From the NCBI GenBank assembly GCA_019637675.1, contig JAHBVE010000001.1, positions 496,001-560,000 of the forward strand: a stretch of DNA of 64,000 bases, given 5' to 3'. Below are positions 1 through 64,000 of the stretch, piece after piece; the first letter of the stretch is position 1, and each line of letters opens with the position of its first letter. This stretch comes from Anaerolineales bacterium. GTDB taxonomy: Bacteria; Chloroflexota; Anaerolineae; Anaerolineales; UBA11579. Under the pieces are notes generated by a model. The model did no database searches. It was not told where the DNA came from and saw only the letters and a program-made list of their open reading frames with translations. The translations under genes were made by a program, and so were the position numbers.

Positions 1-160
1 GGCGCTGCCGGTGCTGGTGGCTTCGGTGCGCGCCAGCAGCGCCTTCGTGAACGGCCTGGGCATGGAATATGCCTCGGCCAGCCTTAACATTCTGGTGGTG
101 TATGGCCTCATCATGCCCGCATTGGGCTTCATGTTCTTTGACTTCATTGTAGAGGAGTAA
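1..160 (+). CDS. ccmB: Heme exporter protein CcmB, C-terminal fragment
   Basis: The first 160 bases encode about 52 residues in the frame starting at base 2 and end in TAA. The fragment carries the typical CcmB end: an ALPVLVASVRAS segment, a final membrane helix, and the acidic C-terminus FDFIVEE. CcmB is the permease subunit of the CcmAB ABC transporter used in system I cytochrome c maturation. The gene is cut by the left edge. ccmC follows 7 bases later in the same direction, which supports the call. Confidence 0.8.
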   Translation, partial: ALPVLVASVRASSAFVNGLGMEYASASLNILVVYGLIMPALGFMFFDFIVEE

Positions 161-167
161 GTTTCGT

Positions 168-884
168 ATGGCATCAACTTCGTTGGACCGCAAGCCTCGC
201 TTGCTGCAGGCGCTCGACATTTTGTCGGCGCTGCTTATGCTCGGCACCATTTACATGGTGTTCTTCTATGCCCCCATGGAGCGTGTCATGGGTCAGGTGC
301 AGCGTGTGTTCTACTTCCACGCTTCCAGCGGCTGGGTGACCATGGTAGTGCTCATCATCGCCGCCCTGGCTGGCATCATCTACCTGATCCGCCCGCACAA
401 GAAATGGGACGTGCTGGCCGTAGCCTGTGTCGAGATCGGCCTGGTGTTCGCGTTCATCTGCGTCACCACCGGCTCCATTTGGGCTCGCCCGGCGTGGAAC
501 ACCTGGTGGACCTGGGACCCGCGCGTGGTGACCTTCACCATCCTGATCCTGGTGTACATGGCCTACATGCTGCTGCGCCAGGGCATTGAAGACCCGCAAC
601 GCCGCGCCCGCTTTGGCGCCATTTACGCCATCCTGGCCGCCGTCACTGTGCCGCTGACCTTCTTCTCCATCCGCATCTGGCGCACGCTGCACCCGGTAGT
701 CATCGGCAGTGGCAGCGCCACGGCCGAGGGCGGCTTCGACATGACTCGCCCGATGGTGTGGACCCTGCTGTTCACCCTGCTGGCGCTGACCGTGTTCACG
801 CTGACCCTGCTGTGGCACCGCGTGCGCCTGGGCTGGCTGGCTGACAAGGTGGAAGAACTGCGCATGAAGGCGTTTGGCCGCTAG
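168..884 (+). CDS. ccmC: Heme exporter CcmC (cytochrome c maturation)
   Basis: A 238-residue membrane protein of normal CcmC length with six predicted membrane segments. It has the tryptophan-rich WWTWDPR motif (residues 113-119) that binds heme on the outer face, and flanking histidines in YFHASS (His51) and RTLHPV that match the axial heme ligands of the family. CcmC hands heme to CcmE during c-type cytochrome assembly. It lies just downstream of ccmB, and GAGGAG at the ccmB stop can serve as its ribosome binding site. A CcmD-like gene follows, so this is the tail of a ccm operon whose other members lie upstream of the window. Confidence 0.93.
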   Translation: MASTSLDRKPRLLQALDILSALLMLGTIYMVFFYAPMERVMGQVQRVFYFHASSGWVTMVVLIIAALAGIIYLIRPHKKWDVLAVACVEIGLVFAFICVTTGSIWARPAWNTWWTWDPRVVTFTILILVYMAYMLLRQGIEDPQRRARFGAIYAILAAVTVPLTFFSIRIWRTLHPVVIGSGSATAEGGFDMTRPMVWTLLFTLLALTVFTLTLLWHRVRLGWLADKVEELRMKAFGR

Positions 885-904
885 GCCGGGAGTAAGTGAA
901 AGAC

Positions 905-1132
905 ATGCCGATCGAAACAACCAATTACATGATCCTGGGCTTCGCCGTCACCTTTGGCGCGATCGCCCTGTACCTGGTCAGCCTTCCGCAGCGCACCAAG
1001 AACCTCAAGGCGGAGTACGAGATCCTGCAATCCGCTGCCAAGCCGGCCAGGAAAGCTGCCCCTAAGAAGGCAGCTAAGAAGACCGCAAAGAAGGCTGCGA
1101 AGAAGACAGCCAAGCGCGCCACCCGCCGCTAG
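905..1132 (+). CDS. CcmD-like small membrane protein with Lys/Ala-rich tail
   Basis: A short protein (75 residues from ATG 905; 78 from GTG 896). It has one membrane helix (YMILGFAVTFGAIALYLVSL) followed by a cytoplasmic RTKNLKAEYEIL segment, the arrangement of CcmD, and it sits directly after ccmC. The last 30 residues are almost only Lys, Ala, Thr and Arg in KKAAKKTAKK-type repeats, like histone H1 tails, which is not part of standard CcmD. GGGAG at 888-892 lies 12 bases before ATG 905 but only 3 before GTG 896, so I prefer 905. Function is inferred from position and topology. Confidence 0.65.
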   Translation: MPIETTNYMILGFAVTFGAIALYLVSLPQRTKNLKAEYEILQSAAKPARKAAPKKAAKKTAKKAAKKTAKRATRR

Positions 1133-1154
1133 CTTGCAAGCATCCGCTACCCAA

Positions 1155-1184
1155 TGGGCGGGGCATTTATGCCCCGCCCATTTT
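1155..1184 (+). terminator. Rho-independent terminator of the ccm operon
   Basis: A perfect 12-bp inverted repeat (TGGGCGGGGCAT at 1155-1166 and its complement at 1169-1180, loop TT) is followed by TTTT. It ends the ccm operon before the AI-2E family gene. Confidence 0.85.
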
Positions 1185-1194
1185 CGTTGTGAGC

Positions 1195-1200
1195 TAGAAT
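1195..1200 (+). promoter_or_regulatory. Putative -10 box, leaderless start of the AI-2E gene
   Basis: TAGAAT lies 7 bases upstream of ATG 1208, with no ribosome binding site between. The same spacing recurs before polA, mutS and the spermidine synthase-like gene. No clear -35 is seen. Confidence 0.4.
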
Positions 1201-1207
1201 GCAGGCC

Positions 1208-2491
1208 ATGCCCACAAAGAAGACGACCCTGAAGAAGGCCGCCCCTCCAAAACGTTGGAGTCCTACGACCAAGCTGGTCGTGGCGCTCAGCCTGGTGGCT
1301 TTGCTGGCGGCAGTGCTGGTTCGCTTTGATTACCTGATCGGCCCGCTGCTGCTGGCCTTCATCCTCTCGTACATCCTGCACCCGTTCGTAGCGCGCTTAT
1401 CGCAGGCGACCCGCCTCAAGTGGCGTGCGGCGGTCAACCTCATCTTTGTACTCTTCCTCGCCGCGGTGGTGTGGCTGTCCATCCTGGGTGGGTCTGCCGT
1501 AGTGGACCAGATGGGCTCGCTGGTGAACGCCGGCCAGAACTTGATCACCAGCCTGCCGGAGTTCGCCCGCCAGCTGGCCACCCAGTCCTTGCAGATCGGC
1601 CCGTTTGATATTGAGTTCGCCGAGGTGGAACGCATCCTTCAGGATGAGTTCAATCTCAACTTCGTGACCCTGGGCCAGCAAGTGCTCTCCGCCTTGCAAC
1701 CCCTGCTGGGGCAGGCGGGCAGCCTGCTCGGCTTGCTGGCCTCCGGCGCGCTCAGTACCCTGGGCTGGGCGGCATTCATCTTCATCATCTCGTACTTCCT
1801 GTTGGTGGATTCGGAGGGCGTGCCGTCGTTCTTCGCCCAGCTCGCCAACACTGGCTACGATGCGGATGTTCGTCGCATCGGGCGCGAACTCTCGCGCATT
1901 TGGGATACCTTCCTGCGCGGCCAACTGCTCATCATCAGTCTGGTAGTGATCACCTATTTCATGCTCATGACCATCCTGGGCGTGCACAATGCCCTGGGTC
2001 TGGCTTTCCTCACCGGCCTGGCCAAGTTCGTGCCTTATATTGGCCCGCTGGTGGCCGGCGGCACCGCGGCCCTGGTGGCCTATTTTCAGCAGGGCAATTA
2101 CCTCGGCATTGAGCCGTTTCCGTATGCCGCCATTGTGGTCATCGGCACCCTGGTGCTGGATCAAGTCTTTGATAATCTCGTAACCCCGCGCATCTTTGGC
2201 AAGAGCCTGGGCGTGCACCCCGCTGCCGTGCTGGTGGCGGCCCTGATCGCGGCCAGCCTGCTGGGCTTCGTGGGCTTGCTGCTGGCCGCGCCCGTGCTGG
2301 CCAGCCTGCAGCTGCTGCTGACCTTTGCGATACGCAAAATGCTGGATCTCAACCCCTGGCCGCAGCGCGAAGTGGCTTTGGAGCCAGTTGGTTCCAGCCT
2401 GGCACAACGCTTGCAAGAGTCATGGGAGCAGGTGCGCAAAGGTGCAAGCCGCTGGTTCAAGGCTTTGCGCAAGCGTTTACGGCGCAAGTAA
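1208..2491 (+). CDS. AI-2E family transporter (UPF0118)
   Basis: A 427-residue polytopic membrane protein of the AI-2E/PerM family (PF01594). After a basic N-terminus it has about eight membrane segments, including the family's long central region and the conserved FVPYIGPLVAGG and PRIFGKSLGVHP segments. Members include TqsA (AI-2 export) and Na+/H+ antiporters, so the substrate cannot be read from sequence. The C-terminus is strongly basic (KALRKRLRRK). ATG 1208 is preferred over ATG 1199 because the TAGAAT box overlaps 1199. It is flanked by a terminator on the left and appears to be a single-gene unit. Confidence 0.88.
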   Translation: MPTKKTTLKKAAPPKRWSPTTKLVVALSLVALLAAVLVRFDYLIGPLLLAFILSYILHPFVARLSQATRLKWRAAVNLIFVLFLAAVVWLSILGGSAVVDQMGSLVNAGQNLITSLPEFARQLATQSLQIGPFDIEFAEVERILQDEFNLNFVTLGQQVLSALQPLLGQAGSLLGLLASGALSTLGWAAFIFIISYFLLVDSEGVPSFFAQLANTGYDADVRRIGRELSRIWDTFLRGQLLIISLVVITYFMLMTILGVHNALGLAFLTGLAKFVPYIGPLVAGGTAALVAYFQQGNYLGIEPFPYAAIVVIGTLVLDQVFDNLVTPRIFGKSLGVHPAAVLVAALIAASLLGFVGLLLAAPVLASLQLLLTFAIRKMLDLNPWPQREVALEPVGSSLAQRLQESWEQVRKGASRWFKALRKRLRRK

Positions 2492-2560
2492 GCCGGAAAC
2501 TGGTCAGCTTCGTTCAGCTCAGTTTGGCTTATACTAATTTGCCCTTTTAAGGGCTGTTTT

Positions 2561-3919
2561 ATGTCTATGGTCAGGAATGCCATCATCCTAACGCCCAGCA
2601 AGGGCTTTGGCGAAATGGTTCGCCAATTGCTTGCTGATTCAGAAGGGCTGACGCCCCAACTGCTATATTCGCCTGCCCAGGCGTTGAGCGCGGTCGCCGA
2701 TGGGTTGGACCTGCTGGTGTTGGATACTGACTTTGCCGACATGGACATTGCCGCCTACCTGCAGCAGCTGCGCCAAGTGGCCCCTAACTTTGACCTGATC
2801 TTGATCCTGGCTGAGGATACTCCTGTGGATGGCTGGGAGCATGTCGGCGCGCAGATCGTGCTGCCGCAGCCCTTCTACTTGCCTGACTTGGCGGCTGCCA
2901 TCGAGCAGCTGTATGGGCCGCTGCACTCTGTCGAGATGCCTGCCACCGCCCACTTCGGCTCGGCCGCGGTGACCGCTCCGCTCAATGTGGCGCCCGCCCA
3001 CGAAGCCCCCGCTTGGCTGGCGGATACCAAGCTCTCCGCCCAGCATCTGGCCCAGCTCTCGCTGGAGTCCGCTTCTCAGGCCGCCCTGATAACGCGTGGC
3101 GCCGAGGTGTGGGCCTACGCCGGCGAGCTGCCGCGGGCCGCGGCCGAGGAGCTGGCCGCTGCCATCTCCAACGGTGGCGATGCCGGAGCCGACCTGGCGC
3201 GCTTCGTGCGCCTGGAGGCGACCCAGGCCGACTATATGCTGTATGCCACCGCGCTAGGTAACGAATACAAGCTGGCGCTGGTGTTTGATACGCAAGTGCC
3301 GTTCAGCAAGATGCGCAGCCAGGTGGACAAGATGGCGGCCGCCATCGCGGCTGCCAGTGAAGCCAGCCTGGCCGAGGTTGCCGTGGCACAGGCCGCGGCG
3401 GCTGCCAACAGCAGCCTGCCCGCAGCCCCCGCGCCCGCTCAACCCAGCCAGCCTGCACCCGAGGCGCCTGCGGCCCAGCCCACGCGTGTGCGTTGGCTGC
3501 CGGCCGCACAGGCCGCCGCAGCCGGCGGCAGCCCGTTGCTCAGCTATGCCTATGTGCTGACGCCGCGCTTGCCGGAGCACCGCCTGGAAGGCGACCTGGC
3601 GGAGAAGCTGGCCGCCTGGCTGCCGCAGTTGTGCGTGGCCTTCGCCTGGCGGCTGGAGCACCTCAGCATTCAGCCCGGCTTCGTGCAGTGGATGGTGAGC
3701 CTGCCGGCCGAGACCGCGCCGGAAAGCGTGGTGCATACCCTCGAAACGCACTTGTCCGAGCGCATCTTTGATGAGTTCGCTCGCCTGAAACGTGACAACC
3801 CCTCTGGCGAGTTCTTTGCGCCGGGCTTCCTGGTGATGAACGGCGGTCTGCCCAACGATGCGCAGGTCGCTGACTTCATTGCGCACACGCGCAGCCGCCA
3901 GGGAATACCGAATCAGTAA
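2561..3919 (+). CDS. Pseudo-receiver / roadblock-like / dead Y1-transposase-like fusion protein
   Basis: A 452-residue protein with three recognisable parts. Residues 5-115 look like a response-regulator receiver: the phospho-acceptor Asp is kept (LLVLD55), but the N-terminal acidic pair is replaced (LTPSK) and the KPF lysine has become Gln (LPQPF). Residues 160-265 resemble a roadblock/LC7 fold (AALITRGAEVWAYAGEL ... YKLALVFDTQVPF). A Pro/Ala-rich linker follows. Residues 328-448 align by eye with IS200-type Y1 transposases (YAYVLTPRLPEHRLEGDLA ... RIFDEFARLKRDN ... FFAPGFLVMNGGLPNDAQVADFI). The HUH metal site is PGFVQWMV (372-379) instead of a DHVHLLV-type motif, and the catalytic Tyr position is Phe439, so it should not cut DNA. 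It is probably a domesticated DNA-binding or regulatory protein; its role is unknown. Confidence 0.7.
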   Translation: MSMVRNAIILTPSKGFGEMVRQLLADSEGLTPQLLYSPAQALSAVADGLDLLVLDTDFADMDIAAYLQQLRQVAPNFDLILILAEDTPVDGWEHVGAQIVLPQPFYLPDLAAAIEQLYGPLHSVEMPATAHFGSAAVTAPLNVAPAHEAPAWLADTKLSAQHLAQLSLESASQAALITRGAEVWAYAGELPRAAAEELAAAISNGGDAGADLARFVRLEATQADYMLYATALGNEYKLALVFDTQVPFSKMRSQVDKMAAAIAAASEASLAEVAVAQAAAAANSSLPAAPAPAQPSQPAPEAPAAQPTRVRWLPAAQAAAAGGSPLLSYAYVLTPRLPEHRLEGDLAEKLAAWLPQLCVAFAWRLEHLSIQPGFVQWMVSLPAETAPESVVHTLETHLSERIFDEFARLKRDNPSGEFFAPGFLVMNGGLPNDAQVADFIAHTRSRQGIPNQ

Positions 3920-4012
3920 GCAGTAACCAGTGAACAGTAATCAATAACTGGTGAGCAGGAGTACCTGAGGGTGCTGCCTGATACCTGTTGACTGCTCACT
4001 GTTCCCTCGTTT
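3918..4012. repeat. Intergenic CAGTGAACAGT-type dispersed repeat
   Basis: Short reiterated CAGTAA/CAGTGA words on one side (3918-3958) and complementary CTGTTGACTGCTCACTGTT on the other (3985-4004) form an imperfect inverted repeat. It fills the gap before polA. Related AGTGAGAAGT-type elements occur at 39285-39420 and 48275-48390. Confidence 0.6.
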
Positions 4013-4020
4013 CTCCGCAG

Positions 4021-4026
4021 TACAAT
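4021..4026 (+). promoter_or_regulatory. Putative -10 box of polA (leaderless)
   Basis: TACAAT lies 6 bases before ATG 4033, with no Shine-Dalgarno sequence in the gap. A leaderless mRNA is inferred. Confidence 0.4.
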
Positions 4027-4032
4027 CTCATA

Positions 4033-6825
4033 ATGCCCCAAACGCTCTATCTCATCGACGGCCACGCGCTGGCTTATCGCACCTACTTCGCACTCACCAG
4101 CGCCGGCGCAGGCAGCAGCCGCTGGACCACCAGCGCTGGCGAGCCCACCGCCGGCGTATTCGGCTTCACCTCCGTGCTCCTGCGCATCCTGGAGCAGGAG
4201 CGCCCCGAGTACATGGCGGTGGCGTTCGACGTGGGCAAGACTTTCCGTGACAAGCGTTACCCTGACTACAAAGCCACCCGCGAGAAAATGCCGGATGATC
4301 TGCGCGTGCAGATGGAACGCATCCGCGAAATGGTGGACGCCTTCAACTTCCCCCGCCTTGAGCTGGAAGGGTTCGAGGCTGATGATGTGATCGGCAGCAT
4401 CGCCAAGAAGTCGGCCGGCGAGGGCGTGGGCGTCAAGATCATCACCGGCGACAAAGACCTGCTGCAGCTGGTGGACAAGCGCATCATCGTCAGCCTGCCC
4501 GGCAAGCAGCTGGCCGACGGCAAGGACTATGCCCCGCAAGACGTCTTCGAGTTCCTGGGGGTCATGCCGGAGCAGGTGGTCGACTTCAAAGCCATGATCG
4601 GCGATAAGTCTGACAACATCCCCGGCATCCCGGGGATTGGCGAGAAGACCGCCGCCGGCCTGCTGGCCGAGTACAAGACCCTGGATAACATCTACGCCAA
4701 TCTCGATAAGCTCAAACCCGCCCAGCGCCAAAAGTTTGAGGATGGGCGCGAGAAGGCCCAGCTGAGCTACGAGTTGGCACGCATCGTCACTGATCTGGAT
4801 ATTGACTTTCACATTCAGCAGGCGCGTACCGACCAGATCCGCTCGCAGGACGTGCTGGAGCTGTTCCGCCAGCTGGAGTTCCGCTCGCTCATGAAGCGGC
4901 TTAACACCGTGCTGGAGCTGGGCAGCATGCCGCAGGACACCAAGCTCGGCCAGCTCGGCATGTTCCCCGAGGACAACCCGACCCCGCGCGGCCCGGCGGT
5001 GGACATCGATGTCGAAGTGGTCGATACGCCCGAAACGCTGGCCGCACTGGCCAAGACGCTGGCGGCTGCCAAGTACATCTCCTTTGACACCGAGACCAGC
5101 AGCACCAATCACATGCAGTGTGACCTGGTGGGCATCTCGCTCTCGGTGGAGGAGGGCAAGGGCTATTACATCCCCATCGGCCATGAGCGCATGCTAGGCC
5201 GCCAACTCCCTGTTGAGGATGTGGTCACCGCCCTGCGCGGCCCCATGACCGACCCCACGATCCCTAAGCTGGGCCACAACCTCAGCTTCGATTACGTCAT
5301 CCTGGCGCGCCAGGGCCTGAAGGTTCATCCCCTCAGCATGGACAGCATGATCGCTGAGTGGGTGGCGGATAGCGGCTCGCGCAACCTGGGCCTCAAAGGC
5401 CTGGTGTGGGTGCGCCTGAACAATGAGATGACTGAGATCCAGGATCTGCTGGGCAAGGGCCGCAAGCAGATCACCATGGCGCAAGTGCCCATTCAGCAGG
5501 CGGCTGAGTACGCCGCCGCGGATGCCGAAGTGGTGCTGCGCCTGCAGCCGGTGCTGACCGAACGCATCAAAGCCGTGAAGGGCGAGCGCATCTTTGACGA
5601 GATCGAGATGCCGTTGGTGCGCGTGCTCTCGGATATGGAAATGGCCGGCATCATGCTCGACACGCAGTTCCTGGCAGGCATGGGCGCCGAGCTCAACAAG
5701 GATCTGGAGCGCATCGGCACCGAGGTGTACCAGCAGGTCGGTGAGGAGTTCAATCTCAGCTCGCCGCAGCAACTGGCCCATATGCTGTTCGACCGCCTCA
5801 AGCTGCCGCCGCCAGCGGGCGTGCGAAAGACCGCCTCGGGCGCGTATTCCACCTCGGCCGATATTCTGGAAGCGATGAGCGAGCAGCACCCGATCGTGGA
5901 CTTGATCCTCGATCACCGCGAGCTCTCCAAGCTGAAGACCACCTATGTGGATGCGCTGCCCTTGGTCGTGAACCCAGCCACCAACCGCGTGCACACTTCG
6001 TACAACCAAGCTGGCACGGTCACCGGCCGCATCGCCTCCAGCGAGCCGAATTTGCAGAACATCCCCATCCGCACGGAGCTGGGTCGCCGCGTGCGGCGCG
6101 CTTTCATCGCCGCACCGGGGCACAAGCTGCTCGGCGTGGATTATTCGCAGGTGGAGCTGCGCATCGTGGCCCACATCGCCCAGGACGAAGCCATGCTGAA
6201 CGCCTTCCGCAACAACGAAGATATTCACATCACCACCGCCGCGGCGATCCTGGACATCACGCCTGACCAGGTGACCGGGGATATGCGCCGCAACGCCAAG
6301 GCGGTGAACTTTGGCCTGATCTATGGCATGAGCCCGTTCGGGCTTACCCGCAGCACGGATCTTACGCTGGCCGAGGCAGAGAACTTCGTCAAAGCGTACT
6401 TTGAAAAGTTCCCTGGCGTGCGAGCGTACATTGACAACACCAAGAAGAAAGCCGCCCAGCTGGGTTACATCGAAACCTTATTGGGCCGCCGCCGCCAGTT
6501 CCAGGCGCTGAAAGATGGCACCAACTATGTGCTCAAGAGCCGCCTGGAGCGCGAGGCCATCAACAGCCCGATCCAGGGCACCGCGGCCGACATCATGAAG
6601 CTGGCTATGCTGCGCGTGGACGCGGCGCTGGCCAGCGCCAAACTTGGCGGCCGCATGCTGCTACAGGTGCACGATGAGCTGGTGCTGGAAGTGCCGGATG
6701 GCGAGCTGGAGCAGACCGCCGCGCTGGTGCGCGACGAGATGGTCAATGCCTACGCACTCAGCGTTCCGCTGCAAACTGAAATGAAGATCGGCCAGAATTG
6801 GGGCCAGATGAGCGTGGTCGCGTAG
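4033..6825 (+). CDS. polA: DNA polymerase I
   Basis: A 930-residue family A polymerase with all three domains. The N-terminal 5'-3' exonuclease (about 1-290) includes DGHALAYRTYF, the GDKDLLQL and GDKSDNIPGIPGIG motifs. The 3'-5' proofreading domain keeps its acidic residues in FDTETSS, HNLSFD and YAAADAEVVL, so it should be active. The polymerase domain has motif A (DYSQVELRI), motif B (RRNAKAVNFGLIYG) and motif C (QVHDELVLEVP). It fills gaps in replication and repair. An in-frame start 45 bases upstream is rejected because family similarity begins at MPQTLYLIDGHALAYR and a TACAAT box lies just before ATG 4033. Confidence 0.97.
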   Translation: MPQTLYLIDGHALAYRTYFALTSAGAGSSRWTTSAGEPTAGVFGFTSVLLRILEQERPEYMAVAFDVGKTFRDKRYPDYKATREKMPDDLRVQMERIREMVDAFNFPRLELEGFEADDVIGSIAKKSAGEGVGVKIITGDKDLLQLVDKRIIVSLPGKQLADGKDYAPQDVFEFLGVMPEQVVDFKAMIGDKSDNIPGIPGIGEKTAAGLLAEYKTLDNIYANLDKLKPAQRQKFEDGREKAQLSYELARIVTDLDIDFHIQQARTDQIRSQDVLELFRQLEFRSLMKRLNTVLELGSMPQDTKLGQLGMFPEDNPTPRGPAVDIDVEVVDTPETLAALAKTLAAAKYISFDTETSSTNHMQCDLVGISLSVEEGKGYYIPIGHERMLGRQLPVEDVVTALRGPMTDPTIPKLGHNLSFDYVILARQGLKVHPLSMDSMIAEWVADSGSRNLGLKGLVWVRLNNEMTEIQDLLGKGRKQITMAQVPIQQAAEYAAADAEVVLRLQPVLTERIKAVKGERIFDEIEMPLVRVLSDMEMAGIMLDTQFLAGMGAELNKDLERIGTEVYQQVGEEFNLSSPQQLAHMLFDRLKLPPPAGVRKTASGAYSTSADILEAMSEQHPIVDLILDHRELSKLKTTYVDALPLVVNPATNRVHTSYNQAGTVTGRIASSEPNLQNIPIRTELGRRVRRAFIAAPGHKLLGVDYSQVELRIVAHIAQDEAMLNAFRNNEDIHITTAAAILDITPDQVTGDMRRNAKAVNFGLIYGMSPFGLTRSTDLTLAEAENFVKAYFEKFPGVRAYIDNTKKKAAQLGYIETLLGRRRQFQALKDGTNYVLKSRLEREAINSPIQGTAADIMKLAMLRVDAALASAKLGGRMLLQVHDELVLEVPDGELEQTAALVRDEMVNAYALSVPLQTEMKIGQNWGQMSVVA

Positions 6826-6829
6826 ACGC

Positions 6830-7606
6830 TTAGTCGTCAGCGCGGTTGAAGAGCAGCAGCCAGGCGCCCCAGGCGGGGTCGCCGGCTTCAGTAATGCAGG
6901 CGGCTGGCTGCAGGCCGGCCAGCGCTTCTGAGCCCACGATCGACAGAACATACGTAGACCCAGGCGTCATTTCATATTCCGCATAGCCCGGGCCGAACTC
7001 TGGGCGGGCGCCGGTAAAGAATTCATCGTTGGTTTCGCCGTCGTTCATCGCCAGGCGCACGCCGGCCTGAGCCTGTCCGTTCTCATCGAATATAAAGATC
7101 TTGACCAACGGCGCTGCCTCGCTGCTTTCACACAGCAGTTCGCGGCTGCTTAGCGTGTACACGCCGCCTTCCTCAGCGATGAACGGCGTGGGCGCCGCGT
7201 CCACATCCTCCGGGTTGGGTGTGTTGATGGCGATGGAGGTGGACTGGGCGCTGGCCTGGAAGGTGTCGAGATCACGGGCCAGGCTCGCCAGCGCCCGCGC
7301 CTCGCGCTGCGTGGCGCTGTTGCCGAGGGCGATCTGGGCCTGCGCGCTCAGCACGCGGGCCGGGTCTGCATCGCCCAGCTGGGCCAGGCGCGCCTGCGCC
7401 CGGCTGATATCCCCGCTGGACGCGTAGGCCAGGGCGATCATCAGCCGGTACTGGTCTTGATGTTCCTCGGAGAGGTGAGCCGGCCCCACGCTGGCGACCT
7501 GCAGCGGGAACACCACAAAGGACAGGATGCAGCCGAACAGCAACCCCATGATGAGGCCAGTCAGCAGATAGAGCGGGGGCCGCTTGGGCGGCTCTTTGGT
7601 CATCAT
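6830..7606 (-). CDS. Membrane-anchored protein of unknown function
   Basis: A 258-residue protein with a short cytoplasmic start (KEPPKRPP), one membrane helix at about 13-35 and an extracytoplasmic remainder. The region LSEEHQDQYRLMIALAYASSGDISRAQARLAQLGD resembles one tetratricopeptide-like hairpin and is matched in the upstream neighbour (ADYALMAAEAYAADGNLDRAIDHLEFLN). The C-terminal 110 residues (VYTLSSRELLCESS ... AGVRLAMNDGE ... GSTYVLSIVGSEALAGLQP) look like a beta-sandwich module. It overlaps the upstream gene through ATGATGA, so the two are probably translationally coupled. No family name is recognised. Confidence 0.7.
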   Translation of the reverse strand: MMTKEPPKRPPLYLLTGLIMGLLFGCILSFVVFPLQVASVGPAHLSEEHQDQYRLMIALAYASSGDISRAQARLAQLGDADPARVLSAQAQIALGNSATQREARALASLARDLDTFQASAQSTSIAINTPNPEDVDAAPTPFIAEEGGVYTLSSRELLCESSEAAPLVKIFIFDENGQAQAGVRLAMNDGETNDEFFTGARPEFGPGYAEYEMTPGSTYVLSIVGSEALAGLQPAACITEAGDPAWGAWLLLFNRADD

Positions 7607-7965
7607 GGCGTGGGAGTATGCGAGAGGCTGGGCACTTGCTCGCGCAGCGCGCTGGCCAGCTCCGCCAAGAGGTTGAGGTCGGCCTGGGAATATTCATGCT
7701 CCCGGCCGAACTCCATGGCGTTCACCAGCGGCAGCAGGGGATTCTCGGCGTTGAGGAATTCGAGATGGTCGATCGCCCGGTCCAGGTTGCCGTCGGCCGC
7801 GTAGGCTTCGGCGGCCATCAGGGCATAGTCGGCGGCGTAGTCCTCGCGCAGCAGGCTGGGGGCGGCGTCGGCCGCTGAAAGCGGCCGCAGCTCCCAGCCT
7901 GCGTACAGGCTGGCGATCAGGCCAAGCAGGATGGTGAGACCGAATAAGGTATAGCGGGTGACCAT
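7603..7965 (-). CDS. Small membrane-anchored protein, paralogous to its downstream neighbour
   Basis: A 120-residue protein with an N-terminal membrane helix (LFGLTILLGLIASLYAGW) and an outside region with one helical-hairpin repeat (DYALMAAEAYAADGNLDRAIDHLEFLN). The order anchor, (D/E)(D/Q)Y(A/R)LM, AYA, RA is shared with the gene at 6830-7606, so the two are probable paralogues in one operon. No catalytic motif is visible. Confidence 0.65.
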   Translation of the reverse strand: MVTRYTLFGLTILLGLIASLYAGWELRPLSAADAAPSLLREDYAADYALMAAEAYAADGNLDRAIDHLEFLNAENPLLPLVNAMEFGREHEYSQADLNLLAELASALREQVPSLSHTPTP

Positions 7966-8073
7966 TGTGTATTCGTATGCAAGATTACGGCCAGCTTTCG
8001 CGGGCCGCGCATCAGGCTGCTAGTGTAGCGATTTTTGGATCACTTGGCTGGATGCGACGAGCCTGAATTGAGG

Positions 8074-8487
8074 TCAGCCTAGGTTGCTGAGGATGCCGCC
8101 GGCCGCGATCAGCCCCAGGCCGCCGGCCAACCAGACAGCGCTCGGCTTCCAGCCGGCCCAGGCCAGGCCCAGCACTTTTCGCTGGGCAGCTTTGCGTTCC
8201 GCACCTTGTATCTTGATCTGGTGGATCTGCGCCTGGGTGCTGCGCCACTCCGATGTGTTGGTGAAGGTGGCGGTGTCGCGCAGAAAGAGCCATAAGCCCC
8301 AGCACATCGCTGCCGTTCCTATAAGGATCAGCGGCAACCCGAGCAGATTAGTAAAGAAGGCCAGCCACTGCTCGGCGCGCAGCAAGGGCAGCAAGGTTTC
8401 ATAGAACATAGACCAGATAATGCTGCCGAAAAAGATGAGCGCCGCCAGCCAGAGCACAAAGCGGACAGCCAGGACCCTGTTCATCAA
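8074..8487 (-). CDS. Small integral membrane protein downstream of alaS
   Basis: A 137-residue protein with three predicted membrane helices (about 8-30, 42-68 and 112-135) and a charged cytoplasmic stretch between helices two and three (RDTATFTNTSEWRSTQAQIHQ). It starts inside the alaS stop codon (ATGA overlap at 8484-8487), so it is co-translated with alaS. No family is recognised. Confidence 0.65.
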   Translation of the reverse strand: MMNRVLAVRFVLWLAALIFFGSIIWSMFYETLLPLLRAEQWLAFFTNLLGLPLILIGTAAMCWGLWLFLRDTATFTNTSEWRSTQAQIHQIKIQGAERKAAQRKVLGLAWAGWKPSAVWLAGGLGLIAAGGILSNLG

Positions 8488-11210
8488 CTCAGCTTGCTGG
8501 CCACCCAGCTGGCGGCCACCGCCAGCGCTTCGTCCAGCTTGCCGTTGTCCTCGCCGCCGGCCTGGGCCAGCTCCGGCTTGCCGCCGCCGCTGCCGCCCAG
8601 TACGGCGGCCGCCTGCTTGGCCAGCTCGCCGGCCTGCAGGCCGCGGGCCACCAGATCCTTGGTGACCGCCGCGATCAGCGTTACGCGGCCATCGGCCACC
8701 GCGGCCAGCAGGGCAACCCCGCTGGCGTGCTGCTGGCGGAACTTGTCGGCCAGTGCGCGCAGGGCATCTGCATCCGCGCCGGGCACGGCCGCGGCGAGTA
8801 CGGGCACGCCGGAAACTTGCGGGACATCGGTCAGCAGGTCACCCAGGCTTTCCTGCGCCTGGGCGCGGCGTTGGGCGGCCAGCTCTTTGGTCAGCTGGCT
8901 GAGTTCGCTTTGCAGAGCGGCGGTCTTGGCCGGCACTTCGTCAGGCGTGGTCTTGAGCGCACGGGCGGCCTCTTGCAGCGCGGTGTTGCGCGCCTTGGCC
9001 AGGGTGTAGGCTTCGCGCCCGGTCACCGCCTCGATGCGGCGGATGCCGGCCGCGGCGCTGCCCTCGCTCACGATGAGGAACAGGCCAATATCGCCAGTAT
9101 GCTCCACATGCGTACCGCCGCACAGTTCGTATGAGAACGGCGCGTCTTCGCTGCCGATGGCGATCGTGCGTACCTTCTCGCCGTATTTCTCGCCGAACAA
9201 GGCCGTAGCGCCTTCCTGCTTGGCCTGCTCCAGCGATTTGGTCTCTTTTTCCAGCTCGTAGTTATCCAGCACCCAGGCGTTGACCTGGTCTTCGATTTGC
9301 GCGATCGCATCTTTGCTGACGGCTTCAGGATTGTTGAAGTCAAAGCGCAAGCGGTCGGGTGCGACCAGCGAGCCGGCCTGGCGGGCATGCTCGCCCACCA
9401 CCTGGTGTAGCGCGGCGTGCAGCAGGTGCGTGGCGGTGTGGTTGCGCATGATGTCCTGGCGGCGGCGCGCATCCACCCGGGCGATGGCTTCGTCGCCAAC
9501 CGCCGGCGTGCCGCTCACCACCTCGCCGATGTGCACGATGGCGCCGGCGGCCGGCTGCTGCATCTCGGTGACCCGGATGGCCCAGCTGCCGTCCGCAGCC
9601 TGGATAACGCCGGTGTCGCTCACCTGGCCGCCGGCGGCGATATAGAAAGGCGTCTTCGGCAGAATGACGGCCACCTTGTCGCCCGTAGCAGCTTCTTGCT
9701 GCGGTTGGCCGTCTTTCACCAGGGCCAGCACTTCGCCCTTGGTGTCGAGTTCGTCCAGATCTTCGTAGGGGTCGTACTTCACGCCCTTGTCGCTCAGTTT
9801 CTTCTCGGCTTGCAATTGCTGTACCACGACCGCGAAGGCTTCGGCCTGCTCGCCGCCCAGCGCGCCCATGGCCTGGCCCGCGCCAGAGGCGGTGCGGTGC
9901 TGCTCCATGGCGGCGTGGAAGCCGGCCTCGTCTACGCCGTAGCCGCGCTCTCGGGCCACGTCACGGGTCAGCTCCAGCGGCAAGCCGTAGGTGGCGTACA
10001 GGTCGAAGGCCTGTGCGCCGTCCAGCGTGCCGCCCGCCGGCAGCCCGGCGAACAGCGCATCCAATTTGGCCATGCCGCTTTCGACGGTGCGCTGGAACTG
10101 CTCTTCCTCACGCGTCAGGCCATCCAGGATGGCGTTGCGATTCTTGACCAGCTCAGGATACGCCTCGCCGTAATGAGCGATGATGGCTTCGGCCACCTGG
10201 GCCATGAACGGCTCAGTCAGGCCGAGCTTGGTGCCGAAGCGGGCGGCGCGGCGGATGATCATGCGCGCCACATAATTGCGGCCCACATTGCCGGGCACCA
10301 CGCCCTCGGCGATCAGGAAGGTGGCCGCACGGGCGTGGTCTGCGATCACGCGGTAGGGCGTGAAGTTGGCATCCCGCTCGGCATCCGTCTGCCCGGCCAG
10401 CTCCTGCACTTTGGCGATCAGCGGCGTGAACAGGTCGGTGCGGTAGTTGCCCTTGGCCTGCTGCAGCACGGAGACGATGCGCTCCAGCCCCATACCGGTA
10501 TCAACATGCTTGGCCGGCAGCGGCTTCAGATCCTTGGGGCCGGTGCGGTTGTACTGGATGAACACCAGGTTCCAGATCTCGACAAAGCGCGGGCTGTCGA
10601 GCGCCAGCTCGCCATCCGCGTTCTTGTGGATCTCGCCGTACTCCGGCCCAAAGTCGTAATAGATCTCACTGTTGGGACCGCACGGGCCAGTGTCGGCCAT
10701 CTCCCAGAAGTTGTCCTTGCGCCCATAGTACACCAGGTGCTCGGGCACAAAGCCGGGTTGGGCCAGCCAGTTGTCGGCGGCTTCTTTGTCGGTTTCGATC
10801 TCGCCCTGGTCATCCTTGAAGACCGAGGCGTACAGGCGGTCGGCCGGCAGCCCCCATGTCTGGGTCAGCAGCTCCCAGGCCCAGGCGATGGCCTCTTTTT
10901 TGTAATAGTCGCCAAAGGACCAGTTGCCCAGCATCTCAAAGAAAGTGTGGTGCGTGTCGTCCAGCCCCACATCTTCCAGGTCGTTGTGTTTGCCGGCCAC
11001 ACGCAGGCACTTCTGCGAGTCCACCGCACGGGAATAATCCCGTTTGTCGGTGCCGAGGAATACATCCTTGAACTGCACCATGCCCGAATTGGTGAACAGC
11101 AGGGTGGCATCGCCGCCCGGCACCAGCGAGGAGGAGGGCACCTCGGTGTGGCCGCGCTTGACGAAGAAGTCAATGTAGTCTTGGCGGATCTGGTTGGCAG
11201 TTTTCGGCAT
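8484..11210 (-). CDS. alaS: Alanine--tRNA ligase
   Basis: A 908-residue class II synthetase with the full domain set: N-terminal aminoacylation core (IRQDYIDFFVKRGHTEVPSSSLVP ... TFFEMLGNWSFGDY), the AlaX-type editing domain with zinc ligands in HTATHLLHAAL (about residue 590) and CGGTHVEHTGDIG, and a C-terminal oligomerisation domain ending in GGSGGGKPELAQAGG. It charges tRNA-Ala and removes mis-attached Ser/Gly. The true start is taken as MPKTANQIRQDY at 11210; a longer frame to 11285 only reads into a repeat. Confidence 0.97.
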   Translation of the reverse strand: MPKTANQIRQDYIDFFVKRGHTEVPSSSLVPGGDATLLFTNSGMVQFKDVFLGTDKRDYSRAVDSQKCLRVAGKHNDLEDVGLDDTHHTFFEMLGNWSFGDYYKKEAIAWAWELLTQTWGLPADRLYASVFKDDQGEIETDKEAADNWLAQPGFVPEHLVYYGRKDNFWEMADTGPCGPNSEIYYDFGPEYGEIHKNADGELALDSPRFVEIWNLVFIQYNRTGPKDLKPLPAKHVDTGMGLERIVSVLQQAKGNYRTDLFTPLIAKVQELAGQTDAERDANFTPYRVIADHARAATFLIAEGVVPGNVGRNYVARMIIRRAARFGTKLGLTEPFMAQVAEAIIAHYGEAYPELVKNRNAILDGLTREEEQFQRTVESGMAKLDALFAGLPAGGTLDGAQAFDLYATYGLPLELTRDVARERGYGVDEAGFHAAMEQHRTASGAGQAMGALGGEQAEAFAVVVQQLQAEKKLSDKGVKYDPYEDLDELDTKGEVLALVKDGQPQQEAATGDKVAVILPKTPFYIAAGGQVSDTGVIQAADGSWAIRVTEMQQPAAGAIVHIGEVVSGTPAVGDEAIARVDARRRQDIMRNHTATHLLHAALHQVVGEHARQAGSLVAPDRLRFDFNNPEAVSKDAIAQIEDQVNAWVLDNYELEKETKSLEQAKQEGATALFGEKYGEKVRTIAIGSEDAPFSYELCGGTHVEHTGDIGLFLIVSEGSAAAGIRRIEAVTGREAYTLAKARNTALQEAARALKTTPDEVPAKTAALQSELSQLTKELAAQRRAQAQESLGDLLTDVPQVSGVPVLAAAVPGADADALRALADKFRQQHASGVALLAAVADGRVTLIAAVTKDLVARGLQAGELAKQAAAVLGGSGGGKPELAQAGGEDNGKLDEALAVAASWVASKLS

Positions 11211-11232
11211 AGTGCTCTCTTTCAGAGAGGGA

Positions 11233-11238
11233 ATTATA
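11233..11238 (-). promoter_or_regulatory. Putative -10 box of alaS
   Basis: TATAAT on the minus strand lies 22 bases before the alaS ATG. A short CTCTCTGAAAGAGAG hairpin lies in the presumed leader. No good -35 is visible. Confidence 0.4.
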
Positions 11239-11260
11239 CGCAATGAGGAAGACAAAACTT

Positions 11261-11319
11261 CACCACAAAGACACAAAGGGCACAAAGTATTTCTTTGTGC
11301 CCTTTGTGTCTTTGTGGTG
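11261..11319. repeat. Perfect 27-bp palindrome of the ACCACAAAGACACAAAG family
   Basis: The arms at 11261-11287 and 11293-11319 are exact complements with a 5-base loop (TATTT). It lies just after the hydrolase stop codon (11327) and upstream of alaS. A diverged copy lies at 26736-26810 and a half-copy at 50410-50440. It may fold as a strong RNA hairpin or end transcription of the upstream operon. Confidence 0.85.
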
Positions 11320-11326
11320 AATAGGT

Positions 11327-11923
11327 TTAGCCCAGGAATTCCAGGAGCGCGGCCTGCTCCGTATGGGTTAGCTCATGCCCGCCGGGGTGGGCGAAGGCGT
11401 CTACGTCTGCGCCGCCGGCCTGCAGCACCGCGATCACGCGCTGCACCTCGCCGGGCGGCATCAGCGGGTCACGCTCGCCCGAGGTGACCAGGAAGCGCTT
11501 GCTCATCAAATTGAGCTGCGGCGGTTCAAAGGGCAGCATGCTGTGCAGCAAGGCCGCATTGGCGATCACCGTTGGGTGGCGGAACATGGTCGCCAGGATC
11601 ATGTTGGCCCCGTTGGAATAGCCCACAAAGGTGGCCGAGCGGGCGTCCGTGTCGTGCTCGGCGTACCAGCGGCTCAGGAAGGCGGCCAGCTTGTCGGTCT
11701 CGGCCTCGATGCTGGCCATGTCGAACACGCCCATACCCAGGCGGGCAAAGAAGCGCGGCATACCGCCTTCGGATACATTGCCGCGCAGGCCCACGATGTT
11801 GTAGCTCTCGCTCACCGGCTCGACCAACGGAATGAGGTCGTGCTCATCGCCGCCGGTGCCGTGCAGCAGGAACAGCGTGCGGGCCTGGCCGCGGTTCTGG
11901 TGGATGTGGATGAACTCGCTCAT
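11327..11923 (-). CDS. Alpha/beta hydrolase, MhqD/phospholipase-carboxylesterase type
   Basis: A 198-residue hydrolase with an oxyanion-loop motif LFLLHGTGGDEHD, a nucleophile elbow GYSNGAN (Ser), the acid in SGERDPLMP and the catalytic His in PGGHELTH. Length and motif order match the small carboxylesterases related to Bacillus MhqD. It follows the VOC dioxygenase-like gene by 16 bases in the same direction; the same pairing occurs in quinone-detoxification operons, which suggests a role in breaking down or tolerating quinones. The exact substrate is unknown. Confidence 0.85.
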   Translation of the reverse strand: MSEFIHIHQNRGQARTLFLLHGTGGDEHDLIPLVEPVSESYNIVGLRGNVSEGGMPRFFARLGMGVFDMASIEAETDKLAAFLSRWYAEHDTDARSATFVGYSNGANMILATMFRHPTVIANAALLHSMLPFEPPQLNLMSKRFLVTSGERDPLMPPGEVQRVIAVLQAGGADVDAFAHPGGHELTHTEQAALLEFLG

Positions 11924-11939
11924 CAGGGCAACGGGCCGC

Positions 11940-12890
11940 TTAAGGCAGCGGGCGCACGGTGACGGGCGTCAAGCCGGCTTCGATCTGCTCGCGATGCGGC
12001 TCCAGGAACGGCGGCAGCGATAGCTTCTCGCCCAGCGTTTCCAGTGGCTCGTCGGCCGTGAAGCCTGGCCCCATCGTCGCCAGCTCGAACAAGATGCCAG
12101 CTGGCGTGCGGAAGTAGATCGATTTGAAATAAAAGCGGTCGATCATCTTGGTGGGATACAGCCCCATGCCGGCAATGCTCTGGCGCACGGCCTGCTGGGC
12201 GGCCTCGTCCACCACAGAGAAGGCGATGTGGTGCACGGTGCCTGAGGCGTTGAAGCCGGCCGGTTTGCTGGGGTCCTCCTCCAGCTCGATGAACTCGGCA
12301 CGCTGCACGCCAGGCAGGTGGTAGCGGGTCAGGTTGCCCTCGCTGCTCTCGACCGCATAGCCGAAGGCGAACAGCACCGGCTCGACCAGCGCTTTGTCGT
12401 GCACGCTCAGCAGGGCCGAGTGGAATTGGCGGATGGCGTACTCCGCGCCGACTTCAGGTGTGGTCCACAAGTCCTTGTCGTCAAAATTGGCTGGGTCTAC
12501 TTCCACGAGTTCTAGGCGCTGGTCATCGTAATCATAGAAGACCAGGCGTTGCCAGCCCAGTTGGGCGCTGATGCCTTCGTGCTTGACGCCCAGCTTATCG
12601 AAGCGCTCTTTCCAGAACGGCAGCGAGCCAGCCGGCACGGCCAGGCTGATGTTGGTGACCAGGCCGTTGCCGCGGCTGCCGGGGGTGGGGGGCATGAAGG
12701 TGAAGAAGGTCAGGTCCATCCCGGGGCCGCCTTCGCGGTCACCGAAGAAGAGGTGGTATGCGCTGACATCGTCTTGATTGACGGTCTTCTTGGCCAGACG
12801 CAGACCGAGGATCTGAGTGTAGAAGTCGACAAGACGCTGCGGGTCAGAGCCGATGGCGGTGATATGGTGGATGCCGAGGGTGGGGGTCAT
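11940..12890 (-). CDS. VOC-family ring-cleaving dioxygenase (MhqO-like)
   Basis: A 316-residue protein with two vicinal-oxygen-chelate halves. The first begins LGIHHITAIGSDPQ and the second contains GTVHHIAFSV; the metal triad is probably these two His plus Glu in ILFELATMGPGF. The family includes hydroquinone dioxygenases such as MhqO. The adjacent MhqD-like hydrolase suggests a two-step catabolic or detoxifying pair. The start MTPTLGIHHIT is the usual N-terminus of the family. Confidence 0.85.
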   Translation of the reverse strand: MTPTLGIHHITAIGSDPQRLVDFYTQILGLRLAKKTVNQDDVSAYHLFFGDREGGPGMDLTFFTFMPPTPGSRGNGLVTNISLAVPAGSLPFWKERFDKLGVKHEGISAQLGWQRLVFYDYDDQRLELVEVDPANFDDKDLWTTPEVGAEYAIRQFHSALLSVHDKALVEPVLFAFGYAVESSEGNLTRYHLPGVQRAEFIELEEDPSKPAGFNASGTVHHIAFSVVDEAAQQAVRQSIAGMGLYPTKMIDRFYFKSIYFRTPAGILFELATMGPGFTADEPLETLGEKLSLPPFLEPHREQIEAGLTPVTVRPLP

Positions 12891-12991
12891 GTTCGCTCGC
12901 TTTCGTGTGCGGGATACTGCCTAGATGAGCGCAGCGGGCGCGATATTACATCAGAGATATGTTAGCAGAAAGCGATTATCCGTCAGACCCT

Positions 12992-13095
12992 GTCATTGCG
13001 AGGAGTATTGCCGCTTGCGACAAACGGACGAAGCAATCTGGTCGTTGGCCATCTCAAAAAACTAACAGATTGCTTCGTTCGCGCTGCGCAGCAGG
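12992..13095. repeat. TCATTGCGAGGAG...GAAGCAATCT dispersed repeat
   Basis: Begins TCATTGCGAGGAG, includes GACGAAGCAATCTGG, and returns as the complement AGATTGCTTCGTTCGCGCTGCGCAGC. Relatives lie at 35840-35885, 41471-41585 and 50459-50556. The element type is widespread in bacteria and has no coding capacity here. Confidence 0.75.
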
Positions 13096-13141
13096 TCAGC
13101 CGGATGCTCACCGCTGACGGCTGAAAGCTGACCGCTAGCTG
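13096..13141. repeat. CTGACGGCTGAAAGCTGACCGCTAG-type repeat
   Basis: Short direct GCTGA(C/A) words in tandem up to the stop codon of the methyltransferase gene. A simple degenerate repeat directly adjoining the previous element. Confidence 0.5.
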
Positions 13142-13801
13142 CTAAAAGCTCACACCCTCCAACTTGAGCAGATCCAGCTTGCGCTGGTCCCGCATCTTGC
13201 CGCCGTAGCCGCCCAGCGTGCCGTCTGAGGCTACGACGCGGTGGCACGGAACCACGATGGGGATCGGGTTGCGGCGCAGGGCTTGCCCCACGGCCCGCAC
13301 GGCCTTGGGATTGCCGATGCTGTTGGCGATCTGCATGTAGGTGCGCACCTGGCCGCGCGGCACCCGGCGGGCTTCCTCCAGCACGCGGCGCTGGAAGGGC
13401 GTCACATGGCTCAGGTCCACCGGCATATCGAGCGAGCGCGCCTCGCCCAGCAGGTACTGGCGCACCTGCTGAGCCGTGGCGCCCACCCGCTCGGCGGAGC
13501 GCACGGGCTGCCCGCCCAGCTTGCGCAGGTAGCTGCGCAAGCTGTCCTCGCTGCTCTCGTACTCGATGGCCAGCAAGCCGTGCTCGCCGACCGCGATCCA
13601 CAGCGGGCCGAGCGGCGTATCGTGCACCAGGTCATAGTACATCGGCGGCCCGGCCTGGGCAGCCAGCGCTCTGCGCACGGCCGCCTGCGCCCGTTTCGTG
13701 GCCGCCGCGGCTGGCCCGGCCGCGAAGGCCGCGTCAAGGCTATGTTCGAGTGGTGTGCTGGGCTGGGCGTTGTGTTCCAGCCAGTGGTTGGTCTTAGTCA
13801 T
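13142..13801 (-). CDS. ogt: Methylated-DNA--protein-cysteine methyltransferase
   Basis: A 219-residue suicide alkyltransferase. The C-terminal domain has the active site PCHRVV (Cys186), the helix-turn-helix segment (RGQVRTYMQIANSIGNPKAVRAVGQALRRNP) and the following GGYGG loop. It repairs O6-alkylguanine by moving the alkyl group onto its own cysteine. The N-terminal 50 residues (TPLEHSLDAAFAAGP ... KRAQAAVRRAL) are extra and Ala-rich. ATG 13801 overlaps the end of the sigma factor gene by 8 bases, so the two are coupled; the long in-frame extension upstream is a shadow of the sigma gene. Confidence 0.93.
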   Translation of the reverse strand: MTKTNHWLEHNAQPSTPLEHSLDAAFAAGPAAAATKRAQAAVRRALAAQAGPPMYYDLVHDTPLGPLWIAVGEHGLLAIEYESSEDSLRSYLRKLGGQPVRSAERVGATAQQVRQYLLGEARSLDMPVDLSHVTPFQRRVLEEARRVPRGQVRTYMQIANSIGNPKAVRAVGQALRRNPIPIVVPCHRVVASDGTLGGYGGKMRDQRKLDLLKLEGVSF

Positions 13802-14309
13802 GGTCTTCCTCGCTGAATTGCGTGCGTAGTTTTTTGAGCGCTTGGTACACATGGGCGCGGGCGGCCGGCTCACTGCAACCCAGGGCCGCAGCCACCTCGG
13901 CATATTCCAGCCCCTGGTACTTGCGCAGCAGCAGGGCGGCTTGCTGCTGGCGCGGCAGGCCGCTTACCGCGGCCCGCACGGCCGCCAGGCTGATGCGCTG
14001 CTGCACCTGCGCTTCCACACGCGCCTCGCCCGATGCGAGTTGCTCGTGCAGCTCGGTCTGGCGGTGATCGCGGCGGCCGTTGCGCTGCAGGCGAGTACGG
14101 GCGGTGTTGGTGGCGATCTTGTAGAGCCAGGCCCGCAAGTTGTCCGCCGTGGCGCGCTCGTAGGCTTTGTAGGCGCGCAGATACGTATCCTGCAGGCAGT
14201 CCTCTGCCTCGGCCTCGTCACCCAACAGGCGCCACAGGTAGCCGAACAGCTCGCCGCTGTGGGCGTCTACCAGGCTTTCGAAGTCAGGTTTGATGGCGGC
14301 CAGCATCAC
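13794..14309 (-). CDS. ECF-type RNA polymerase sigma factor
   Basis: A 171-residue sigma-70 family regulator with region 2 (FESLVDAHSGELFGYLWRLLGDEAEAEDCLQDTYLRAYKAY ... LRAWLYKIATNTA) and region 4 (AAVSGLPRQQQAALLLRKYQGLEYAEVAAALGCSEPAARAHVYQALKKL). No region 3, as usual for ECF factors. It is translationally coupled to ogt with no separate anti-sigma gene. I infer that it controls its own operon and perhaps an alkylation-stress set; this is not shown by sequence alone. Start could be ATG 14309 or 14306. Confidence 0.93.
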   Translation of the reverse strand: MMLAAIKPDFESLVDAHSGELFGYLWRLLGDEAEAEDCLQDTYLRAYKAYERATADNLRAWLYKIATNTARTRLQRNGRRDHRQTELHEQLASGEARVEAQVQQRISLAAVRAAVSGLPRQQQAALLLRKYQGLEYAEVAAALGCSEPAARAHVYQALKKLRTQFSEEDHD

Positions 14310-14361
14310 TCTATATAACCATCATAGTAGCGATCTGTGAAATACGCCGGCCGGAGGTTGC

Positions 14362-16443
14362 TTACGGCGTGACGGCTTTGAGTTCGCAGCCCAGGGTCTC
14401 CATTAGCGAGCTGACCATGCGACTGTCCCCAGCCTCAACCTCGGCTTTGGAAATTGCACTCTGCCAGATGGCGCAAAGATACGGTTCGGCCGTCGAGGTT
14501 CTGGAAACCATCAGTTCGGATAGATCCACAGCCTCCCCAAGCCGCTCCAGATGCAGAAATCCTTTAATGAACGGAGTTAGCTCTGTATAGGCATTCATCT
14601 GGTTCAAGTAGTTGCGGGCTGTCTCCCACAACCGGCCTACCTCCTCCCAGTCAGCAAACTGGGCGGCCAGGTCAGCCTTTTGGAAGTAGTAGCACCACGA
14701 GTCCTGGCTTTGCTCACTGACCACATCCCATTTGGGGTAGCTCGGCTTGGCAGTGCGTGAGATGCGCGCAAGGTCAGAGTTGGCCAGCCATCTGCGCGTG
14801 ATCTCGTGGATCAGCGGGTTCAGCTCGTCTTCAGGCCCAAGCACCCACAGGCAGCTCATCAGATCCTTGTTAAGGTCTACGACAACCACATCTTTCGTGT
14901 TGCCGTGAAAAAATGCCTGCCAGTGGCCAAAGGTCACATCCTGCCCGCTCAGATAGTCGCTCATCTGTGCGTCTTCAAAACGCGCCAAAGGTGAGTACCA
15001 ATAATCCACCTGTTCGCTGTCGCGCGTCTGCGGATAGAGCATGTTGAGCGCGAACGCGGTGGGGTAGTGGCCCATCTTCGAGAAGTACTCATTCAGCGAA
15101 ACGATCAGCGTGTCCGGCTCCAGGCCGGGCATACGCCACATGAACTGGCTAAAGATCCGTTGCTGCCGCTCCCATGACCAGCGGTACTCATTGATTTCGC
15201 GCACCTGCCAGGTGCACGCCAACCCCACCAGGATCGCAAAGAGGGCCAGCCTGACCTTGTTGCGGTCGGCAATGCTCCAGATCAAGACGACCACCAGCAG
15301 CGCCGCGCCCAGCATGCCCGCCATCCCGAAGCGGTCAGACCAGATGCCATCTGATTCGCCGATGGTTCTTTGGATCAGCCAGGCCGGCAGCAGCCCCAGC
15401 GCCAGGCTGGCCAATCCCAACACTGTCACCTGCCGCCGGGCGGCGCGGCTTGAGCCTTCGGGCGGCTCCCGCCGCAGCGGCTTGACCAGGCAGAGATACA
15501 GCCCCACGCCTACTACAACGCTCGCGCCAACTGCATACAGATCGATGGGGCTGCTGATCGCGAACACATTCGCGTCCAGGGTCTTGTACCAACCTGAGAT
15601 AACCATAGCAACCAGGTCTTGAAAGAAGTATTGCAGCATCAGCAAGATCGCTTGCAGGGGTTGCTGGCGCAGCAGCTCCACCAGCGCCAGCGGATTGCGG
15701 TCGGCCACTGGCAACTCGATGAAATACATCCGCCAGATCACGAATGCAGCGGTGACCAGCAGATACGGCAGCGCGTGCCGCATGGTGGCGGCAACCCGTT
15801 GCGATAGGCTGGGCTGCGCACGCGCCAGCAGGAACCACAGGATCGGCAGGCGCAGCAGCTCCAGCCCGGCAAAGTATTCGATCAGGATCAGCCCCAGCGC
15901 GCTCAGCCCAACGCCCGCGGTTGTGTATGGAATGTAGCGCCCGGGTTGCTCAATCGCCAGCAGCATCAGGTAGATGGAAAGGAACACGCACAGAAAAGAG
16001 GTCCAGTGCACCACGAAGGTGATCGCGATGGGCTGCTGGGCGAAGATGGGATAGACCGCGAACAGAATGCTGGCCAGCCCCAGTTGCAGGCTCAGGCCGG
16101 GCCATACTTTGCGCAGGGTGAACCAGGCAAACAGGGCGGTCAAATAGCGCAACACCTGGGCGTATAGCTGCCAGGCCAGCGCAGACGTGCCGAACAGCTC
16201 GAACAAACCCACCATGTACCAGCCCTGCAGCGGGCGGCCGTCATAGGCGTGAAACAGAATTGTGGAGTGGGCGCCTTTAGCCTGCTGAAAGAAGATATTC
16301 GGCCAGTCGTCCAGGTAAAAGCCCAGGCTGCTTATAAAGATCCCCATGCTCACGGCCATCACGGCCAGCATCAAGCTGGGTATCAGAAAAGGTGATGAAG
16401 AGAATTTTTCAAAGGTTTTTTGGAGCTTTCGTGCTCGATCCAT
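14362..16443 (-). CDS. Large multi-span membrane protein, GT-C glycosyltransferase-like
   Basis: A 693-residue protein with about ten to twelve membrane helices in the first 420 residues and a soluble C-terminal domain of about 270 residues. The first external loop carries an acidic pair (FYLDDWPN, near residue 43), the position of the catalytic Asp residues in GT-C glycosyltransferases, so a lipid-linked sugar transferase is plausible. The soluble part has no motif I recognise. ATG 16443 (MDRARKLQ) is chosen; the frame extends 30 bases further. It is divergent from the spermidine synthase-like gene. Confidence 0.6.
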   Translation of the reverse strand: MDRARKLQKTFEKFSSSPFLIPSLMLAVMAVSMGIFISSLGFYLDDWPNIFFQQAKGAHSTILFHAYDGRPLQGWYMVGLFELFGTSALAWQLYAQVLRYLTALFAWFTLRKVWPGLSLQLGLASILFAVYPIFAQQPIAITFVVHWTSFLCVFLSIYLMLLAIEQPGRYIPYTTAGVGLSALGLILIEYFAGLELLRLPILWFLLARAQPSLSQRVAATMRHALPYLLVTAAFVIWRMYFIELPVADRNPLALVELLRQQPLQAILLMLQYFFQDLVAMVISGWYKTLDANVFAISSPIDLYAVGASVVVGVGLYLCLVKPLRREPPEGSSRAARRQVTVLGLASLALGLLPAWLIQRTIGESDGIWSDRFGMAGMLGAALLVVVLIWSIADRNKVRLALFAILVGLACTWQVREINEYRWSWERQQRIFSQFMWRMPGLEPDTLIVSLNEYFSKMGHYPTAFALNMLYPQTRDSEQVDYWYSPLARFEDAQMSDYLSGQDVTFGHWQAFFHGNTKDVVVVDLNKDLMSCLWVLGPEDELNPLIHEITRRWLANSDLARISRTAKPSYPKWDVVSEQSQDSWCYYFQKADLAAQFADWEEVGRLWETARNYLNQMNAYTELTPFIKGFLHLERLGEAVDLSELMVSRTSTAEPYLCAIWQSAISKAEVEAGDSRMVSSLMETLGCELKAVTP

Positions 16444-16491
16444 TACTTTTCGTTTGCCTTCTTCCTTGTGCACCAGCAGGTGCCTGCTCTG

Positions 16492-16497
16492 TATAAT
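16492..16497 (+). promoter_or_regulatory. Putative -10 box, leaderless start of the spermidine synthase-like gene
   Basis: A perfect TATAAT lies 6 bases before ATG 16504. TTGTGC at 16466-16471 could be a weak -35 with a long spacer of 20. The gap (CTCCTC) has no ribosome binding site. Confidence 0.5.
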
Positions 16498-16503
16498 CTC
16501 CTC

Positions 16504-18060
16504 ATGTCGCTACGCTATCTTACCTTCGCCGTTTTTGTTTCGGGGCTCACCACACTGGGCGTCGAACTCACCGCTTCGCGCCTGCTGGGTAACGTCTTCG
16601 GCACCAGCAACCTGGTGTGGGCCAGCATCATCGGCCTCATCCTCATCTACCTCACGCTGGGCTACTTCATCGGCGGCCGCTGGGCTGACCGCTCGCCGCA
16701 CTTCGAAACCTTCTACAAGATCCAGGTCTGGGCCGGCTTCACCGCCGGCATCGTGCCGCTGGTGGCCCGCCCGGTGCTGAGCGCCGCGGCAGACGCCTTC
16801 GACCAGCTGCAGGTCGGCGTGCTGGCCGGCTCGTTGCTCTCGGTGCTGGTGCTGTTCATTGTGCCCATCACGCTGATGGGCACGGCCTCACCGTTCGCTA
16901 TTCGTCTCGCCATCACCGACCAGACCCAGGCCGGCCGCATCTCGGGCCGCATCTACGCCTTCTCCACCCTCGGCTCGGTCATCGGCACCTTTCTTCCGGT
17001 GCTGTTGCTGATCCCGGTATATGGCAGCACGGTCACCATCCTCATTTTTAGTTTTGTACTGATGGCCGTTGGCTTGGTGGGGCTGGGGCTCTCGGTCAGC
17101 TGGCGCAAGGCCGCCCGATGGCTGGCGTTGCCGCTGCTGCTGGCGGCCCTGGCCGCGCTGTGGGCGCAGGGCAACCTCAAGGCCACCGCCGGCCAGATCT
17201 ACGAAGACGAGACGGCCTACAACTACATTCAGGTGCTGGAGTTCAACGGCGTGCGCTACCTGCGCCTCAACGAGGGGCAGGGCGTGCACTCCATCTATCA
17301 TCCGGACGTGCTCGATTTTCAAGGCCCGTGGGAGCAGTTCCTGGTCGGGCCTTTTTTTAATCCCGGCTACAACCCTGAGGACATCTCAGCCATCGCCATC
17401 GTGGGTTTGGCCGCCGGCACCAGCGCCCGCGGCGCCACCGCCGTGCTGGGCGAGGGCGTGCCGATGGATGGCTACGAGATCGATCCCGATATCATCGCCG
17501 TGGGGCGCCAATATTTCGGCATGACCATGCCCAACCTCAACGCGCTGGCCGTGGATGGGCGCTGGGGGCTGGAGCACAGCGAGCGCACCTATTCGCTGAT
17601 CGAGATCGACGCCTACCGCCCGCCGTACATCCCGCCGCACCTCACCACCGTGGAATTCTTCACGCTGTGCCGTGAGCGCCTGACCAGCGATGGAGTGCTG
17701 GCCATCAACGTGGGCCGCGCCCCCAATGACCGTCGCCTGATCGAGGCGCTGGTGGCCACGCTCTCGCAAGTATTTGCCAGCGTGCATGTCATGGATATTC
17801 CGGATACCTTCAACTCGCTGGTATACGCCACCGTGCAGCCCACCAGTTTTGCTGACCTGCAGGCCAACTATGACCGCCTGGCAACCGAGAAGGATACGCA
17901 TCCGTTGCTGGTGACCGCAATGCAGCGCACGCTGCAGCACCAGCGCCAGACGCCGGCCGGCGGCCAAGTGCTGACCGATGACCGCTCGCCGATCGAGTGG
18001 ATCATCAACAGCATGGTACTGCGCTTCGTGCTCTCGGGTGAGGTGGAGGCGCTGCAATGA
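16504..18060 (+). CDS. Membrane-fused spermidine synthase-like protein
   Basis: A 518-residue fusion. Residues 1-220 hold six to seven membrane helices with glycine-rich spacing (SGLTTLGVELTASRLLGNVFG ... GGRWADRSP). Residues 245-500 form a Rossmann aminopropyltransferase-like domain with a nucleotide-binding motif (AIVGLAAGTSARG), a ribose-binding acid (MDGYEIDPDII) and the region corresponding to the catalytic acid (SLIEIDAYRPPYIPP). This architecture is common in bacteria, and the natural product is usually unknown. It overlaps the DUF1461 gene by 4 bases (ATGA). The start at ATG 16504 is supported by the TATAAT box immediately upstream. Confidence 0.85.
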   Translation: MSLRYLTFAVFVSGLTTLGVELTASRLLGNVFGTSNLVWASIIGLILIYLTLGYFIGGRWADRSPHFETFYKIQVWAGFTAGIVPLVARPVLSAAADAFDQLQVGVLAGSLLSVLVLFIVPITLMGTASPFAIRLAITDQTQAGRISGRIYAFSTLGSVIGTFLPVLLLIPVYGSTVTILIFSFVLMAVGLVGLGLSVSWRKAARWLALPLLLAALAALWAQGNLKATAGQIYEDETAYNYIQVLEFNGVRYLRLNEGQGVHSIYHPDVLDFQGPWEQFLVGPFFNPGYNPEDISAIAIVGLAAGTSARGATAVLGEGVPMDGYEIDPDIIAVGRQYFGMTMPNLNALAVDGRWGLEHSERTYSLIEIDAYRPPYIPPHLTTVEFFTLCRERLTSDGVLAINVGRAPNDRRLIEALVATLSQVFASVHVMDIPDTFNSLVYATVQPTSFADLQANYDRLATEKDTHPLLVTAMQRTLQHQRQTPAGGQVLTDDRSPIEWIINSMVLRFVLSGEVEALQ

Positions 18061-18761
18061 AGACCCTGATCCGCATCCTCGTGCCGTTGCTGGTGCCGGC
18101 GGTCCTCCTGCTCACCGCCACCCGCTTGCTGCTCACGCCGCTGTTCGTCAACATTGAGTACCGCATGCCAGGCTTCCCGGCGGACCCCTACGGTATGACC
18201 CAGGCCGAACGCCTGCACTATGCACCCCTGGCGCTCGACTACCTGATGAACGATGAGGACATCAGCTTCCTCGGCGACCAGACTTTCGATGACGGCACGC
18301 CGCTGTACAACGAGCGCGAGCTTAGCCACATGTACGATGTGAAAGTGCTGACCCAGCAAGCCCTGCGGGTCTGGGTGGGCGTGCTGCTGGCGCTGGCGGC
18401 GCTGGGCGTCGCCGCCTGGCGCCTGGGGTTGCTGGCCGAGTTCCGCGCCGCCCTGGGGCAGGGCGGCGCGCTGACTGTGGCGCTCATCCTGGCGCTGCTC
18501 GTGCTGGTCGCCCTCAGCTTCGACTGGCTCTTCACCGAGTTCCACGGCGTCTTCTTTGAGGGCGACAGCTGGCTGTTCCTGTACTCCGATACGCTCATTC
18601 GCCTGTTCCCGATGCGCTTCTGGCAGGATGTGTTCCTGGCCCTCGGCGGGCTTTCGTTATTGGGCGGCCTGGGTTTGTGGAGGGGATTGCGTCCACAAGT
18701 AAGCACAGATAAACGCAGATCAAGCACTACAAAGCGCAAAAAGAAAAGATCGGCTGATTAG
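18057..18761 (+). CDS. TIGR01906/DUF1461 family integral membrane protein
   Basis: A 234-residue protein with four membrane helices and a large external loop after helix one that contains the family-specific segments YGMTQAERLHYAPLALDYLMND and FDDGTPLYNERELSHMYDVK; the DWLFTEFHGVFFEGDSW and YSDTLIRLFPMRFWQD signatures follow. Function is unknown. It is coupled to the upstream gene by ATGA. The final 20 residues (from VSTDKRRSS) are encoded by a CACAGATAAACGCAGAT dispersed repeat and the left arm of the terminator, so the native protein probably once ended earlier. Confidence 0.88.
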   Translation: MKTLIRILVPLLVPAVLLLTATRLLLTPLFVNIEYRMPGFPADPYGMTQAERLHYAPLALDYLMNDEDISFLGDQTFDDGTPLYNERELSHMYDVKVLTQQALRVWVGVLLALAALGVAAWRLGLLAEFRAALGQGGALTVALILALLVLVALSFDWLFTEFHGVFFEGDSWLFLYSDTLIRLFPMRFWQDVFLALGGLSLLGGLGLWRGLRPQVSTDKRRSSTTKRKKKRSAD

Positions 18762-18773
18762 CCGATCTTTTTT
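18744..18773. terminator. Bidirectional terminator containing a stop codon
   Basis: A 12-bp perfect stem (18744-18755 with 18760-18771), loop GATT and a T-run. The TAG of the DUF1461 gene lies within the hairpin. It also faces the convergent gene at 18800-19303 and has A/T tracts on both sides. Confidence 0.85.
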
Positions 18774-18799
18774 GATAGCAGTCTGTGTTTATCTGTGGA

Positions 18800-19303
18800 C
18801 TAAATAACAAAATACTCGGACAGCACCATGCCCAGTAGCGAAAGCGTCATCAGGATGGTGGCCGTGGCGCTGTTGCGCGCCATCTGCTCTTGCAGGTTGG
18901 CGATGCGTGCCTGCACTTCGGGCTTGGGGCCAGCCGCCAGCTCGCCGGCCAGCGCCTGGATCTGCTTCACGTATCGCCCGGTGCGCCCGCCCATGTAACC
19001 GGCCAGGATGCCGAAGATGCCGCCCAGGGTCAGCGCCAGACCGGTGCCGGTGTTGAGCGGCGCCACGCCGTGGAACAGCAGCCCGTACAGCAGCAGGCCA
19101 GACAGCAGGGTCAGCCCGCCGGCCATGCCGAGGCGCCTCGACATCTTGCCCTTCTCGGCCATGGTGCGCATGAACTTCTGGCCATCCGCGCCCAAGGCTT
19201 CCACCGTGGGTGTGACGAACAGGGCCATGGTATAGCTCGCGCCAACCCACAGCACGCCGGCAAAGATATGGATGATGCGTAAGATCACTAATGCCCAGGC
19301 CAT
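18800..19303 (-). CDS. Four-helix integral membrane protein, CopD/DUF2269-like
   Basis: A 167-residue protein with four membrane helices. The first carries RIIHIFAGVLWVGASY; this His-plus-Trp-Val-Gly pattern is typical of CopD- and DUF2269-like proteins, some of which bind heme. A charged loop (KQIQALAGELAAGPKPEVQARIANLQEQM) lies between helices three and four. The final residues are encoded next to a dispersed repeat (TCTGTGTTTATCTGTGGACT). Function unknown. Confidence 0.7.
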   Translation of the reverse strand: MAWALVILRIIHIFAGVLWVGASYTMALFVTPTVEALGADGQKFMRTMAEKGKMSRRLGMAGGLTLLSGLLLYGLLFHGVAPLNTGTGLALTLGGIFGILAGYMGGRTGRYVKQIQALAGELAAGPKPEVQARIANLQEQMARNSATATILMTLSLLGMVLSEYFVI

Positions 19304-19327
19304 TTCACTCTCCTCATTCTTGAATAC

Positions 19328-20536
19328 CTATGCCCCGAATTTTTCCAACCGGCCGGCGTGCGCCAGAGCCAGCGCCATCAGCTCGGTAGCCGGGATGGTG
19401 CCCAGGCCGCCGTGCATGCAGGCCCGCTCGCCGAACCGGGTCTGCTCGTCCGGCAGGCCGCGCTCGGGCGCCCAGAACAGCAGTGGCACCGGGTGCCACG
19501 AGTGGCTGCGCATCTTGACCGGCGTGCTGTGGTCGCCGGTGACCATGAGCACATCCGGCTTGAGCGCCAGCAGGGCCGGCAGCGCCTGGTCCACGCTCTC
19601 GATCACCTTGACCTTGCCGTCAAAGTCGCCGTCCTCGCCCATGCTGTCGGTCTTCTTGATGTGGATGAACAGAAAGTCATACTCGTCCCATACCTTGGCC
19701 GCCGCGGCGAATTCGTCCGCGGGCGTCTCGCCATCGAACAGGATGGTTTGCATGCCCACCAGCTTGGAGACGCCCCGGTACATGGGGTAGACCGCCACGC
19801 AGGCCGCTTTGAGCCCATAGGCATCCTGGTAGCTGGGCAGCTGCGGGTCACCGCCAAAGCCGCGCAGGGTCATGCCGTTGGCCTTGGGCTGGCTCGCCAA
19901 CACCTTTTGCGCTTCGGCGACCCACTGGTTGAACAGCTCAGCCGTTTTGGCCGAGCCGCCATCACGTGCCACCGCCGGCAGCGGCTTGACGCCGGTGGCC
20001 TGCGGGTCGGTATCGTCGATCTCGCCTTGCAGCCCTTCGCCGTGCATCACCACCGCGAAGCGGTACTCCTTGACATGGCGCACTTCGATCTTCACGCCCT
20101 TGATCTCGATCTTCTTGAGCTCCTCCACGATCGGCGCAGCTTCCTCCGATGAGATGCGGCCGGCGCGGCGGTCACTGATGTTGCCGTCGGCATCCAGCGT
20201 GCAGAAGTTGCCCCGCGCCGCCACCGCGCCCGGGCCAACCTCCAGCCCCACGCCCAGCGCCTCCATCACGCCGCGGCCCACTGGGTAGTGCAGCGGGTCG
20301 TAGCCGAATAGGGCCAGGTGGGCCGGCCCGGAGCCGGGCGTCACGCCGTGGCGCACCGGGATGGTGCGCCCCAGCGTGCCCTCGGCCGCCAGCTTGTCGA
20401 GATTTGGGGTCTGGGCGGCTTCAAGCGTAGTCGGGCCGCCAGGTACCAGCGGCAGGCCGCCCAGGCCGTCCAGGATCAGCAAGACGATCTTGCTGTTGGA
20501 TTTGATCAGTAGGTCAGGCACGTAATCGTAGGGCAT
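19328..20536 (-). CDS. apgM: 2,3-bisphosphoglycerate-independent phosphoglycerate mutase, archaeal type
   Basis: A 402-residue enzyme of the alkaline phosphatase superfamily, ApgM branch, which interconverts 3- and 2-phosphoglycerate. Metal-binding Asp is in VLLILDGLGG, and the nucleophilic Ser is in TPGSGPAHLALFGYDP. Further metal ligands appear in HIKKTDSMGEDGD and MVTGDHSTP. The family is common in archaea and scattered in bacteria. AAGGAG lies 5 bases before ATG 20536 and overlaps an alternative GTG at 20542, which decides the start. Confidence 0.95.
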   Translation of the reverse strand: MPYDYVPDLLIKSNSKIVLLILDGLGGLPLVPGGPTTLEAAQTPNLDKLAAEGTLGRTIPVRHGVTPGSGPAHLALFGYDPLHYPVGRGVMEALGVGLEVGPGAVAARGNFCTLDADGNISDRRAGRISSEEAAPIVEELKKIEIKGVKIEVRHVKEYRFAVVMHGEGLQGEIDDTDPQATGVKPLPAVARDGGSAKTAELFNQWVAEAQKVLASQPKANGMTLRGFGGDPQLPSYQDAYGLKAACVAVYPMYRGVSKLVGMQTILFDGETPADEFAAAAKVWDEYDFLFIHIKKTDSMGEDGDFDGKVKVIESVDQALPALLALKPDVLMVTGDHSTPVKMRSHSWHPVPLLFWAPERGLPDEQTRFGERACMHGGLGTIPATELMALALAHAGRLEKFGA

Positions 20537-20551
20537 GAACACTCCTTGCTA

Positions 20552-20600
20552 AAAACAACGGCGTACTGTGTGCTGCACTCAGCTGCACACAGTACGCCGT
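20552..20600 (-). terminator. Terminator of the ABC ATPase gene
   Basis: A perfect 16-bp stem (20558-20573 with 20585-20600), 11-base loop. Read on the minus strand it is followed by TTGTTTTT. It separates the ATPase gene from apgM. Confidence 0.85.
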
Positions 20601-20622
20601 ATATATCATACAAAGGACCGTC

Positions 20623-21720
20623 TTAGCGGATGGCCTGTTCAGTTTCCTTGTCGAACAGGTGCAGGTTGCTGGTGTTGAACACCACCTGGGCCTTGTCGCC
20701 CACTTTGTACTCCGAGCGGGGGTCGACGCGGGCCACAAAGTCAGTCTCGCCGGCCTTCAGGTAGGCCACGATCTCGTTACCCATCAGCTCGACGATATCC
20801 ACCTTGGCCTCCACCTTGGCCGGGGTGATGTCGGCCGGGGTGAACTTGGCGTTGTGGATGTCCTCCGGGCGGATGCCGAGCGTGACTGATTTGCCGGCAT
20901 ACGCCTCGGCAGACTTGTTGCCCTTGGGGGCCTCCACCTGGAAGGCGCCAGCGTCCACCACCAGCTTGCCGCCGTCCTTCACCAGCTTGGCGTCAAAGAA
21001 GTTCATCGCCGGGGAGCCAATGAAGCCGGCCACGAACTTGTTGGCCGGGCGCTCATACAGATTGTGGGGCGTGTCGATCTGCTGCAGCACGCCGTGGTTC
21101 ATCACGGCGATGCGGGTGGCCATGGTCATGGCCTCCACCTGGTCATGGGTCACATAAATGAAGGTGGTTTTGAGGTCCTGGTGCAACTTGCTGATCTGAG
21201 CGCGGGTTTGCACACGCAGCTTGGCATCCAGGTTGGAGAGCGGCTCATCCAGCAGGAAGACGTTAGGCTCACGCACGATCGCGCGGCCCACAGCCACACG
21301 CTGGCGCTGCCCGCCGGAGAGCTGGCGCGGCTTGCGCTGCAGCAGGTCCTGGATGCCCAGGATCGCGGCGGCATTGTCCACCCGGCGCTTGATCTCGGCC
21401 TTGTCCATCTTACGGAGGCGCAGACCAAAGGCCATGTTCTCGAAGACCGACATGTGCGGATACAGCGCGTAGGATTGGAACACCATGGCGATGTCGCGGT
21501 CTTTGGGCGGCAGGTCATTCACCACCCGGTCACCAATGCGGATCTCGCCGGAGGAGATCTCCTCCAGGCCGGCCAACAGGCGCAGGGCAGTGGACTTGCC
21601 ACAGCCGGATGGACCTACCAGCACCAAGAATTCTTTGTCCTCTACGTGAATATTCAAGTCGTTTACGGCGAGGACATCTCCGAAACGCTTTACGACATGG
21701 TCATACGTTACGCTAGCCAT
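20623..21720 (-). CDS. Sugar ABC transporter ATP-binding protein, MalK/UgpC/MsmX type
   Basis: A 365-residue ATPase with Walker [11 protein letters not shown]-loop [13 protein letters not shown], signature [14 protein letters not shown], Walker [14 protein letters not shown] and switch His in [13 protein letters not shown]-terminal TOBE/OB regulatory region (about 240-365) is typical of MalK-like subunits. No permease or binding-protein genes are adjacent, so it probably serves several carbohydrate importers, as MsmX does. A single terminator follows. It is divergent from mutS. Confidence 0.92.
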
Positions 21721-21775
21721 TGTCTGAACCTCCTGTTCTCAAGAATATAGTGATCGGATTATAAGCCGGTTTGTA

Positions 21776-21832
21776 TCCGCAGATGAATGCGGAAGGTCTA
21801 TCTGATCTATCGCAGCTGGCATCTGTGGACTG
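21776..21832. repeat. Degenerate CCGCAGATGAA...TCATCTGTGG repeat
   Basis: Located in the divergent gap between the ABC ATPase gene and mutS. GTATCCGCAGATGAATGCGGA and GCATCTGTGGAC are the recognisable parts of the dispersed CCACAGATGAACACGGATG family. Confidence 0.5.
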
Positions 21833-21843
21833 CTTTTGACGGT

Positions 21844-21849
21844 TAGAAT
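21844..21849 (+). promoter_or_regulatory. Putative -10 box of mutS (leaderless)
   Basis: TAGAAT lies 7 bases before ATG 21857, with no Shine-Dalgarno sequence between. Confidence 0.4.
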
Positions 21850-21856
21850 TTCGCCC

Positions 21857-24436
21857 ATGAGCAGCGAAACCTCGCTCAGCGAGAACATCACCCCCGTGCG
21901 CCAGCAGTACCTCGATATCAAACGCCAGCACCCGGGGGCCATTTTGTTCTTCCGCCTGGGGGATTTTTACGAGACTTTCGATGACGACGCTGAGCTGGTG
22001 GCGCGTGAGTTGGATATTGTGCTCACCTCGCGCAATGTGGCCAAAGGCGCCCGCGTGCCGATGGCCGGCGTGCCGCACCACGCCGCCGAAGGCTACCTGG
22101 CCCGCCTGATCGAGCGCGGCCACCATGTCGCCATCTGCGAGCAGGTCGGCACCGAGCCGGTCAAGGGTCTGATGCCGCGCGAGGTAGTGCGCATCGTCAC
22201 GCCCGGCACCGTCGTCGAGCCTGGCCTGCTGCCCGGCGATGCTAACAATTACCTGGCCGCCGCCCTCGTGTTGGATGGGCGCGCCGGCCTGGCCTATGCC
22301 GACCTGACCACGGGCGAGTTTGCCGCCACCGAGCTGGATGCCGGCGCCCTGCGGGCTGAGCTCGGCCGCCTCGCCCCCGCCGAGACCGTGCATATTGACA
22401 AAGAGCTCGACCTGGCCGGGCTGCCCGGCCACGGTAGCCCCTGGCCGAGCTATCGCTTTGAACCGGCCCGCGCCAAGGATGCGCTGCTGAGTCATTTCAA
22501 GACCAGCACCCTGCAGAGCTATGGGCTGGATAGCCGCCCGCTGGCGGCCCGCGCCGCCGGGGCGCTGCTCCAGTATGTGCAGGAGACCCAGCCCGCCAGC
22601 CTGGCGCTGCTCACCAGCTTGCGCGCTTATACGCTCGACGAGTTCATGAACCTGGACGCCTCGGCCCGCCGCAACCTGGAGCTGACCGAGACCCTGCGCG
22701 GCGAGCAGGCCGGCTCGCTGCTCGGCACGCTCGACCGCGCCATCACGCCGATGGGGCGGCGCCTGCTGCGCCAGTGGGTCGGCAAGCCGCTGCTGGAGCT
22801 AGATGCGATCCACGCCCGCCAGGAAGGCGTGGCCTGGCTGCACACTGACGGCATGCGCCGTGCCGAGCTGCGCACCGCGCTCAAGCCGCTGGGTGACCTG
22901 GAGCGCATGGTAAACCGCGTGCTGGGCGGCACAGCCCAGCCGCGCGATCTGGCCGCCATGCGCACCACGCTGGAAGCGGTGCCGGCCGTGATGGCGCATA
23001 CCAAGGATCTCAAATCTCCAGTCTCTGGCCTCTTAGCCGGCCTGTCCGCTTGCGCGGCTGAGCTGAAACTTCTGCAGTCCGCCCTCTCCGACGAGCCGCC
23101 GGCCGTGCTCGGCCACATGGGCGTCATCCGCCCGGGTCACTCGGCCGAGCTCGACGAGCTGATGGCCGCCACCAGCCACGCCCGCGATTGGATCGCCAAT
23201 CTGGAAGCGGCTGAGCGCGAGCGCACCGGCATCAAGTCGCTCAAAGTCGGCTACAACAAGGTGCATGGCTATTACATCGAGGTCACCAAGGCCAAGGATG
23301 ACGGTAACCTGCCGGCCGAGTACATCCGAAAACAGACCCTGGTCAATGCCGAGCGCTACATCACGCCTGAGATGAAGGAAGTCGAAGCGCAGGTGCTCAA
23401 CGCCGAGGAACGCATCCTGGCCGTGGAGACGCGCCTGTTCAAGGAGCTGTGCCGCCAGCTGGCTGCCAGCGCCGAGCCGCTGCTGGCCTGCGCCCGTGCG
23501 CTGGCTACGCTGGATGTGCTGGCCGCCCTGGCCGAAGTGGCCGCGCTGCAGGGCTATGTGCGGCCCATCGTCAAAAATGATGGCTCGTTGGAGATCATGG
23601 CTGGGCGTCATCCGGTGGTGGAGCGTGGGCTGCCGGCGCAAGAGCGCTTCGTACCGAACGACACCGTGTTCGAAGATGGCGAGTGCGTGCGCCTCATCAC
23701 CGGCCCCAACATGAGCGGCAAGTCCACGTATCTGCGCCAGGTGGCCCTGATCGTGCTGCTGGCCCAGATGGGCAGCTTCGTACCGGCAGAGAGCGCTCGC
23801 ATCGGCCTCGTAGACCGCATCTTCACCCGCATCGGCGCCCAGGACGAGATCCACGCCGGGCACTCCACCTTCATGGTTGAGATGGTCGAGACCGCCAGCA
23901 TCCTCAACCATGCCACCGCGCGCAGCCTGCTAATTTTGGATGAGATCGGCCGCGGCACCAGCACCTATGACGGCCTCTCGATCGCCTGGGCGGTGATCGA
24001 GCATATTCACAATGACCCGCGCCTCAAAGCGCGCACGCTTTTCGCCACCCATTATCACGAGCTAACCGCCCTGGCCAACAGCCTGCCCGGCGTGCGCAAC
24101 TACAACGTAGCCGTCAGCGAGGCGGATGGCAGCGTCGTGTTCCTGCACAAGATCGTGCCCGGTGGGGCCGACCGCTCGTACGGCATCCACGTTGGCCAGT
24201 TGGCCGGGCTGCCGCGGCCCGTGCTGGCCCGCGCCCAGGAGATATTGGCTGAGCTCGAAGGCCAGGCGAGCGCTCCCGCGCCCGGCAGCTCGCAGTCGGC
24301 CGCGCGCGAACAGCAGGCGCCACTCTTCGCGCTCGAACACCCGTTGGTCGAGGAGCTCAAGAAGCTCGACCTCGACGGCCTGTCACCAATCGAAGCGCTG
24401 AACAAGCTGGCTGAATGGAAGAAGAAATACAAATAG
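21857..24436 (+). CDS. mutS: DNA mismatch repair protein MutS
   Basis: An 859-residue MutS1. The mismatch-reading F-x-E motif is present near the N-terminus (FFRLGDFYETF). Connector, lever (NLDASARRNLELTETLRG) and clamp domains follow, then the ATPase with Walker A GPNMSGKST, LVDRIFTRIGAQDEIHAGHSTFMVEM, Walker B LLILDEIGRGTSTYDG and FATHYHEL. It recognises mispairs and recruits MutL; mutL is not in this window. The chosen ATG gives MSSETSLSENITPVRQQYL, and a 7-residue upstream extension overlaps the promoter box. Confidence 0.97.
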   Translation: MSSETSLSENITPVRQQYLDIKRQHPGAILFFRLGDFYETFDDDAELVARELDIVLTSRNVAKGARVPMAGVPHHAAEGYLARLIERGHHVAICEQVGTEPVKGLMPREVVRIVTPGTVVEPGLLPGDANNYLAAALVLDGRAGLAYADLTTGEFAATELDAGALRAELGRLAPAETVHIDKELDLAGLPGHGSPWPSYRFEPARAKDALLSHFKTSTLQSYGLDSRPLAARAAGALLQYVQETQPASLALLTSLRAYTLDEFMNLDASARRNLELTETLRGEQAGSLLGTLDRAITPMGRRLLRQWVGKPLLELDAIHARQEGVAWLHTDGMRRAELRTALKPLGDLERMVNRVLGGTAQPRDLAAMRTTLEAVPAVMAHTKDLKSPVSGLLAGLSACAAELKLLQSALSDEPPAVLGHMGVIRPGHSAELDELMAATSHARDWIANLEAAERERTGIKSLKVGYNKVHGYYIEVTKAKDDGNLPAEYIRKQTLVNAERYITPEMKEVEAQVLNAEERILAVETRLFKELCRQLAASAEPLLACARALATLDVLAALAEVAALQGYVRPIVKNDGSLEIMAGRHPVVERGLPAQERFVPNDTVFEDGECVRLITGPNMSGKSTYLRQVALIVLLAQMGSFVPAESARIGLVDRIFTRIGAQDEIHAGHSTFMVEMVETASILNHATARSLLILDEIGRGTSTYDGLSIAWAVIEHIHNDPRLKARTLFATHYHELTALANSLPGVRNYNVAVSEADGSVVFLHKIVPGGADRSYGIHVGQLAGLPRPVLARAQEILAELEGQASAPAPGSSQSAAREQQAPLFALEHPLVEELKKLDLDGLSPIEALNKLAEWKKKYK

Positions 24437-24439
24437 CAA

Positions 24440-24830
24440 GTTTGGTGGATTTTGAAACTGGCGTAGGGATAGATCCTCGCTGCGCTCAGGATGACATTGG
24501 CGTCTAGGGGTTGCTTGCCAATTCTGAGGCCAACTCAATAACAATGTCATGCTGAGCCGCCGCATAGCGGCGTGCGAAGCATCCATCCTTACCCAAACTA
24601 ACTACCTAGCCAATCTTTACTCAGATCCCTGAAGATGGGGTGGGTTTGAAGTCAACATAAAGATGGATCCTTCGCTGCGCTCAGGATGACATTGGTGTCT
24701 AGGGGTTGCCTGCCAATTCTGAGGCCAACTCAATAACAATGTCATGCTGAGCCGCCGCGCAGCGGCGTGCGAAGCATCCATCCTTACCTAAACTAACTTC
24801 CTAGCCAATCCTTGCTCAGATCCCTAAACT
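24440..24830. repeat. 195-bp tandem duplication carrying TGACATT/AATGTCATGCTGAGC elements
   Basis: Two copies (about 24450-24640 and 24645-24830) repeat with a 195-bp period and only scattered differences. Each holds GCTGCGCTCAGGATGACATTGG and, inverted, AACAATGTCATGCTGAGCCG. Copy 2 ends inside the 3' end of the GIY-YIG gene. Copy 1 ends in a fragment coding the same last residues (RDLSKDWLGS and stop, 24598-24640 on the minus strand). This accounts for the 356-base gap between mutS and the next gene. Confidence 0.85.
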
Positions 24831-25086
24831 TCGGGTTCTGTGTCCGAATTAGCTCAAGCTTCTTCTTTCTTGTCCAACCCTTGATCTGCTTCTCGGCAGC
24901 AAGTGCATCTTGTACGCTCTCAAACCCCTCGGCGAACAACAATTGATCAATACCGTACTTTTTAGTGAAGCCGGAGGCCTGCTTGTTCCTGTGTTCCAGC
25001 AGCCGGCGAGCGAGATGATTGGTCACGCCGGTGTATAGTGCGCCCTTACCGTTGCCAAGAATGTAGACGTAGTACTCGTGGTCAGT
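24793..25086 (-). CDS. GIY-YIG nuclease family protein without a canonical start codon
   Basis: About 97 residues form a complete UPF0213-type GIY-YIG domain: YYVYILGNGKGALYTGVTN, RRLLEHRNKQASGFTKKYGIDQLLF, and a Glu in ALAAEKQIKGWTRKKKLELI. Such small proteins are single-domain nucleases of unknown role. No ATG, GTG or TTG lies in frame near the domain start. The nearest GTG is at 25260, deep inside the methyltransferase gene whose TGA (25082) this frame overlaps. It may be read through re-initiation at a rare codon, or it is decaying. Its tail is duplicated downstream. Confidence 0.6.
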   Translation of the reverse strand, partial: TDHEYYVYILGNGKGALYTGVTNHLARRLLEHRNKQASGFTKKYGIDQLLFAEGFESVQDALAAEKQIKGWTRKKKLELIRTQNPKFRDLSKDWLGS

Positions 25087-25783
25087 CCCTAAGCCTCTTC
25101 CCCCACACTCCTGTCCACTCCGGCACGCGGCTCCAGCTGTTGGCGCGCACGCGCTCGGCCATCTCCTCGCCGAAGAAAAAGCTGCATAGCTCAACGGCGC
25201 GTTCCACGCTGCCGAAGTCGTAGTCCGTCGCCACGGCGGTGCGCACGAAGCCGTGCTCACTCTCCAGCCAGGCGTAGTACGCGGCCAGGCCGGCGTGGGG
25301 CGGCGCAGGCTGCAATACGCCGGTGCCCAGCGTCTCCATGATGATCAGCGTGCCGCCCGGTTTGGCCGTGCGTTGCATCTCGGCGATGGCGCGGCCCGCC
25401 TGCTGCTGCCAGGCGTCCGGATACCAGCCCACCAGGTGCCCAAACGCCCAGCCCGCCGTGACCACATCGGCCCAGCCGCTGGCAAAAGGCGTCTGGCGTC
25501 CGTCAGCCTGCACCAGAGGCCAGTTGCCTTGCACCCGCTCCCGTTGCGCCTGCTGTTCGCGCAGCATGGCATAGTGAAGGTCCGAGGCCACGATCGTGCA
25601 GTCCAGCCCACCCAGCAGCAGCGGGATGCGCCCGCTGCCGCTGCCCAGGTCAAGCACGCGGGCGCCCGCCAGCGGCGCGATCGCCTGCAGCGCCGGCAGC
25701 AGGTTGCCGTCCGCATCCTCAGCGGCGATCAGGGCGTGGTAGGCCTCGGCCTTGTTGGTGTAAATGTTGCGAAAGTGATCCAT
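25082..25783 (-). CDS. SAM-dependent methyltransferase
   Basis: A 233-residue class I methyltransferase. The SAM motif is GARVLDLGSGSGRIPLLL (about 40-57), with the acidic ribose-binding residue in IVASDLHYAM, and post-motifs VQADGRQTPFASGWADVVTAGWAFGHL and AKPGGTLIIMETLGTG. The substrate is not evident. It is followed directly by the GIY-YIG reading frame and preceded by a dispersed repeat. Confidence 0.85.
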   Translation of the reverse strand: MDHFRNIYTNKAEAYHALIAAEDADGNLLPALQAIAPLAGARVLDLGSGSGRIPLLLGGLDCTIVASDLHYAMLREQQAQRERVQGNWPLVQADGRQTPFASGWADVVTAGWAFGHLVGWYPDAWQQQAGRAIAEMQRTAKPGGTLIIMETLGTGVLQPAPPHAGLAAYYAWLESEHGFVRTAVATDYDFGSVERAVELCSFFFGEEMAERVRANSWSRVPEWTGVWGKRLRD

Positions 25784-25796
25784 TTTTATATATCTG

Positions 25797-25831
25797 GTTT
25801 ATCTGCGTTCATCCGTGTTTATCTGTGGATG
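25797..25831. repeat. CCACAGATAAACACGGATGAACGCAGATAAACC dispersed repeat
   Basis: Reads on the minus strand from the last codons of the homocysteine methyltransferase gene. Its CACAGATAA provides the last His-Arg and the TAA stop of that gene. Same family as 18697-18720, 26709-26730, 34998-35048, 35771-35829 and 39778-39895. Confidence 0.75.
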
Positions 25832-26697
25832 ATTTCCTTTAGATGCGCAATATGCTCGGGCGTCGTGCCGCAGCAGCCGCCGATAATTTTCGCGCCATCC
25901 GCCAACCATTGGCGGGCGAACTCGGCATAGCCTTCGGGCTGCTCGGCCGCGGTGGGGTCCCAGTTCACATAGTCCTCAGTTTCGCTGGGGTTGGCGTAGG
26001 CGCAGATCGGCAGCGTGGTTGCGGCACGCAGCTCGCGCAGGGCATTGTGCAAGTATGGGGCAGCGGTGCAGTTGATGCCTACGAAGGCCGGGCCGTGCGG
26101 CTCGATGGCGCGCACTGCATCGGCAATGCTCTCGCCGGAGAACAGGCGTCCGTCCAGCTTGCATATATAGCTGACCCCGAAGGGCAGGCCGGTTTTCTTG
26201 GCCGCCTCAGCGGCCGCCTCGGTCTCGGCGATGTCTTTCATCGTCTCGAGCAGCAGCAGATCCACGCCGGCTGCGGCCAGTGTGCGGGCGATCTCGCCGT
26301 GCTCCTGCACATACACCGCGCGCGGCAGCGGCGCCATCGTGTAACTGTCCTCCAACGGGGCGATCCCACCGGCCACGAAGGCCGGCGTGCCACTGGCACG
26401 CACCGCCGCCTGGGCGATCGCCACCGCCAGCGTGGTGAGGCGGGCGGCTTCCTCGCCCAGGCCGATCTGCTCGAGGTTGCGGCGGTGGGTGCGGAAGGTG
26501 TTGGTGATAATGATCTCCGCCCCGGCCTCCAAATAATCCCGGTGGACTTGCTCCACCAGCTTGGGCGCCTCTAGCAGGGCCAGTGCGCTCCAGATCGGCG
26601 TGCTGGTGTCGATGCCGCGGTGCTGCAGCTCAGTGCCGGTCGCTCCGTCCAGCAGGATGGGGCGTGGCTCGGCCAGGCGTTTTAGAAATCGATTCAT
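25819..26697 (-). CDS. Homocysteine S-methyltransferase family protein
   Basis: A 292-residue TIM-barrel enzyme. The start ILLDGATGTELQHRGID, the first zinc Cys in GINCTAAP and the CysCys pair in IIGGCCGTTPEHI are intact, so it should bind zinc and activate homocysteine or a similar thiol. The donor (S-methylmethionine, SAM, or another) cannot be told from sequence. The last two residues and the stop codon come from the repeat at 25797-25831. It is divergent from the acylation operon. Confidence 0.92.
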   Translation of the reverse strand: MNRFLKRLAEPRPILLDGATGTELQHRGIDTSTPIWSALALLEAPKLVEQVHRDYLEAGAEIIITNTFRTHRRNLEQIGLGEEAARLTTLAVAIAQAAVRASGTPAFVAGGIAPLEDSYTMAPLPRAVYVQEHGEIARTLAAAGVDLLLLETMKDIAETEAAAEAAKKTGLPFGVSYICKLDGRLFSGESIADAVRAIEPHGPAFVGINCTAAPYLHNALRELRAATTLPICAYANPSETEDYVNWDPTAAEQPEGYAEFARQWLADGAKIIGGCCGTTPEHIAHLKEIIHR

Positions 26698-26708
26698 GCG
26701 TGGATTTT

Positions 26709-26730
26709 AACCACAGATGAACACGGATGA
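26709..26730. repeat. AACCACAGATGAACACGGATG repeat copy
   Basis: A compact copy of the CACAGATGAACACGGAT family, just upstream of the homocysteine methyltransferase start. Confidence 0.7.
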
Positions 26731-26735
26731 CCCCA

Positions 26736-26810
26736 TAACCACAAAGACACAAAGAGCACAAAGTTGCTTTCCAAAGAACTGCTTCTTTGTGACCTTTGTG
26801 CCTTTGTGGT
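26736..26810. repeat. ACCACAAAGACACAAAG inverted repeat
   Basis: Left arm at about 26737-26763, right arm at about 26783-26810, with a few mismatches and a 19-base spacer. A diverged relative of the perfect palindrome at 11261-11319. The right arm overlaps the region where the -35 of the following operon would fall. Confidence 0.8.
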
Positions 26811-26816
26811 TGCTTT

Positions 26817-26822
26817 TATAAT
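26817..26822 (+). promoter_or_regulatory. Putative promoter of the acylation operon
   Basis: A perfect TATAAT lies 9 bases before ATG 26832. A weak TTTGTG at 26795-26800, inside the repeat arm, is 16 bases upstream. If used, the mRNA would begin at or within a few bases of the start codon. Confidence 0.45.
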
Positions 26823-26831
26823 TGTTTCTCT

Positions 26832-26951
26832 ATGTTCAAGAAACTCCTCTCGCTCGAGAACCTGTACGCGTTGCTCCTTTGCCTCGTCGCCATCCTGCTG
26901 CTCATCATGACCAGCGACAGCGCCCCTCTGTGGATCTATCAGGGCTTCTAG
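26832..26951 (+). CDS. DltX-like acylation microprotein
   Basis: A 39-residue protein: a basic start (MFKKLLSLEN), one membrane helix (LYALLLCLVAILLLIM) and a short outside tail ending in WIYQGF at the very C-terminus. In dlt operons the microprotein DltX has the same size, topology and a C-terminal FxYxxF motif whose Tyr carries the acyl group. Here the first aromatic is Trp, while the Tyr and the terminal Phe are kept. It is followed after one base by the MBOAT gene, as expected for a co-working pair. I identified it by reading the gap upstream of the MBOAT. Confidence 0.75.
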   Translation: MFKKLLSLENLYALLLCLVAILLLIMTSDSAPLWIYQGF

Positions 26952-26952
26952 C

Positions 26953-28350
26953 TTGACGCTCCAGCAGATCTTCGTCTTCGCTGCATTGGGCCTGCTGGCT
27001 GGCCGCGCCTACGGCCGCATCAGCCGCCCCTGGCTGCTGTTCGCCGCCTCCGTGCTGGCCGTGTTCTGGTTGCAGCCCGCCGCGCTGGTGCGCGGCTTCG
27101 ACTTCTGGCTGCCGGCCGCCAGCCTGGGCCTGGCGGCCCTGGTGTGGGCGCTGACCCTGCCGGCAGACGCCCGCCCGAGTCGCGAAGACAAGCTGGCCGC
27201 CGCGGCCTTGGCCGCCGGCGCCCTGCTGCTGGCGGCCACGCGCTACCTCGGCACGCCCATCCTCACTGCCAGCCGTCCGCCCCAGGTCGAGCTGGTGGCC
27301 GCCTTGGCGGCTGTGCTGGCCTTGCTGGCCTGGCTGGCCGCCCGTAGCCTGCGCGGCCGGGCCGCCGCCCTGGGCGCCGCCACATTGGCCGTGCTTGCCA
27401 TCCTGGTGGCCCTCAAAGCCGAGCCGCTGGCCCGCGGGCTCAATGCGGCTTTGCGCAGCCTCAGCGGGCAGGATCCGGCGCTGGCCACCGCGCTCGACCT
27501 CAACTGGCTGGGCTTCTCCTACATCGCCTTCCGCCTCGTGCATGCCCTGCGTGACCGCGCCGCCGGCCGCCTGGCGCACTACAGCCTGCGTGACTTCGTG
27601 ACCTACATCGTCTTCTTCCCCGCGCTGACCGCCGGCCCGATCGAGCGCGTCGAGCGCTTTGTGCCCCAGCTGCACGCCAGCTTCCTGCTCGCGGCGGCGG
27701 AGTTGCAAGCCGCTGGCCAGCGGCTGGTGACCGGCCTGTTCATGAAGTTTGTGTTGGCCGACGCGCTGGCCTATTTCGCCCTCAACCCGGTCCTCGCCGC
27801 GCAGACCACATCCACGCTGTGGATGTGGCTGCTGCTGATTGCCTACGCTTGGCGCATCTTCTTCGACTTTGCCGGCTATACCCACATCGCGATCGGGCTG
27901 GGCCTGCTGTTTGGTGTGCACCTGCCAGAGAACTTTGCCCGCCCGTACAGCCAACCCAACCTGACCGCCTTCTGGAACAGTTGGCACATCACCCTGGCGC
28001 AATGGTTCCGCGCCTACTTCTTCAATCCGCTGACCCGTTTCCTGCGCACGCACAATTGGCCTGTCTGGGCTGTCGTGCTGGTGGGGCAGGTGAGCACCAT
28101 GGCCTTGATCAGCTTGTGGCATGGTATCACATGGAGCTTTTTCATATGGGGTCTGTGGCACGGAGTAGGCCTGTTCGTGCACAGCCAGTTTGCCGCCGCG
28201 CGTAAGGGTCGCCCTTCACCGGCGGCCTGGCAGCACGCGCTCTCGGTATTGGGGACCTTCATTTACGTTGCGCTGGGCTGGGTCTGGTTCGTGCTGCCGC
28301 AGCCTGCGCAAGCGCTGCAGGTGCTGCGCGTCTTGTTGGGGTTAGGCTAA
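26953..28350 (+). CDS. MBOAT family acyltransferase (DltB/AlgI-like)
   Basis: A 465-residue polytopic protein starting with TTG one base after the microprotein stop. The N-terminal 170 residues are hydrophobic and unlike DltB. The MBOAT core has AGPIERVERFVPQ, FDFAGYTHIAIGLGLLFGVHLPENFARPYSQPNLTAFWNSWHITLAQWFRAYFF and the catalytic His in ISLWHGITW (His390), with a second His in GLWHGVG (403). DltB and AlgI use this His to move an acyl group from a cytoplasmic donor through the membrane. The donor here is inferred to be the carrier protein encoded four genes downstream. Confidence 0.9.
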   Translation: MTLQQIFVFAALGLLAGRAYGRISRPWLLFAASVLAVFWLQPAALVRGFDFWLPAASLGLAALVWALTLPADARPSREDKLAAAALAAGALLLAATRYLGTPILTASRPPQVELVAALAAVLALLAWLAARSLRGRAAALGAATLAVLAILVALKAEPLARGLNAALRSLSGQDPALATALDLNWLGFSYIAFRLVHALRDRAAGRLAHYSLRDFVTYIVFFPALTAGPIERVERFVPQLHASFLLAAAELQAAGQRLVTGLFMKFVLADALAYFALNPVLAAQTTSTLWMWLLLIAYAWRIFFDFAGYTHIAIGLGLLFGVHLPENFARPYSQPNLTAFWNSWHITLAQWFRAYFFNPLTRFLRTHNWPVWAVVLVGQVSTMALISLWHGITWSFFIWGLWHGVGLFVHSQFAAARKGRPSPAAWQHALSVLGTFIYVALGWVWFVLPQPAQALQVLRVLLGLG

Positions 28351-28353
28351 ACA

Positions 28354-29472
28354 ATGGATACTCACACGATCTCTCCGCTGCGTTTGCTGCTTAAGGCCGT
28401 GCTGTTGTTTCTCGGCCTGAACCTGCTGTGCGCCGCCCTCAGCCCCATGCCCGCCCTCGGCCAGCTTAGCCTCTACAACAACCTGCTGCCCGGCCGCCAA
28501 CGCCTGCCCTATGGCGATGACCCGCAGCGTTCCTACAACCTCAACCTGTACAGCGTCGAGGCGATGTTCGCCAGCCATGTGCTGGCGGGCACGCCCAAGC
28601 CGGCCGACGAGTTCCGCGTCTTTGTAATCGGCGACTCTTCCGTGTGGGGTTTCCTGCTTGAGAACGCCGACACGCTCACGGCCGCACTCAACGATGCCAA
28701 GCTGCACAGCGCCGATGGGCGCCGCGTGGTCTTCTACAACCTGGGCCATCCCACGATCTCGCTCACCAAGGATCTGATGCTGCTCGACGCGGCCATGCAG
28801 TACCAGCCCGACCTTGTCCTCTGGCCTACCACGCTGGAAGCCTTCCCGTGGAGCAAGCAGCTCGCCTCGCCGCTGGCGCAGAACAATCCGCAGCGCGTGT
28901 CGGCGCTGGCGGAGCGTTACCAGTTGCCGCTCGCCGTTTCCGCTGAGGCCCGCTCGCCGCTCGCCTCGCTCTTCTTCGTGCATGAGCGCCGCAACCTGGC
29001 CGATATGCTCCGCCTCCAGCTCTACGGCTTCGCCTGGGCCGCTACCGGCATCGATGTCCACATCCCCGCCGAGTACGAGCGCCACGCGGTGGACCTGGAG
29101 CCGGATGAAAGTTACGCTGGCCTCGAACCACAACTGGAGCGCGGCGAGCTGGCCTTCGAGGTGCTGGCCGCCGGCATCCAGCGCGCTGCCAACGTGCCGG
29201 TGCTCATCATCAATGAGCCGGTCTTCGCCAGCGATGGGGCCAACAGCCACATCCGCTACAACTCCTTTTACCCTCGCTGGGCCTACGACAGCTACCGCAG
29301 CCTGCTGGCCGCTGAAGCCGAAGCAGAGGGCTGGCGCTATGTGGATCTGTGGCAGGCGGCTGACAATGGCGAGTTCACCAACACGCCGATCCACCTGACT
29401 CCGCAAGGTACACTACAGTTCGCCTATGCGATCATCGAAACTCTTTCTTCCCAGTTCGACCTTAACCCTTAA
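28354..29472 (+). CDS. Membrane-anchored SGNH-like acyl transferase/esterase (DltD/AlgJ-like role)
   Basis: A 372-residue protein with an N-terminal signal anchor (about 10-30) and an extracytoplasmic SGNH-type domain. Block I is VFVIGDSSVWG (Ser95). Block V is NTPIHLTPQGTLQFA (His347), with the usual acid two or three residues before His replaced by Thr/Pro. Other helpful motifs are FYNLGHPTISLTKD and LVLWPTTLEAF. In dlt and alginate systems the SGNH protein takes the acyl group from the MBOAT or microprotein and passes it to the polymer. It begins 3 bases after the MBOAT stop. Its 3' end overlaps the next gene by 47 bases. Confidence 0.85.
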   Translation: MDTHTISPLRLLLKAVLLFLGLNLLCAALSPMPALGQLSLYNNLLPGRQRLPYGDDPQRSYNLNLYSVEAMFASHVLAGTPKPADEFRVFVIGDSSVWGFLLENADTLTAALNDAKLHSADGRRVVFYNLGHPTISLTKDLMLLDAAMQYQPDLVLWPTTLEAFPWSKQLASPLAQNNPQRVSALAERYQLPLAVSAEARSPLASLFFVHERRNLADMLRLQLYGFAWAATGIDVHIPAEYERHAVDLEPDESYAGLEPQLERGELAFEVLAAGIQRAANVPVLIINEPVFASDGANSHIRYNSFYPRWAYDSYRSLLAAEAEAEGWRYVDLWQAADNGEFTNTPIHLTPQGTLQFAYAIIETLSSQFDLNP

Positions 29473-30715
29473 ACTCGCCCTGCTCGCCGTACTGCTTGCG
29501 GCCTGTTCTGGCGGCGCGGCCGGCTCTCCGCAGGCCGCGGTGGAGTCTTACCTGCAGGCGCTCGTCTCGGTAGACGAGGTCGGCGCGGTCAATGCCTCCT
29601 GCTCCGCCTGGGAGGCGCAAGCCCGGCTGGAGGCCGCCGCCTACCAGGGCGTGCAGACCCAGCTCGAGAATTTGGAGTGCAGCCTGCTGGCCCAGGACGG
29701 CGAGTCGGCCCTGGTGAGTTGCACCGGCCAGATCCGCTACAGCTACGCCGGCGGCGAAGACCAGCTGGATGAGCTGGGCGGCCGCGTCTTCAGCGCCGTC
29801 GTGGATGGCGGCGAATGGAAGATGTGCGGGCTGGCCAGCGCCGGTGAGGTGGCCGAAGCGCAAGCCACGGCCACCGCCCAGCCCAGCGAGGCAGCCGCCA
29901 CCAGCACGCCTGAGCCGGCGGCCACCGCCACGCCAGACTACACGCCCACGCCAGACACGCGCCCCTTGCCCGCCGATTGGCGCGCGTGGCCCATCATCCC
30001 CACGCCCAGCCAGTGGCTGGCCCAGGTCTATGCGGCCGGCTTGGCGCAAGGCAACAACCCGCAGCATTTCTCAGTGGCCGGCGATTGCCAGAATATCCCC
30101 AACGCCTTCCTGGGCGTTTACGACATCCCGGCCCGCTTCTCACTGCCGGCCAACGAACAATATTTGCAGGCTACGATCGACAACTTCGCCGGCTCCTTCA
30201 ACCGCGATGGGTTGGCGGTCGATGGCGGCTACAACTTCCCGGCCATCTTCACCCCGCTGCGCGCCGACCCGGCCCAGTGTGACAACGGCGAGACCCCGCT
30301 GGCTTGCGAGATTCGCACCTGGCAGCCTGCCTTCATCTTCATCTCAATGGAGTTTGTCTACGAAGGCCGCACCGCCGAGAACTACGAGCAGTACCTGCGC
30401 CAGGCGGTCGACTATGCGCTGGAGCACAACGTGATCCCCATCCTGCTCACCAAGGCGGATAACGTGGAAGGCGGCCACGCCATCAACGAGGCCACCGCCC
30501 GCGTGGCCTACGAATACGACATTCCGCTCGTCAACTGGTGGCGGGCTGCCCAGCCGCTGCCAGATCATGGCCTCGACCTTGACCGCGATAAAGGCTTGCG
30601 GCCGCCCAACTTCCACATCACTTACGAGGCCTGGAGCGTGCGCTCCTATGTTGGCCTCAAAACCCTCGATACCCTGCGCCAGGCTTTGATAGACTGGGGC
30701 GTGGAGACACCATGA
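29426..30715 (+). CDS. Lipoprotein with SGNH-like domain bearing Cys at the nucleophile position
   Basis: A 429-residue secreted lipoprotein: signal peptide with lipobox LLAAC (Cys27), an N-terminal alpha/beta domain (about 35-140; AAVESYLQALVSVDEVGAVN), a Thr/Pro/Ala-rich linker (145-180) and a C-terminal SGNH-like domain. Block I reads FSVAGDCQN, with Cys221 where GDSL enzymes have Ser; the C-terminal NFHITYEAW has the His (397). It may be a thiol-based acyl acceptor or transferase, or an inactive binding protein. It overlaps the preceding gene by 47 bases and the carrier gene by 4 (ATGA), so it belongs to the acylation operon. Confidence 0.8.
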   Translation: MRSSKLFLPSSTLTLKLALLAVLLAACSGGAAGSPQAAVESYLQALVSVDEVGAVNASCSAWEAQARLEAAAYQGVQTQLENLECSLLAQDGESALVSCTGQIRYSYAGGEDQLDELGGRVFSAVVDGGEWKMCGLASAGEVAEAQATATAQPSEAAATSTPEPAATATPDYTPTPDTRPLPADWRAWPIIPTPSQWLAQVYAAGLAQGNNPQHFSVAGDCQNIPNAFLGVYDIPARFSLPANEQYLQATIDNFAGSFNRDGLAVDGGYNFPAIFTPLRADPAQCDNGETPLACEIRTWQPAFIFISMEFVYEGRTAENYEQYLRQAVDYALEHNVIPILLTKADNVEGGHAINEATARVAYEYDIPLVNWWRAAQPLPDHGLDLDRDKGLRPPNFHITYEAWSVRSYVGLKTLDTLRQALIDWGVETP

Positions 30716-30966
30716 CCGACAAGAACGACATCATTGCAAAACTGAACGAATACATCACGCAGGAGATCCTCAAGCGGCCCGACAAGACTCTCAGCGCCGA
30801 TGAGCCTCTGATCTCTGGCGGGTTGATCGACTCCTTCTCGCTGGTCGATCTGGCGCTGTTCGCCGAGCAGACCTGGGGAGCCGGCATTGACGACACCGAA
30901 CTCAATGCCCAGACCTTTGACACCCTCGATCAATTGGCCGACCTGATCGCAGCGCGTGCAATCTAG
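30712..30966 (+). CDS. Acyl carrier protein
   Basis: An 84-residue acidic helical protein. The phosphopantetheine site is GGLIDSFSLVDL, with Ser41 after Asp. Its short length and the (D/E)PLISGGLIDS pattern are closer to stand-alone or DltC-like carriers than to fatty-acid AcpP. ATGA overlap with the SGNH-like lipoprotein gene. It would receive the acyl-adenylate from the ligase encoded next and present it to the MBOAT. Confidence 0.92.
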   Translation: MTDKNDIIAKLNEYITQEILKRPDKTLSADEPLISGGLIDSFSLVDLALFAEQTWGAGIDDTELNAQTFDTLDQLADLIAARAI

Positions 30967-30968
30967 GC

Positions 30969-31007
30969 GACTAGCTTGCCAGGCGACTATTCGACTGTCA
31001 GCTAGTC
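30969..31007. repeat. GACTAGCT/AGCTAGTC short inverted repeat
   Basis: An 8-bp stem between the carrier and ligase genes with further GACTA-type words. It may be a degenerate dispersed element; no poly-T follows. Confidence 0.4.
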
Positions 31008-31039
31008 ACCTTGTTGGCTAGTCTGGTTGCTTTCAAAGT

Positions 31040-32695
31040 ATGTCTACTCTCGTATCCACCCTGACCGCCCGCGCCGCCGAAGCTCCCCAGCGGCCCGCGC
31101 TCACCTTCCTTGAGCGCGGCGGCGAGCAAACCATTACCCGCGGCGAATTCTTGCGATCCGCCCAGGCCTACAGCGGCCGCCTGGCCGCCGCCGGCCTGAG
31201 TGCCGGGGACCTGGTCATCCTCGTGCTCCAGCACTCGCTCGATCTGGTGTATGCCTTCTGGGGCGCGGCGCTCATCGGCGCCGTGCCCTCGATATTCCCC
31301 TTCCTGACTGAGAAGCTCGACCCCGCCTTATACTGCCAGCGCGTCAAGACTCTGGTGGAGCACTCCGGCGCAAAGGTCGTCATCACCTATCCTAAAAACT
31401 TTGAGCCGCTTTCAGAGCTTCTCAAAGAGTTGCCGGTTCAGATCCTCGTCACAGGCGCTGCTCCGGACTCCGAACTTTTGACTTCTGAACTCTCACTTCG
31501 CGCTGAGGGTGTTTCCTCGGATGCGATCGCCCTGCTGCAGCACAGCAGCGGTAGCACGGGCTTGCAAAAGGGCGTTGCCCTTTCGCACCGCGCCGTGCTG
31601 CGCCAGGTCGAAGCCTACGGCAAGGCCATCCAGCTCGACCCGGCCAGCGATGTGATCGTCAGTTGGCTGCCGCTGTATCACGACATGGGTCTCATCGCCG
31701 GCTTCGTGCTGCCCATCCTCACCGGCACGCATTTGGTGCTGATGTCGCCCTTCGAGTGGGTGCGCCAGCCCACCAGCCTGCTGGATGCGATTGGTCGCTA
31801 CCGCGGCACGCTGTGCTGGCTGCCCAACTTTGCCTACAAGCTGATCGCCCGCAGCCTGCGGCCCGGCGCCGAGTTCGACTTGGCTTCGTGGCGCGGCGTC
31901 ATCAACTGCTCGGAGCCGGTGTACGACGAAAGCCACCAGGCTTTCGTCGAGAAGCTGGCCCCGTTCGGGTTTTCGCCGGATGCGCTGGCCGTGAGCTACG
32001 CCATGGCCGAGAACACCTTCGCAGTTACGCAGACCGCGCTCGGGCAGCCGCCGCGGGTGGACGTGGTCGAGATCGCCGCGCTGCAAGAGCGCGGCGAAGC
32101 CATCCCGGCCACGGCGGGCAAGCGCGTAGTCAGCTGTGGCGCGCCGATCGAGAGCGTGGAGCTGGCCATCTTCGATGGCCAGCGCAACCCGCTGCCCGAG
32201 CGCCGGGTTGGCGAGATCGGCCTGCGCAGCGAGTTCATGTTGAGCGGCTACTACAAACGCCCGGATCTGAGCCAGCAGGCGATAACGCCAGATGGCTGGT
32301 ATTTGACTGGCGACATGGGCTACCTGGCCGATGGCGAGCTATACATCAGCGGCCGCAAGAAGGATCTACTCATCGTCGGCGGCAAGAACATCTACCCGCA
32401 AGACCTCGAAGACATTGCCAACCGCACGGCCGGGGTGTACCCCGGGCGGGCGGTGGCGTTTGGCGTGCTGGACGAGCGCCTCGGCTCCGAGAAGGTCGTC
32501 ATCATCTGCGAGACGACCGAGAACGCCGACCTGGCCGCCGCAGAGCAGGAGCTGCGCGCCAAGGTGGTGCAGGAGACCGAGGTCACCGTGGGCGACCTGC
32601 GTTTTGTGCCGCGCGGCTGGATCCTCAAGACCTCCAGCGGGAAACATGCCCGCACCGACAACCGCGAGAAGTACCTGCGCGAGTTTGGCGGGTAG
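31040..32695 (+). CDS. Acyl-AMP ligase (FAAL-like), loads the acyl carrier protein
   Basis: A 551-residue adenylate-forming enzyme. The P-loop is HSSGSTGLQKGV (168-179). WLPLYHDMGLIAG and PFEWVRQPTSLLDAI are features of the fatty-acyl-AMP ligase/PKS loading group rather than of D-alanine ligase DltA. GWYLTGDMGYLADGELYISGRKKDLLIVGGKNIYPQD is the A8 region, and the catalytic Lys is probably Lys535 in TSSGKHAR. I infer that it activates a carboxylic acid and transfers it to the carrier encoded upstream. It lies 73 bases after that gene with no terminator in between. Confidence 0.9.
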   Translation: MSTLVSTLTARAAEAPQRPALTFLERGGEQTITRGEFLRSAQAYSGRLAAAGLSAGDLVILVLQHSLDLVYAFWGAALIGAVPSIFPFLTEKLDPALYCQRVKTLVEHSGAKVVITYPKNFEPLSELLKELPVQILVTGAAPDSELLTSELSLRAEGVSSDAIALLQHSSGSTGLQKGVALSHRAVLRQVEAYGKAIQLDPASDVIVSWLPLYHDMGLIAGFVLPILTGTHLVLMSPFEWVRQPTSLLDAIGRYRGTLCWLPNFAYKLIARSLRPGAEFDLASWRGVINCSEPVYDESHQAFVEKLAPFGFSPDALAVSYAMAENTFAVTQTALGQPPRVDVVEIAALQERGEAIPATAGKRVVSCGAPIESVELAIFDGQRNPLPERRVGEIGLRSEFMLSGYYKRPDLSQQAITPDGWYLTGDMGYLADGELYISGRKKDLLIVGGKNIYPQDLEDIANRTAGVYPGRAVAFGVLDERLGSEKVVIICETTENADLAAAEQELRAKVVQETEVTVGDLRFVPRGWILKTSSGKHARTDNREKYLREFGG

Positions 32696-32711
32696 GCCGC
32701 CTATCCCAGCC

Positions 32712-32755
32712 CAGCAAGGGAGATATGCCAGCAAGGGAGATATGCCAGCAAGGAT
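32712..32755. repeat. 17-bp tandem repeat (CCAGCAAGGGAGATATG)
   Basis: Two perfect copies and a third partial copy directly after the ligase gene. No spacer or CRISPR-like structure. Confidence 0.85.
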
Positions 32756-32824
32756 TCTTCCCCTGGTCTGGCATCGGCGTTCTGGTGTGGACCGACAAAC
32801 CCGGTCAGAATGACATACAACACA

Positions 32825-32856
32825 AAAAAAAGACCGGCGAAAGCCGGTCTTTTTTG
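32825..32856. terminator. Bidirectional terminator between the acylation operon and ftsH
   Basis: Perfect stem AAAAGACCGGC / GCCGGTCTTTT with loop GAAA and A/T tracts on both sides, serving the two convergent genes. Confidence 0.9.
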
Positions 32857-32863
32857 TTTTTGC

Positions 32864-34744
32864 TTATTTGCGTCCGTTGGTGGCAGGCACCAGCGCCGGC
32901 GTTCCGCCGATGCGCTTGGCCGCGGCCGGCATCAGCTTCTCGAACTCGTCGCGGGAGATGGTCTCGACTTCGACCAGCTTCTCGGCGATCTTCTTGAGCT
33001 CCTTGCGGTACTTGGTCAGGATCTTCTTGGCCTGCGCATAGGCGGCCGTGACCATCTTCAGCACCTCACGGTCAATCTCCTCAGCGATGGCTTCGGAGTA
33101 GTCCTTCTGCTCTGAGATCTCACGGCCCAGGAACACCAGCTCTTCCTTCTGGCCATAGACCCGCGTGCCCAGCTTCTCGCTCATGCCGAGGCGCATCACC
33201 ATCTGGCGGGCGATGTTGGTGACGGTCTGGATGTCGCTCGATGCGCCGGAGGTGATGTCGTCGAACACCAGCTCTTCAGCGGCGCGACCGCCGAGGGCCA
33301 CCACCATGCGCTCCATCAGCTTGTTGCGGCTCACCATGTCGCGGTCTTCGTCAGGCAGGGCCAGCACATAGCCGCCGGCCTGGCCGCGCGGCACGATGGT
33401 GATCTTGTGGATCGGGTCAGCATTCGGCAGCACATGCCCAACGATGGCGTGGCCGGCCTCATGGTAGGCCACGATCAGCTTCTCTTCGGGGCTGATGATC
33501 TTGCTGCGGCGCTCAGGGCCGCCCAACATCACGCGCTCGACCGACTCTTCCAGCTCGTCCTGCCCGATGGTCTTCTTGTTGCGGCGGGCGGAGAGGATGG
33601 CCGCTTCGTTGACCAGGTTCTCCAGGTCAGCGCCCACAAAGCCAGGGGTGGCGCGGGCCAAGGTGGCCAGCTTGACTTCCTTGGCCAGCGGTTTGCCGCG
33701 TACGTGCACTTTGAGGATGGCTTCGCGGCCCTTCACATCAGGCGGGTCCATCGTCACGCGGCGGTCAAAGCGGCCGGGGCGCAACAGGGCCGGGTCCAGA
33801 ATGTCTGGGCGGTTGGTGGCGGCGATCATGATGATGTTGGTGTCGGTGTCGAAACCGTCCATCTCCACCAGCATCTGGTTGAGGGTCTGCTCACGCTCGT
33901 CGTGGCTGCCGCCCAGGCCAGCGCCACGTTGGCGGCCCACGGCGTCGATCTCATCAATGAAGATGATGCAGGGCGAATGGCGCTTGGCCTGCTCGAACAG
34001 GTCACGCACGCGGCTGGCGCCGACGCCCACGAACATCTCGACAAATTCAGAGCCGGAGATGGAGAAGAACGGCACGCCGGCTTCGCCCGAGACGGCTTTG
34101 GCCATCAGGGTCTTGCCCGTGCCGGGCTGGCCCACCAGCAGCACACCCTTAGGGATGCGCGCGCCGAGGGCGATGAACTTCTCAGGCTCTTTCAGGAATT
34201 CAACAATTTCCTGCAGGTCAACCTTGGCCTCGTCGGCCCCGGCCACGTCATTGAAAGTGACGGTGGGATTCTCGCCGGAGAACATGCGAGCGCGGGATTT
34301 GCCGAACGACATGGCGGCGTTGTTGCTGCCCTGGGCCTGGCGCATGACGAACCAGAATATGAGGCCGACGAAGATCAGCGGCCCCAGATAGGTCAGGACA
34401 GTGAGGATGCCGAGCCAGGCGCTGGGCGGGCGCACTTCCAGCTCAATGTTCTGCGCGCTCAGCTCTTCGGCAGTCACACCCAGGTCCAGCAGCTGCTGGA
34501 CGGTGGTCTGGCCGGCTTCACGCAGGGCGGTGCGCTCTGTGCCGTCTTTGTAGACCAGGCGCAGGGTTTCGTCATCGGTGACCAGGCGGCTTACCTGCCC
34601 GGCTTTGATGTCTGCCACGACCTGGTTAAGGGTCAGGATCTCTTGCGCGCCGGACTGCTGCTGGAAGCTGAATACCAGAAAGAACGCCAGCGCGGCGATA
34701 AAGAGGATATAGATCAGGGATACTCGAGTGCGAGGGCTGTTCAA
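32864..34744 (-). CDS. ftsH: ATP-dependent zinc metalloprotease FtsH
   Basis: A 626-residue membrane AAA protease. Two membrane helices (about 8-27 and 112-133) flank an outside domain. The AAA module has Walker [10 protein letters not shown] (about 207), Walker [15 protein letters not shown] region [20 protein letters not shown] and pore motif. The peptidase has the zinc site HEAGH (about 428). It degrades membrane and unfolded proteins. TTG is used as start, with a good GGAGG at the right distance; a TATAAT box lies at 34777-34782. Confidence 0.97.
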
Positions 34745-35056
34745 ACTGGGCCTCCGGATATTAGAACAATCGCGGGATTATACCAACCCTGCTTCCTCTT
34801 GTTGAAATTGCGCTTACTTCTTATACATCTCTTACGCTGTGGGCTTTTGCCCTGAAAGTTATTATTGCGCGGATGGAGTGGGGGGTCGAAATATATTATT
34901 AACAACTTTTCCACGCAGTTTCAGGCATGCTGGCCTTATAGCATAGGTAGGTTTCGGGGTGTTGGGACTGAGGCAGGCGTCAAGGAGTTGAAACCTCAGC
35001 CACAGATGTGCGTGGGCTGCGCCCACACCACAGATTGACACAGATAACTATCCGCG
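34745..35056. other. 312-base intergenic gap with ftsH promoter and a CACAGAT-type repeat
   Basis: Holds the ftsH promoter at one end and a dispersed element at 34998-35048 (CACAGATGTGCGTGGGC, complementary GCCCACACCACAGAT, then GACACAGATAAC). I see no gene in the remainder. Confidence 0.6.
34777..34782 (-). promoter_or_regulatory. Putative -10 box of ftsH
   Basis: TATAAT on the minus strand with a weak TTCAAC (34801-34806) 18 bases upstream, then GGAGG before the TTG start at 34744. A leadered promoter, unlike the leaderless set. Confidence 0.5.
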
Positions 35057-35709
35057 TCAGGCTACCTCTCCGGCGGCGGGTGCGGCTGGCGTGCGCCGGT
35101 GGCGCAGGCCAGCCATGTACCTGCGCACGGGCGGGATGCGCACAGCCAGCAGGGCGGCCAGCAGGCCCAGATACAACCAGATCTCATTGGCGGATTCGGG
35201 TTGGTTCATGGCCACGAACTTGTGGCCGGTTTCCAGCAGCCCGTGCACAAGCCCCAGCACACCGGCCGTATAGACCAGCTTGTGCAGCCGGGTCCACCAT
35301 TTGCCCATGCGACGCTGGCTGCGTTGGTTGAGGTGACCGCCAGCGCGGTCAGGATGACCAGCGCCGCCAGGCCGATGCCGGCGGCCAGGTTTGGAATCGG
35401 CGTACGCAGCCAGCTGGTCTTGCTGTCCCAGACGTAGTAGCCGAAGTGCAGCGCCGCAAGCGCAAAGGTCCACAAACCGGCTGTGCGGCGCAGCCGCAGC
35501 AGGCTGCGCCAGCCGAAGACGGTGTTGAGCGGGGTGATGGCCAGGGTGATGAGCAGGAAGCGGGCAGCCCAGATGCCGGCCGCGACCATAGGCTCGCTTA
35601 CGCCGCTAAACTGTGAGGCGCGCGGCAGCCTGGTGACGGCTAGCAGGGCGGCCAGACCCAGGGTGTTGAGGAGGATGGCGCGCCAGTGAGTATGTATCCA
35701 TGTTTTCAT
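35057..35709 (-). pseudogene. msrQ: Frameshifted MsrQ/YedZ heme-binding membrane subunit
   Basis: Two frames together encode a near-complete MsrQ (about 217 residues). The first runs from ATG 35709 (MKTWIHTHWRAILLN) through SLLRLRRTAGLWTFALAALHFGYYVWD to LAVTSTNAA. The second continues with SQRRMGKWWTRLHKLVYTAGVLGLVHGL and the last helices. The break is at about 35323-35330, consistent with loss of one base. MsrQ supplies electrons to the periplasmic methionine sulfoxide reductase MsrP; no msrP is visible. It may be a real pseudogene or a sequencing error. Confidence 0.8.
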
Positions 35710-35770
35710 CGCAGTCTCCATACGGTATTTACCCCGGCCGGGCTGGTGGCGTTCCTTGCGAATTGCACAA

Positions 35771-35885
35771 CATCTCTGCCGCAGATGTGCGTGGGCGTAG
35801 CCCACGCCGCAGATGCACACGGATAATGCATAACCCAGATTGCTTCGTCAGCGCTGCTCCGCAGCGCATTCCTCGCAATGACGGT
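35771..35885. repeat. Two dispersed repeats side by side
   Basis: 35771-35829 is a CCGCAGATGTGCGTGGGC...GCCCACGCCGCAGATG element, nearly the same as 34998-35035. 35840-35885 is a CAGATTGCTTCGTC...CATTCCTCGCAATGAC element of the other family. They account for most of the 239-base gap between msrQ and the fabH terminator. Confidence 0.75.
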
Positions 35886-35894
35886 GGTGACAGA

Positions 35895-35923
35895 AAAACA
35901 CGCTGCCGAAGGCAGCGTGTTTT
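35895..35923 (-). terminator. Terminator of the fabF-fabH operon
   Basis: 13-bp perfect stem AAAACACGCTGCC/GGCAGCGTGTTTT with a 3-base loop; on the minus strand a run of T follows. Confidence 0.85.
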
Positions 35924-35948
35924 AGGTTGCGAAATCAGGCAGTGCTGA

Positions 35949-37052
35949 CTAGCCTCGGCGGCCCCAGAACAGGCCCTCGATGCGGCGCCAGATGCGGCGC
36001 ATGAGCGAGCGCAGCCAGGCGAAGCGGGTGTAGCGGCGCATGCGGATCGGCTCGGCCTGCTCGAACGGCCCGGTCCACTGCAGGGCCAGCGAGCCCCAGG
36101 TCAGCCCGGCGCCAAAACCCACCAGTACGGAATTATCGCCCCGGGTCAGCAGGCCCTCTTCCACGGCTTCGCACACCGCGATGGGGATAGAAGCGGTCGA
36201 GGTATTGCCGTAGCGGTCGATATTGACCATGAAGCGTTCCATCGGCAGCTTCAGGCCGCGGGCGGCGGCCTGGATGATGCGCAGGTTGGCCTGGTGCGGC
36301 ACGATCAGGGCCACATCCTCCACGTTCAGGTTGGCCTTATCCATCGCTTCTTTGGAAGCGGCGGCCATGACCCGGGTGGCAAAGCGGAACACTTCGTTGC
36401 CGTTCATGTGGATGAAGTGCTGCCCGGCGTCGATCGTGGCCTGGGATGCGGGCTTGGCGCTGCCGCCCGCGGGGATGTTGAGCAGATCGCCGCCCGAGCC
36501 GTCCGAGCGCAGCACAGAGGACAGCACGCCGCCGGGGTTCTCGGAGGCTTGCAGTACGAACGCGCCGGCGCCGTCGCCGAACAGAATGCAGGTAGTGCGG
36601 TCGTTCCAGTTCACCAGGCGCGAGAGCGTTTCCGAGCCAATGATGAGGGCGCTCTTGATCGCGCCGGCGCGGATGGATTGCGAGGCCATGCTCAGCGCGT
36701 AGATAAAGCCGGTGCACGCCGCCGAGAGATCGAACGCGCCAGCATGGTCTGCGCCGATGCGGTCTTGCACCAGGCTGGCGGTCGAGGGGAACAGATGCTC
36801 CGGCGAGGAGGTAGCGACGATGATGAGGTCGAGCTCGTTGGGCGGCAGTTTGGCCACCCGCAGGGCGTTGATGGCGGCTTCGGTGGCCAGCGAGGCGGTG
36901 GTCTGCCCCTTGGCGGCGATGCGCCGCTCGGCAATGCCGGTGCGCTCGCGGATCCAGGCGTCGTTGGTCTCTACGATCTTGGCCAGATCGTCATTGGTCA
37001 TGACCTTCTCTGGCACAGCCATCCCCCAGCCGGTGACGTGTGCGTAAGCCAT
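35949..37052 (-). CDS. fabH: Beta-ketoacyl-ACP synthase III
   Basis: A 367-residue thiolase-fold enzyme with Cys in LSAACTGFIYAL, His in VPHQANLRI and Asn in YGNTSTASIP. It starts fatty acid synthesis by condensing an acyl-CoA with malonyl-ACP. It extends about 40 residues beyond the typical end with a very basic tail (RMRRYTRFAWLRSLMRRIWRR), which could bind membrane or ACP. It overlaps fabF by one base (TGATG), so the two are coupled. Confidence 0.95.
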   Translation of the reverse strand: MAYAHVTGWGMAVPEKVMTNDDLAKIVETNDAWIRERTGIAERRIAAKGQTTASLATEAAINALRVAKLPPNELDLIIVATSSPEHLFPSTASLVQDRIGADHAGAFDLSAACTGFIYALSMASQSIRAGAIKSALIIGSETLSRLVNWNDRTTCILFGDGAGAFVLQASENPGGVLSSVLRSDGSGGDLLNIPAGGSAKPASQATIDAGQHFIHMNGNEVFRFATRVMAAASKEAMDKANLNVEDVALIVPHQANLRIIQAAARGLKLPMERFMVNIDRYGNTSTASIPIAVCEAVEEGLLTRGDNSVLVGFGAGLTWGSLALQWTGPFEQAEPIRMRRYTRFAWLRSLMRRIWRRIEGLFWGRRG

Positions 37053-38308
37053 CAGGCGGCCGCCTTCGCATCCTCGGCAGAACCGAGGATGATGGTGGCG
37101 TTGTGTCCGCCAAAGCCAAAGGAATTGGACATGACGGTCTTGATGTCCTTACGGACGGCGGTGTTGGGCGTGTAGTTGAGGTCACACTCAGGGTCGGGCA
37201 CCTGGTAGTTGATCGTGGGCGGCACGATGCCGTCACGCATCGCCAGCAGCGAGAACACGGCTTCCAGTGCGCCGCCGGCGCCCATCAGGTGGCCGGTCAT
37301 TGACTTGGTCGAGGAGATCGCCATGTCGTAGGCGCGCTCGCCGAAGACGGTCTTGATCGCAGCGGTCTCGCTCTTGTCGTTGAGCGGGGTGCTGGTGCCG
37401 TGGGCGTTGACGTAGTCGATCTCCTCGGGCTTGACGCCGGCGTCGTTGAGCGCCATGCGCATGCAGTCGGCCGCGCCGCGCCCGTTCTCGGACGGGGCGG
37501 AGATGTGGAAAGCGTCATTGGTGCTGCCATAGCCCAGCACCTCGCCCAGGATGCGGGCGCCGCGCTTGAGGGCATGCTCCAGTGATTCGAGCACGAGCAC
37601 CGCCGAACCTTCGCCCATCACGAAGCCATCACGCTCCTTGTCGAAGGGGCGCGAGGCGTGCTGCGGGTCGTCGTTGCGGGTGCTCAGGGCGGTCATGTTG
37701 GCCAGGCCCGCCACCGAGGGCTGCACGATGGCGGCTTCTGAGCCGCCGGCCAGCATCACGTCGGCCTGGCCGCGGCGGATCACTTCGGCCGCCTCGCCGA
37801 GGGCGTTGGTGCCGGTGGCGCAGGCGGTCACCACGGCAAAGTTGGGGCCTTGGATCTGCATATGGATGGCGATCATGCCGCCAACCGTGTCGGCCAGCAT
37901 CATCGGCACCATGAAGGGGCTGACGCGGTCTGGGCCTTTTTCCACAAGGGTCTTGATCTGGTCGTACAACGTATGAGCGCCGCCGATGCCGGTGCCAACC
38001 ACCGCGCCGATGCGCAGGCGGTTCTCGTCGGTGATCTTGAGGTCAGCATCCTGCACGGCTTGCTGCGCAGCGGCCACGCCGAGCTGGGTGAAGCGGTCCA
38101 TGCGGCGGGCTTCACGCGTGCCGTACATCGCCGCGCCGTCAAAGCCTTTGACCTCGCAGGCGATCTGGGTCTTGTAGTCGCTGGGGTCGTAGTGAGTGAT
38201 GCGCCCCGCGCCAGAAACGCCGGCCACGGCGTTTTGCCAGGAGCTGGCTACGTCATTGCCAAGCGGGCTTAGACAGCCCAAGCCGGTGATCACGATGCGT
38301 TTTTTCAT
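37052..38308 (-). CDS. fabF: Beta-ketoacyl-ACP synthase II
   Basis: A 418-residue elongating ketosynthase. The active Cys is in VTACATGTNALGEA, with His in NAHGTSTPLNDKSE and Lys-His in TKSMTGHLMGAGGALEAVFSLLAM. It extends acyl-ACP in fatty acid synthesis. MKKRIVITGLGCLSPLGND is the standard N-terminus, so the 14-residue upstream extension is rejected. It is first in a two-gene operon with fabH, ending at the hairpin at 35895-35923. Confidence 0.96.
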   Translation of the reverse strand: MKKRIVITGLGCLSPLGNDVASSWQNAVAGVSGAGRITHYDPSDYKTQIACEVKGFDGAAMYGTREARRMDRFTQLGVAAAQQAVQDADLKITDENRLRIGAVVGTGIGGAHTLYDQIKTLVEKGPDRVSPFMVPMMLADTVGGMIAIHMQIQGPNFAVVTACATGTNALGEAAEVIRRGQADVMLAGGSEAAIVQPSVAGLANMTALSTRNDDPQHASRPFDKERDGFVMGEGSAVLVLESLEHALKRGARILGEVLGYGSTNDAFHISAPSENGRGAADCMRMALNDAGVKPEEIDYVNAHGTSTPLNDKSETAAIKTVFGERAYDMAISSTKSMTGHLMGAGGALEAVFSLLAMRDGIVPPTINYQVPDPECDLNYTPNTAVRKDIKTVMSNSFGFGGHNATIILGSAEDAKAAA

Positions 38309-38371
38309 ATATTTTGGGCCCTTCGTGAAGCTTTGAACGCTATAACCCAACCTGCATGGCAGGGATACGCA

Positions 38372-39274
38372 CTAATTCGGCTGGATTTTGGAATTGTGTG
38401 CAGCGCGTGGTTTCAGCTGCACCAATAGTGTACCCAGTGCGGCCAGCAGCAGGCCGATGCCTTGCATTAGCGAAATGCGCTCGCCGAGAAAGACCCAGGC
38501 CAGGATGGCGATCTGGATCAGCATGGTGTTGTTGATCACGCCCGACTCGGCTGCGGGTAATGTGCGCAGCGTATAGTTCCATAAAGTGAATGCGAAGGCC
38601 GTATTGACCGCCGCCAGCCAGAAGATGATGAGCCACTCGCGCCCGCTGAGCGTGGGCCACGGCTCGGTCAGCAGGCCCAGCGCCAGCAGAGCCGCAGAGC
38701 CCACGCCAATGCTTACGCCGGTGACGCTGAGGGCGGAGAGCTTGGCCTGCCGGTTGAGCGCCCGGCCCTGGATGGCTGCGACGGAAGTGGCCAGCAGGTT
38801 GATCACGCCGACCGCCAACCCAAATGTGGAGACCGCGCCAAGGCGGCCGAAGTATACGAAGGCGCCGATCAGCACGATGGCCACGCCCATCCACTGACGG
38901 CCGCGCAAATGCTCGCCGAGGAACACTACGCCGAGGAAGGCGATCGACAAGGTGCTCAGGCTAAGCAGCAGGCTTAGTGTATGGGCGGGTATATGCGCCA
39001 GCGCAATGAACTGGGCGCCCTGCGTGATGGCGATGGCCACTAGGCCAAGCAAGACCAGCGCGATCAGGTCATTGCGCTGCAGGCCCGCAAGCTCTCGCCG
39101 GGACGCTGGGCGCAGCAGCCAGGGCAGCATGATCACGAAGGCCAGGCCGTAGCGCAGCCCGGCGAACAGCAGCGGCGGGATCTCGCCCAGGCCGATCTTG
39201 ATCAGCACCCACGAGGTGGACCACAGGAAGGTGACGAGCAGGGCGAGCCAGATAGCTTTTGTGCGAGGGTTCAT
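38372..39274 (-). CDS. EamA/DMT family transporter
   Basis: A 300-residue protein with ten membrane helices in two EamA repeats (LLVTFLWSTSWVLIKIGLGEIPPLLFAGLRYGLAF, and the second from FWLAAVNTAFAFTLWNYTLRTLPAAESGVINNTMLIQIAILAWVFLGERISLMQGIGLLLAALG). DMT proteins move small metabolites or amino acids; the substrate is unknown. Start MNPRTKAIWLAL chosen; a 7-residue extension is unlikely. Confidence 0.92.
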   Translation of the reverse strand: MNPRTKAIWLALLVTFLWSTSWVLIKIGLGEIPPLLFAGLRYGLAFVIMLPWLLRPASRRELAGLQRNDLIALVLLGLVAIAITQGAQFIALAHIPAHTLSLLLSLSTLSIAFLGVVFLGEHLRGRQWMGVAIVLIGAFVYFGRLGAVSTFGLAVGVINLLATSVAAIQGRALNRQAKLSALSVTGVSIGVGSAALLALGLLTEPWPTLSGREWLIIFWLAAVNTAFAFTLWNYTLRTLPAAESGVINNTMLIQIAILAWVFLGERISLMQGIGLLLAALGTLLVQLKPRAAHNSKIQPN

Positions 39275-39284
39275 GGAGAGTGAA

Positions 39285-39420
39285 TGCAGAGGCAAGTCAG
39301 AAGGCGGAAGTCAGAATTGTGAAGTGTAAAGCAAGTAAGAATGCGGAAGTCAGAATTGTGAAGTTGTGTTTGCATGCAAGGAAATTCTCACTTCTGCATT
39401 CTGAACTCTAACTTGCTTTT
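39285..39420. repeat. AAGTCAGAATTGTGAAGT-type dispersed inverted repeat
   Basis: Two direct copies of GCGGAAGTCAGAATTGTGAAGT and complementary CTCACTTCTGCATTCTGAACTCTAACTTGC. Related to 48275-48345. Confidence 0.7.
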
Positions 39421-39435
39421 GTCTTTTGCTTTCCC

Positions 39436-39765
39436 TTACTCTGGCCCCACAACAAACACGGGTGGGATGGGGTGGCATTGCCCGCAGCCCACTCGCGGCT
39501 CCTCGACGGTGCATTGGCACTGGCTGCACTCGGCGGTGACCTGCACGGCTGGCTTCATAAAGAAGAGCGGCTTGTGGATGCGGGGCACCAGCGCCTGGTG
39601 CTCGCAGGCGTTGGCCGCCAGGATCTCGGGTACGGGGCAATCGGTGCACAGGTCGGGCGACCAGGCCAGGCGGTGCGCATCCAGCAGGCGGCAGCGCTCA
39701 ATGTTGCGGCCGCGGAAGTAATCTCCGTGGAAATGGCGGCACTCGCGGCCGGCCGGCGTGATCAT
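39436..39765 (-). CDS. Cys-rich protein, probable metal-binding, unknown function
   Basis: A 109-residue protein with 11 Cys in pairs (CRHFHGDYFRGRNIERCRLL, LCTDCP, NACEHQ, CSQCQC, GCGQCHP). It has no membrane helix or signal. The arrangement suggests zinc ribbons or a metal-cluster protein. The start ATG lies immediately after a dispersed repeat. I do not recognise a named family. Confidence 0.6.
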   Translation of the reverse strand: MITPAGRECRHFHGDYFRGRNIERCRLLDAHRLAWSPDLCTDCPVPEILAANACEHQALVPRIHKPLFFMKPAVQVTAECSQCQCTVEEPRVGCGQCHPIPPVFVVGPE

Positions 39766-39777
39766 GGGGCGATTTTA

Positions 39778-39895
39778 TCCACAGATGAACACGGATGAAA
39801 CTTCTGCCGCAGATATGCGTTGCTGCGCAACGCTGCAGATAAATACAGATAAAAGCAGAAATCTGCGTTCATCCGCGTTTATCTGCGGCTAACTA
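39778..39895. repeat. Long CACAGATGAACACGGATG composite repeat
   Basis: Begins TCCACAGATGAACACGGATG, continues with CCGCAGATATGCGTTGC/GCAACGCTGCAGAT, and ends with the complement CTGCGTTCATCCGCGTTTATCTGCGG. Abuts the efp stop codon. Confidence 0.8.
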
Positions 39896-40453
39896 TTAAA
39901 CCCGCGTAACGTACTCGCCGGTGCGGGTGTCAACCCGGATCGTGTCGCCCTGGTTGACGAAAGCGGGCACCTGCACCTGCAGGCCGGTCTCGGTCGTCAC
40001 CAGCTTGTTCACGCCGGTGGCGGTGTCGCCGCGTACGGCCACATCGGCTTGGGTCACTTCCAGGTCTACGGTGGTGGGCAGCTCCACGTCTAGCGGCTCC
40101 TCGCCGTAGAAGGTCAGCTTGGCGTCCATGCCGGCTTTGAGGTAGGGGGCCGAGTCGCCCAGCACTTCGGAGGGCAGGGCGGGCTGGTCAAAGGTCTCGT
40201 GGTCCATGAAGATGTAGTTGTCGCCATCTTTGTAGAGGAACTGGACATTGTGGAAGTCCAGGCGCACGTCTTGCACGCGCATGCCAGAGTTCCAGGTGCG
40301 TTCGGTGATGGCGCCGGTGCGCAGGTTGCGGGCCTTGATGCGGATGGTGGCGCTGCCGCGGCCGGGCTTGTTGTGCGAATATTCCAGGACTTTGAACAGG
40401 TGGCCGTCTTCTTCGAAGGTCACCCCTTTGCGCAGGTCATTTACATCGATCAT
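39896..40453 (-). CDS. efp: Elongation factor P
   Basis: A 185-residue three-domain beta-barrel protein that rescues ribosomes stalled at polyproline. The loop that reaches the peptidyl-transfer centre is HNKPGRGSAT, with Arg32 where many bacteria have a modified Lys. Domains II and III (PALPSEVLGDSAPYLKAGMDAKLTFYGEEPLDVELP ... VPAFVNQGDTIRVDTRTGEYVTRV) are normal. GAGGAG lies 10 bases before ATG 40453. Confidence 0.96.
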   Translation of the reverse strand: MIDVNDLRKGVTFEEDGHLFKVLEYSHNKPGRGSATIRIKARNLRTGAITERTWNSGMRVQDVRLDFHNVQFLYKDGDNYIFMDHETFDQPALPSEVLGDSAPYLKAGMDAKLTFYGEEPLDVELPTTVDLEVTQADVAVRGDTATGVNKLVTTETGLQVQVPAFVNQGDTIRVDTRTGEYVTRV

Positions 40454-40647
40454 CGTGCGGTTTCTCCTCTATACGCCGGCAAAATAGCGGCGGGGCATTA
40501 TAGCCCAGTTAGTTGGCGGAGATGAGCGTAGCTCTCCTTCAGCGCTCTGTTGCAAACCAGAAAATTACTGCTTGCTAATCACTTCCTTCTCAGACCAGCG
40601 TACTACTGAGGCGCGATGGGCTGCGTGGTAAACTCGTGTCAATTGCC

Positions 40648-41058
40648 ATGGCAGAGCAGCAGATCCGCAAAGTTGTATGCGTTGAAGACGAGCAGGAGAT
40701 GATCGATCTCATCCGGCTCATCCTCGGCCGCCGGGGTTTCGAGGTGCTGGGCGCCAACGGCGGTGTGCGCGGGCTGGAGCTGATCCGGGCCGAGAAGCCC
40801 GATATTGTCCTGCTCGACCTGATGATGCCCGAGATGGACGGCTGGCAGGTCTACCAGCAGCTCAAAGCCGACCCGGCCACCGAGCATATCCCGGTGGTGG
40901 TCGTGACCGCCAAAGCCCAGAACATTGACAAAGTGCTTGGCCTGCATATCGCCAAGGTGGATGACTACATTTCCAAGCCGTTCAGCCTGCAAGAGCTGGT
41001 GGACCGCGTTGAAGCGGTGCTGGAGCGCCAGGGCCAGGCGGCCGAAACCGGCAACTAA
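40648..41058 (+). CDS. Single-domain response regulator
   Basis: A 136-residue receiver protein without an output domain. Acidic pocket VCVEDEQEM, phospho-acceptor Asp in IVLLDLMMPEMDG, Thr in VVVVTAK and Lys in YISKPFSL are all present. It would pass signals by protein contact. ATG 40648 is preferred; a GTG 12 bases earlier is possible, and TAAACT lies at 40629-40634. Confidence 0.9.
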   Translation: MAEQQIRKVVCVEDEQEMIDLIRLILGRRGFEVLGANGGVRGLELIRAEKPDIVLLDLMMPEMDGWQVYQQLKADPATEHIPVVVVTAKAQNIDKVLGLHIAKVDDYISKPFSLQELVDRVEAVLERQGQAAETGN

Positions 41059-41093
41059 GCCTATTCTTCGCAGCACGGCGGCTGTACTCCCAT

Positions 41094-41462
41094 ATGCGCC
41101 AGGTAACCATCCACAACCGAACACGCCCCTTTCAAAGCCCGCTTACAGCGGGCTTTGCTGATGGCTTCTTTGCCAAGCTGCGCGGGCTGGCCTTCCGCCG
41201 CCGCCTGGCGGCGGGGGAAGGCCTAGTGCTGGCCGAGCCGGCCGAGAGCCGGGCCGGGGCCAGCATCCATATGCTGGGCATGGCCTTCGACCTGTGCGTG
41301 GTGTGGCTGGATAGCGATCTTCAGGTCGTAGACCTGAAGATCGCACGACGCTGGCGCAGCGTGCTGCTGCCCGCCAAGCCAGCCCGCTATGTGATAGAGT
41401 GTGCGCCGAGCCGTTATGCCGAATTCCAGATTGGTGACCAGCTTGCCTTCGAAGATAGTTAG
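41094..41462 (+). CDS. DUF192 family protein
   Basis: A 122-residue protein of family PF02643. Recognisable segments are TAGFADGFFAKLRGLAFRR, HMLGMAFDLCVVWLDSDLQVVDLK and PAKPARYVIECAPSRYAEFQIGDQL. Members are often secreted and occur next to envelope functions; this one lacks a signal peptide. Its reaction is unknown. The M23 peptidase gene follows, with the putative start about 20 bases after this stop codon. Confidence 0.88.
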   Translation: MRQVTIHNRTRPFQSPLTAGFADGFFAKLRGLAFRRRLAAGEGLVLAEPAESRAGASIHMLGMAFDLCVVWLDSDLQVVDLKIARRWRSVLLPAKPARYVIECAPSRYAEFQIGDQLAFEDS

Positions 41463-41470
41463 CCTCTTCT

Positions 41471-41585
41471 CGTCATTGCGAGGAGTGCGCAGCAAAGCTG
41501 CGCCGACGAAGCAATCTCCAAGTCGGTTTGCAAACCTGCTTGGGGATTGCTTCGAGCGCAGGCAAAGCCTGCGCCTCGCAAAGAC
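41471..41585. repeat. TCATTGCGAGGAG...GGGATTGCTTCG repeat entering a coding frame
   Basis: CGTCATTGCGAGGAGTGCGC, GACGAAGCAATCTCC and the complements GGGATTGCTTCGAGCG and CGCCTCGCAAAGAC. The M23 peptidase frame is open through the whole element, and any usable start codon lies within or before it. Confidence 0.8.
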
Positions 41586-42963
41586 AGCAGCGGTTCTGTT
41601 GTCTGCCATACTCCTTGCAGCTGCTGCAGTCGGCGTGGCCTACGCCCAGCAGGAGGAGGACGAAGGCGTGCGCTATACCGTGCAGCCGGGCGATACCCTC
41701 TCCAGCATTGCGCTGCGCTTCAACGTCTCCATCAATGACATCATCAATGCCAGTGATCTGGCCAACCCCAACAACCTCAATGTAGGCGATGTGCTTATCA
41801 TCCCAGGTATCGACTGGGTTGAGGGTACGCTCATCTTCCAGAATGTGGCCCTTGGCGATTCGTATTTGAGCTTGAAACGCCGCTACCTGCTCAGCGATGA
41901 GGGTATGGCGCGGCTCAACCAGCTCACCAGCCCTGACCAGCTGTACTACGGCTTCCCCGCCATGCTCGCCAGCGACCACGGCGAGCTGACCGGCAGTGCC
42001 CGCGCCGTACTGAACCCCGGCCAGTCCCTGTGGGAGCTGGCGGCCGTCAGCGGCGACAACCCCTGGGCGCTGATGGCCTACAACCAGCTGCCCGGCAAGT
42101 GGGCCATCCCGGGCGATGTACTGTTCACGCCCGGGCAGCAGACGCCCGGCCCCGGCGGCCTGCCCAGCGGCGTCCAGTTCGTGGAGGTGGAGGGCATCGG
42201 CTTTGTGCAGGGCCGCACCCTGGTCATCAACGCCGTGACCGACCCTGGCATCCAGATGGGTGGCGAGTTCTTCGGCTCCCCGCTGCGCTTCTTCCAGGAG
42301 ACGGATACGCAGCAGGTGGCGTTGCAGGGCATCCCGCTGTATGCCGAGACCGGCACCTTCGACTTCACGCTGGCGGGCACGCTGGCGGATGGCAGCCAGT
42401 TCTCGTTCTCGCAGCCGGTGCGCATCAGCACCGGCGGGTACGAGAGCGAAACGCTGACCGTGAACGATCCGGCGCTGCTCAACCCGGAGCTGTCGGAGCG
42501 CGAGATGGCCCAGGTCTACGCCATGGTCAGCGAGGCTACGCCAGACAAGCGCTGGGCCGGCTATTGGGGCGCGCCGCATCCGTATATCAATGTGATCAAT
42601 TCGCGCTTCGGCATCCACCGCAGCTACAACAACGGCGAATACGAGAACTACCACTACGGCGTGGATTTTGGCGGCGGGGTCGGGATCGAGATCTGGGCGC
42701 CGGCGCCCGGCCGGGTGGTGTTCGCCGGCCCGCTGGATGTGCGCGGCAATGTGACCATCATCGACCACGGCTGGGGCGTGTACACCGGCTACTTCCACCA
42801 GTCGCAAATTCTGGTGAACCTGGGCGACGAGGTGCAGACCGGCCAGGTGATCGGCCTGGTGGGCGCCACCGGGCGCATCACCGGCGCCCACCTCCACTGG
42901 GAAGTCTGGGTGGGCGGCGTAGCCGTCGAGCCGATGGACTGGCTGAACAGGATCTATCCGTAG
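41485..42963 (+). CDS. LysM and M23 family cell-wall peptidase
   Basis: A secreted protein of about 490 residues. A signal peptide (TAAVLLSAILLAAAAVGVAYAQQ) precedes a LysM domain (YTVQPGDTLSSIALRFNVSINDIINASDL), a second weaker LysM (LNPGQSLWELAAVSGDNP), a beta-rich middle and a C-terminal M23 domain. The zinc site YHYGVDFGG and the GAHLHWEVWVG motif are intact, so endopeptidase activity is expected. The start is unclear: TTG 41476 and GTG 41485 are the nearest, both inside the dispersed repeat, which thus codes the signal peptide n-region. Confidence 0.88.
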   Translation: MRSKAAPTKQSPSRFANLLGDCFERRQSLRLAKTAAVLLSAILLAAAAVGVAYAQQEEDEGVRYTVQPGDTLSSIALRFNVSINDIINASDLANPNNLNVGDVLIIPGIDWVEGTLIFQNVALGDSYLSLKRRYLLSDEGMARLNQLTSPDQLYYGFPAMLASDHGELTGSARAVLNPGQSLWELAAVSGDNPWALMAYNQLPGKWAIPGDVLFTPGQQTPGPGGLPSGVQFVEVEGIGFVQGRTLVINAVTDPGIQMGGEFFGSPLRFFQETDTQQVALQGIPLYAETGTFDFTLAGTLADGSQFSFSQPVRISTGGYESETLTVNDPALLNPELSEREMAQVYAMVSEATPDKRWAGYWGAPHPYINVINSRFGIHRSYNNGEYENYHYGVDFGGGVGIEIWAPAPGRVVFAGPLDVRGNVTIIDHGWGVYTGYFHQSQILVNLGDEVQTGQVIGLVGATGRITGAHLHWEVWVGGVAVEPMDWLNRIYP

Positions 42964-43074
42964 GGCAAGCCGCGGGTAGAAGTTGTTGTTCGTTTGTGGG
43001 TGGGGGCTGCGCCGCTTTGCGGCGCGAGAGTTGTGCGCCTGCGGCACGACAACTCTAGTGGGTTGACGACTGCA

Positions 43075-45612
43075 CTACTCGTATGCGGGTTGGTTCTCAA
43101 ACACCCGTCCATCGTATTCTTTGCGGCTGAGCACCGTGTCGTACAAGCCCACATCTTCGCCTTCATGCTTGTTGATGCCGGTGTACTCCAGGCTGGCGTC
43201 TTCATAACGTTTGAACTTATAAATAGCGTCGTTCATCAGGGCGCTGTTGAAGACACCCAGGCTTACCAATAGTTCAAAATCCTTTACTTCCAACCCGGTT
43301 ACTTTCCTGAAGAGGCCGGGCTCCAACTGGGTGATCACGTCTTTCAGGGCACGCTCGCGGTAATCTGTCAGGTACATAAAGACTGGGATGCGCGTGGCAA
43401 ACTTGATGAGCTTCTCTTGAATCTGTTTGCGCTTGCTTTTGTACTCCTTCTCAGCTTCGGTCATTTCCCGTTTTTGCTTTTCAGTTAAGTCCTTGTCTTT
43501 GGCCTGGCGCTTGAGCTTTTGTACGCCCTCAGATTTATTGATGATGGTTTCAATATCCTGGTTCAGACTGCGAAAGCCCTCGATACTCATCAGGGCCTGC
43601 ATGGCCTTGGGGTTGCTCATTAGCCGCGATAGTGTGCCGTTGTCTACGTTTACCAACAGCGCACTCTCCCAGCGGCGGGCCAGCAACGTGGCGGTGGTGC
43701 CGCTCATTGCCATCTCCAGCACGCCGGCGGCGTCCACCTGCTTCATGGAGCTACCGTCATAAGCCAGGATGGGCAGAAAGCTGATGAATTCTTCAACTTT
43801 CTTTTCCAGGTTGCTTTCGTTGACATTGAGGCGATTGCTGTACTCCGCGATCTGGCGCAGCGCCCGCTCCGGTGCAAAGTCAAAGATGTAGCACTCTTCC
43901 TTGAGGATTTGCTCTTCGCCAGGCTTGTCTGGCACTGGCACTGTCCAGGGAGATTGCACGCGGAAGGCGGCCTGGAAATAAGTCTCCGGGCTGGAAGAGT
44001 TGCGCAGCATCAGGATGCCTGTCCAGGGCTTGACCGTGACGCCGGTTGTAAGCTTGCCGCAGGAGAGGGTGATGGTTTTGGTCTTGAGCGGGTCGGGATC
44101 ATCCATGGCGTCGTAGACCGGCCCCAAGGCTTCCACACCCATACCAGCCTCATTGCCGGCGGCCACCACTACTTTGTAATCCCGGTAAAAGCTGTTTTGC
44201 TTCTGCAGCAGCAGGTTGCGCATGGCGTGGCAGGCGGCTACGCTGGGCAGGAACCAGAAGGTGTGCGAGAGCACATTCAGAAGGCGCACATCAGAGAAGG
44301 GCATGGGTGGCTTCTGCGCGCCCAACTTCAAGTCATCCACCGTGGTTTCCATCAGGCCGCCGCGGATCAAGTCGAGCCATTTTTGTACTTCGTTTGGATA
44401 CACAAATTTAGCTTTGGCGTCGCGGCCACTGGCTGCGAAGAAGGCGTTGAGATCAAATTCGTTGAATTCGCCCTGCTGGGCAATCTCCCGAATGGCATCC
44501 GGCAGGCGGTAGGTGAGCAACACGATGCGCGGCAAGGCACCGTAAGGATTGTGCCCAGGGCTTTTCCAGCCTGCTTTGGCGCGCTGCTCATCTGAGTAGG
44601 TCCAGTTATAGATTTGCTCTTCAATGAATTCGCCGGTGGTGATGGCGCGGAATGGTGTGCCCGAGAGATACAGATAGGCGCCGGTGGTAACGGGCATGAT
44701 CTGCTCAAATTCGTCCACCGTGTCTTCGCTCTGCTGTAAGCTCTCTACCTGCTGTTCGTATTCGTACTCGTCTTCGCCCTCGAACAGCCCCTTGGCGCGC
44801 TCACGCCAGGCGCCGAAGTGGTATTCGTCGAGGATGACACAATCCCAGGGGATGGTGTGCACCCATTCGTTCTTGGGTTTGATGCCACCTGTGCTGCGGT
44901 CTCGCCCCAGGTAATCCTGAAAAGAGCCGAAGCATACGAAGGGCTTCTTCTTGTCGGCATCTTCGTAGCGCAAGCCATTGCGGGAGATGAACTGCCAGCC
45001 CTTGAAATCTACATGAGCGGTGAGGTCTTCCTCCCAGGCGCTCTGCACGGCAGGCTTGAAAGTGAGCACCAGTACGCGCTTCCAGCCCATTCGTTTTGCC
45101 AGCTGGTAAGCGGCAAAGGTTTTGCCGAAGCGCATTTTGGCGTTCCACAGAAAGTGGGGGGTCTTGCCGGGGTTCTGCTTGGAGTAACTTTTGAAGTACG
45201 CTGCGGCGCGTGCCACGGCTTCTTCCTGCTCTGGGCGCATGCCGAAATCCAGCGTGCGGTTTTCTTCGTTGCTCTCGCCGCTGCGAAGCGCGACCAGGGC
45301 GGCGGCCACATCCTTGACCGTGCAGCGGAACCACTCGCCCTCAGGGTTCTTGATGCCTTTGCTCTTCAAGTAGCGGTGCACATCCCGATCAGAGAAGGCC
45401 ATGCCATCAGCGCGCATGGCGCTCTCGTCCAGGAGGATGCGATACGTCTGCTCCGGGCGTACGATCGGATATTGCTGCGCCACGCGCTCTTGCACGTTGC
45501 CCGTGGTGTAGCCAACCTTGAGCAAACCCTTGAAGTCTGGATGGGTTTCCTCGTAGGCATAGATGCGCGGGTTGCCCGCTGGCCGCGGCGGGAAGAAATC
45601 TTTAGTTGGCAT
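43075..45612 (-). CDS. GIY-YIG nuclease-helicase fusion of a restriction-modification-like system
   Basis: An 845-residue protein. The N-terminal domain (about 15-100) looks like a T5orf172/MUG113 GIY-YIG nuclease: RIYAYEETHPDFKGLLKVGYTTGNVQERVAQQYP and VHRYLKSKGIKNPEGEWFRC. A superfamily 2 helicase follows, with Walker A-like WNAKMRFGKTFAA (157-168), DEYH (262-265), YLYLSGTPFRA and a C-terminal helicase segment (LTTGVTVKPWTGILMLRNSSSPETYFQAAFRVQSPW). It starts inside the end of the methylase gene (11-base ATG...TAA overlap). It is probably the DNA-cutting and translocating subunit. Confidence 0.85.
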   Translation of the reverse strand: MPTKDFFPPRPAGNPRIYAYEETHPDFKGLLKVGYTTGNVQERVAQQYPIVRPEQTYRILLDESAMRADGMAFSDRDVHRYLKSKGIKNPEGEWFRCTVKDVAAALVALRSGESNEENRTLDFGMRPEQEEAVARAAAYFKSYSKQNPGKTPHFLWNAKMRFGKTFAAYQLAKRMGWKRVLVLTFKPAVQSAWEEDLTAHVDFKGWQFISRNGLRYEDADKKKPFVCFGSFQDYLGRDRSTGGIKPKNEWVHTIPWDCVILDEYHFGAWRERAKGLFEGEDEYEYEQQVESLQQSEDTVDEFEQIMPVTTGAYLYLSGTPFRAITTGEFIEEQIYNWTYSDEQRAKAGWKSPGHNPYGALPRIVLLTYRLPDAIREIAQQGEFNEFDLNAFFAASGRDAKAKFVYPNEVQKWLDLIRGGLMETTVDDLKLGAQKPPMPFSDVRLLNVLSHTFWFLPSVAACHAMRNLLLQKQNSFYRDYKVVVAAGNEAGMGVEALGPVYDAMDDPDPLKTKTITLSCGKLTTGVTVKPWTGILMLRNSSSPETYFQAAFRVQSPWTVPVPDKPGEEQILKEECYIFDFAPERALRQIAEYSNRLNVNESNLEKKVEEFISFLPILAYDGSSMKQVDAAGVLEMAMSGTTATLLARRWESALLVNVDNGTLSRLMSNPKAMQALMSIEGFRSLNQDIETIINKSEGVQKLKRQAKDKDLTEKQKREMTEAEKEYKSKRKQIQEKLIKFATRIPVFMYLTDYRERALKDVITQLEPGLFRKVTGLEVKDFELLVSLGVFNSALMNDAIYKFKRYEDASLEYTGINKHEGEDVGLYDTVLSRKEYDGRVFENQPAYE

Positions 45613-47107
45613 TCTTTTTGTCAATTTCTCGGACAATCGACTCAATGAATATGATTTCTTCTTTAGACAGGCCAAAGATGCTGTATAGTTTGGCGTCTGT
45701 CCATCTTTCTGTCATTGGTAAACGCGGGACAAAAGCGAAGCGATCCTTGGTTACGTGCTGGGTGTTCTTTCGTAGACCAACAAGGAAACGAAGGAATCTG
45801 GTTTCTAAAAAGGCTGCAAGATTCCTCGCGTGCGTTTCCTTGTCATAAGCACCAACAACCAGATAGGTTTCTGTACACGCGCTTGGTGGAGGGGCAACTA
45901 TTGGTTTCCCCAAAATCATGCGAGGATAACCTCTTGCTTCTCCACCCTCTCCATAACCTCCGGATGTAAGAACCTTCCATTTGTCAATAAGGTCTATACC
46001 GCTGGTGATTTCTGACTTAGAAATCTTTCCTATTACTTTGTTTGCATACAATGTAATGGTTCCCTTGCCTGAGGGACGAACAAAAGTGCGCAATCCAAAG
46101 GGTTTTTGTGCAAAAATCTGTTCACTTAGTGATGAATAATTCTTTGAATTTACTTTCTCTAAAATCGAAATCGCTTTATTGAAACGTACAAATGTGTCAA
46201 ACTGGTTTAAGGGTCGTTTCGCACTATCAGAAAAATCGTTCATATGTGTTGTTACCTGGCAATCGCCAATATAATCGCGTTCCCAGAGGAAGTAACAAAC
46301 ACCTCCGATGACCTTTACTCCAGGGAAAACATCTGAGGCAATTGGAAAATCAACTAATGTAGATACTCTTTTGTCGTTAAGCATCGTTGCGCGAAATTCG
46401 CCCAGATTCTTGCCACCCGCAAACCAGCGCGAGGGAATAATCATGGTCAAGTATCTTGGTGTCAACTTCATGGCTTGCTCAACAAAGGTGTGATAAATCG
46501 GTGAAGAGCCTGTGCTTTCTCCTGCATCACTTAGCTGATATGGCGGATTTCCAATGATTACATCAAATTTCATGTTGAAAATCTCCTCGGGCTTGAGGGT
46601 GTGTATAAATTGATAAGCATGCGTCTCTAGCTCTTCGCCGCGAGCGTATCCTTCTTCGCTTGCTCCGCAGTATGTGCAGCGGCCGTTTTGCCAGCTGTGC
46701 TCTATACGCTCATAGCGGATATTGCCCTGCTCGTCTGCAAAACCGTCAGCCACGGAGTACTTACCGTCGGCATACTTGGAGCAATACAAACTGCGGCGGC
46801 TCATCAGCGCGGTAAGTTCAGTGACCGGGATACCAAAGAGCTGTTTGGTGAAAATGTGGTTAAGACGCGCCTGGCGATCGGGGATCTGTTGCTCCAGGCC
46901 TGCGTCCAGCCGTTTGGCCGCCTCGCGCAAAAACACCCCGGTCTTGCAGGCCGGGTCCAGAAAAGTGGCGTTCTTGTCCTGCCAGATCTCGGCCGGCAGC
47001 AAATCCAACATCTGGTTGGCCAGCTGGGGCGGGGTGAAGACTTCGTCGTTGCTCAGGTTGGCCAGGCAGCTGAGCACATCCGGGTTGAAGGTTGCGTTAG
47101 ACAGCAT
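45602..47107 (-). CDS. N6-adenine DNA methyltransferase (Eco57I-like)
   Basis: A 501-residue gamma-class methyltransferase. Motif I is FLDPACKTGVFLREA (49-63) and the catalytic motif IV is VIIGNPPYQLSD (183-194). Between them is a possible zinc site (CTYCGASEEG). The C-terminal half (about 230-500) resembles target-recognition regions, with QNTQHVTKDRFAFVPRLP near the end. The DNA is visibly more AT-rich than the neighbours, which suggests horizontal acquisition. It overlaps its upstream and downstream partners by 11 bases each. Confidence 0.88.
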   Translation of the reverse strand: MLSNATFNPDVLSCLANLSNDEVFTPPQLANQMLDLLPAEIWQDKNATFLDPACKTGVFLREAAKRLDAGLEQQIPDRQARLNHIFTKQLFGIPVTELTALMSRRSLYCSKYADGKYSVADGFADEQGNIRYERIEHSWQNGRCTYCGASEEGYARGEELETHAYQFIHTLKPEEIFNMKFDVIIGNPPYQLSDAGESTGSSPIYHTFVEQAMKLTPRYLTMIIPSRWFAGGKNLGEFRATMLNDKRVSTLVDFPIASDVFPGVKVIGGVCYFLWERDYIGDCQVTTHMNDFSDSAKRPLNQFDTFVRFNKAISILEKVNSKNYSSLSEQIFAQKPFGLRTFVRPSGKGTITLYANKVIGKISKSEITSGIDLIDKWKVLTSGGYGEGGEARGYPRMILGKPIVAPPPSACTETYLVVGAYDKETHARNLAAFLETRFLRFLVGLRKNTQHVTKDRFAFVPRLPMTERWTDAKLYSIFGLSKEEIIFIESIVREIDKKNAN

Positions 47108-47750
47108 CGGCCACCTTTAGAAAGTGCACCAACGGGTACTCCCGCACAGGCAGGGGGATGAACACCTCTTCGCCCAAATCAGAGAACAGCGGCAATTCCT
47201 GCATGCTGGCCTGGCTGATGAGCTCTTTGAATGAGAAATCTCGCCGCTTCAGGTGGCCGTTGATGGCCGACCACTCCGGGAAGATAATGGGTTGTGGGTC
47301 GTCGCCCACAGTTTTTAGGGTCAGGGCATCTCCCCACACAATATTGCAGGACAGGATGAAACGCACCGTGCGACGAAAGTCGTCTTTGGTCTCGTTATTG
47401 TAGAGCGCCGAATACTCGCGATCAACGATGCCGAACAGGCGCTCTCGGCAGGCTTCTACATTGTCTTGAAGGATGTCGATACCGTATACAGAGGAGATGG
47501 CCAGGACCGCATAACGTTCGTAGGCTAGCTGACTGTTGGCGTAATCTCGCTTCACCACGCGGAGCTTGCGTTCCAGTACCTCGGCGAGAAAGTTGCCTGT
47601 GCCGCAAGCTGGCTCCAGGAAGCGCGAGTCGATGCGTTCGGTCTCCTGCTTGACCAAATCCAGCATGGCGTTGACCTCGCGCGGGTTGGTGAACACCTCG
47701 CCGTGGTCTACGACACGCTGTTTGGAGGTAACTTGCTTGCTTGTACCCAT
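47097..47750 (-). CDS. Second, partial-type DNA methyltransferase subunit
   Basis: A 217-residue protein with a clear SAM-binding motif (RFLEPACGTGNFLAEVL, 43-59) preceded by HGEVFTNPREVNAMLDLV, and a YAVLAISSVYGIDILQDNVEACRERL segment as in N6-adenine methylases. It has no NPPY catalytic motif; the chain ends after a region containing CNIVWGDALTLKT. It may be an accessory subunit of the following methylase, or one half of a split gene. Same operon, overlapping by 11 bases. Start ATG 47750. Confidence 0.8.
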   Translation of the reverse strand: MGTSKQVTSKQRVVDHGEVFTNPREVNAMLDLVKQETERIDSRFLEPACGTGNFLAEVLERKLRVVKRDYANSQLAYERYAVLAISSVYGIDILQDNVEACRERLFGIVDREYSALYNNETKDDFRRTVRFILSCNIVWGDALTLKTVGDDPQPIIFPEWSAINGHLKRRDFSFKELISQASMQELPLFSDLGEEVFIPLPVREYPLVHFLKVADAV

Positions 47751-48022
47751 ATTATGTATTTTGAGTATATCGGAAATCCCTTCGCCCCCGACTCCCTACG
47801 GGAGTTTGTCCCTCTCCCACGAGTGGGGAGGGGGAGCGCAAATTAGCTTGGATTACATTCAATGGGGTGAGGGTTGATTGTCATACCAATGGCTGCGCCG
47901 AAGATATGCCTGCGAGGATCCCTCGGCTTGTGGGTTCGGCGGTCAGGTGACGGTTTCTATCTCCCGCCTTCGGGATGACACGCGAGGAGGCCTGGATTAA
48001 TCGATTAGCCGATTATTTACTT
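47751..48022. other. Intergenic gap with several repeat fragments
   Basis: Contains a CCCTCTCCCACGAGTGGGGAGGGGG palindrome (about 47810-47834), TCCCGCCTTCGGGATGACA (about 47961-47980) and an upstream AT-rich stretch likely to hold the promoter of the methylase operon. No gene seen. Confidence 0.5.
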
Positions 48023-48253
48023 CTACTCCGCAAAGAATTCATCCACCAGCGCCTGCGCCGCCCCCTCGTCCGCGGCCGAGACGTACAGCTCGATCTCGCC
48101 CATGCTACCGACGAAGGTGCCGTACACCTGGCCCGCCGCTTCCTTGGTAAGCAGAACCTGCATGCCCTGCGCTTCCAGCAGGCCGCGCAGCACCTCGGCC
48201 TGGGCCGGGTCGTGCAAGGTGACGATCTTGACGAAGTTGGGCGTGTTAGCCAT
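48023..48253 (-). CDS. DUF2007 domain protein
   Basis: A 76-residue protein of the DUF2007 family (proposed prokaryotic signal-transducing protein): VKIVTLHDPAQAEVLRGLLEAQGMQVLLTKEAAGQVYGTFVGSMGEIELYVSAADEGAAQALVDEFF matches its alpha-beta repeat plan. ATG 48253 (MANTPNFVK) is chosen. The longer frame only reads back into a dispersed repeat. Confidence 0.85.
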   Translation of the reverse strand: MANTPNFVKIVTLHDPAQAEVLRGLLEAQGMQVLLTKEAAGQVYGTFVGSMGEIELYVSAADEGAAQALVDEFFAE

Positions 48254-48274
48254 GAGGATGAGTTTAACCCAACC

Positions 48275-48390
48275 AAGTGAGAATGCAGAAGTCGGAAGTG
48301 AGAAGTGCCGTAGTTCTAACTTCTGCACTCTAACTTCTCACTTGCTTTTTCCTTTCTCCATTCCCTTTTACCTGCTCACTGTTCACCGTC
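48275..48390. repeat. AGTGAGAATGCAGAAGT...ACTTCTGCACTCTAACTTCTCACTT inverted repeat
   Basis: A long imperfect hairpin between the DUF2007 gene and the next gene, followed by CTGCTCACTGTTCACCGTC-type words. Same family as 3918-4012 and 39285-39420. Confidence 0.75.
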
Positions 48391-48397
48391 TTTGATG

Positions 48398-48403
48398 TAT
48401 AAT
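48398..48403 (+). promoter_or_regulatory. Putative -10 box for the 48421 gene
   Basis: A perfect TATAAT, 17 bases before ATG 48421. A short leader or none. No -35 beyond the repeat. Confidence 0.4.
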
Positions 48404-48420
48404 CTCGCCGCTGTTTCACA

Positions 48421-49983
48421 ATGCTTGTAAGTACAGACCCCATCGACTGGCAAAACTTCTCCATCGAAGACGCAGATCTCGAGTTTCTGTCCGCATACCT
48501 ATTGGAGCAAGAGACTCCGCTTGGGCCGGAAGCGCTGGCGATGCAGTTGATCGTCAACCGCATCACCAACCCGCGCCCGCAGCCCAAGGACGGCGAGAGC
48601 GAGAAGGCCTACCTGCCCAAAGAGACCTACGCCGTGGGCGATAAGGTCTATTTCCCCGCCCTGAAGAACATCGGCGGGCGGGTGAGCGCTGTGCGCCCGG
48701 CGGCTGTCATCGGCGGCGACGGTTTCGACGTCATCAGCGTCGCCATGGAAGACGGCGGCACGCGTGAGTTCGCCGCCCGGCTGGCCCAGCATTTGCTCAA
48801 CGATCCGCCCAAGCAGGAAGCCTCGCAGGTGGACGCCGCCGCCGAGGCCAAGCAGCACGCCAAGGACATTGCGCCCACGCTGGTCGAGGCGTTGCAGGCC
48901 AGCCCAGAGTTTGTGTACATCGCCGGCCGCTGGTTCCCCAAAGCCCTGATTGTTGATGTAGACCCCGGCCAGCTCAACGTGGCCGAAGCCATTTTGGATA
49001 TGGCCGGCGGCGGCCCGCTGCCCACCAGCCAACTGCTCGGGGAGGTGGAGCTGCCCGACGGCGTGAATCCGAAATTGGCCGAGTTCTCGCTCGACCTGGC
49101 CCTGCAGCACGACGACCGCTTCGATGAGGTCGGCTCGACCGGCGAAGTGGCCTGGTTCCTGCGCCGCCTGGAGCCGGATGCGGTGCAGAAGACCCCCATC
49201 TACCTGCGCTACACGCCGGTTGGCTTCGACCCCAGCCCGCTCACCGAAGATATGCGTGACCTCGTGCGCACGCTCGACGATGAGCTCTCCTTCCATAGTT
49301 TGCTCGACGACAACGCTCCCGAAGTGGCCGACGTGGCCCTCATCTTCCCGCATTGGCGGGCCGGCAGCTTGCCACTCACGCCCAAGATGGCCAAGCTGTT
49401 CCCGAGTGCCATCGAGTCGCCACGCGTGCGCTTCACGTTTGTGGACGAGAAGAGCGGCGAGACCTTCCCCGGCTGGGTGGTGCGCCAGCAGCGCTATATC
49501 TACGGCCTGCGTGAGTGGCTGGTGAAGCAAGGCCTGATGCCCGGCAGCGTGGTGCGTTTGCGCCGCGGGGATGAGCCCGGCCAGATCGTCGTGTCCAGCG
49601 ATGCCCACCGCTCCAGCAAGGAATGGGTGCGCACGGCGCTGGTGGGGGCGGATGGCGGCGTGGTGTACGCCACGCTGAAGCAGCAGGTCAACGGCGCGTT
49701 CGATGAGCGCATGATGATCCATTTGCCGGGCGAGCTGGCGCCGATCGACGCCATTTGGGAGAAGCGCACCAACCAGCCGGCGGGCTTGGAAAGCATCGTG
49801 GCCCAGACCCTGCAAGAGCTGGCCAAGCTGAGCCTGCAAGGCAATGTGCATGCCGCCGAGGTGTATTCGGCCGTGAACCTGACCCTGCGCTGCCCGCCCG
49901 GGCGCATCCTGGCGCTGCTGGCCGGCGACCCGCGCTTTGAGCATGTGGGCCACCTGCACTTTCGCATTGCGGAGGGCGCATGA
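48421..49983 (+). CDS. Conserved protein with HARE-like winged-helix segments, unknown function
   Basis: A 520-residue soluble protein. Three stretches resemble HARE/RpoE-delta-type winged helices: residues 15-50 (DADLEFLSAYLLEQETPLGPEALAMQLI), about 200-260 (LPTSQLLGEVELPDGVNPKLAEFSLDLALQHDDRFDEVGSTGEVAWFLRRL) and the C-terminus (VHAAEVYSAVNLTLRCPPGRILALLAGDPRFEHVGHLHFRI). Between them are beta-rich parts. This layout suggests a nucleic-acid-associated protein, but no enzyme motif is visible. It overlaps the next gene by 4 bases (ATGA). Confidence 0.6.
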   Translation: MLVSTDPIDWQNFSIEDADLEFLSAYLLEQETPLGPEALAMQLIVNRITNPRPQPKDGESEKAYLPKETYAVGDKVYFPALKNIGGRVSAVRPAAVIGGDGFDVISVAMEDGGTREFAARLAQHLLNDPPKQEASQVDAAAEAKQHAKDIAPTLVEALQASPEFVYIAGRWFPKALIVDVDPGQLNVAEAILDMAGGGPLPTSQLLGEVELPDGVNPKLAEFSLDLALQHDDRFDEVGSTGEVAWFLRRLEPDAVQKTPIYLRYTPVGFDPSPLTEDMRDLVRTLDDELSFHSLLDDNAPEVADVALIFPHWRAGSLPLTPKMAKLFPSAIESPRVRFTFVDEKSGETFPGWVVRQQRYIYGLREWLVKQGLMPGSVVRLRRGDEPGQIVVSSDAHRSSKEWVRTALVGADGGVVYATLKQQVNGAFDERMMIHLPGELAPIDAIWEKRTNQPAGLESIVAQTLQELAKLSLQGNVHAAEVYSAVNLTLRCPPGRILALLAGDPRFEHVGHLHFRIAEGA

Positions 49984-50396
49984 GCCTGATCAAGCCGATG
50001 GCCGATACGCCGTTCCAGATTGACTTTGACTGGTGGCGTGAGAACGACCGTGAGTGGCGCGTCTACCTGCGCGGCCTATTGGGCAGCGAGCAGGAGGCCG
50101 CCCTGGCCGACATCAGCGGCGAGGAGCAGGTGGATTGGGTGGACCCGGCCACCGGCGAAGTGAGCCGCGTCAACATTTTGCAATTCCTGCTGATGGGCCA
50201 CTACGCCCGCCAGGGTACTGAGGATGGCGTATCCCTTGTCGAGAGCATCTTCCGCGCCTTCCTCATGAATGGCAACCAGCCGCTCAGCTCTGAGGAGTTG
50301 GGGGAATTGCTGGGCCGGCCGGCGCAGACGATCTTGCGCACCATCTCGGGCGCGCGGGTCTACCGCGGCATCCGCCCGGTGCTGCCGGCTGAATAG
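49980..50396 (+). CDS. Conserved protein of unknown function, partner of the preceding gene
   Basis: A 138-residue protein. IDFDWWRENDREWRVYLRGLLGSEQEAAL forms the N-terminal helical part, and ESIFRAFLMNGNQPLSSEELGELLGRPAQTILRTISGARVYRGIRPV looks like a winged helix with a recognition helix. Start ATG overlaps the previous stop (ATGA), so the two proteins are made together and may work as a DNA-binding pair. Confidence 0.6.
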   Translation: MSLIKPMADTPFQIDFDWWRENDREWRVYLRGLLGSEQEAALADISGEEQVDWVDPATGEVSRVNILQFLLMGHYARQGTEDGVSLVESIFRAFLMNGNQPLSSEELGELLGRPAQTILRTISGARVYRGIRPVLPAE

Positions 50397-50694
50397 ATCT
50401 TAAGCTTCAACCACGAAGACACAAAGAACACGAAGAAGAATAAGGGCGAAGGGGCGCTGACTGTCTTTGCGAGCGAGTGAAACGAGCGAAGCAAACCCCG
50501 ATCCCTGGCTTGGATATTGCTTCGTCTGCGCTGCGGAGCAGCGCAGACCTCGCAACGTACGAATAATGGGGGGATGAAACGTGTAGAAGAGTGGAGTTTC
50601 GTAACTCGGCGTAGCCGAGTAGAAACTCCATTAGTTGCGCCGCTAGGCGCAACGTAGAAACCCCTTTTAGTTGCGCCGTCAGGCGCAAACGTAG
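50397..50694. repeat. Repeat-filled gap behind tRNA-Arg
   Basis: Contains an ACCACGAAGACACAAAGAACACGAAG half-element (50410-50440), a TTTGCGAGCGAGTG...GCTTCGTC element (50459-50556) and three hairpins: a nested GGAGTTTC/GAAACTCC around ACTCGG/CCGAGT (50592-50630) and two AGTTGCGCC/GGCGCAA hairpins (50633-50655 and 50669-50690). The last two lie immediately downstream of the tRNA on its strand and may end its transcript. Confidence 0.65.
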
Positions 50695-50768
<74 letters not shown>

Positions 50769-50863
50769 ATACGCAGATTATACAGTTGTCGCTGCGGGGA
50801 TCGAATGATTAGTGCGAATTGCAGAGGGGTAACGTAGGCGCTGTCCCCTCGTTTGGGTAGTTA

Positions 50864-51292
50864 ATGAAGCATGCAAAGTATCTAGGCGCGATCGTCTTGC
50901 TGGCTTTCTCCGTAGCGGCGGATTGGGTATTCGCTGCAGAGACTGCCGATGTTGCGCAGACCTTTCAGTTCGGGCGCATGTTTGCACTCAGGTTAGTGCT
51001 TTTTATTGCCTTTTACCTTCTCGCTCTCACTTGTCTAGCTCGAGTTTGGAAGCAACCTTTTGCCCCCGCCTTTTCGATATTCCTGCTCGTGCTAGGGATC
51101 ATTGTCCTCTATGTGGCTGGAGTGCCGATCAAGCCTTTTGGCGCTCGATGGTTCCACGGTCTCACTCCACTTATGTCGCCGCTGCTGGCGCTCACTACGC
51201 ACAGTGGGGCGCTCTTTGTCGCCGCTGGCTTGCGCGGGCTGTTCACGAAGCTGCGCGCTAAGGGCAGGCAAGCCGCCAGGCAATCTGGCTGA
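50864..51292 (+). CDS. Small membrane protein of unknown function
   Basis: A 142-residue protein with about four hydrophobic segments (AIVLLAFSVAADWVFA, LRLVLFIAFYLLALTCLARV, AFSIFLLVLGIIVLYVAGV, LTPLMSPLLALTTHSGALFVAAGL) and a basic tail (TKLRAKGRQAARQ). Its codon use is less GC-biased than its neighbours. It lies before the ubiquitin-like operon but has a separate promoter region between, so I do not include it in that operon. Confidence 0.55.
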   Translation: MKHAKYLGAIVLLAFSVAADWVFAAETADVAQTFQFGRMFALRLVLFIAFYLLALTCLARVWKQPFAPAFSIFLLVLGIIVLYVAGVPIKPFGARWFHGLTPLMSPLLALTTHSGALFVAAGLRGLFTKLRAKGRQAARQSG

Positions 51293-51336
51293 CAGAACTG
51301 AAAGTTAGAGAGCAGGGGCAGCGACCTGCGTTGTGG

Positions 51337-51342
51337 TATAGT
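51337..51342 (+). promoter_or_regulatory. Putative -10 box of the ubiquitin-like operon
   Basis: TATAGT, 33 bases before ATG 51376. Overlaps the palindrome at 51342-51352 by one base. No convincing -35. Confidence 0.4.
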
Positions 51343-51352
51343 GGTCTGACCA
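51342..51352. promoter_or_regulatory. GntR/FadR-type operator candidate
   Basis: TGGTCTGACCA is a perfect palindrome around a central base and fits the TNGTNNNACNA pattern bound by FadR-group GntR regulators. It sits just downstream of the -10 box and 23 bases before the gene that encodes a GntR-type DNA-binding domain fused to E1, which suggests autoregulation. Confidence 0.5.
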
Positions 51353-51375
51353 ACAAACCACGACAGGCCGCCCAC

Positions 51376-52998
51376 ATGCCCAATTCCATCCCGCGCAAAT
51401 CCGTCCCCGAGCTTGTCGCCGGCCGCCTGGCCGCCGGCATGCTGAATGGCCAGTACCCGGCCGGCAGCCAGCTGCCGGCCGAGCGTGACCTCATCAAAGA
51501 GCTCGGCGTGGGGCGCTCTTCGCTGCGCGAGGCGCTCAAGATCCTCTCCGAGGCTGGCCTGCTCGACGCCCAGCAGGGCGTGGGCTGGTTCGTCAATGAG
51601 CTCGGCTCGGCCCGCATGCTGAAGGCGCGCCAACTGGCGGCCGAGGTTGCGCCGCCCGCGCCGGCGAAGAAGCCGGGCAAGAAGGCCAAGGCGGCCGGCG
51701 GCCCCAAGCGGCTGCCGGTGGCCAAAGAGAAGCCGCTGCATATCCCCAATCTCAAGTCTGATCGGCTGGGGACTTTCGAGTTCATCAGTTGGTGGGAGCG
51801 CGAGAAGGTGCGCGAGGCCCGCGTGATGGTGGTGGGGGCGGGGGCGCTCGGCAACGAGGTCATCAAGAACCTGACTCTGATGGGCATTGGAAATCTCTAC
51901 ATCGTGGATTTTGACAAAGTGGAAGCGGCCAACCTGAGCCGCTCGATTCTGTTCCGCGAGAAGGACCGCGGCCGTGAGAAGGCCCAGTTGGCTGCGGCGC
52001 GTGCGGTCGAGATCAATCCGGATGTGCGCGTGCAATACCTGCACGGCGATGTGACCACCGATATTGGGTTGGGCGTGTTCCGCCGCATGGACGTCATCAT
52101 CGGCTGCCTCGACAACCGCGAGGCGCGGTTGGCGGTCAATCGCTTCGCCCATTGGATGAACAAGCCCTGGGTGGACGGCGCCATCCAGGAGCTGCTCGGC
52201 CTGGCGCGCGTCTTTGTGCCGGGCGAGGGTGCCTGCTTTGAATGCACGCTGACCGAGCAGGCCCGTCGCGATCTCGCGATGCGCTACTCGTGCCCGCTGC
52301 TGGCCCGCCAGAACATCCTGCTCGGCAAGGTGCCCACAACGCCGACGATCGCATCCATCATTGGCGCCATGCAATCGCAGGAGGCGCTCAAGCTGATCCA
52401 CAACCTGCCGGTGGAGCCGGGCAAGGTGCTGCACTACAACGGCTACACCAACTTCATGCACACCACCGCCTACGTGGCCGATGCGGAGTGCGAGAGCCAC
52501 TGGATCTACGGCGATGTGACCGAACTGCCGCTGCGCGCTGAGGCCAATACGCTGGCCGAGCTGCTGGAGATCGCTCGCGGCGACCTGGGGTCGGATGCGG
52601 TGCTGGAGCTCGACCAGGAGCTGGTGCTCTCGCTCAACTGCGCCGCCTGCAACACGGTGGAGCATGTGCTCAAGCCGCTCTCGGACGTCAGCTTCGAAGC
52701 CGGGCACTGCCCCAGTTGCGGCGAGATGCGCGAGGTCAATTTGACCCATACCATCACCGGCAACGAAGACTTCCTGGAGCGCAGTCTGGCCAGCGTGGGC
52801 GTGCCCCCGCTGCACATTCTGCGCGCTACAAATGGCGCCGAATTTCGTTTCTATGAATTGAGCGGCGATCTGCCCACCGCGCTGCACTTCAATGATTTCG
52901 ATGAGGCCGTGCCCGGCCTGCACGCCCCCCGCGTGCGCCTGGGTGATGCGGTGCAGAGCGAGACGCAGGGCAGCGGCCGAGTGCACCTGATCGACTAA
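51376..52998 (+). CDS. E1-like ubiquitin-activating enzyme with N-terminal GntR domain
   Basis: A 540-residue fusion. Residues 5-75 are a GntR winged helix (ELVAGRLAAGMLNGQYPAGSQLPAERDLIKELGVGRSSLREALKILSEAGLLDAQQGVGWFV). A basic linker (97-120) leads to a ThiF/E1 adenylation domain: VMVVGAGALGN (150-160), NLSRSILF with Arg189, GREKAQ with Lys202 and GCLDNREAR with Asp246. CxxC pairs at 287/290 and 422/425 plus 445/448 suggest zinc sites. Cys306 in RYSCPLL is the candidate thioester residue. The C-terminal 85 residues may be a ubiquitin-fold domain that meets E2. Start MPNSIPRKS is chosen; the frame extends 15 codons upstream into the promoter. Confidence 0.9.
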   Translation: MPNSIPRKSVPELVAGRLAAGMLNGQYPAGSQLPAERDLIKELGVGRSSLREALKILSEAGLLDAQQGVGWFVNELGSARMLKARQLAAEVAPPAPAKKPGKKAKAAGGPKRLPVAKEKPLHIPNLKSDRLGTFEFISWWEREKVREARVMVVGAGALGNEVIKNLTLMGIGNLYIVDFDKVEAANLSRSILFREKDRGREKAQLAAARAVEINPDVRVQYLHGDVTTDIGLGVFRRMDVIIGCLDNREARLAVNRFAHWMNKPWVDGAIQELLGLARVFVPGEGACFECTLTEQARRDLAMRYSCPLLARQNILLGKVPTTPTIASIIGAMQSQEALKLIHNLPVEPGKVLHYNGYTNFMHTTAYVADAECESHWIYGDVTELPLRAEANTLAELLEIARGDLGSDAVLELDQELVLSLNCAACNTVEHVLKPLSDVSFEAGHCPSCGEMREVNLTHTITGNEDFLERSLASVGVPPLHILRATNGAEFRFYELSGDLPTALHFNDFDEAVPGLHAPRVRLGDAVQSETQGSGRVHLID

Positions 52999-53001
52999 GC
53001 C

Positions 53002-53838
53002 ATGACACATGCGGTAGCGATGAGACGATTTTTATTGGGAGACGAAAGCAGGTTCGTGGAGAGCGCACTTGGGCGCATAACCCTGTGCGTGCTTTTCGCT
53101 ACCCTGGTGGGCCTGGGGCTGACCCTGCTGTTCGTGCTGCTCACCAACTTCTCGCCGTTCCTGCTCAAGTTCGTCGTCATCATCGGCATCGGCCTGGCGG
53201 CCAGCTTCATGAGCCGCCGCGTGCTGGCCGCCCGCAGCCCTGCGCTGCGAGCGGCCACGGCCGCATTCGCCAGCGTTATCGCGCTGGCGGTGCTCAGCCC
53301 GCTGACCCTGGGCTTCGTCGGCCTCAATCTGCTGCGCAGCTATGCGATCGCGACGCCGGTCGACGCGGCCATTCAGCTGCTGGTCGCCGGGCTGGCGGTG
53401 GCCGCCGGCCAGGCCGCCTGGGCGCCGAGCCGCCGCACCGTGATGGTGGAGCCGCGCGATGTTGCGGACGTGACCGAAGTATCCGTGCCCGCACCGCCGG
53501 CGGCCCGCGTGCGTACGACTGCGCCGCGCAGCAGTTCGCCGGCCGCCAGTGCCCCTTCATTGCTGGCACGGGCGCGGGCTGGTATTTCGCGTTTTTTCAC
53601 CCCCACACCCGCTACGCGCAAGTTGCGCTCGGCGCGGCCGGCCCGCAAGCAGGCCGCCCGCGGCAGCGGCATCACGCTTAGCGCGCAGGAGCGGCATGTG
53701 TGCCCGTACTGCCTGGAGCCGGTCACCAAGCGTGACCGGCGCGGCGTAAAGATCTGCAAGGTATGCAAGACCTGGCACCACGCTGATTGCTGGGAGATCA
53801 CGGGCGTGTGCCAGGTGCCGCACGCGTTCAAGAATTGA
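53002..53838 (+). CDS. Membrane protein with C-terminal RING-like zinc domain (E3 candidate)
   Basis: A 278-residue protein. The N-terminal half has about four membrane helices (ITLCVLFATLVGLGLTLLFVLL ... LLVAGLAVAAGQAAW). A basic, disordered cytoplasmic linker follows. The last 50 residues form a RING-like treble clef: C234-x2-C237, C252-x2-C255, H259/H260, C263, C270 and H274 (VCPYCLEPV ... ICKVCKTWHHADCWEITGVC). Prokaryotic RING-type domains of this pattern occur with E1/E2/JAB genes and are proposed E3 ligases. It begins 3 bases after the E1 stop. Confidence 0.85.
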   Translation: MTHAVAMRRFLLGDESRFVESALGRITLCVLFATLVGLGLTLLFVLLTNFSPFLLKFVVIIGIGLAASFMSRRVLAARSPALRAATAAFASVIALAVLSPLTLGFVGLNLLRSYAIATPVDAAIQLLVAGLAVAAGQAAWAPSRRTVMVEPRDVADVTEVSVPAPPAARVRTTAPRSSSPAASAPSLLARARAGISRFFTPTPATRKLRSARPARKQAARGSGITLSAQERHVCPYCLEPVTKRDRRGVKICKVCKTWHHADCWEITGVCQVPHAFKN

Positions 53839-53855
53839 GTTGAGGAGAGCATTGT

Positions 53856-54701
53856 ATGGCTGACATCGAGGTAACCATCATCCTGCCCAACGGCGGCGCT
53901 CGCAAAGCTGAGCTGCCGGATGATGTCCCTGTGCGTGAATTGGTGGTCGAGCTGGCCTCGCTGCTGGCGCTGCCCACCGTAGGGCCAGACGGGCGCCCGA
54001 TGGGCTACCGTCTGGACAGCAAGGCCCTGGGCCGCGAGCTGAAAGAGGATGAGACCCTGGAAGCCGCCGAGGTGCCGGCGGAGGATCGCCTGATCCTCAC
54101 CGCGGATATCACCGCCGGCGCGGTGACGCTGGGCGAAAGCCCGCGCATGCGCCGCCTCAAGGCGGATCTGCAGCGCATGCAGGAGCTGGCCGCGCAGAGC
54201 GACCTGATCGAATTCAAAGCCGTTTCGGCCAACCCCAAAATGCCGCCGGAGACCTACATCGTCACCTACAAGTGCAAAGGCGTCATCGCCGTCAATCACA
54301 AAGGCGAACCCTTGCTGGGCGACAAGCACCAGGTCGAGATCTACCTGCATAACCAGTACCCGCAGCGCTGGCCAGGCATGAAGTGGCTGACACCGGTGTG
54401 GCATCCCAACATCAACCACTTGAACGGCACGGTGTGCGTGGATGCGGCCTGGTGGACCGCCAGCCGCTCGCTCGACCGCCTGGTCATCATGATCGGTGAG
54501 ATGGTGCAGTACAAGAATTTTCATGATGACCCCACCAAGCCGCCGTTCCCGTGGGATGCCGAGGCAGCCCGCTGGAGCCGTGGCTACCGCAAGAAGCATC
54601 CCAACTTTTTCCCCGTGGATACCCGTGAGCTGCTGCGCCCCGAGCGTGTGCATGTAAAGAAGACGCCGGAGAGGCAGAAGCCGCGGATCAAACTGAAGTG
54701 A
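53856..54701 (+). CDS. Ubiquitin-like domain fused to E2 conjugating enzyme
   Basis: A 281-residue protein. Residues 1-88 are a YukD-type ubiquitin-like domain (VTIILPNGGARKAELPDDVPVRELVVELAS ... LEAAEVPAEDRLILTADITAG). Residues 93-240 are a UBC/E2 domain with YKCKGVIAV ... VEIYLHNQYPQRWPGMKWLTPVWHPNINHLNGTVCVD; the catalytic Cys is Cys194, following the HPN motif (183-185). The C-terminus ends in KPRIKLK, also found at the end of the VWA protein in this operon. GAGGAG precedes the ATG. It would take the free Ubl from E1 and attach it to targets with the RING protein. Confidence 0.9.
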   Translation: MADIEVTIILPNGGARKAELPDDVPVRELVVELASLLALPTVGPDGRPMGYRLDSKALGRELKEDETLEAAEVPAEDRLILTADITAGAVTLGESPRMRRLKADLQRMQELAAQSDLIEFKAVSANPKMPPETYIVTYKCKGVIAVNHKGEPLLGDKHQVEIYLHNQYPQRWPGMKWLTPVWHPNINHLNGTVCVDAAWWTASRSLDRLVIMIGEMVQYKNFHDDPTKPPFPWDAEAARWSRGYRKKHPNFFPVDTRELLRPERVHVKKTPERQKPRIKLK

Positions 54702-54733
54702 TCCAAATTGCGAAACGCAAAGGAGACTGAACC

Positions 54734-55000
54734 ATGGCAGACATTCCTGTAACCGTAGTTCTACCGTCTGGGGGTAGCCGCACCGCTGAGGTGCCCAACG
54801 ATGTGGAAGTGAAGGACTTGATCCCTGAGCTGGCCACTACGCTGGAGCTGCCCACCACCGGGCCGGACGGCCGCCCGATGGGGTATCGCCTGGACAGCAA
54901 GGCCCTGGGCCGCGAGCTGAAAGAGGACGAGACCCTGGAAGCCGCCGGCGTGCCGGCGGACGACCGCCTGATCATCACCGCAGACGTCACTGCGGGCTAG
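54734..55000 (+). CDS. Free ubiquitin-like protein (YukD-type modifier)
   Basis: An 88-residue beta-grasp protein (VTVVLPSGGSRTAEVPNDVEVKDLIPELATTLEL ... DDRLIITADVTAG), nearly the same as the Ubl part of the E2 fusion over residues 42-88, but ending exactly at TAG-stop with a C-terminal Ala-Gly. No processing tail is needed for exposure of the terminal Gly. It is the likely conjugated modifier. GGAG lies before the ATG, and a strong hairpin follows the stop codon. Confidence 0.88.
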   Translation: MADIPVTVVLPSGGSRTAEVPNDVEVKDLIPELATTLELPTTGPDGRPMGYRLDSKALGRELKEDETLEAAGVPADDRLIITADVTAG

Positions 55001-55010
55001 TGCCGTTACA

Positions 55011-55042
55011 GGCTGCCCTGTGCACACGTGCACAGGGCAGCC
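55011..55042 (+). promoter_or_regulatory. 14-bp hairpin between the Ubl and JAMM genes
   Basis: A perfect stem GGCTGCCCTGTGCA with loop CACG, 10 bases after the Ubl stop and 12 before the next ATG. No T-run, so it is not a simple terminator. It may protect the 3' end of a Ubl mRNA or lower downstream expression. Confidence 0.6.
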
Positions 55043-55054
55043 ACGGCAACGCGT

Positions 55055-55936
55055 ATGAGCACAACCACCTCCGCATCCTCCAGGAAGCCGCAGGGCTTGC
55101 AGAATCCGCTGGCCGGACCGCGCCGCGCCCGCCTGCCGCTGGGCCGCGCCCAGCGCTGGCTGGCGGCGGGCGAGGACGGCACCCAGCCGGCGCTGCCGGT
55201 CTTCTTCACGCAGAGCGTGCTGAAGACCATCAAGCTGCATGCCGCCAGCGACATGGATAACGAAGTGGGCGGCTGGCTGGCCGGGCGCTGGTGCCGGGAT
55301 GCACAGGCCGGCACGGAGTTCGTGGTGGTGGAGGCGCTGCTGCCGGCGCAGCAAGTGCGCTCGGGCAGCACCTTCCTCACCTTCACGCACGACAGCCAGG
55401 TGGCGATGCTCTCGGCGCTCGAAGAGCAGTACGAGAACAAGTGCGTGGTGGGTTGGTATCACACCCATCCGCGCATGGGCATTTTTCTTTCCGGCTATGA
55501 CACCTGGCTGCACGAGCACTTCTTCCCGCAGCCCTGGCAGATCGCCCTGGTGGTGGAGCCGCATTCGCGGCAGGGCGGTTTGTTCGTGCGCAAAGATGGC
55601 GAGCTCTCGCCGCGCCGTTACAGCGGCTTCTATGAGCTGCACTCCAGCAGCATGGACAGCGTGGTGGATTGGACCAACTTGCGCGCTGAACCGCGCCCTG
55701 TCCCTGCGCAGGCTGAGACCACCGCGGCCCCTCCGCCGCCAGTGGCCGCCAAGCCTGCGGAACCCAAATCCGCGGCCGCCGTGCCGCCGACCGACGATGG
55801 CGCAACGCGGCCTATCGAGGTGAAGCGCGTGATCGCTAAGCCCACCGCGCAGCCGCCGCAGAGCGAGCCCAAGCCACCGTCGCCGGCCGCGCCCGCGCAG
55901 CCTGAGCAAGATCCCCAAACGGAGAACAAACCATGA
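55055..55936 (+). CDS. JAB/MPN (JAMM) metallopeptidase, deubiquitinase-like
   Basis: A 293-residue protein. The zinc motif is complete: Glu70 (DNEVGGWLAG), His136-x-His138 (WYHTHPRMG), Ser146 and Asp149 (FLSGYD), in the canonical HxH-x7-S-x2-D spacing. JAMM enzymes remove ubiquitin-like modifiers. A Pro/Ala/Glu-rich tail (about 220-293) follows. ATG 55055 (MSTTTSASSRKPQG) is chosen, because the longer frame begins inside the hairpin. The stop overlaps the FHA gene (ATGA). Confidence 0.9.
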   Translation: MSTTTSASSRKPQGLQNPLAGPRRARLPLGRAQRWLAAGEDGTQPALPVFFTQSVLKTIKLHAASDMDNEVGGWLAGRWCRDAQAGTEFVVVEALLPAQQVRSGSTFLTFTHDSQVAMLSALEEQYENKCVVGWYHTHPRMGIFLSGYDTWLHEHFFPQPWQIALVVEPHSRQGGLFVRKDGELSPRRYSGFYELHSSSMDSVVDWTNLRAEPRPVPAQAETTAAPPPPVAAKPAEPKSAAAVPPTDDGATRPIEVKRVIAKPTAQPPQSEPKPPSPAAPAQPEQDPQTENKP

Positions 55937-56790
55937 ACCGGATGACACGTTTGTATTACTACACCCTGCTGGGGGCCATCGGCGGTTTGATCGGCTGGCA
56001 GGCCAGCAATGTGCTCGGCCTGTCGTTCACGCAGAACGTCTACCTGAGCGAAGTCGTGGTGGGCGGGCTGATCGGCTTTTGCATCGGCGGCCTGATCGGC
56101 ATGAGCGAAGGCGCCGCGCTGCGCAGCCCGGCCTATGCGGCTCGGGCCGGCCTGACCAACGGCCTGTTCGGCGCGGTGGGCGGCGCCATCGGCCTGCCGC
56201 TGGCCGAAGCCGCCTTCCAGACCCTGGGCGGCGAAGGTTGGACGCGGGCGCTGGGCTGGGCCGTGTTCGGCGGCTTCATCGGCGCCGGGCTGGGCTTCAG
56301 CAGCGGCGCGCAGATGTGGAAGCCGGCCCTGGGCGGCCTGCTGGGCGGCGCCGTCGGCGGCGCCTTGCTGGAGCTGGCCCGCGAACGCCTGGCGGATGCG
56401 CTGATCGGCAAGGCCATTGGCCTGGGCCTGCTGGGCGCGGCCATCGGGGCGCTGATCGCCCTGGTGGTGTTGCTGCTCTCACGGGCCTGGCTCGAAGTCG
56501 TGAGCGGCAAGCTCAAAGGCACGGAGTTCGTGCTGGATAAGTTCATCCACGCCAACGGGCCGACGGCCTACGTGGGCAGCAGCGCCCTCAAAGCAGACAT
56601 CGTGCTGCCCGACCCGGATATTGACCCGCAGCACGCCATGCTGAGCGGCGGCGACACCCACATGAACATTCGTGACATGAGCCAGAAGGGCACCTTCATC
56701 AACGGGCGCAAGGTGGAGCAGGCTCGCTTGCTGGATGAGCAGGCCATCCGGGTTGGCAATACGCAACTTGTCTATCACGAGAAGAGGTAA
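55933..56790 (+). CDS. Membrane protein with C-terminal FHA domain
   Basis: A 285-residue protein. Residues 1-185 are six or more Gly/Ala-rich membrane helices with GG-repeat spacing (GGLIGFCIGGLIGMSEGAALRSP). Residues 195-285 are an FHA domain: YVGSS, PQHAML and KGTFINGRKV are the family's phosphothreonine-binding motifs. It would place a phospho-Thr reader at the membrane. It is embedded between the JAMM gene (4-base overlap) and the VWA gene (2-base gap), so it is part of the same operon. Confidence 0.88.
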   Translation: MNRMTRLYYYTLLGAIGGLIGWQASNVLGLSFTQNVYLSEVVVGGLIGFCIGGLIGMSEGAALRSPAYAARAGLTNGLFGAVGGAIGLPLAEAAFQTLGGEGWTRALGWAVFGGFIGAGLGFSSGAQMWKPALGGLLGGAVGGALLELARERLADALIGKAIGLGLLGAAIGALIALVVLLLSRAWLEVVSGKLKGTEFVLDKFIHANGPTAYVGSSALKADIVLPDPDIDPQHAMLSGGDTHMNIRDMSQKGTFINGRKVEQARLLDEQAIRVGNTQLVYHEKR

Positions 56791-56792
56791 GC

Positions 56793-57953
56793 ATGCACAC
56801 ACTCACTCGTTTAACGCTTGGCATCATCCTGGCGCTCAACCTGCTGTCCGGCCTGGCCTTTGCGCCGCTGGCGCAGGAGGAGGGCGTGCAGGTTCGTATC
56901 ACCCAGGTGGATACTTCGCAGTTCCCGCGGGTCACCTTCTTCGTCTCCGTGACCGACGCGCAGGGCAATCCCTACCCGGTCGACCCGAGCCGCCTGGTCA
57001 TCATGGAGAACGGCCAGCCCATCGCGCTCGACCAGATCGAAGGCTTTGGCGGAGTGGAAGCCCTGACCACCATGCTAGTGATGGACGTTTCCGGCAGCAT
57101 GAATCCGGGTGGCAAGCTCGACTCGGCCAAGGCAGCCGCACACCAGTTCGTGGAGCGTATGCGCTCGCAAGACCAGACCGGCCTGATCGCCTTCAATACC
57201 CAGGTGTACACCGTGCAGAGCTTGACCTCAGACCAGGCTGCCCTGCATAGCGCCATCGACAGCCTGCAGGCCGAGGACGATACGGCCATGTTCAATGCGC
57301 TGATGGCCGCCCTGGACGCGCTGGAAGGCGTGGAGGGGCGCAAGGCCATCATCGTGCTGACCGATGGCCTGGATAACTCCAGCCAGTGGGCCGCGCCGGA
57401 TGTGGTGGCGCGTGTGCAGAGTGAAGGCGCGTCCATCTCCACCGTAGGGCTGGGCACGCCGGGCGGCGACCGCATGAGCGGTATAGACCAGCCCGGCTTG
57501 CAGGATCTGGCCGGGCAGGCGGGCGGCCAATATGGCTACGCCGAGGACGAGGAGAGCCTGACCCAGCTATACACGCAGTACTCGCGCGCATTGCAGAGCG
57601 AATACCAGCTCAGCTACATCTCACCCGCCGCGCTGCGTGACGGCGTCAACCGCTCGCTGAGCGTGAGTCTGGCGCCTGCCGGGGCTGTTTCCGAAGGAAG
57701 CAGCCCTGAGGCCGAAGGCCCAGCGGCCGAAGGCCGCTACAATCCCGGCGGGCTGGTGCCCGAGGTCGAGCAGCCGGCCGCCTGGCCGCAGTTCGCCGCC
57801 ATCGTTGGCGTGCTGGCCCTGCTGGTAGCCCTGCCGCTGATCGTGGGCGGCCTGCGCCAGGACGGCGCTACCAACCCCAAGGCCAAAGCGGCCGGGCCAG
57901 ACCCGCGCCGCAAGCCGCCGGGCAAGCGGCCGCGCATCAAGCTGAAGGACTAG
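56793..57953 (+). CDS. Membrane-anchored von Willebrand factor A domain protein
   Basis: A 386-residue protein with signal peptide (LTLGIILALNLLSGLAFAPLAQ), a beta-rich start and a VWA domain with intact MIDAS (MDVSGSMN, Asp98-x-Ser100-x-Ser102; later TDGLDNSS). A C-terminal membrane helix (about 337-356) leaves a basic cytoplasmic tail ending in KRPRIKLKD. The same end is seen in the Ubl-E2 protein, from different codons. It is the last gene of the ubiquitin-like operon. Most of it lies outside the membrane and probably binds another protein. Confidence 0.9.
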   Translation: MHTLTRLTLGIILALNLLSGLAFAPLAQEEGVQVRITQVDTSQFPRVTFFVSVTDAQGNPYPVDPSRLVIMENGQPIALDQIEGFGGVEALTTMLVMDVSGSMNPGGKLDSAKAAAHQFVERMRSQDQTGLIAFNTQVYTVQSLTSDQAALHSAIDSLQAEDDTAMFNALMAALDALEGVEGRKAIIVLTDGLDNSSQWAAPDVVARVQSEGASISTVGLGTPGGDRMSGIDQPGLQDLAGQAGGQYGYAEDEESLTQLYTQYSRALQSEYQLSYISPAALRDGVNRSLSVSLAPAGAVSEGSSPEAEGPAAEGRYNPGGLVPEVEQPAAWPQFAAIVGVLALLVALPLIVGGLRQDGATNPKAKAAGPDPRRKPPGKRPRIKLKD

Positions 57954-57969
57954 CTGATCTTGAAACCTA

Positions 57970-57999
57970 CCAAAGCAGCCGCGCAAGCGGCTGCTTTGG
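57970..57999 (+). terminator. Terminator of the ubiquitin-like operon
   Basis: A perfect 13-bp stem CCAAAGCAGCCGC/GCGGCTGCTTTGG with loop GCAA, 17 bases after the VWA stop. The T-run is weak (TGTTGTGG). Confidence 0.7.
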
Positions 58000-58101
58000 T
58001 GTTGTGGGCAAGTTTTGCCCCGGTTGAAGGGTAAAATATGAACACAGGTCAGCGTCTATATTGCATATTGAGTTGACTTGACGTATTTGGATAGGAGAAT
58101 G

Positions 58102-58623
58102 ATGGAACGCAACGGTTTATTGCAACTGGCAGGGCAGGACGTCACCATTGTAGGCCCCGATATTACGGTGGGCCAGCAGGCGCCCGAATTTTCACTGCGC
58201 GCCAATGATTGGTCGGTGGTGGATGTACTCAAGGCCACTGAAGGCAAGGTGTGTATTATTGCCGCAGTCCCCTCGCTGAACACCAGCGTGTGTGACGCCG
58301 AGGCCAAGCGCTTCAATGAAGAAGCCGCCTCGCTCGACCCTGATATTGCAATTGTTACCGTGAGCACCGACCTGCCGTACGCGCTCAACAACTGGTGCGC
58401 CGCCAACGGCGTCGACCGCGTCACAACGTATTCTGACGCTTACGACACCAATTTTGGCCAGTCTTACGGAGCCTTGATCAAGGAACGCCGTATCCTGCGC
58501 CGCGCCGTGTTCGTTGTTGACCGCTCGGGCAAGGTGACCTACGCGGATTACATGAAAGCCCTGGGTGACCAGCCGGACTATGCTGCCGTGCTGGAAGCCG
58601 CCAAAGCCGCACTGGCTTCTTAA
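58102..58623 (+). CDS. tpx: Thiol peroxidase
   Basis: A 173-residue peroxiredoxin of the Tpx type (the N-terminus NGLLQLAGQDVTIVGPDITVGQQAPEFSL is characteristic). The peroxidatic Cys is in PSLNTSVCDAEAKRFNEEA. A resolving Cys is in LNNWCAANG. It reduces hydroperoxides with thioredoxin. AGGAG lies 4 bases before ATG 58102; ATG 58099 is too close. It lies between the ubiquitin-like operon and the hsp20-lon pair, in the same direction. Confidence 0.93.
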   Translation: MERNGLLQLAGQDVTIVGPDITVGQQAPEFSLRANDWSVVDVLKATEGKVCIIAAVPSLNTSVCDAEAKRFNEEAASLDPDIAIVTVSTDLPYALNNWCAANGVDRVTTYSDAYDTNFGQSYGALIKERRILRRAVFVVDRSGKVTYADYMKALGDQPDYAAVLEAAKAALAS

Positions 58624-58683
58624 GCAGTGCGCGGCTGGGCCGCGGCGTACGGTTGGGTGCCTGACAGCGCTCCATCGCATTAC

Positions 58684-59087
58684 ATGCACGAAAACGAATT
58701 GGACAATCTAGTGGCTCGCTCCGCCTGGGGTAACCCCCAGGAGGTGCGCTTCCGCCTGACGACGATCTCACGCCAGTGGGCGGCCCGGCCGCACCTGTGG
58801 CGCCCGCCCACCGACCTGCTCGAGACCGAGCAGGCCTATGTGGTACGCGTGGAAGTGGCCGGCATGCAGGAGGCCGAGCTCAACATTGCCATCGAGGGGC
58901 GCGAGATGGCGATCTACGGCCTGCGCCAACAGCCCGCCGAGCAGGCCGCTTATTACCAAATGGAAGTGCGCTTCGGAGAGTTCCTCAGCGCCTTGCAACT
59001 GCCGGGTGAGATCAACACCGATGGCATTCAAGCTGTATATCAAGATGGATTTTTGACCGTGACGTTACCGAAAGTGAGAGCATCCTA

Positions 59088-59088
<1 letters not shown>
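58684..59088 (+). CDS. Small heat shock protein, Hsp20 family
   Basis: A 134-residue protein with an alpha-crystallin domain ([45 protein letters not shown] ... [37 protein letters not shown]). It keeps unfolded proteins from aggregating. The start may be GTG 58627 (153 residues) or ATG 58684. The stop overlaps the lon start by one base (TAATG), so chaperone and protease are co-expressed. Confidence 0.88.
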
Positions 59089-61784
<2,696 letters not shown>

Positions 61785-61787
61785 CGT

Positions 61788-62147
61788 ATGGCCAAGACCA
61801 TTCTGGTGCTGGAAGATGAAGAGATGCTGTACCAACTGGTGCACGATCTCTTGAGCATTGAGGGCTACAAGGTTAACCGCCTGACCGACTTTGCCCGGCT
61901 GGCCGAGGAGCTGCGCAGCAACCCGGCCGATGCGATCGTGGCGGATGTGAACCTGCGCGGCGCCAACGGCATCGAGCTGGTGGAGGGGCTGCGCTCCCAG
62001 CCCGGCTTCAACGATGTGTACGTGCTGCTGACCTCGGGCATTGATTACCGCCAGGAGGCGCTGCAGCGCGGCGCGAATGATTTTTTGCAAAAACCCTATA
62101 TGCCAGATGAACTGGTGAGTTTATTGGCCCAACGCCTGGCTGCATAG
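61788..62147 (+). CDS. Single-domain response regulator
   Basis: A 119-residue receiver domain: acidic pair in LVLEDEEML, phospho-acceptor Asp in AIVADVNLRG, Thr in LLTSG and Lys in FLQKPYMP. No output domain. It starts 3 bases after the lon stop, so it is likely co-transcribed. Its target is unknown. Confidence 0.9.
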   Translation: MAKTILVLEDEEMLYQLVHDLLSIEGYKVNRLTDFARLAEELRSNPADAIVADVNLRGANGIELVEGLRSQPGFNDVYVLLTSGIDYRQEALQRGANDFLQKPYMPDELVSLLAQRLAA

Positions 62148-62180
62148 CCGGGCGGCGGCCCTGTTTATTACGGAGACACA

Positions 62181-64000
62181 GTGAGACAAAATAAGAACCG
62201 CTCAGGTGGGCAAAAGTGGTATGCGATGGACTTGCATCTGCACACACCAGCCTCTAGCGACTATCAAGAACCCAGCGTGAGCTATTTGGATATTCTGCGC
62301 AAGGCAGAGCAGCGCGGACTGGACATCATCGGCTTTGCCGACCACAACACCGCCAGCGGCTACCGCCGCATGGAAGATGAGATCGAGCAGTTGCGTATGC
62401 TGCGCAACCTCAAACGTATCCTGCCAGAAGAGGAAGAGCGCCTCAAGGAGTACGAACGCTTACGCGCCAAGATCCTGGTGCTGCCCGGCTTTGAATTCAC
62501 CGCCACCTTTGGCTTCCATGTGCTCGGCCTGTTCGACCCCAAGAAGCCGCTGCGCGAGATCGAGCACATTCTGCTCGACCTGAACGTGCCTTCGAACCAG
62601 CTCGAGGCCGGCTCGGTGACGGTGGGCGCTTCGGCGGATGTGCTGACCGCCTACCAGGCCATTCACGAGGCGGGCGGCATCGTCATCGCCGCCCACGCCA
62701 ATTCCACCAACGGCGTAGCGATGCGCGGCTTCAACTTCGGCGGGCAGACCAAGATCGCCTATACCCAGGACCCGCATCTGCACGCGCTCGAGGTCACCGA
62801 TCTCGACAAGCGCGGCCGCCATTCGACCGCGGCCTTCTTCAGCGGCATCAAGCCGGAGTATCCGCGCCGTATGCACATCGTGCAGGGGTCAGATGCCCAT
62901 CGCATGGACAATGACCCCAAGCGCCACAACAACCTGGGCATCGGCGGCCGCGTGACCGAAGTGCTGCTGCCCGCACCCACCTTCGAGGCGTTGAAAGCGC
63001 TGTTCGAGAGCAACGATTTTGCCCGCACCCGCCCGGCTCAGAGCAAGAAACAGGCCGAGGGCGCCCACTTTGATTTTGTGCGCTCGGCGCGTGAGCAGGG
63101 CAGCAACATCGTGCAGGAATTTCACGAGAGCATGAGCGGGCGCAACAACCTCAACAGCATCATTGCGGATGTGTGCGCCTTCGCCAACACCAACGGCGGC
63201 ACGCTGTTCGTGGGGCTGAGCGCCGAAGCCAAGCCGATCGCCGGCGTGCGCAACGCCAGCCAGGCCATCCGCCAACTGGAGCAGGAGATCGCCAAGCGCA
63301 TCAGCCCGCCGCTGGCCTGCGCAGTGGACAGCCTGCAGAGCGAAGGCAAGAGTGTGCTGCGCGTCATCGTGCCGCGCGGCGATGACCCGCCGTACGCGGT
63401 GGACGACAACCAGATCTACCTGCGCACCGAGGCCGAGACTGGCCTGGCGGTGCGGGATGAGATTGTGCGTTTAGTGACCGGCATCGCCCCGCGGGTTGAG
63501 GAAGCGCCGGCTAAGCCGGCCAAAGAAGGCCGCCGCGGCGGGCGCAGAGGCGGCCAGCCCGCCGCCGCCAACGGCCGCGGCAGCAAGCCGCAGCCAGCCG
63601 GCGCCGCCCAGCCGGCAGCCGAGGCGCCCAAGGCCGAGCTGCCGGCCCGCGCCGAGCACGCCCCGCGCACCGGGGTGGAAGTGGTGACCGAGGAGCAGCG
63701 CAACGGCGTGGCCTATTACATTGTGCGTGACCTGCGCAACAACATGGTGGTCAACAACGTCACCGAGAAGTCAGCCCGCAAGCTATGGCACTATGCCATC
63801 ACCGAATACGCCGGGCTGCCCAAGGCCGAAGCTGATCTCAAGGCGGAGTGGCGCGGCGACTTTGGGATGCTGAAGCATTACGTGCAGCGCCAGCAAGACC
63901 GCTATGACTTTGTGCAGCGCGTGGATGGCGGACTGCGCTTTTACTTTGGCGTGACTGAAGAGGGCGTGCATGGCGACTGGCGCCAGTTCGTGATCGAAGA
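62181..64000 (+). CDS. PHP phosphoesterase domain fused to AlbA_2 (Schlafen-like) domain, partial
   Basis: The frame opens at GTG 62181 (GGAG 7 bases upstream) and runs past the window end (606 residues visible). Residues 15-280 are a PHP domain: [44 protein letters not shown] and [12 protein letters not shown] carry its metal-binding His/Asp residues. Residues 305-435 look like an AlbA_2 domain ([44 protein letters not shown] ... IYLRTEAET). A Gly/Arg/Pro-rich linker and a third region ([29 protein letters not shown]) follow. Likely a nucleic-acid or nucleotide phosphoesterase; its role is unknown. Confidence 0.85.

Follow-up and report, generated by a model that had tools for sequence, protein, structure and literature searches.

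We identified a locus of Anaerolineae that, on balance, probably encodes a self-regulated, membrane-linked ubiquitin-like conjugation pathway. It lies in a stretch of 64,000 nucleotides (the window) of an Anaerolineales genome. The genes and their order, the intact catalytic residues, the fusion of GntR to E1, an operator that co-occurs with this fusion and a C-terminal tail are all properties read from the sequences themselves.

A conserved seven-gene locus

Seven ORFs follow each other on one strand of the window between positions 51376 and 57953, overlapping or separated by short gaps. A previous sequence-only reading had named them as E1, E2, RING, Ubl, JAMM, FHA and VWA genes; the ORFs lie where it placed them and their Pfam families match. 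It had made its case depend on a conserved seven-gene order, and this order recurs in nearly all of 80 named loci from Anaerolineae (Chloroflexota), among them those of the cultured Leptolinea and Pelolinea. Its remark that the class had already been predicted by comparative genomics was correct. Overall, its picture of a conjugation pathway with membrane partners stands, while a role of the FHA protein as a phospho-sensor is not supported. We are highly confident that a complete E1/E2/RING/Ubl/JAMM conjugation pathway is predicted here: the protein families and folds support it, as does the conservation of both catalytic residues and gene order. The GntR domain on the E1, the operator and the C-terminal tail common to several proteins had escaped the sequence-only reading. 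The genome-wide checks reported below were pattern and family searches. Downstream of the last gene we found one further element, at which a terminator scan made no call:

57970..57999, + strand: hairpin of 13 bp, 3' of the last gene, possible operon terminator (from sequence; weak T run)

The predicted conjugation enzymes

The five enzymatic parts were delimited as follows:

51376..52998, + strand: E1 activating enzyme, 540 aa (Pfam, PDB matches, conservation)
51778-52473, + strand: ThiF adenylation domain of E1 (Pfam ThiF, 7e-54)
52639-52719, + strand: zinc ribbon of E1
53002..53838, + strand: four-TM membrane protein with a C-terminal Prok-RING_1 zinc finger, candidate E3 (Pfam, AF2, conserved residues)
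53692-53823, + strand: Prok-RING_1 zinc finger
53856..54701, + strand: Ubl-E2 fusion (Pfam YukD and UQ_con, AF2/Foldseek, PDB profile, conservation)
53856-54119, + strand: fused Ubl with an invariant internal TAG (Pfam YukD, 2e-10)
54435-54437, + strand: Cys194 of the E2 domain, which carries HPN (Pfam UQ_con, 6e-11)
54734..55000, + strand: free Ubl, 88 aa, ending in TADVTAG-stop with an exposed C-terminal Gly (Pfam YukD, 6.5e-12)
55055..55936, + strand: JAMM metalloprotease, deconjugase/processing protease (Pfam JAB 4e-8, Prok-JAB 1.4e-7)
55460-55501, + strand: JAMM motif HTHPRMGIFLSGYD (HxH-x7-S-x2-D), conserved

The E1 matched UBA7, UBA1, UBA5 and MoeB in the PDB. Its relatives conserve GAGALG, the Arg of NLSR and the crossover-loop Cys306, which is kept in both clades and is a candidate for the catalytic Cys. 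The HPN motif and Cys194 of the E2 are invariant in the alignment of relatives, and the JAMM motif (HTHP..S..D) is conserved with its upstream Glu. The key residues that had been called intact in the window (E2 Cys194 and HPN, the JAMM motif, E1 GAGALG and Arg) are thus conserved across relatives. The JAMM probably starts at the ATG at 55055 and not at the alternative GTG at 55028.

A structural check, proposed along with the first description of the locus, recovered ubiquitin and E2 folds in the AF2/Foldseek analysis of the Ubl-E2 model. The PDB E2 profile matches at 3e-9, and the Ubl has a ubiquitin fold with a Z of about 11; Caldiarchaeum ubiquitin is among its highest-identity structural matches, at 26%. 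The search for an Ala-Gly remnant by mass spectrometry, proposed at the same time, would fail with trypsin because the Ubl has its last basic residue 11 positions ahead of its C-terminus (DDR, then LIITADVTAG). Among relatives that have the fusion, 77/78 show the TAG terminus of the free Ubl, as do 8/9 of the split clade. Concerted evolution as the sole cause of the internal TAG was rejected, since identities separate the free from the fused Ubls as distinct paralogues (0.71 between free and fused copies of the same genome, 0.78 between free copies and 0.75 between fused copies). The two copies in the window have a common stretch of 88-100% DNA identity, and local gene conversion between them is possible.

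The membrane RING protein is a candidate E3, a call made because of its Pfam family, the spacing of its residues and the confidence of its model. Prok-RING_1 is below the Pfam cut-off in the window protein (21.4 vs 29.1 bits) and was matched by 57/57 aligned relatives, the best at 6e-12. Nine residues are invariant (C234, C237, C252, C255, H259, H260, C263, C270 and H274). The AF2 model places the TM helices at 22-139 and gives the RING region a pLDDT of 91-95. The fold match itself is weak: alignments with RING and PHD structures span 44-50 residues with a Z of only 4-5, and Foldseek with the RING model returned nothing below an E of 0.001.

The FHA and VWA proteins and the common tail

The last two genes encode membrane proteins, and basic tails end several proteins of the operon:

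55933..56790, + strand: membrane protein with a Gly-rich hydrophobic region and a C-terminal FHA/YscD-like domain (Pfam)
56494-56772, + strand: FHA/YscD-like domain (FHA 1e-9, Yop-YscD_cpl 7e-12)
56793..57953, + strand: VWA protein with signal peptide, VWA domain, TM helix and basic tail (Pfam VWA_2 5e-20, hydropathy)
57930-57950, + strand: VWA basic tail RPRIKLKD (tail matrix match in 58/68 relatives)
54681-54698, + strand: E2 tail PRIKLK
52975-52995, + strand: E1 tail GRVHLID

The FHA protein had been labelled a sensor. This label is unsupported because the canonical phosphothreonine-binding Arg and Ser are missing: the Arg of the GR loop is replaced by Ser in 68/68 sequences and the Ser of SxxH is lost in 62/68. 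The VWA protein has an intact MIDAS (DVSGS..T..TDG), and hydropathy places its TM helix at about residues 328-357.

The basic tail PRIKLK is common to the E2 and VWA proteins and is also found in many E1s and second JAMMs. When tails were scored with a matrix derived from the E2s, with the 99% background quantile as threshold, 81/82 E2s, 58/68 VWA proteins, 4/7 second JAMMs of relatives and 20/79 E1s were above it, the E1 tail being looser than those of E2 and VWA. None of the RING, Ubl and FHA proteins and 1/76 short JAMMs passed. In this genome, tail patterns were found at the E2 and VWA ends; the others, at the end of a Dpp-type permease and in frames that do not end genes, were judged chance or unrelated. 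The restriction of the tail to operon proteins in this genome suggests a common docking site, and a role as docking motif has slightly less than even odds. The net charge is about -7 to -9 for the Ubl and about +7 for the C-terminal 25 residues of E2 and VWA. The split clade is without basic tails and has a near-neutral Ubl; this charge comparison covers two clades only. In the AF2 model of the Ubl-E2 protein, the tail forms a strand at residues 279-280 only, with modest confidence.

The tail could instead be a lysine acceptor for auto-conjugation, or contact membrane or nucleic acid, which we consider rather unlikely. It is basic and rich in lysine, and the Caldiarchaeum E2 is auto-ubiquitylated at a C-terminal lysine (PMC5654768). 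However, the alternating Ile/Val and Leu residues are conserved equally with the basic ones, which counts against an acceptor since accepting a tag would not need them, and in several tails Lys is replaced by Arg or His.

Genomic context and possible functions

A first alternative for the use of the pathway is a degradation tag, with FtsH, Lon or another AAA+ protease receiving the conjugates. In favour are the membrane location of the RING protein, the presence of several AAA+ proteins, and the genes for Lon and Hsp20 that come immediately downstream, both in the window and in close relatives. Yet the Lon neighbourhood is limited to one small clade, and a 20S proteasome or HslV was not found here and gave one weak score among 25 related genomes, which makes such a use unlikely. 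A proteasome link was itself rejected, as this genome, which is 93% complete, has none. We also rejected a role of the YukD-like Ubl in type VII secretion: the genome has no WXG100 (PF06013) match.

An anti-phage system of the Bil, Bub or CBASS-E1E2 type is still less probable. Known bacterial E1-E2-JAB operons of these types do act in defence or putative immunity and have their own transcriptional regulators (PMC13373217; PMC10097602). Moreover, the PADLOC E1-E2 and JAB models match the E1 and JAMM. These matches are at the domain level only, like that of BilD (ThiF part), and the other operon proteins have none; no Bil model matches the Ubl, E2 or JAMM. The operon contains no cyclase or other effector gene and occupies one chromosomal place per clade (next to ribosomal genes and lexA, or to Tpx-Hsp20-Lon), each context having arisen once on the E1 tree. 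We rejected a spread by plasmids or phages, since the operon was not found in the plasmid and phage collections searched; this too argues against defence. Restriction-modification genes upstream had suggested a defence island, a reading that was dropped because these genes are missing in near relatives.

Probable control of the operon by its E1

At its N-terminus the E1 carries a fused GntR/FadR-type domain predicted to bind DNA, and a palindromic operator (TGGTATnnTGGTCTGACCAnnATACCA) lies at the start site of its promoter:

51415-51594, + strand: GntR/FadR-type HTH of E1 (Pfam GntR PF00392, 1.6e-16)
51334..51360, no strand: composite palindromic operator TGGTAT-N2-TGGTCTGACCA-N2-A(T/A)ACCA (genome and relative promoter searches)

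Residues 7-80 of the E1 matched FadR/GntR-type chains in the PDB. Regulators of the FadR/PdhR/LldR type recognise TGGTnnnACCA-type palindromes, and such a palindrome is present at the operon promoter. HTH and palindrome are thus alike, but the C-terminal half differs: Pfam found no FCD effector domain in the window E1, where the ThiF/E1 enzyme stands in its place.

The operator core, TGGTCTGACCA at 51342-51352, occurs once in the 2.25 Mb genome by pattern search, and the operator overlaps a -10-like TATAGT (51337-51342). The strict core was found upstream of 57/71 GntR-E1 genes and of 0/10 E1 genes without GntR. With up to 6 mismatches, the 27-bp form was present in 67/70 E1 promoters vs 0/379 background windows; the remaining three, among them those of loci L122 and L040, have 7-8 mismatches. 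One E1 (locus L045), which the E1 tree places on the GntR side but on a long branch, has neither the GntR domain nor the operator. The putative circuit has cultured carriers, Pelolinea submarina and Leptolinea tardivitalis.

The GntR-E1 fusion, the co-occurrence of the operator and the single core in the genome favour a self-regulating E1, and we think it very likely that GntR-E1 controls the promoter of its own operon. In 44/65 cases the operator directly follows a sigma-70-like -35/-10, a placement at the start site that corresponds to a repressor position; only this position suggests the sign of the regulation, which would be repression. The GntR head could alternatively bring the E1 to DNA so that DNA-bound proteins are modified, or activate transcription as certain GntR proteins do, with no autorepression, but this is very unlikely given that the core site, single and at the operon's own promoter, leaves no dispersed target set and that a site over the start site fits a repressor.

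Proposed mechanism

For the biochemistry of the pathway, the sign of its regulation, its effector, the partner of the tail and the substrates, we infer the following scheme. E1 would adenylate the free Ubl at its exposed C-terminal Gly and pass it on to Cys194 of the E2, and the four-TM RING protein would promote transfer to lysines near the membrane. Removal of the Ubl would fall to the JAMM, which may in addition release the fused Ubl from the E2 by cutting after the invariant TAG. Via its GntR head, an E1 dimer would occupy the palindrome that covers its own start site and repress the operon. Expression would be set by whether E1 is free or loaded with Ubl as adenylate or thioester, much as biotinyl-AMP sets it for BirA; that this loading state is the effector is a tentative proposal. 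PRIKLK on the E2 and on the cytoplasmic end of VWA, and often on E1 and the second JAMM of relatives as well, would gather its carriers at a single docking partner, for which the acidic Ubl is the simplest candidate. Equally tentative is the combined view that E1 is a repressor sensing modifier supply via adenylate or thioester and that the common tail ties E1, E2, JAMM and VWA together.

Relation to known systems

BirA, a biotin ligase-repressor, forms an adenylate in an ATP-dependent reaction and, through a winged HTH, controls the operon of its own pathway. Its enzyme and HTH families differ from those of GntR-E1, whose effector (Ubl-AMP or thioester) is only proposed. Bacterial Prok-RING_1/YukD-type Ubl operons were reportedly predicted by Burroughs, Iyer and Aravind through comparative genomics; they are of the same class, with a YukD-like Ubl, E1, E2, membrane Prok-RING_1 and JAB. 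The Caldiarchaeum subterraneum operon (E1, E2, srfp RING, Ub and Rpn11/JAMM) holds the same five enzymatic parts in one locus, and its cascade works in vitro, the JAMM also cleaving linear Ub fusions (PMC5654768). Complete bacterial ubiquitin-like operons are mentioned in the same paper. Caldiarchaeum ubiquitin has a GG end and a propeptide, whereas the free Ubl of the window ends directly in TAG. The window adds GntR on the E1, a second Ubl on the E2, a four-TM RING, the FHA and VWA partners and the common tail. Bub, Bil and type II CBASS likewise have E1, E2, JAB and their own transcriptional regulators (PMC13373217). These regulators are separate genes (CapW, CapH+CapP, CapK+CapS), whereas in the window the E1 itself would be the regulator; the operon here includes a RING protein, and no effector was seen.

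In the literature searched, to which the Burroughs/Aravind RING paper did not belong, we found no description of the GntR-E1 fusion, the operator or the tail, and no report of direct feedback from Ubl charging to gene expression in one polypeptide. What looks new is the self-regulating E1 together with the common tail, within a conjugation class that is already known.

Bacterial ubiquitin-like pathways with RING ligases are a predicted class, to which GntR-E1 and its operator add a testable control circuit. If confirmed, this would be an unusually simple case of an E1 regulating its own pathway. The common tail predicts a docking interface and puts the VWA membrane protein in the same machine. 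Finally, the stable chromosomal place without a proteasome points to a regulated, non-proteasomal use of a ubiquitin-like tag in bacteria.

Gene content, catalytic residues, and folds

As the sequence-only reading had proposed, the operon at 51376-57953 comprises seven ORFs; all lie on a single strand. Their products matched, in order, the Pfam families ThiF, Prok-RING_1, YukD + UQ_con, YukD, JAB, FHA/YscD, and VWA. The Prok-RING_1 match was weak in the window protein itself; 57/57 aligned RING relatives matched the family (best 6e-12). Key residues had been read as intact; HPN and Cys194 in E2, HTHP...S..D in JAMM, and the nucleotide motifs and Cys306 in E1 are conserved among relatives. This conjugation class is, as that reading stated, known or predicted.

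The Ubl-E2 model (mean pLDDT 77) matched ubiquitin/SUMO and E2 structures, upholding the E2 assignment. Its Ubl part reached a Z of about 11 against the ubiquitin fold, and Caldiarchaeum ubiquitin was among the structural matches of Ubl (26% identity). The RING protein was modeled as four TM helices and a confident zinc domain that overlays RING and PHD domains across 44-50 residues; Foldseek with this model returned no significant E-value.

The FHA protein had been taken for a membrane sensor-type protein. This is not supported, as the phosphothreonine-binding Arg is lost in 68/68 relatives and the Ser in 62/68; judged from these residues, the FHA domain more probably plays a structural part, as in YscD. 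The VWA protein has a signal peptide and retains the MIDAS.

The free Ubl terminates directly in TAG. In the fused Ubl this TAG is internal to the Ubl-E2 protein and invariant, which suggests either that JAMM cuts the fusion or that the fused Ubl serves as an internal module. The Caldiarchaeum JAMM cleaves linear ubiquitin fusions of this kind (PMC5654768). The two Ubl copies (53856-54119 and 54734-54997) share an 88-100% identical DNA stretch in their second half against 50-79% in the first, suggesting local gene conversion.

A DNA-binding domain in E1 and an operator at its promoter

E1 residues 14-73 form a GntR HTH (1.6e-16, Pfam), whose closest PDB matches were FadR/GntR-type chains. A pattern search located one palindrome upstream:

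51342-51352, TGGTCWGACCA, with its first base 34 bp ahead of the E1 start

It occurs once in the 2.25-Mb genome. This strict operator was found at the matching place in 57/71 GntR-E1 genes and in 0/10 E1 genes without GntR. Aligned promoters revealed a larger dyad, TGGTAT-N2-TGGTCTGACCA-N2-ATACCA; 44 of 65 have TTGAC/TATAAT-like elements immediately 5' of it. When as many as six mismatches were tolerated, 67/70 E1 promoters contained the 27-bp form, versus 0/379 background windows. In the E1 tree, the relative L045 is placed with the GntR-bearing enzymes, albeit on a long branch; it has neither GntR nor operator.

E1 is very probably also a regulator, and the position of the operator over the start suggests that it represses. 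We likewise infer binding of a GntR-E1 dimer to the operator, and the action of an effector. Such an E1-regulator fusion with a dedicated operator is unreported within the literature searched.

A basic tail is shared by several operon proteins

E2 ends in KPRIKLK and VWA in RPRIKLKD. Using a matrix built from E2 tails (threshold, 99% background quantile), tails scored above threshold in VWA (58/68), second JAMM (4/7), and E1 (20/79), in one of 76 short JAMM proteins, and in no RING, Ubl, or FHA protein. More E1 proteins carry their own GRVKLRD-like variant than match the matrix. Across the window genome, tail patterns matched where the E2 and VWA genes end; the remaining matches, discarded, were one permease end and sites that are not gene ends.

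A TM helix precedes the VWA tail, which is cytoplasmic by the positive-inside rule. Ubl is acidic (net charge -7 to -9) and the tails are basic; in the split clade (L046-L054), which lacks basic tails, Ubl is near-neutral. With modest confidence, we propose Ubl as the partner of the tail. The shared tail is unreported within the literature searched. Where others have PRIKLK, split-clade E2 ends in the acidic-hydrophobic EEDDLGINIL, reminiscent of SUMO-interacting motifs.

Distribution and genomic context

E2 was present in 28/298 genomes sampled within the class and 14/400 within the phylum. The best 80 named loci were all from Chloroflexota, mainly Anaerolineales, including the cultured names Leptolinea tardivitalis, Leptolinea sp. 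HRD-7, and Pelolinea submarina. Gene order is conserved (E1, RING, Ubl-E2, Ubl, (second JAMM), JAMM, FHA, VWA) in nearly all named loci of sufficient length. The split clade has separate E1, Ubl, E2, and JAMM genes with adjoining RING-like genes, and its E1 has no N-terminal extension. At L045:9569-10428, Ubl and E2 are separate, overlapping genes; this Ubl ends in TAGRQL, so processing would be required, and a free Ubl encoded separately was not found.

Upstream of the operon, adjoining genes resemble type IIG/II restriction-modification pieces (43075-47750, PADLOC) and are absent from near relatives' loci. Two further genes (48421-50396; 520 and 138 aa), with no Pfam match above cut-off, are conserved only in close relatives. 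On the 3' side, 58078-62147 holds thiol peroxidase-like, Hsp20, Lon, and response regulator genes, also seen in close relatives, possibly a stress or proteostasis neighbourhood. Elsewhere in the genome, a second ThiF gene adjoins a Prok-JAB gene (G000:C1:583088-585475, partly covered by locus L001), probably a separate, sulfur-carrier type system. No proteasome was found in this genome, with a single weak hit among 25 related genomes, and no WXG100 in this genome.

In one clade the operon has ribosomal-protein genes on one side and lexA on the other; in another it lies next to Tpx-Hsp20-Lon (lexA, ribosomal-protein, and Tpx being named from their sequences, without family search). Each of these contexts traces back to one origin in the E1 tree. 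Searches of the plasmid and phage collections did not recover the operon. Given these fixed contexts and this absence, its behaviour is that of a chromosomal resident that has been lost many times rather than that of a mobile defence module.
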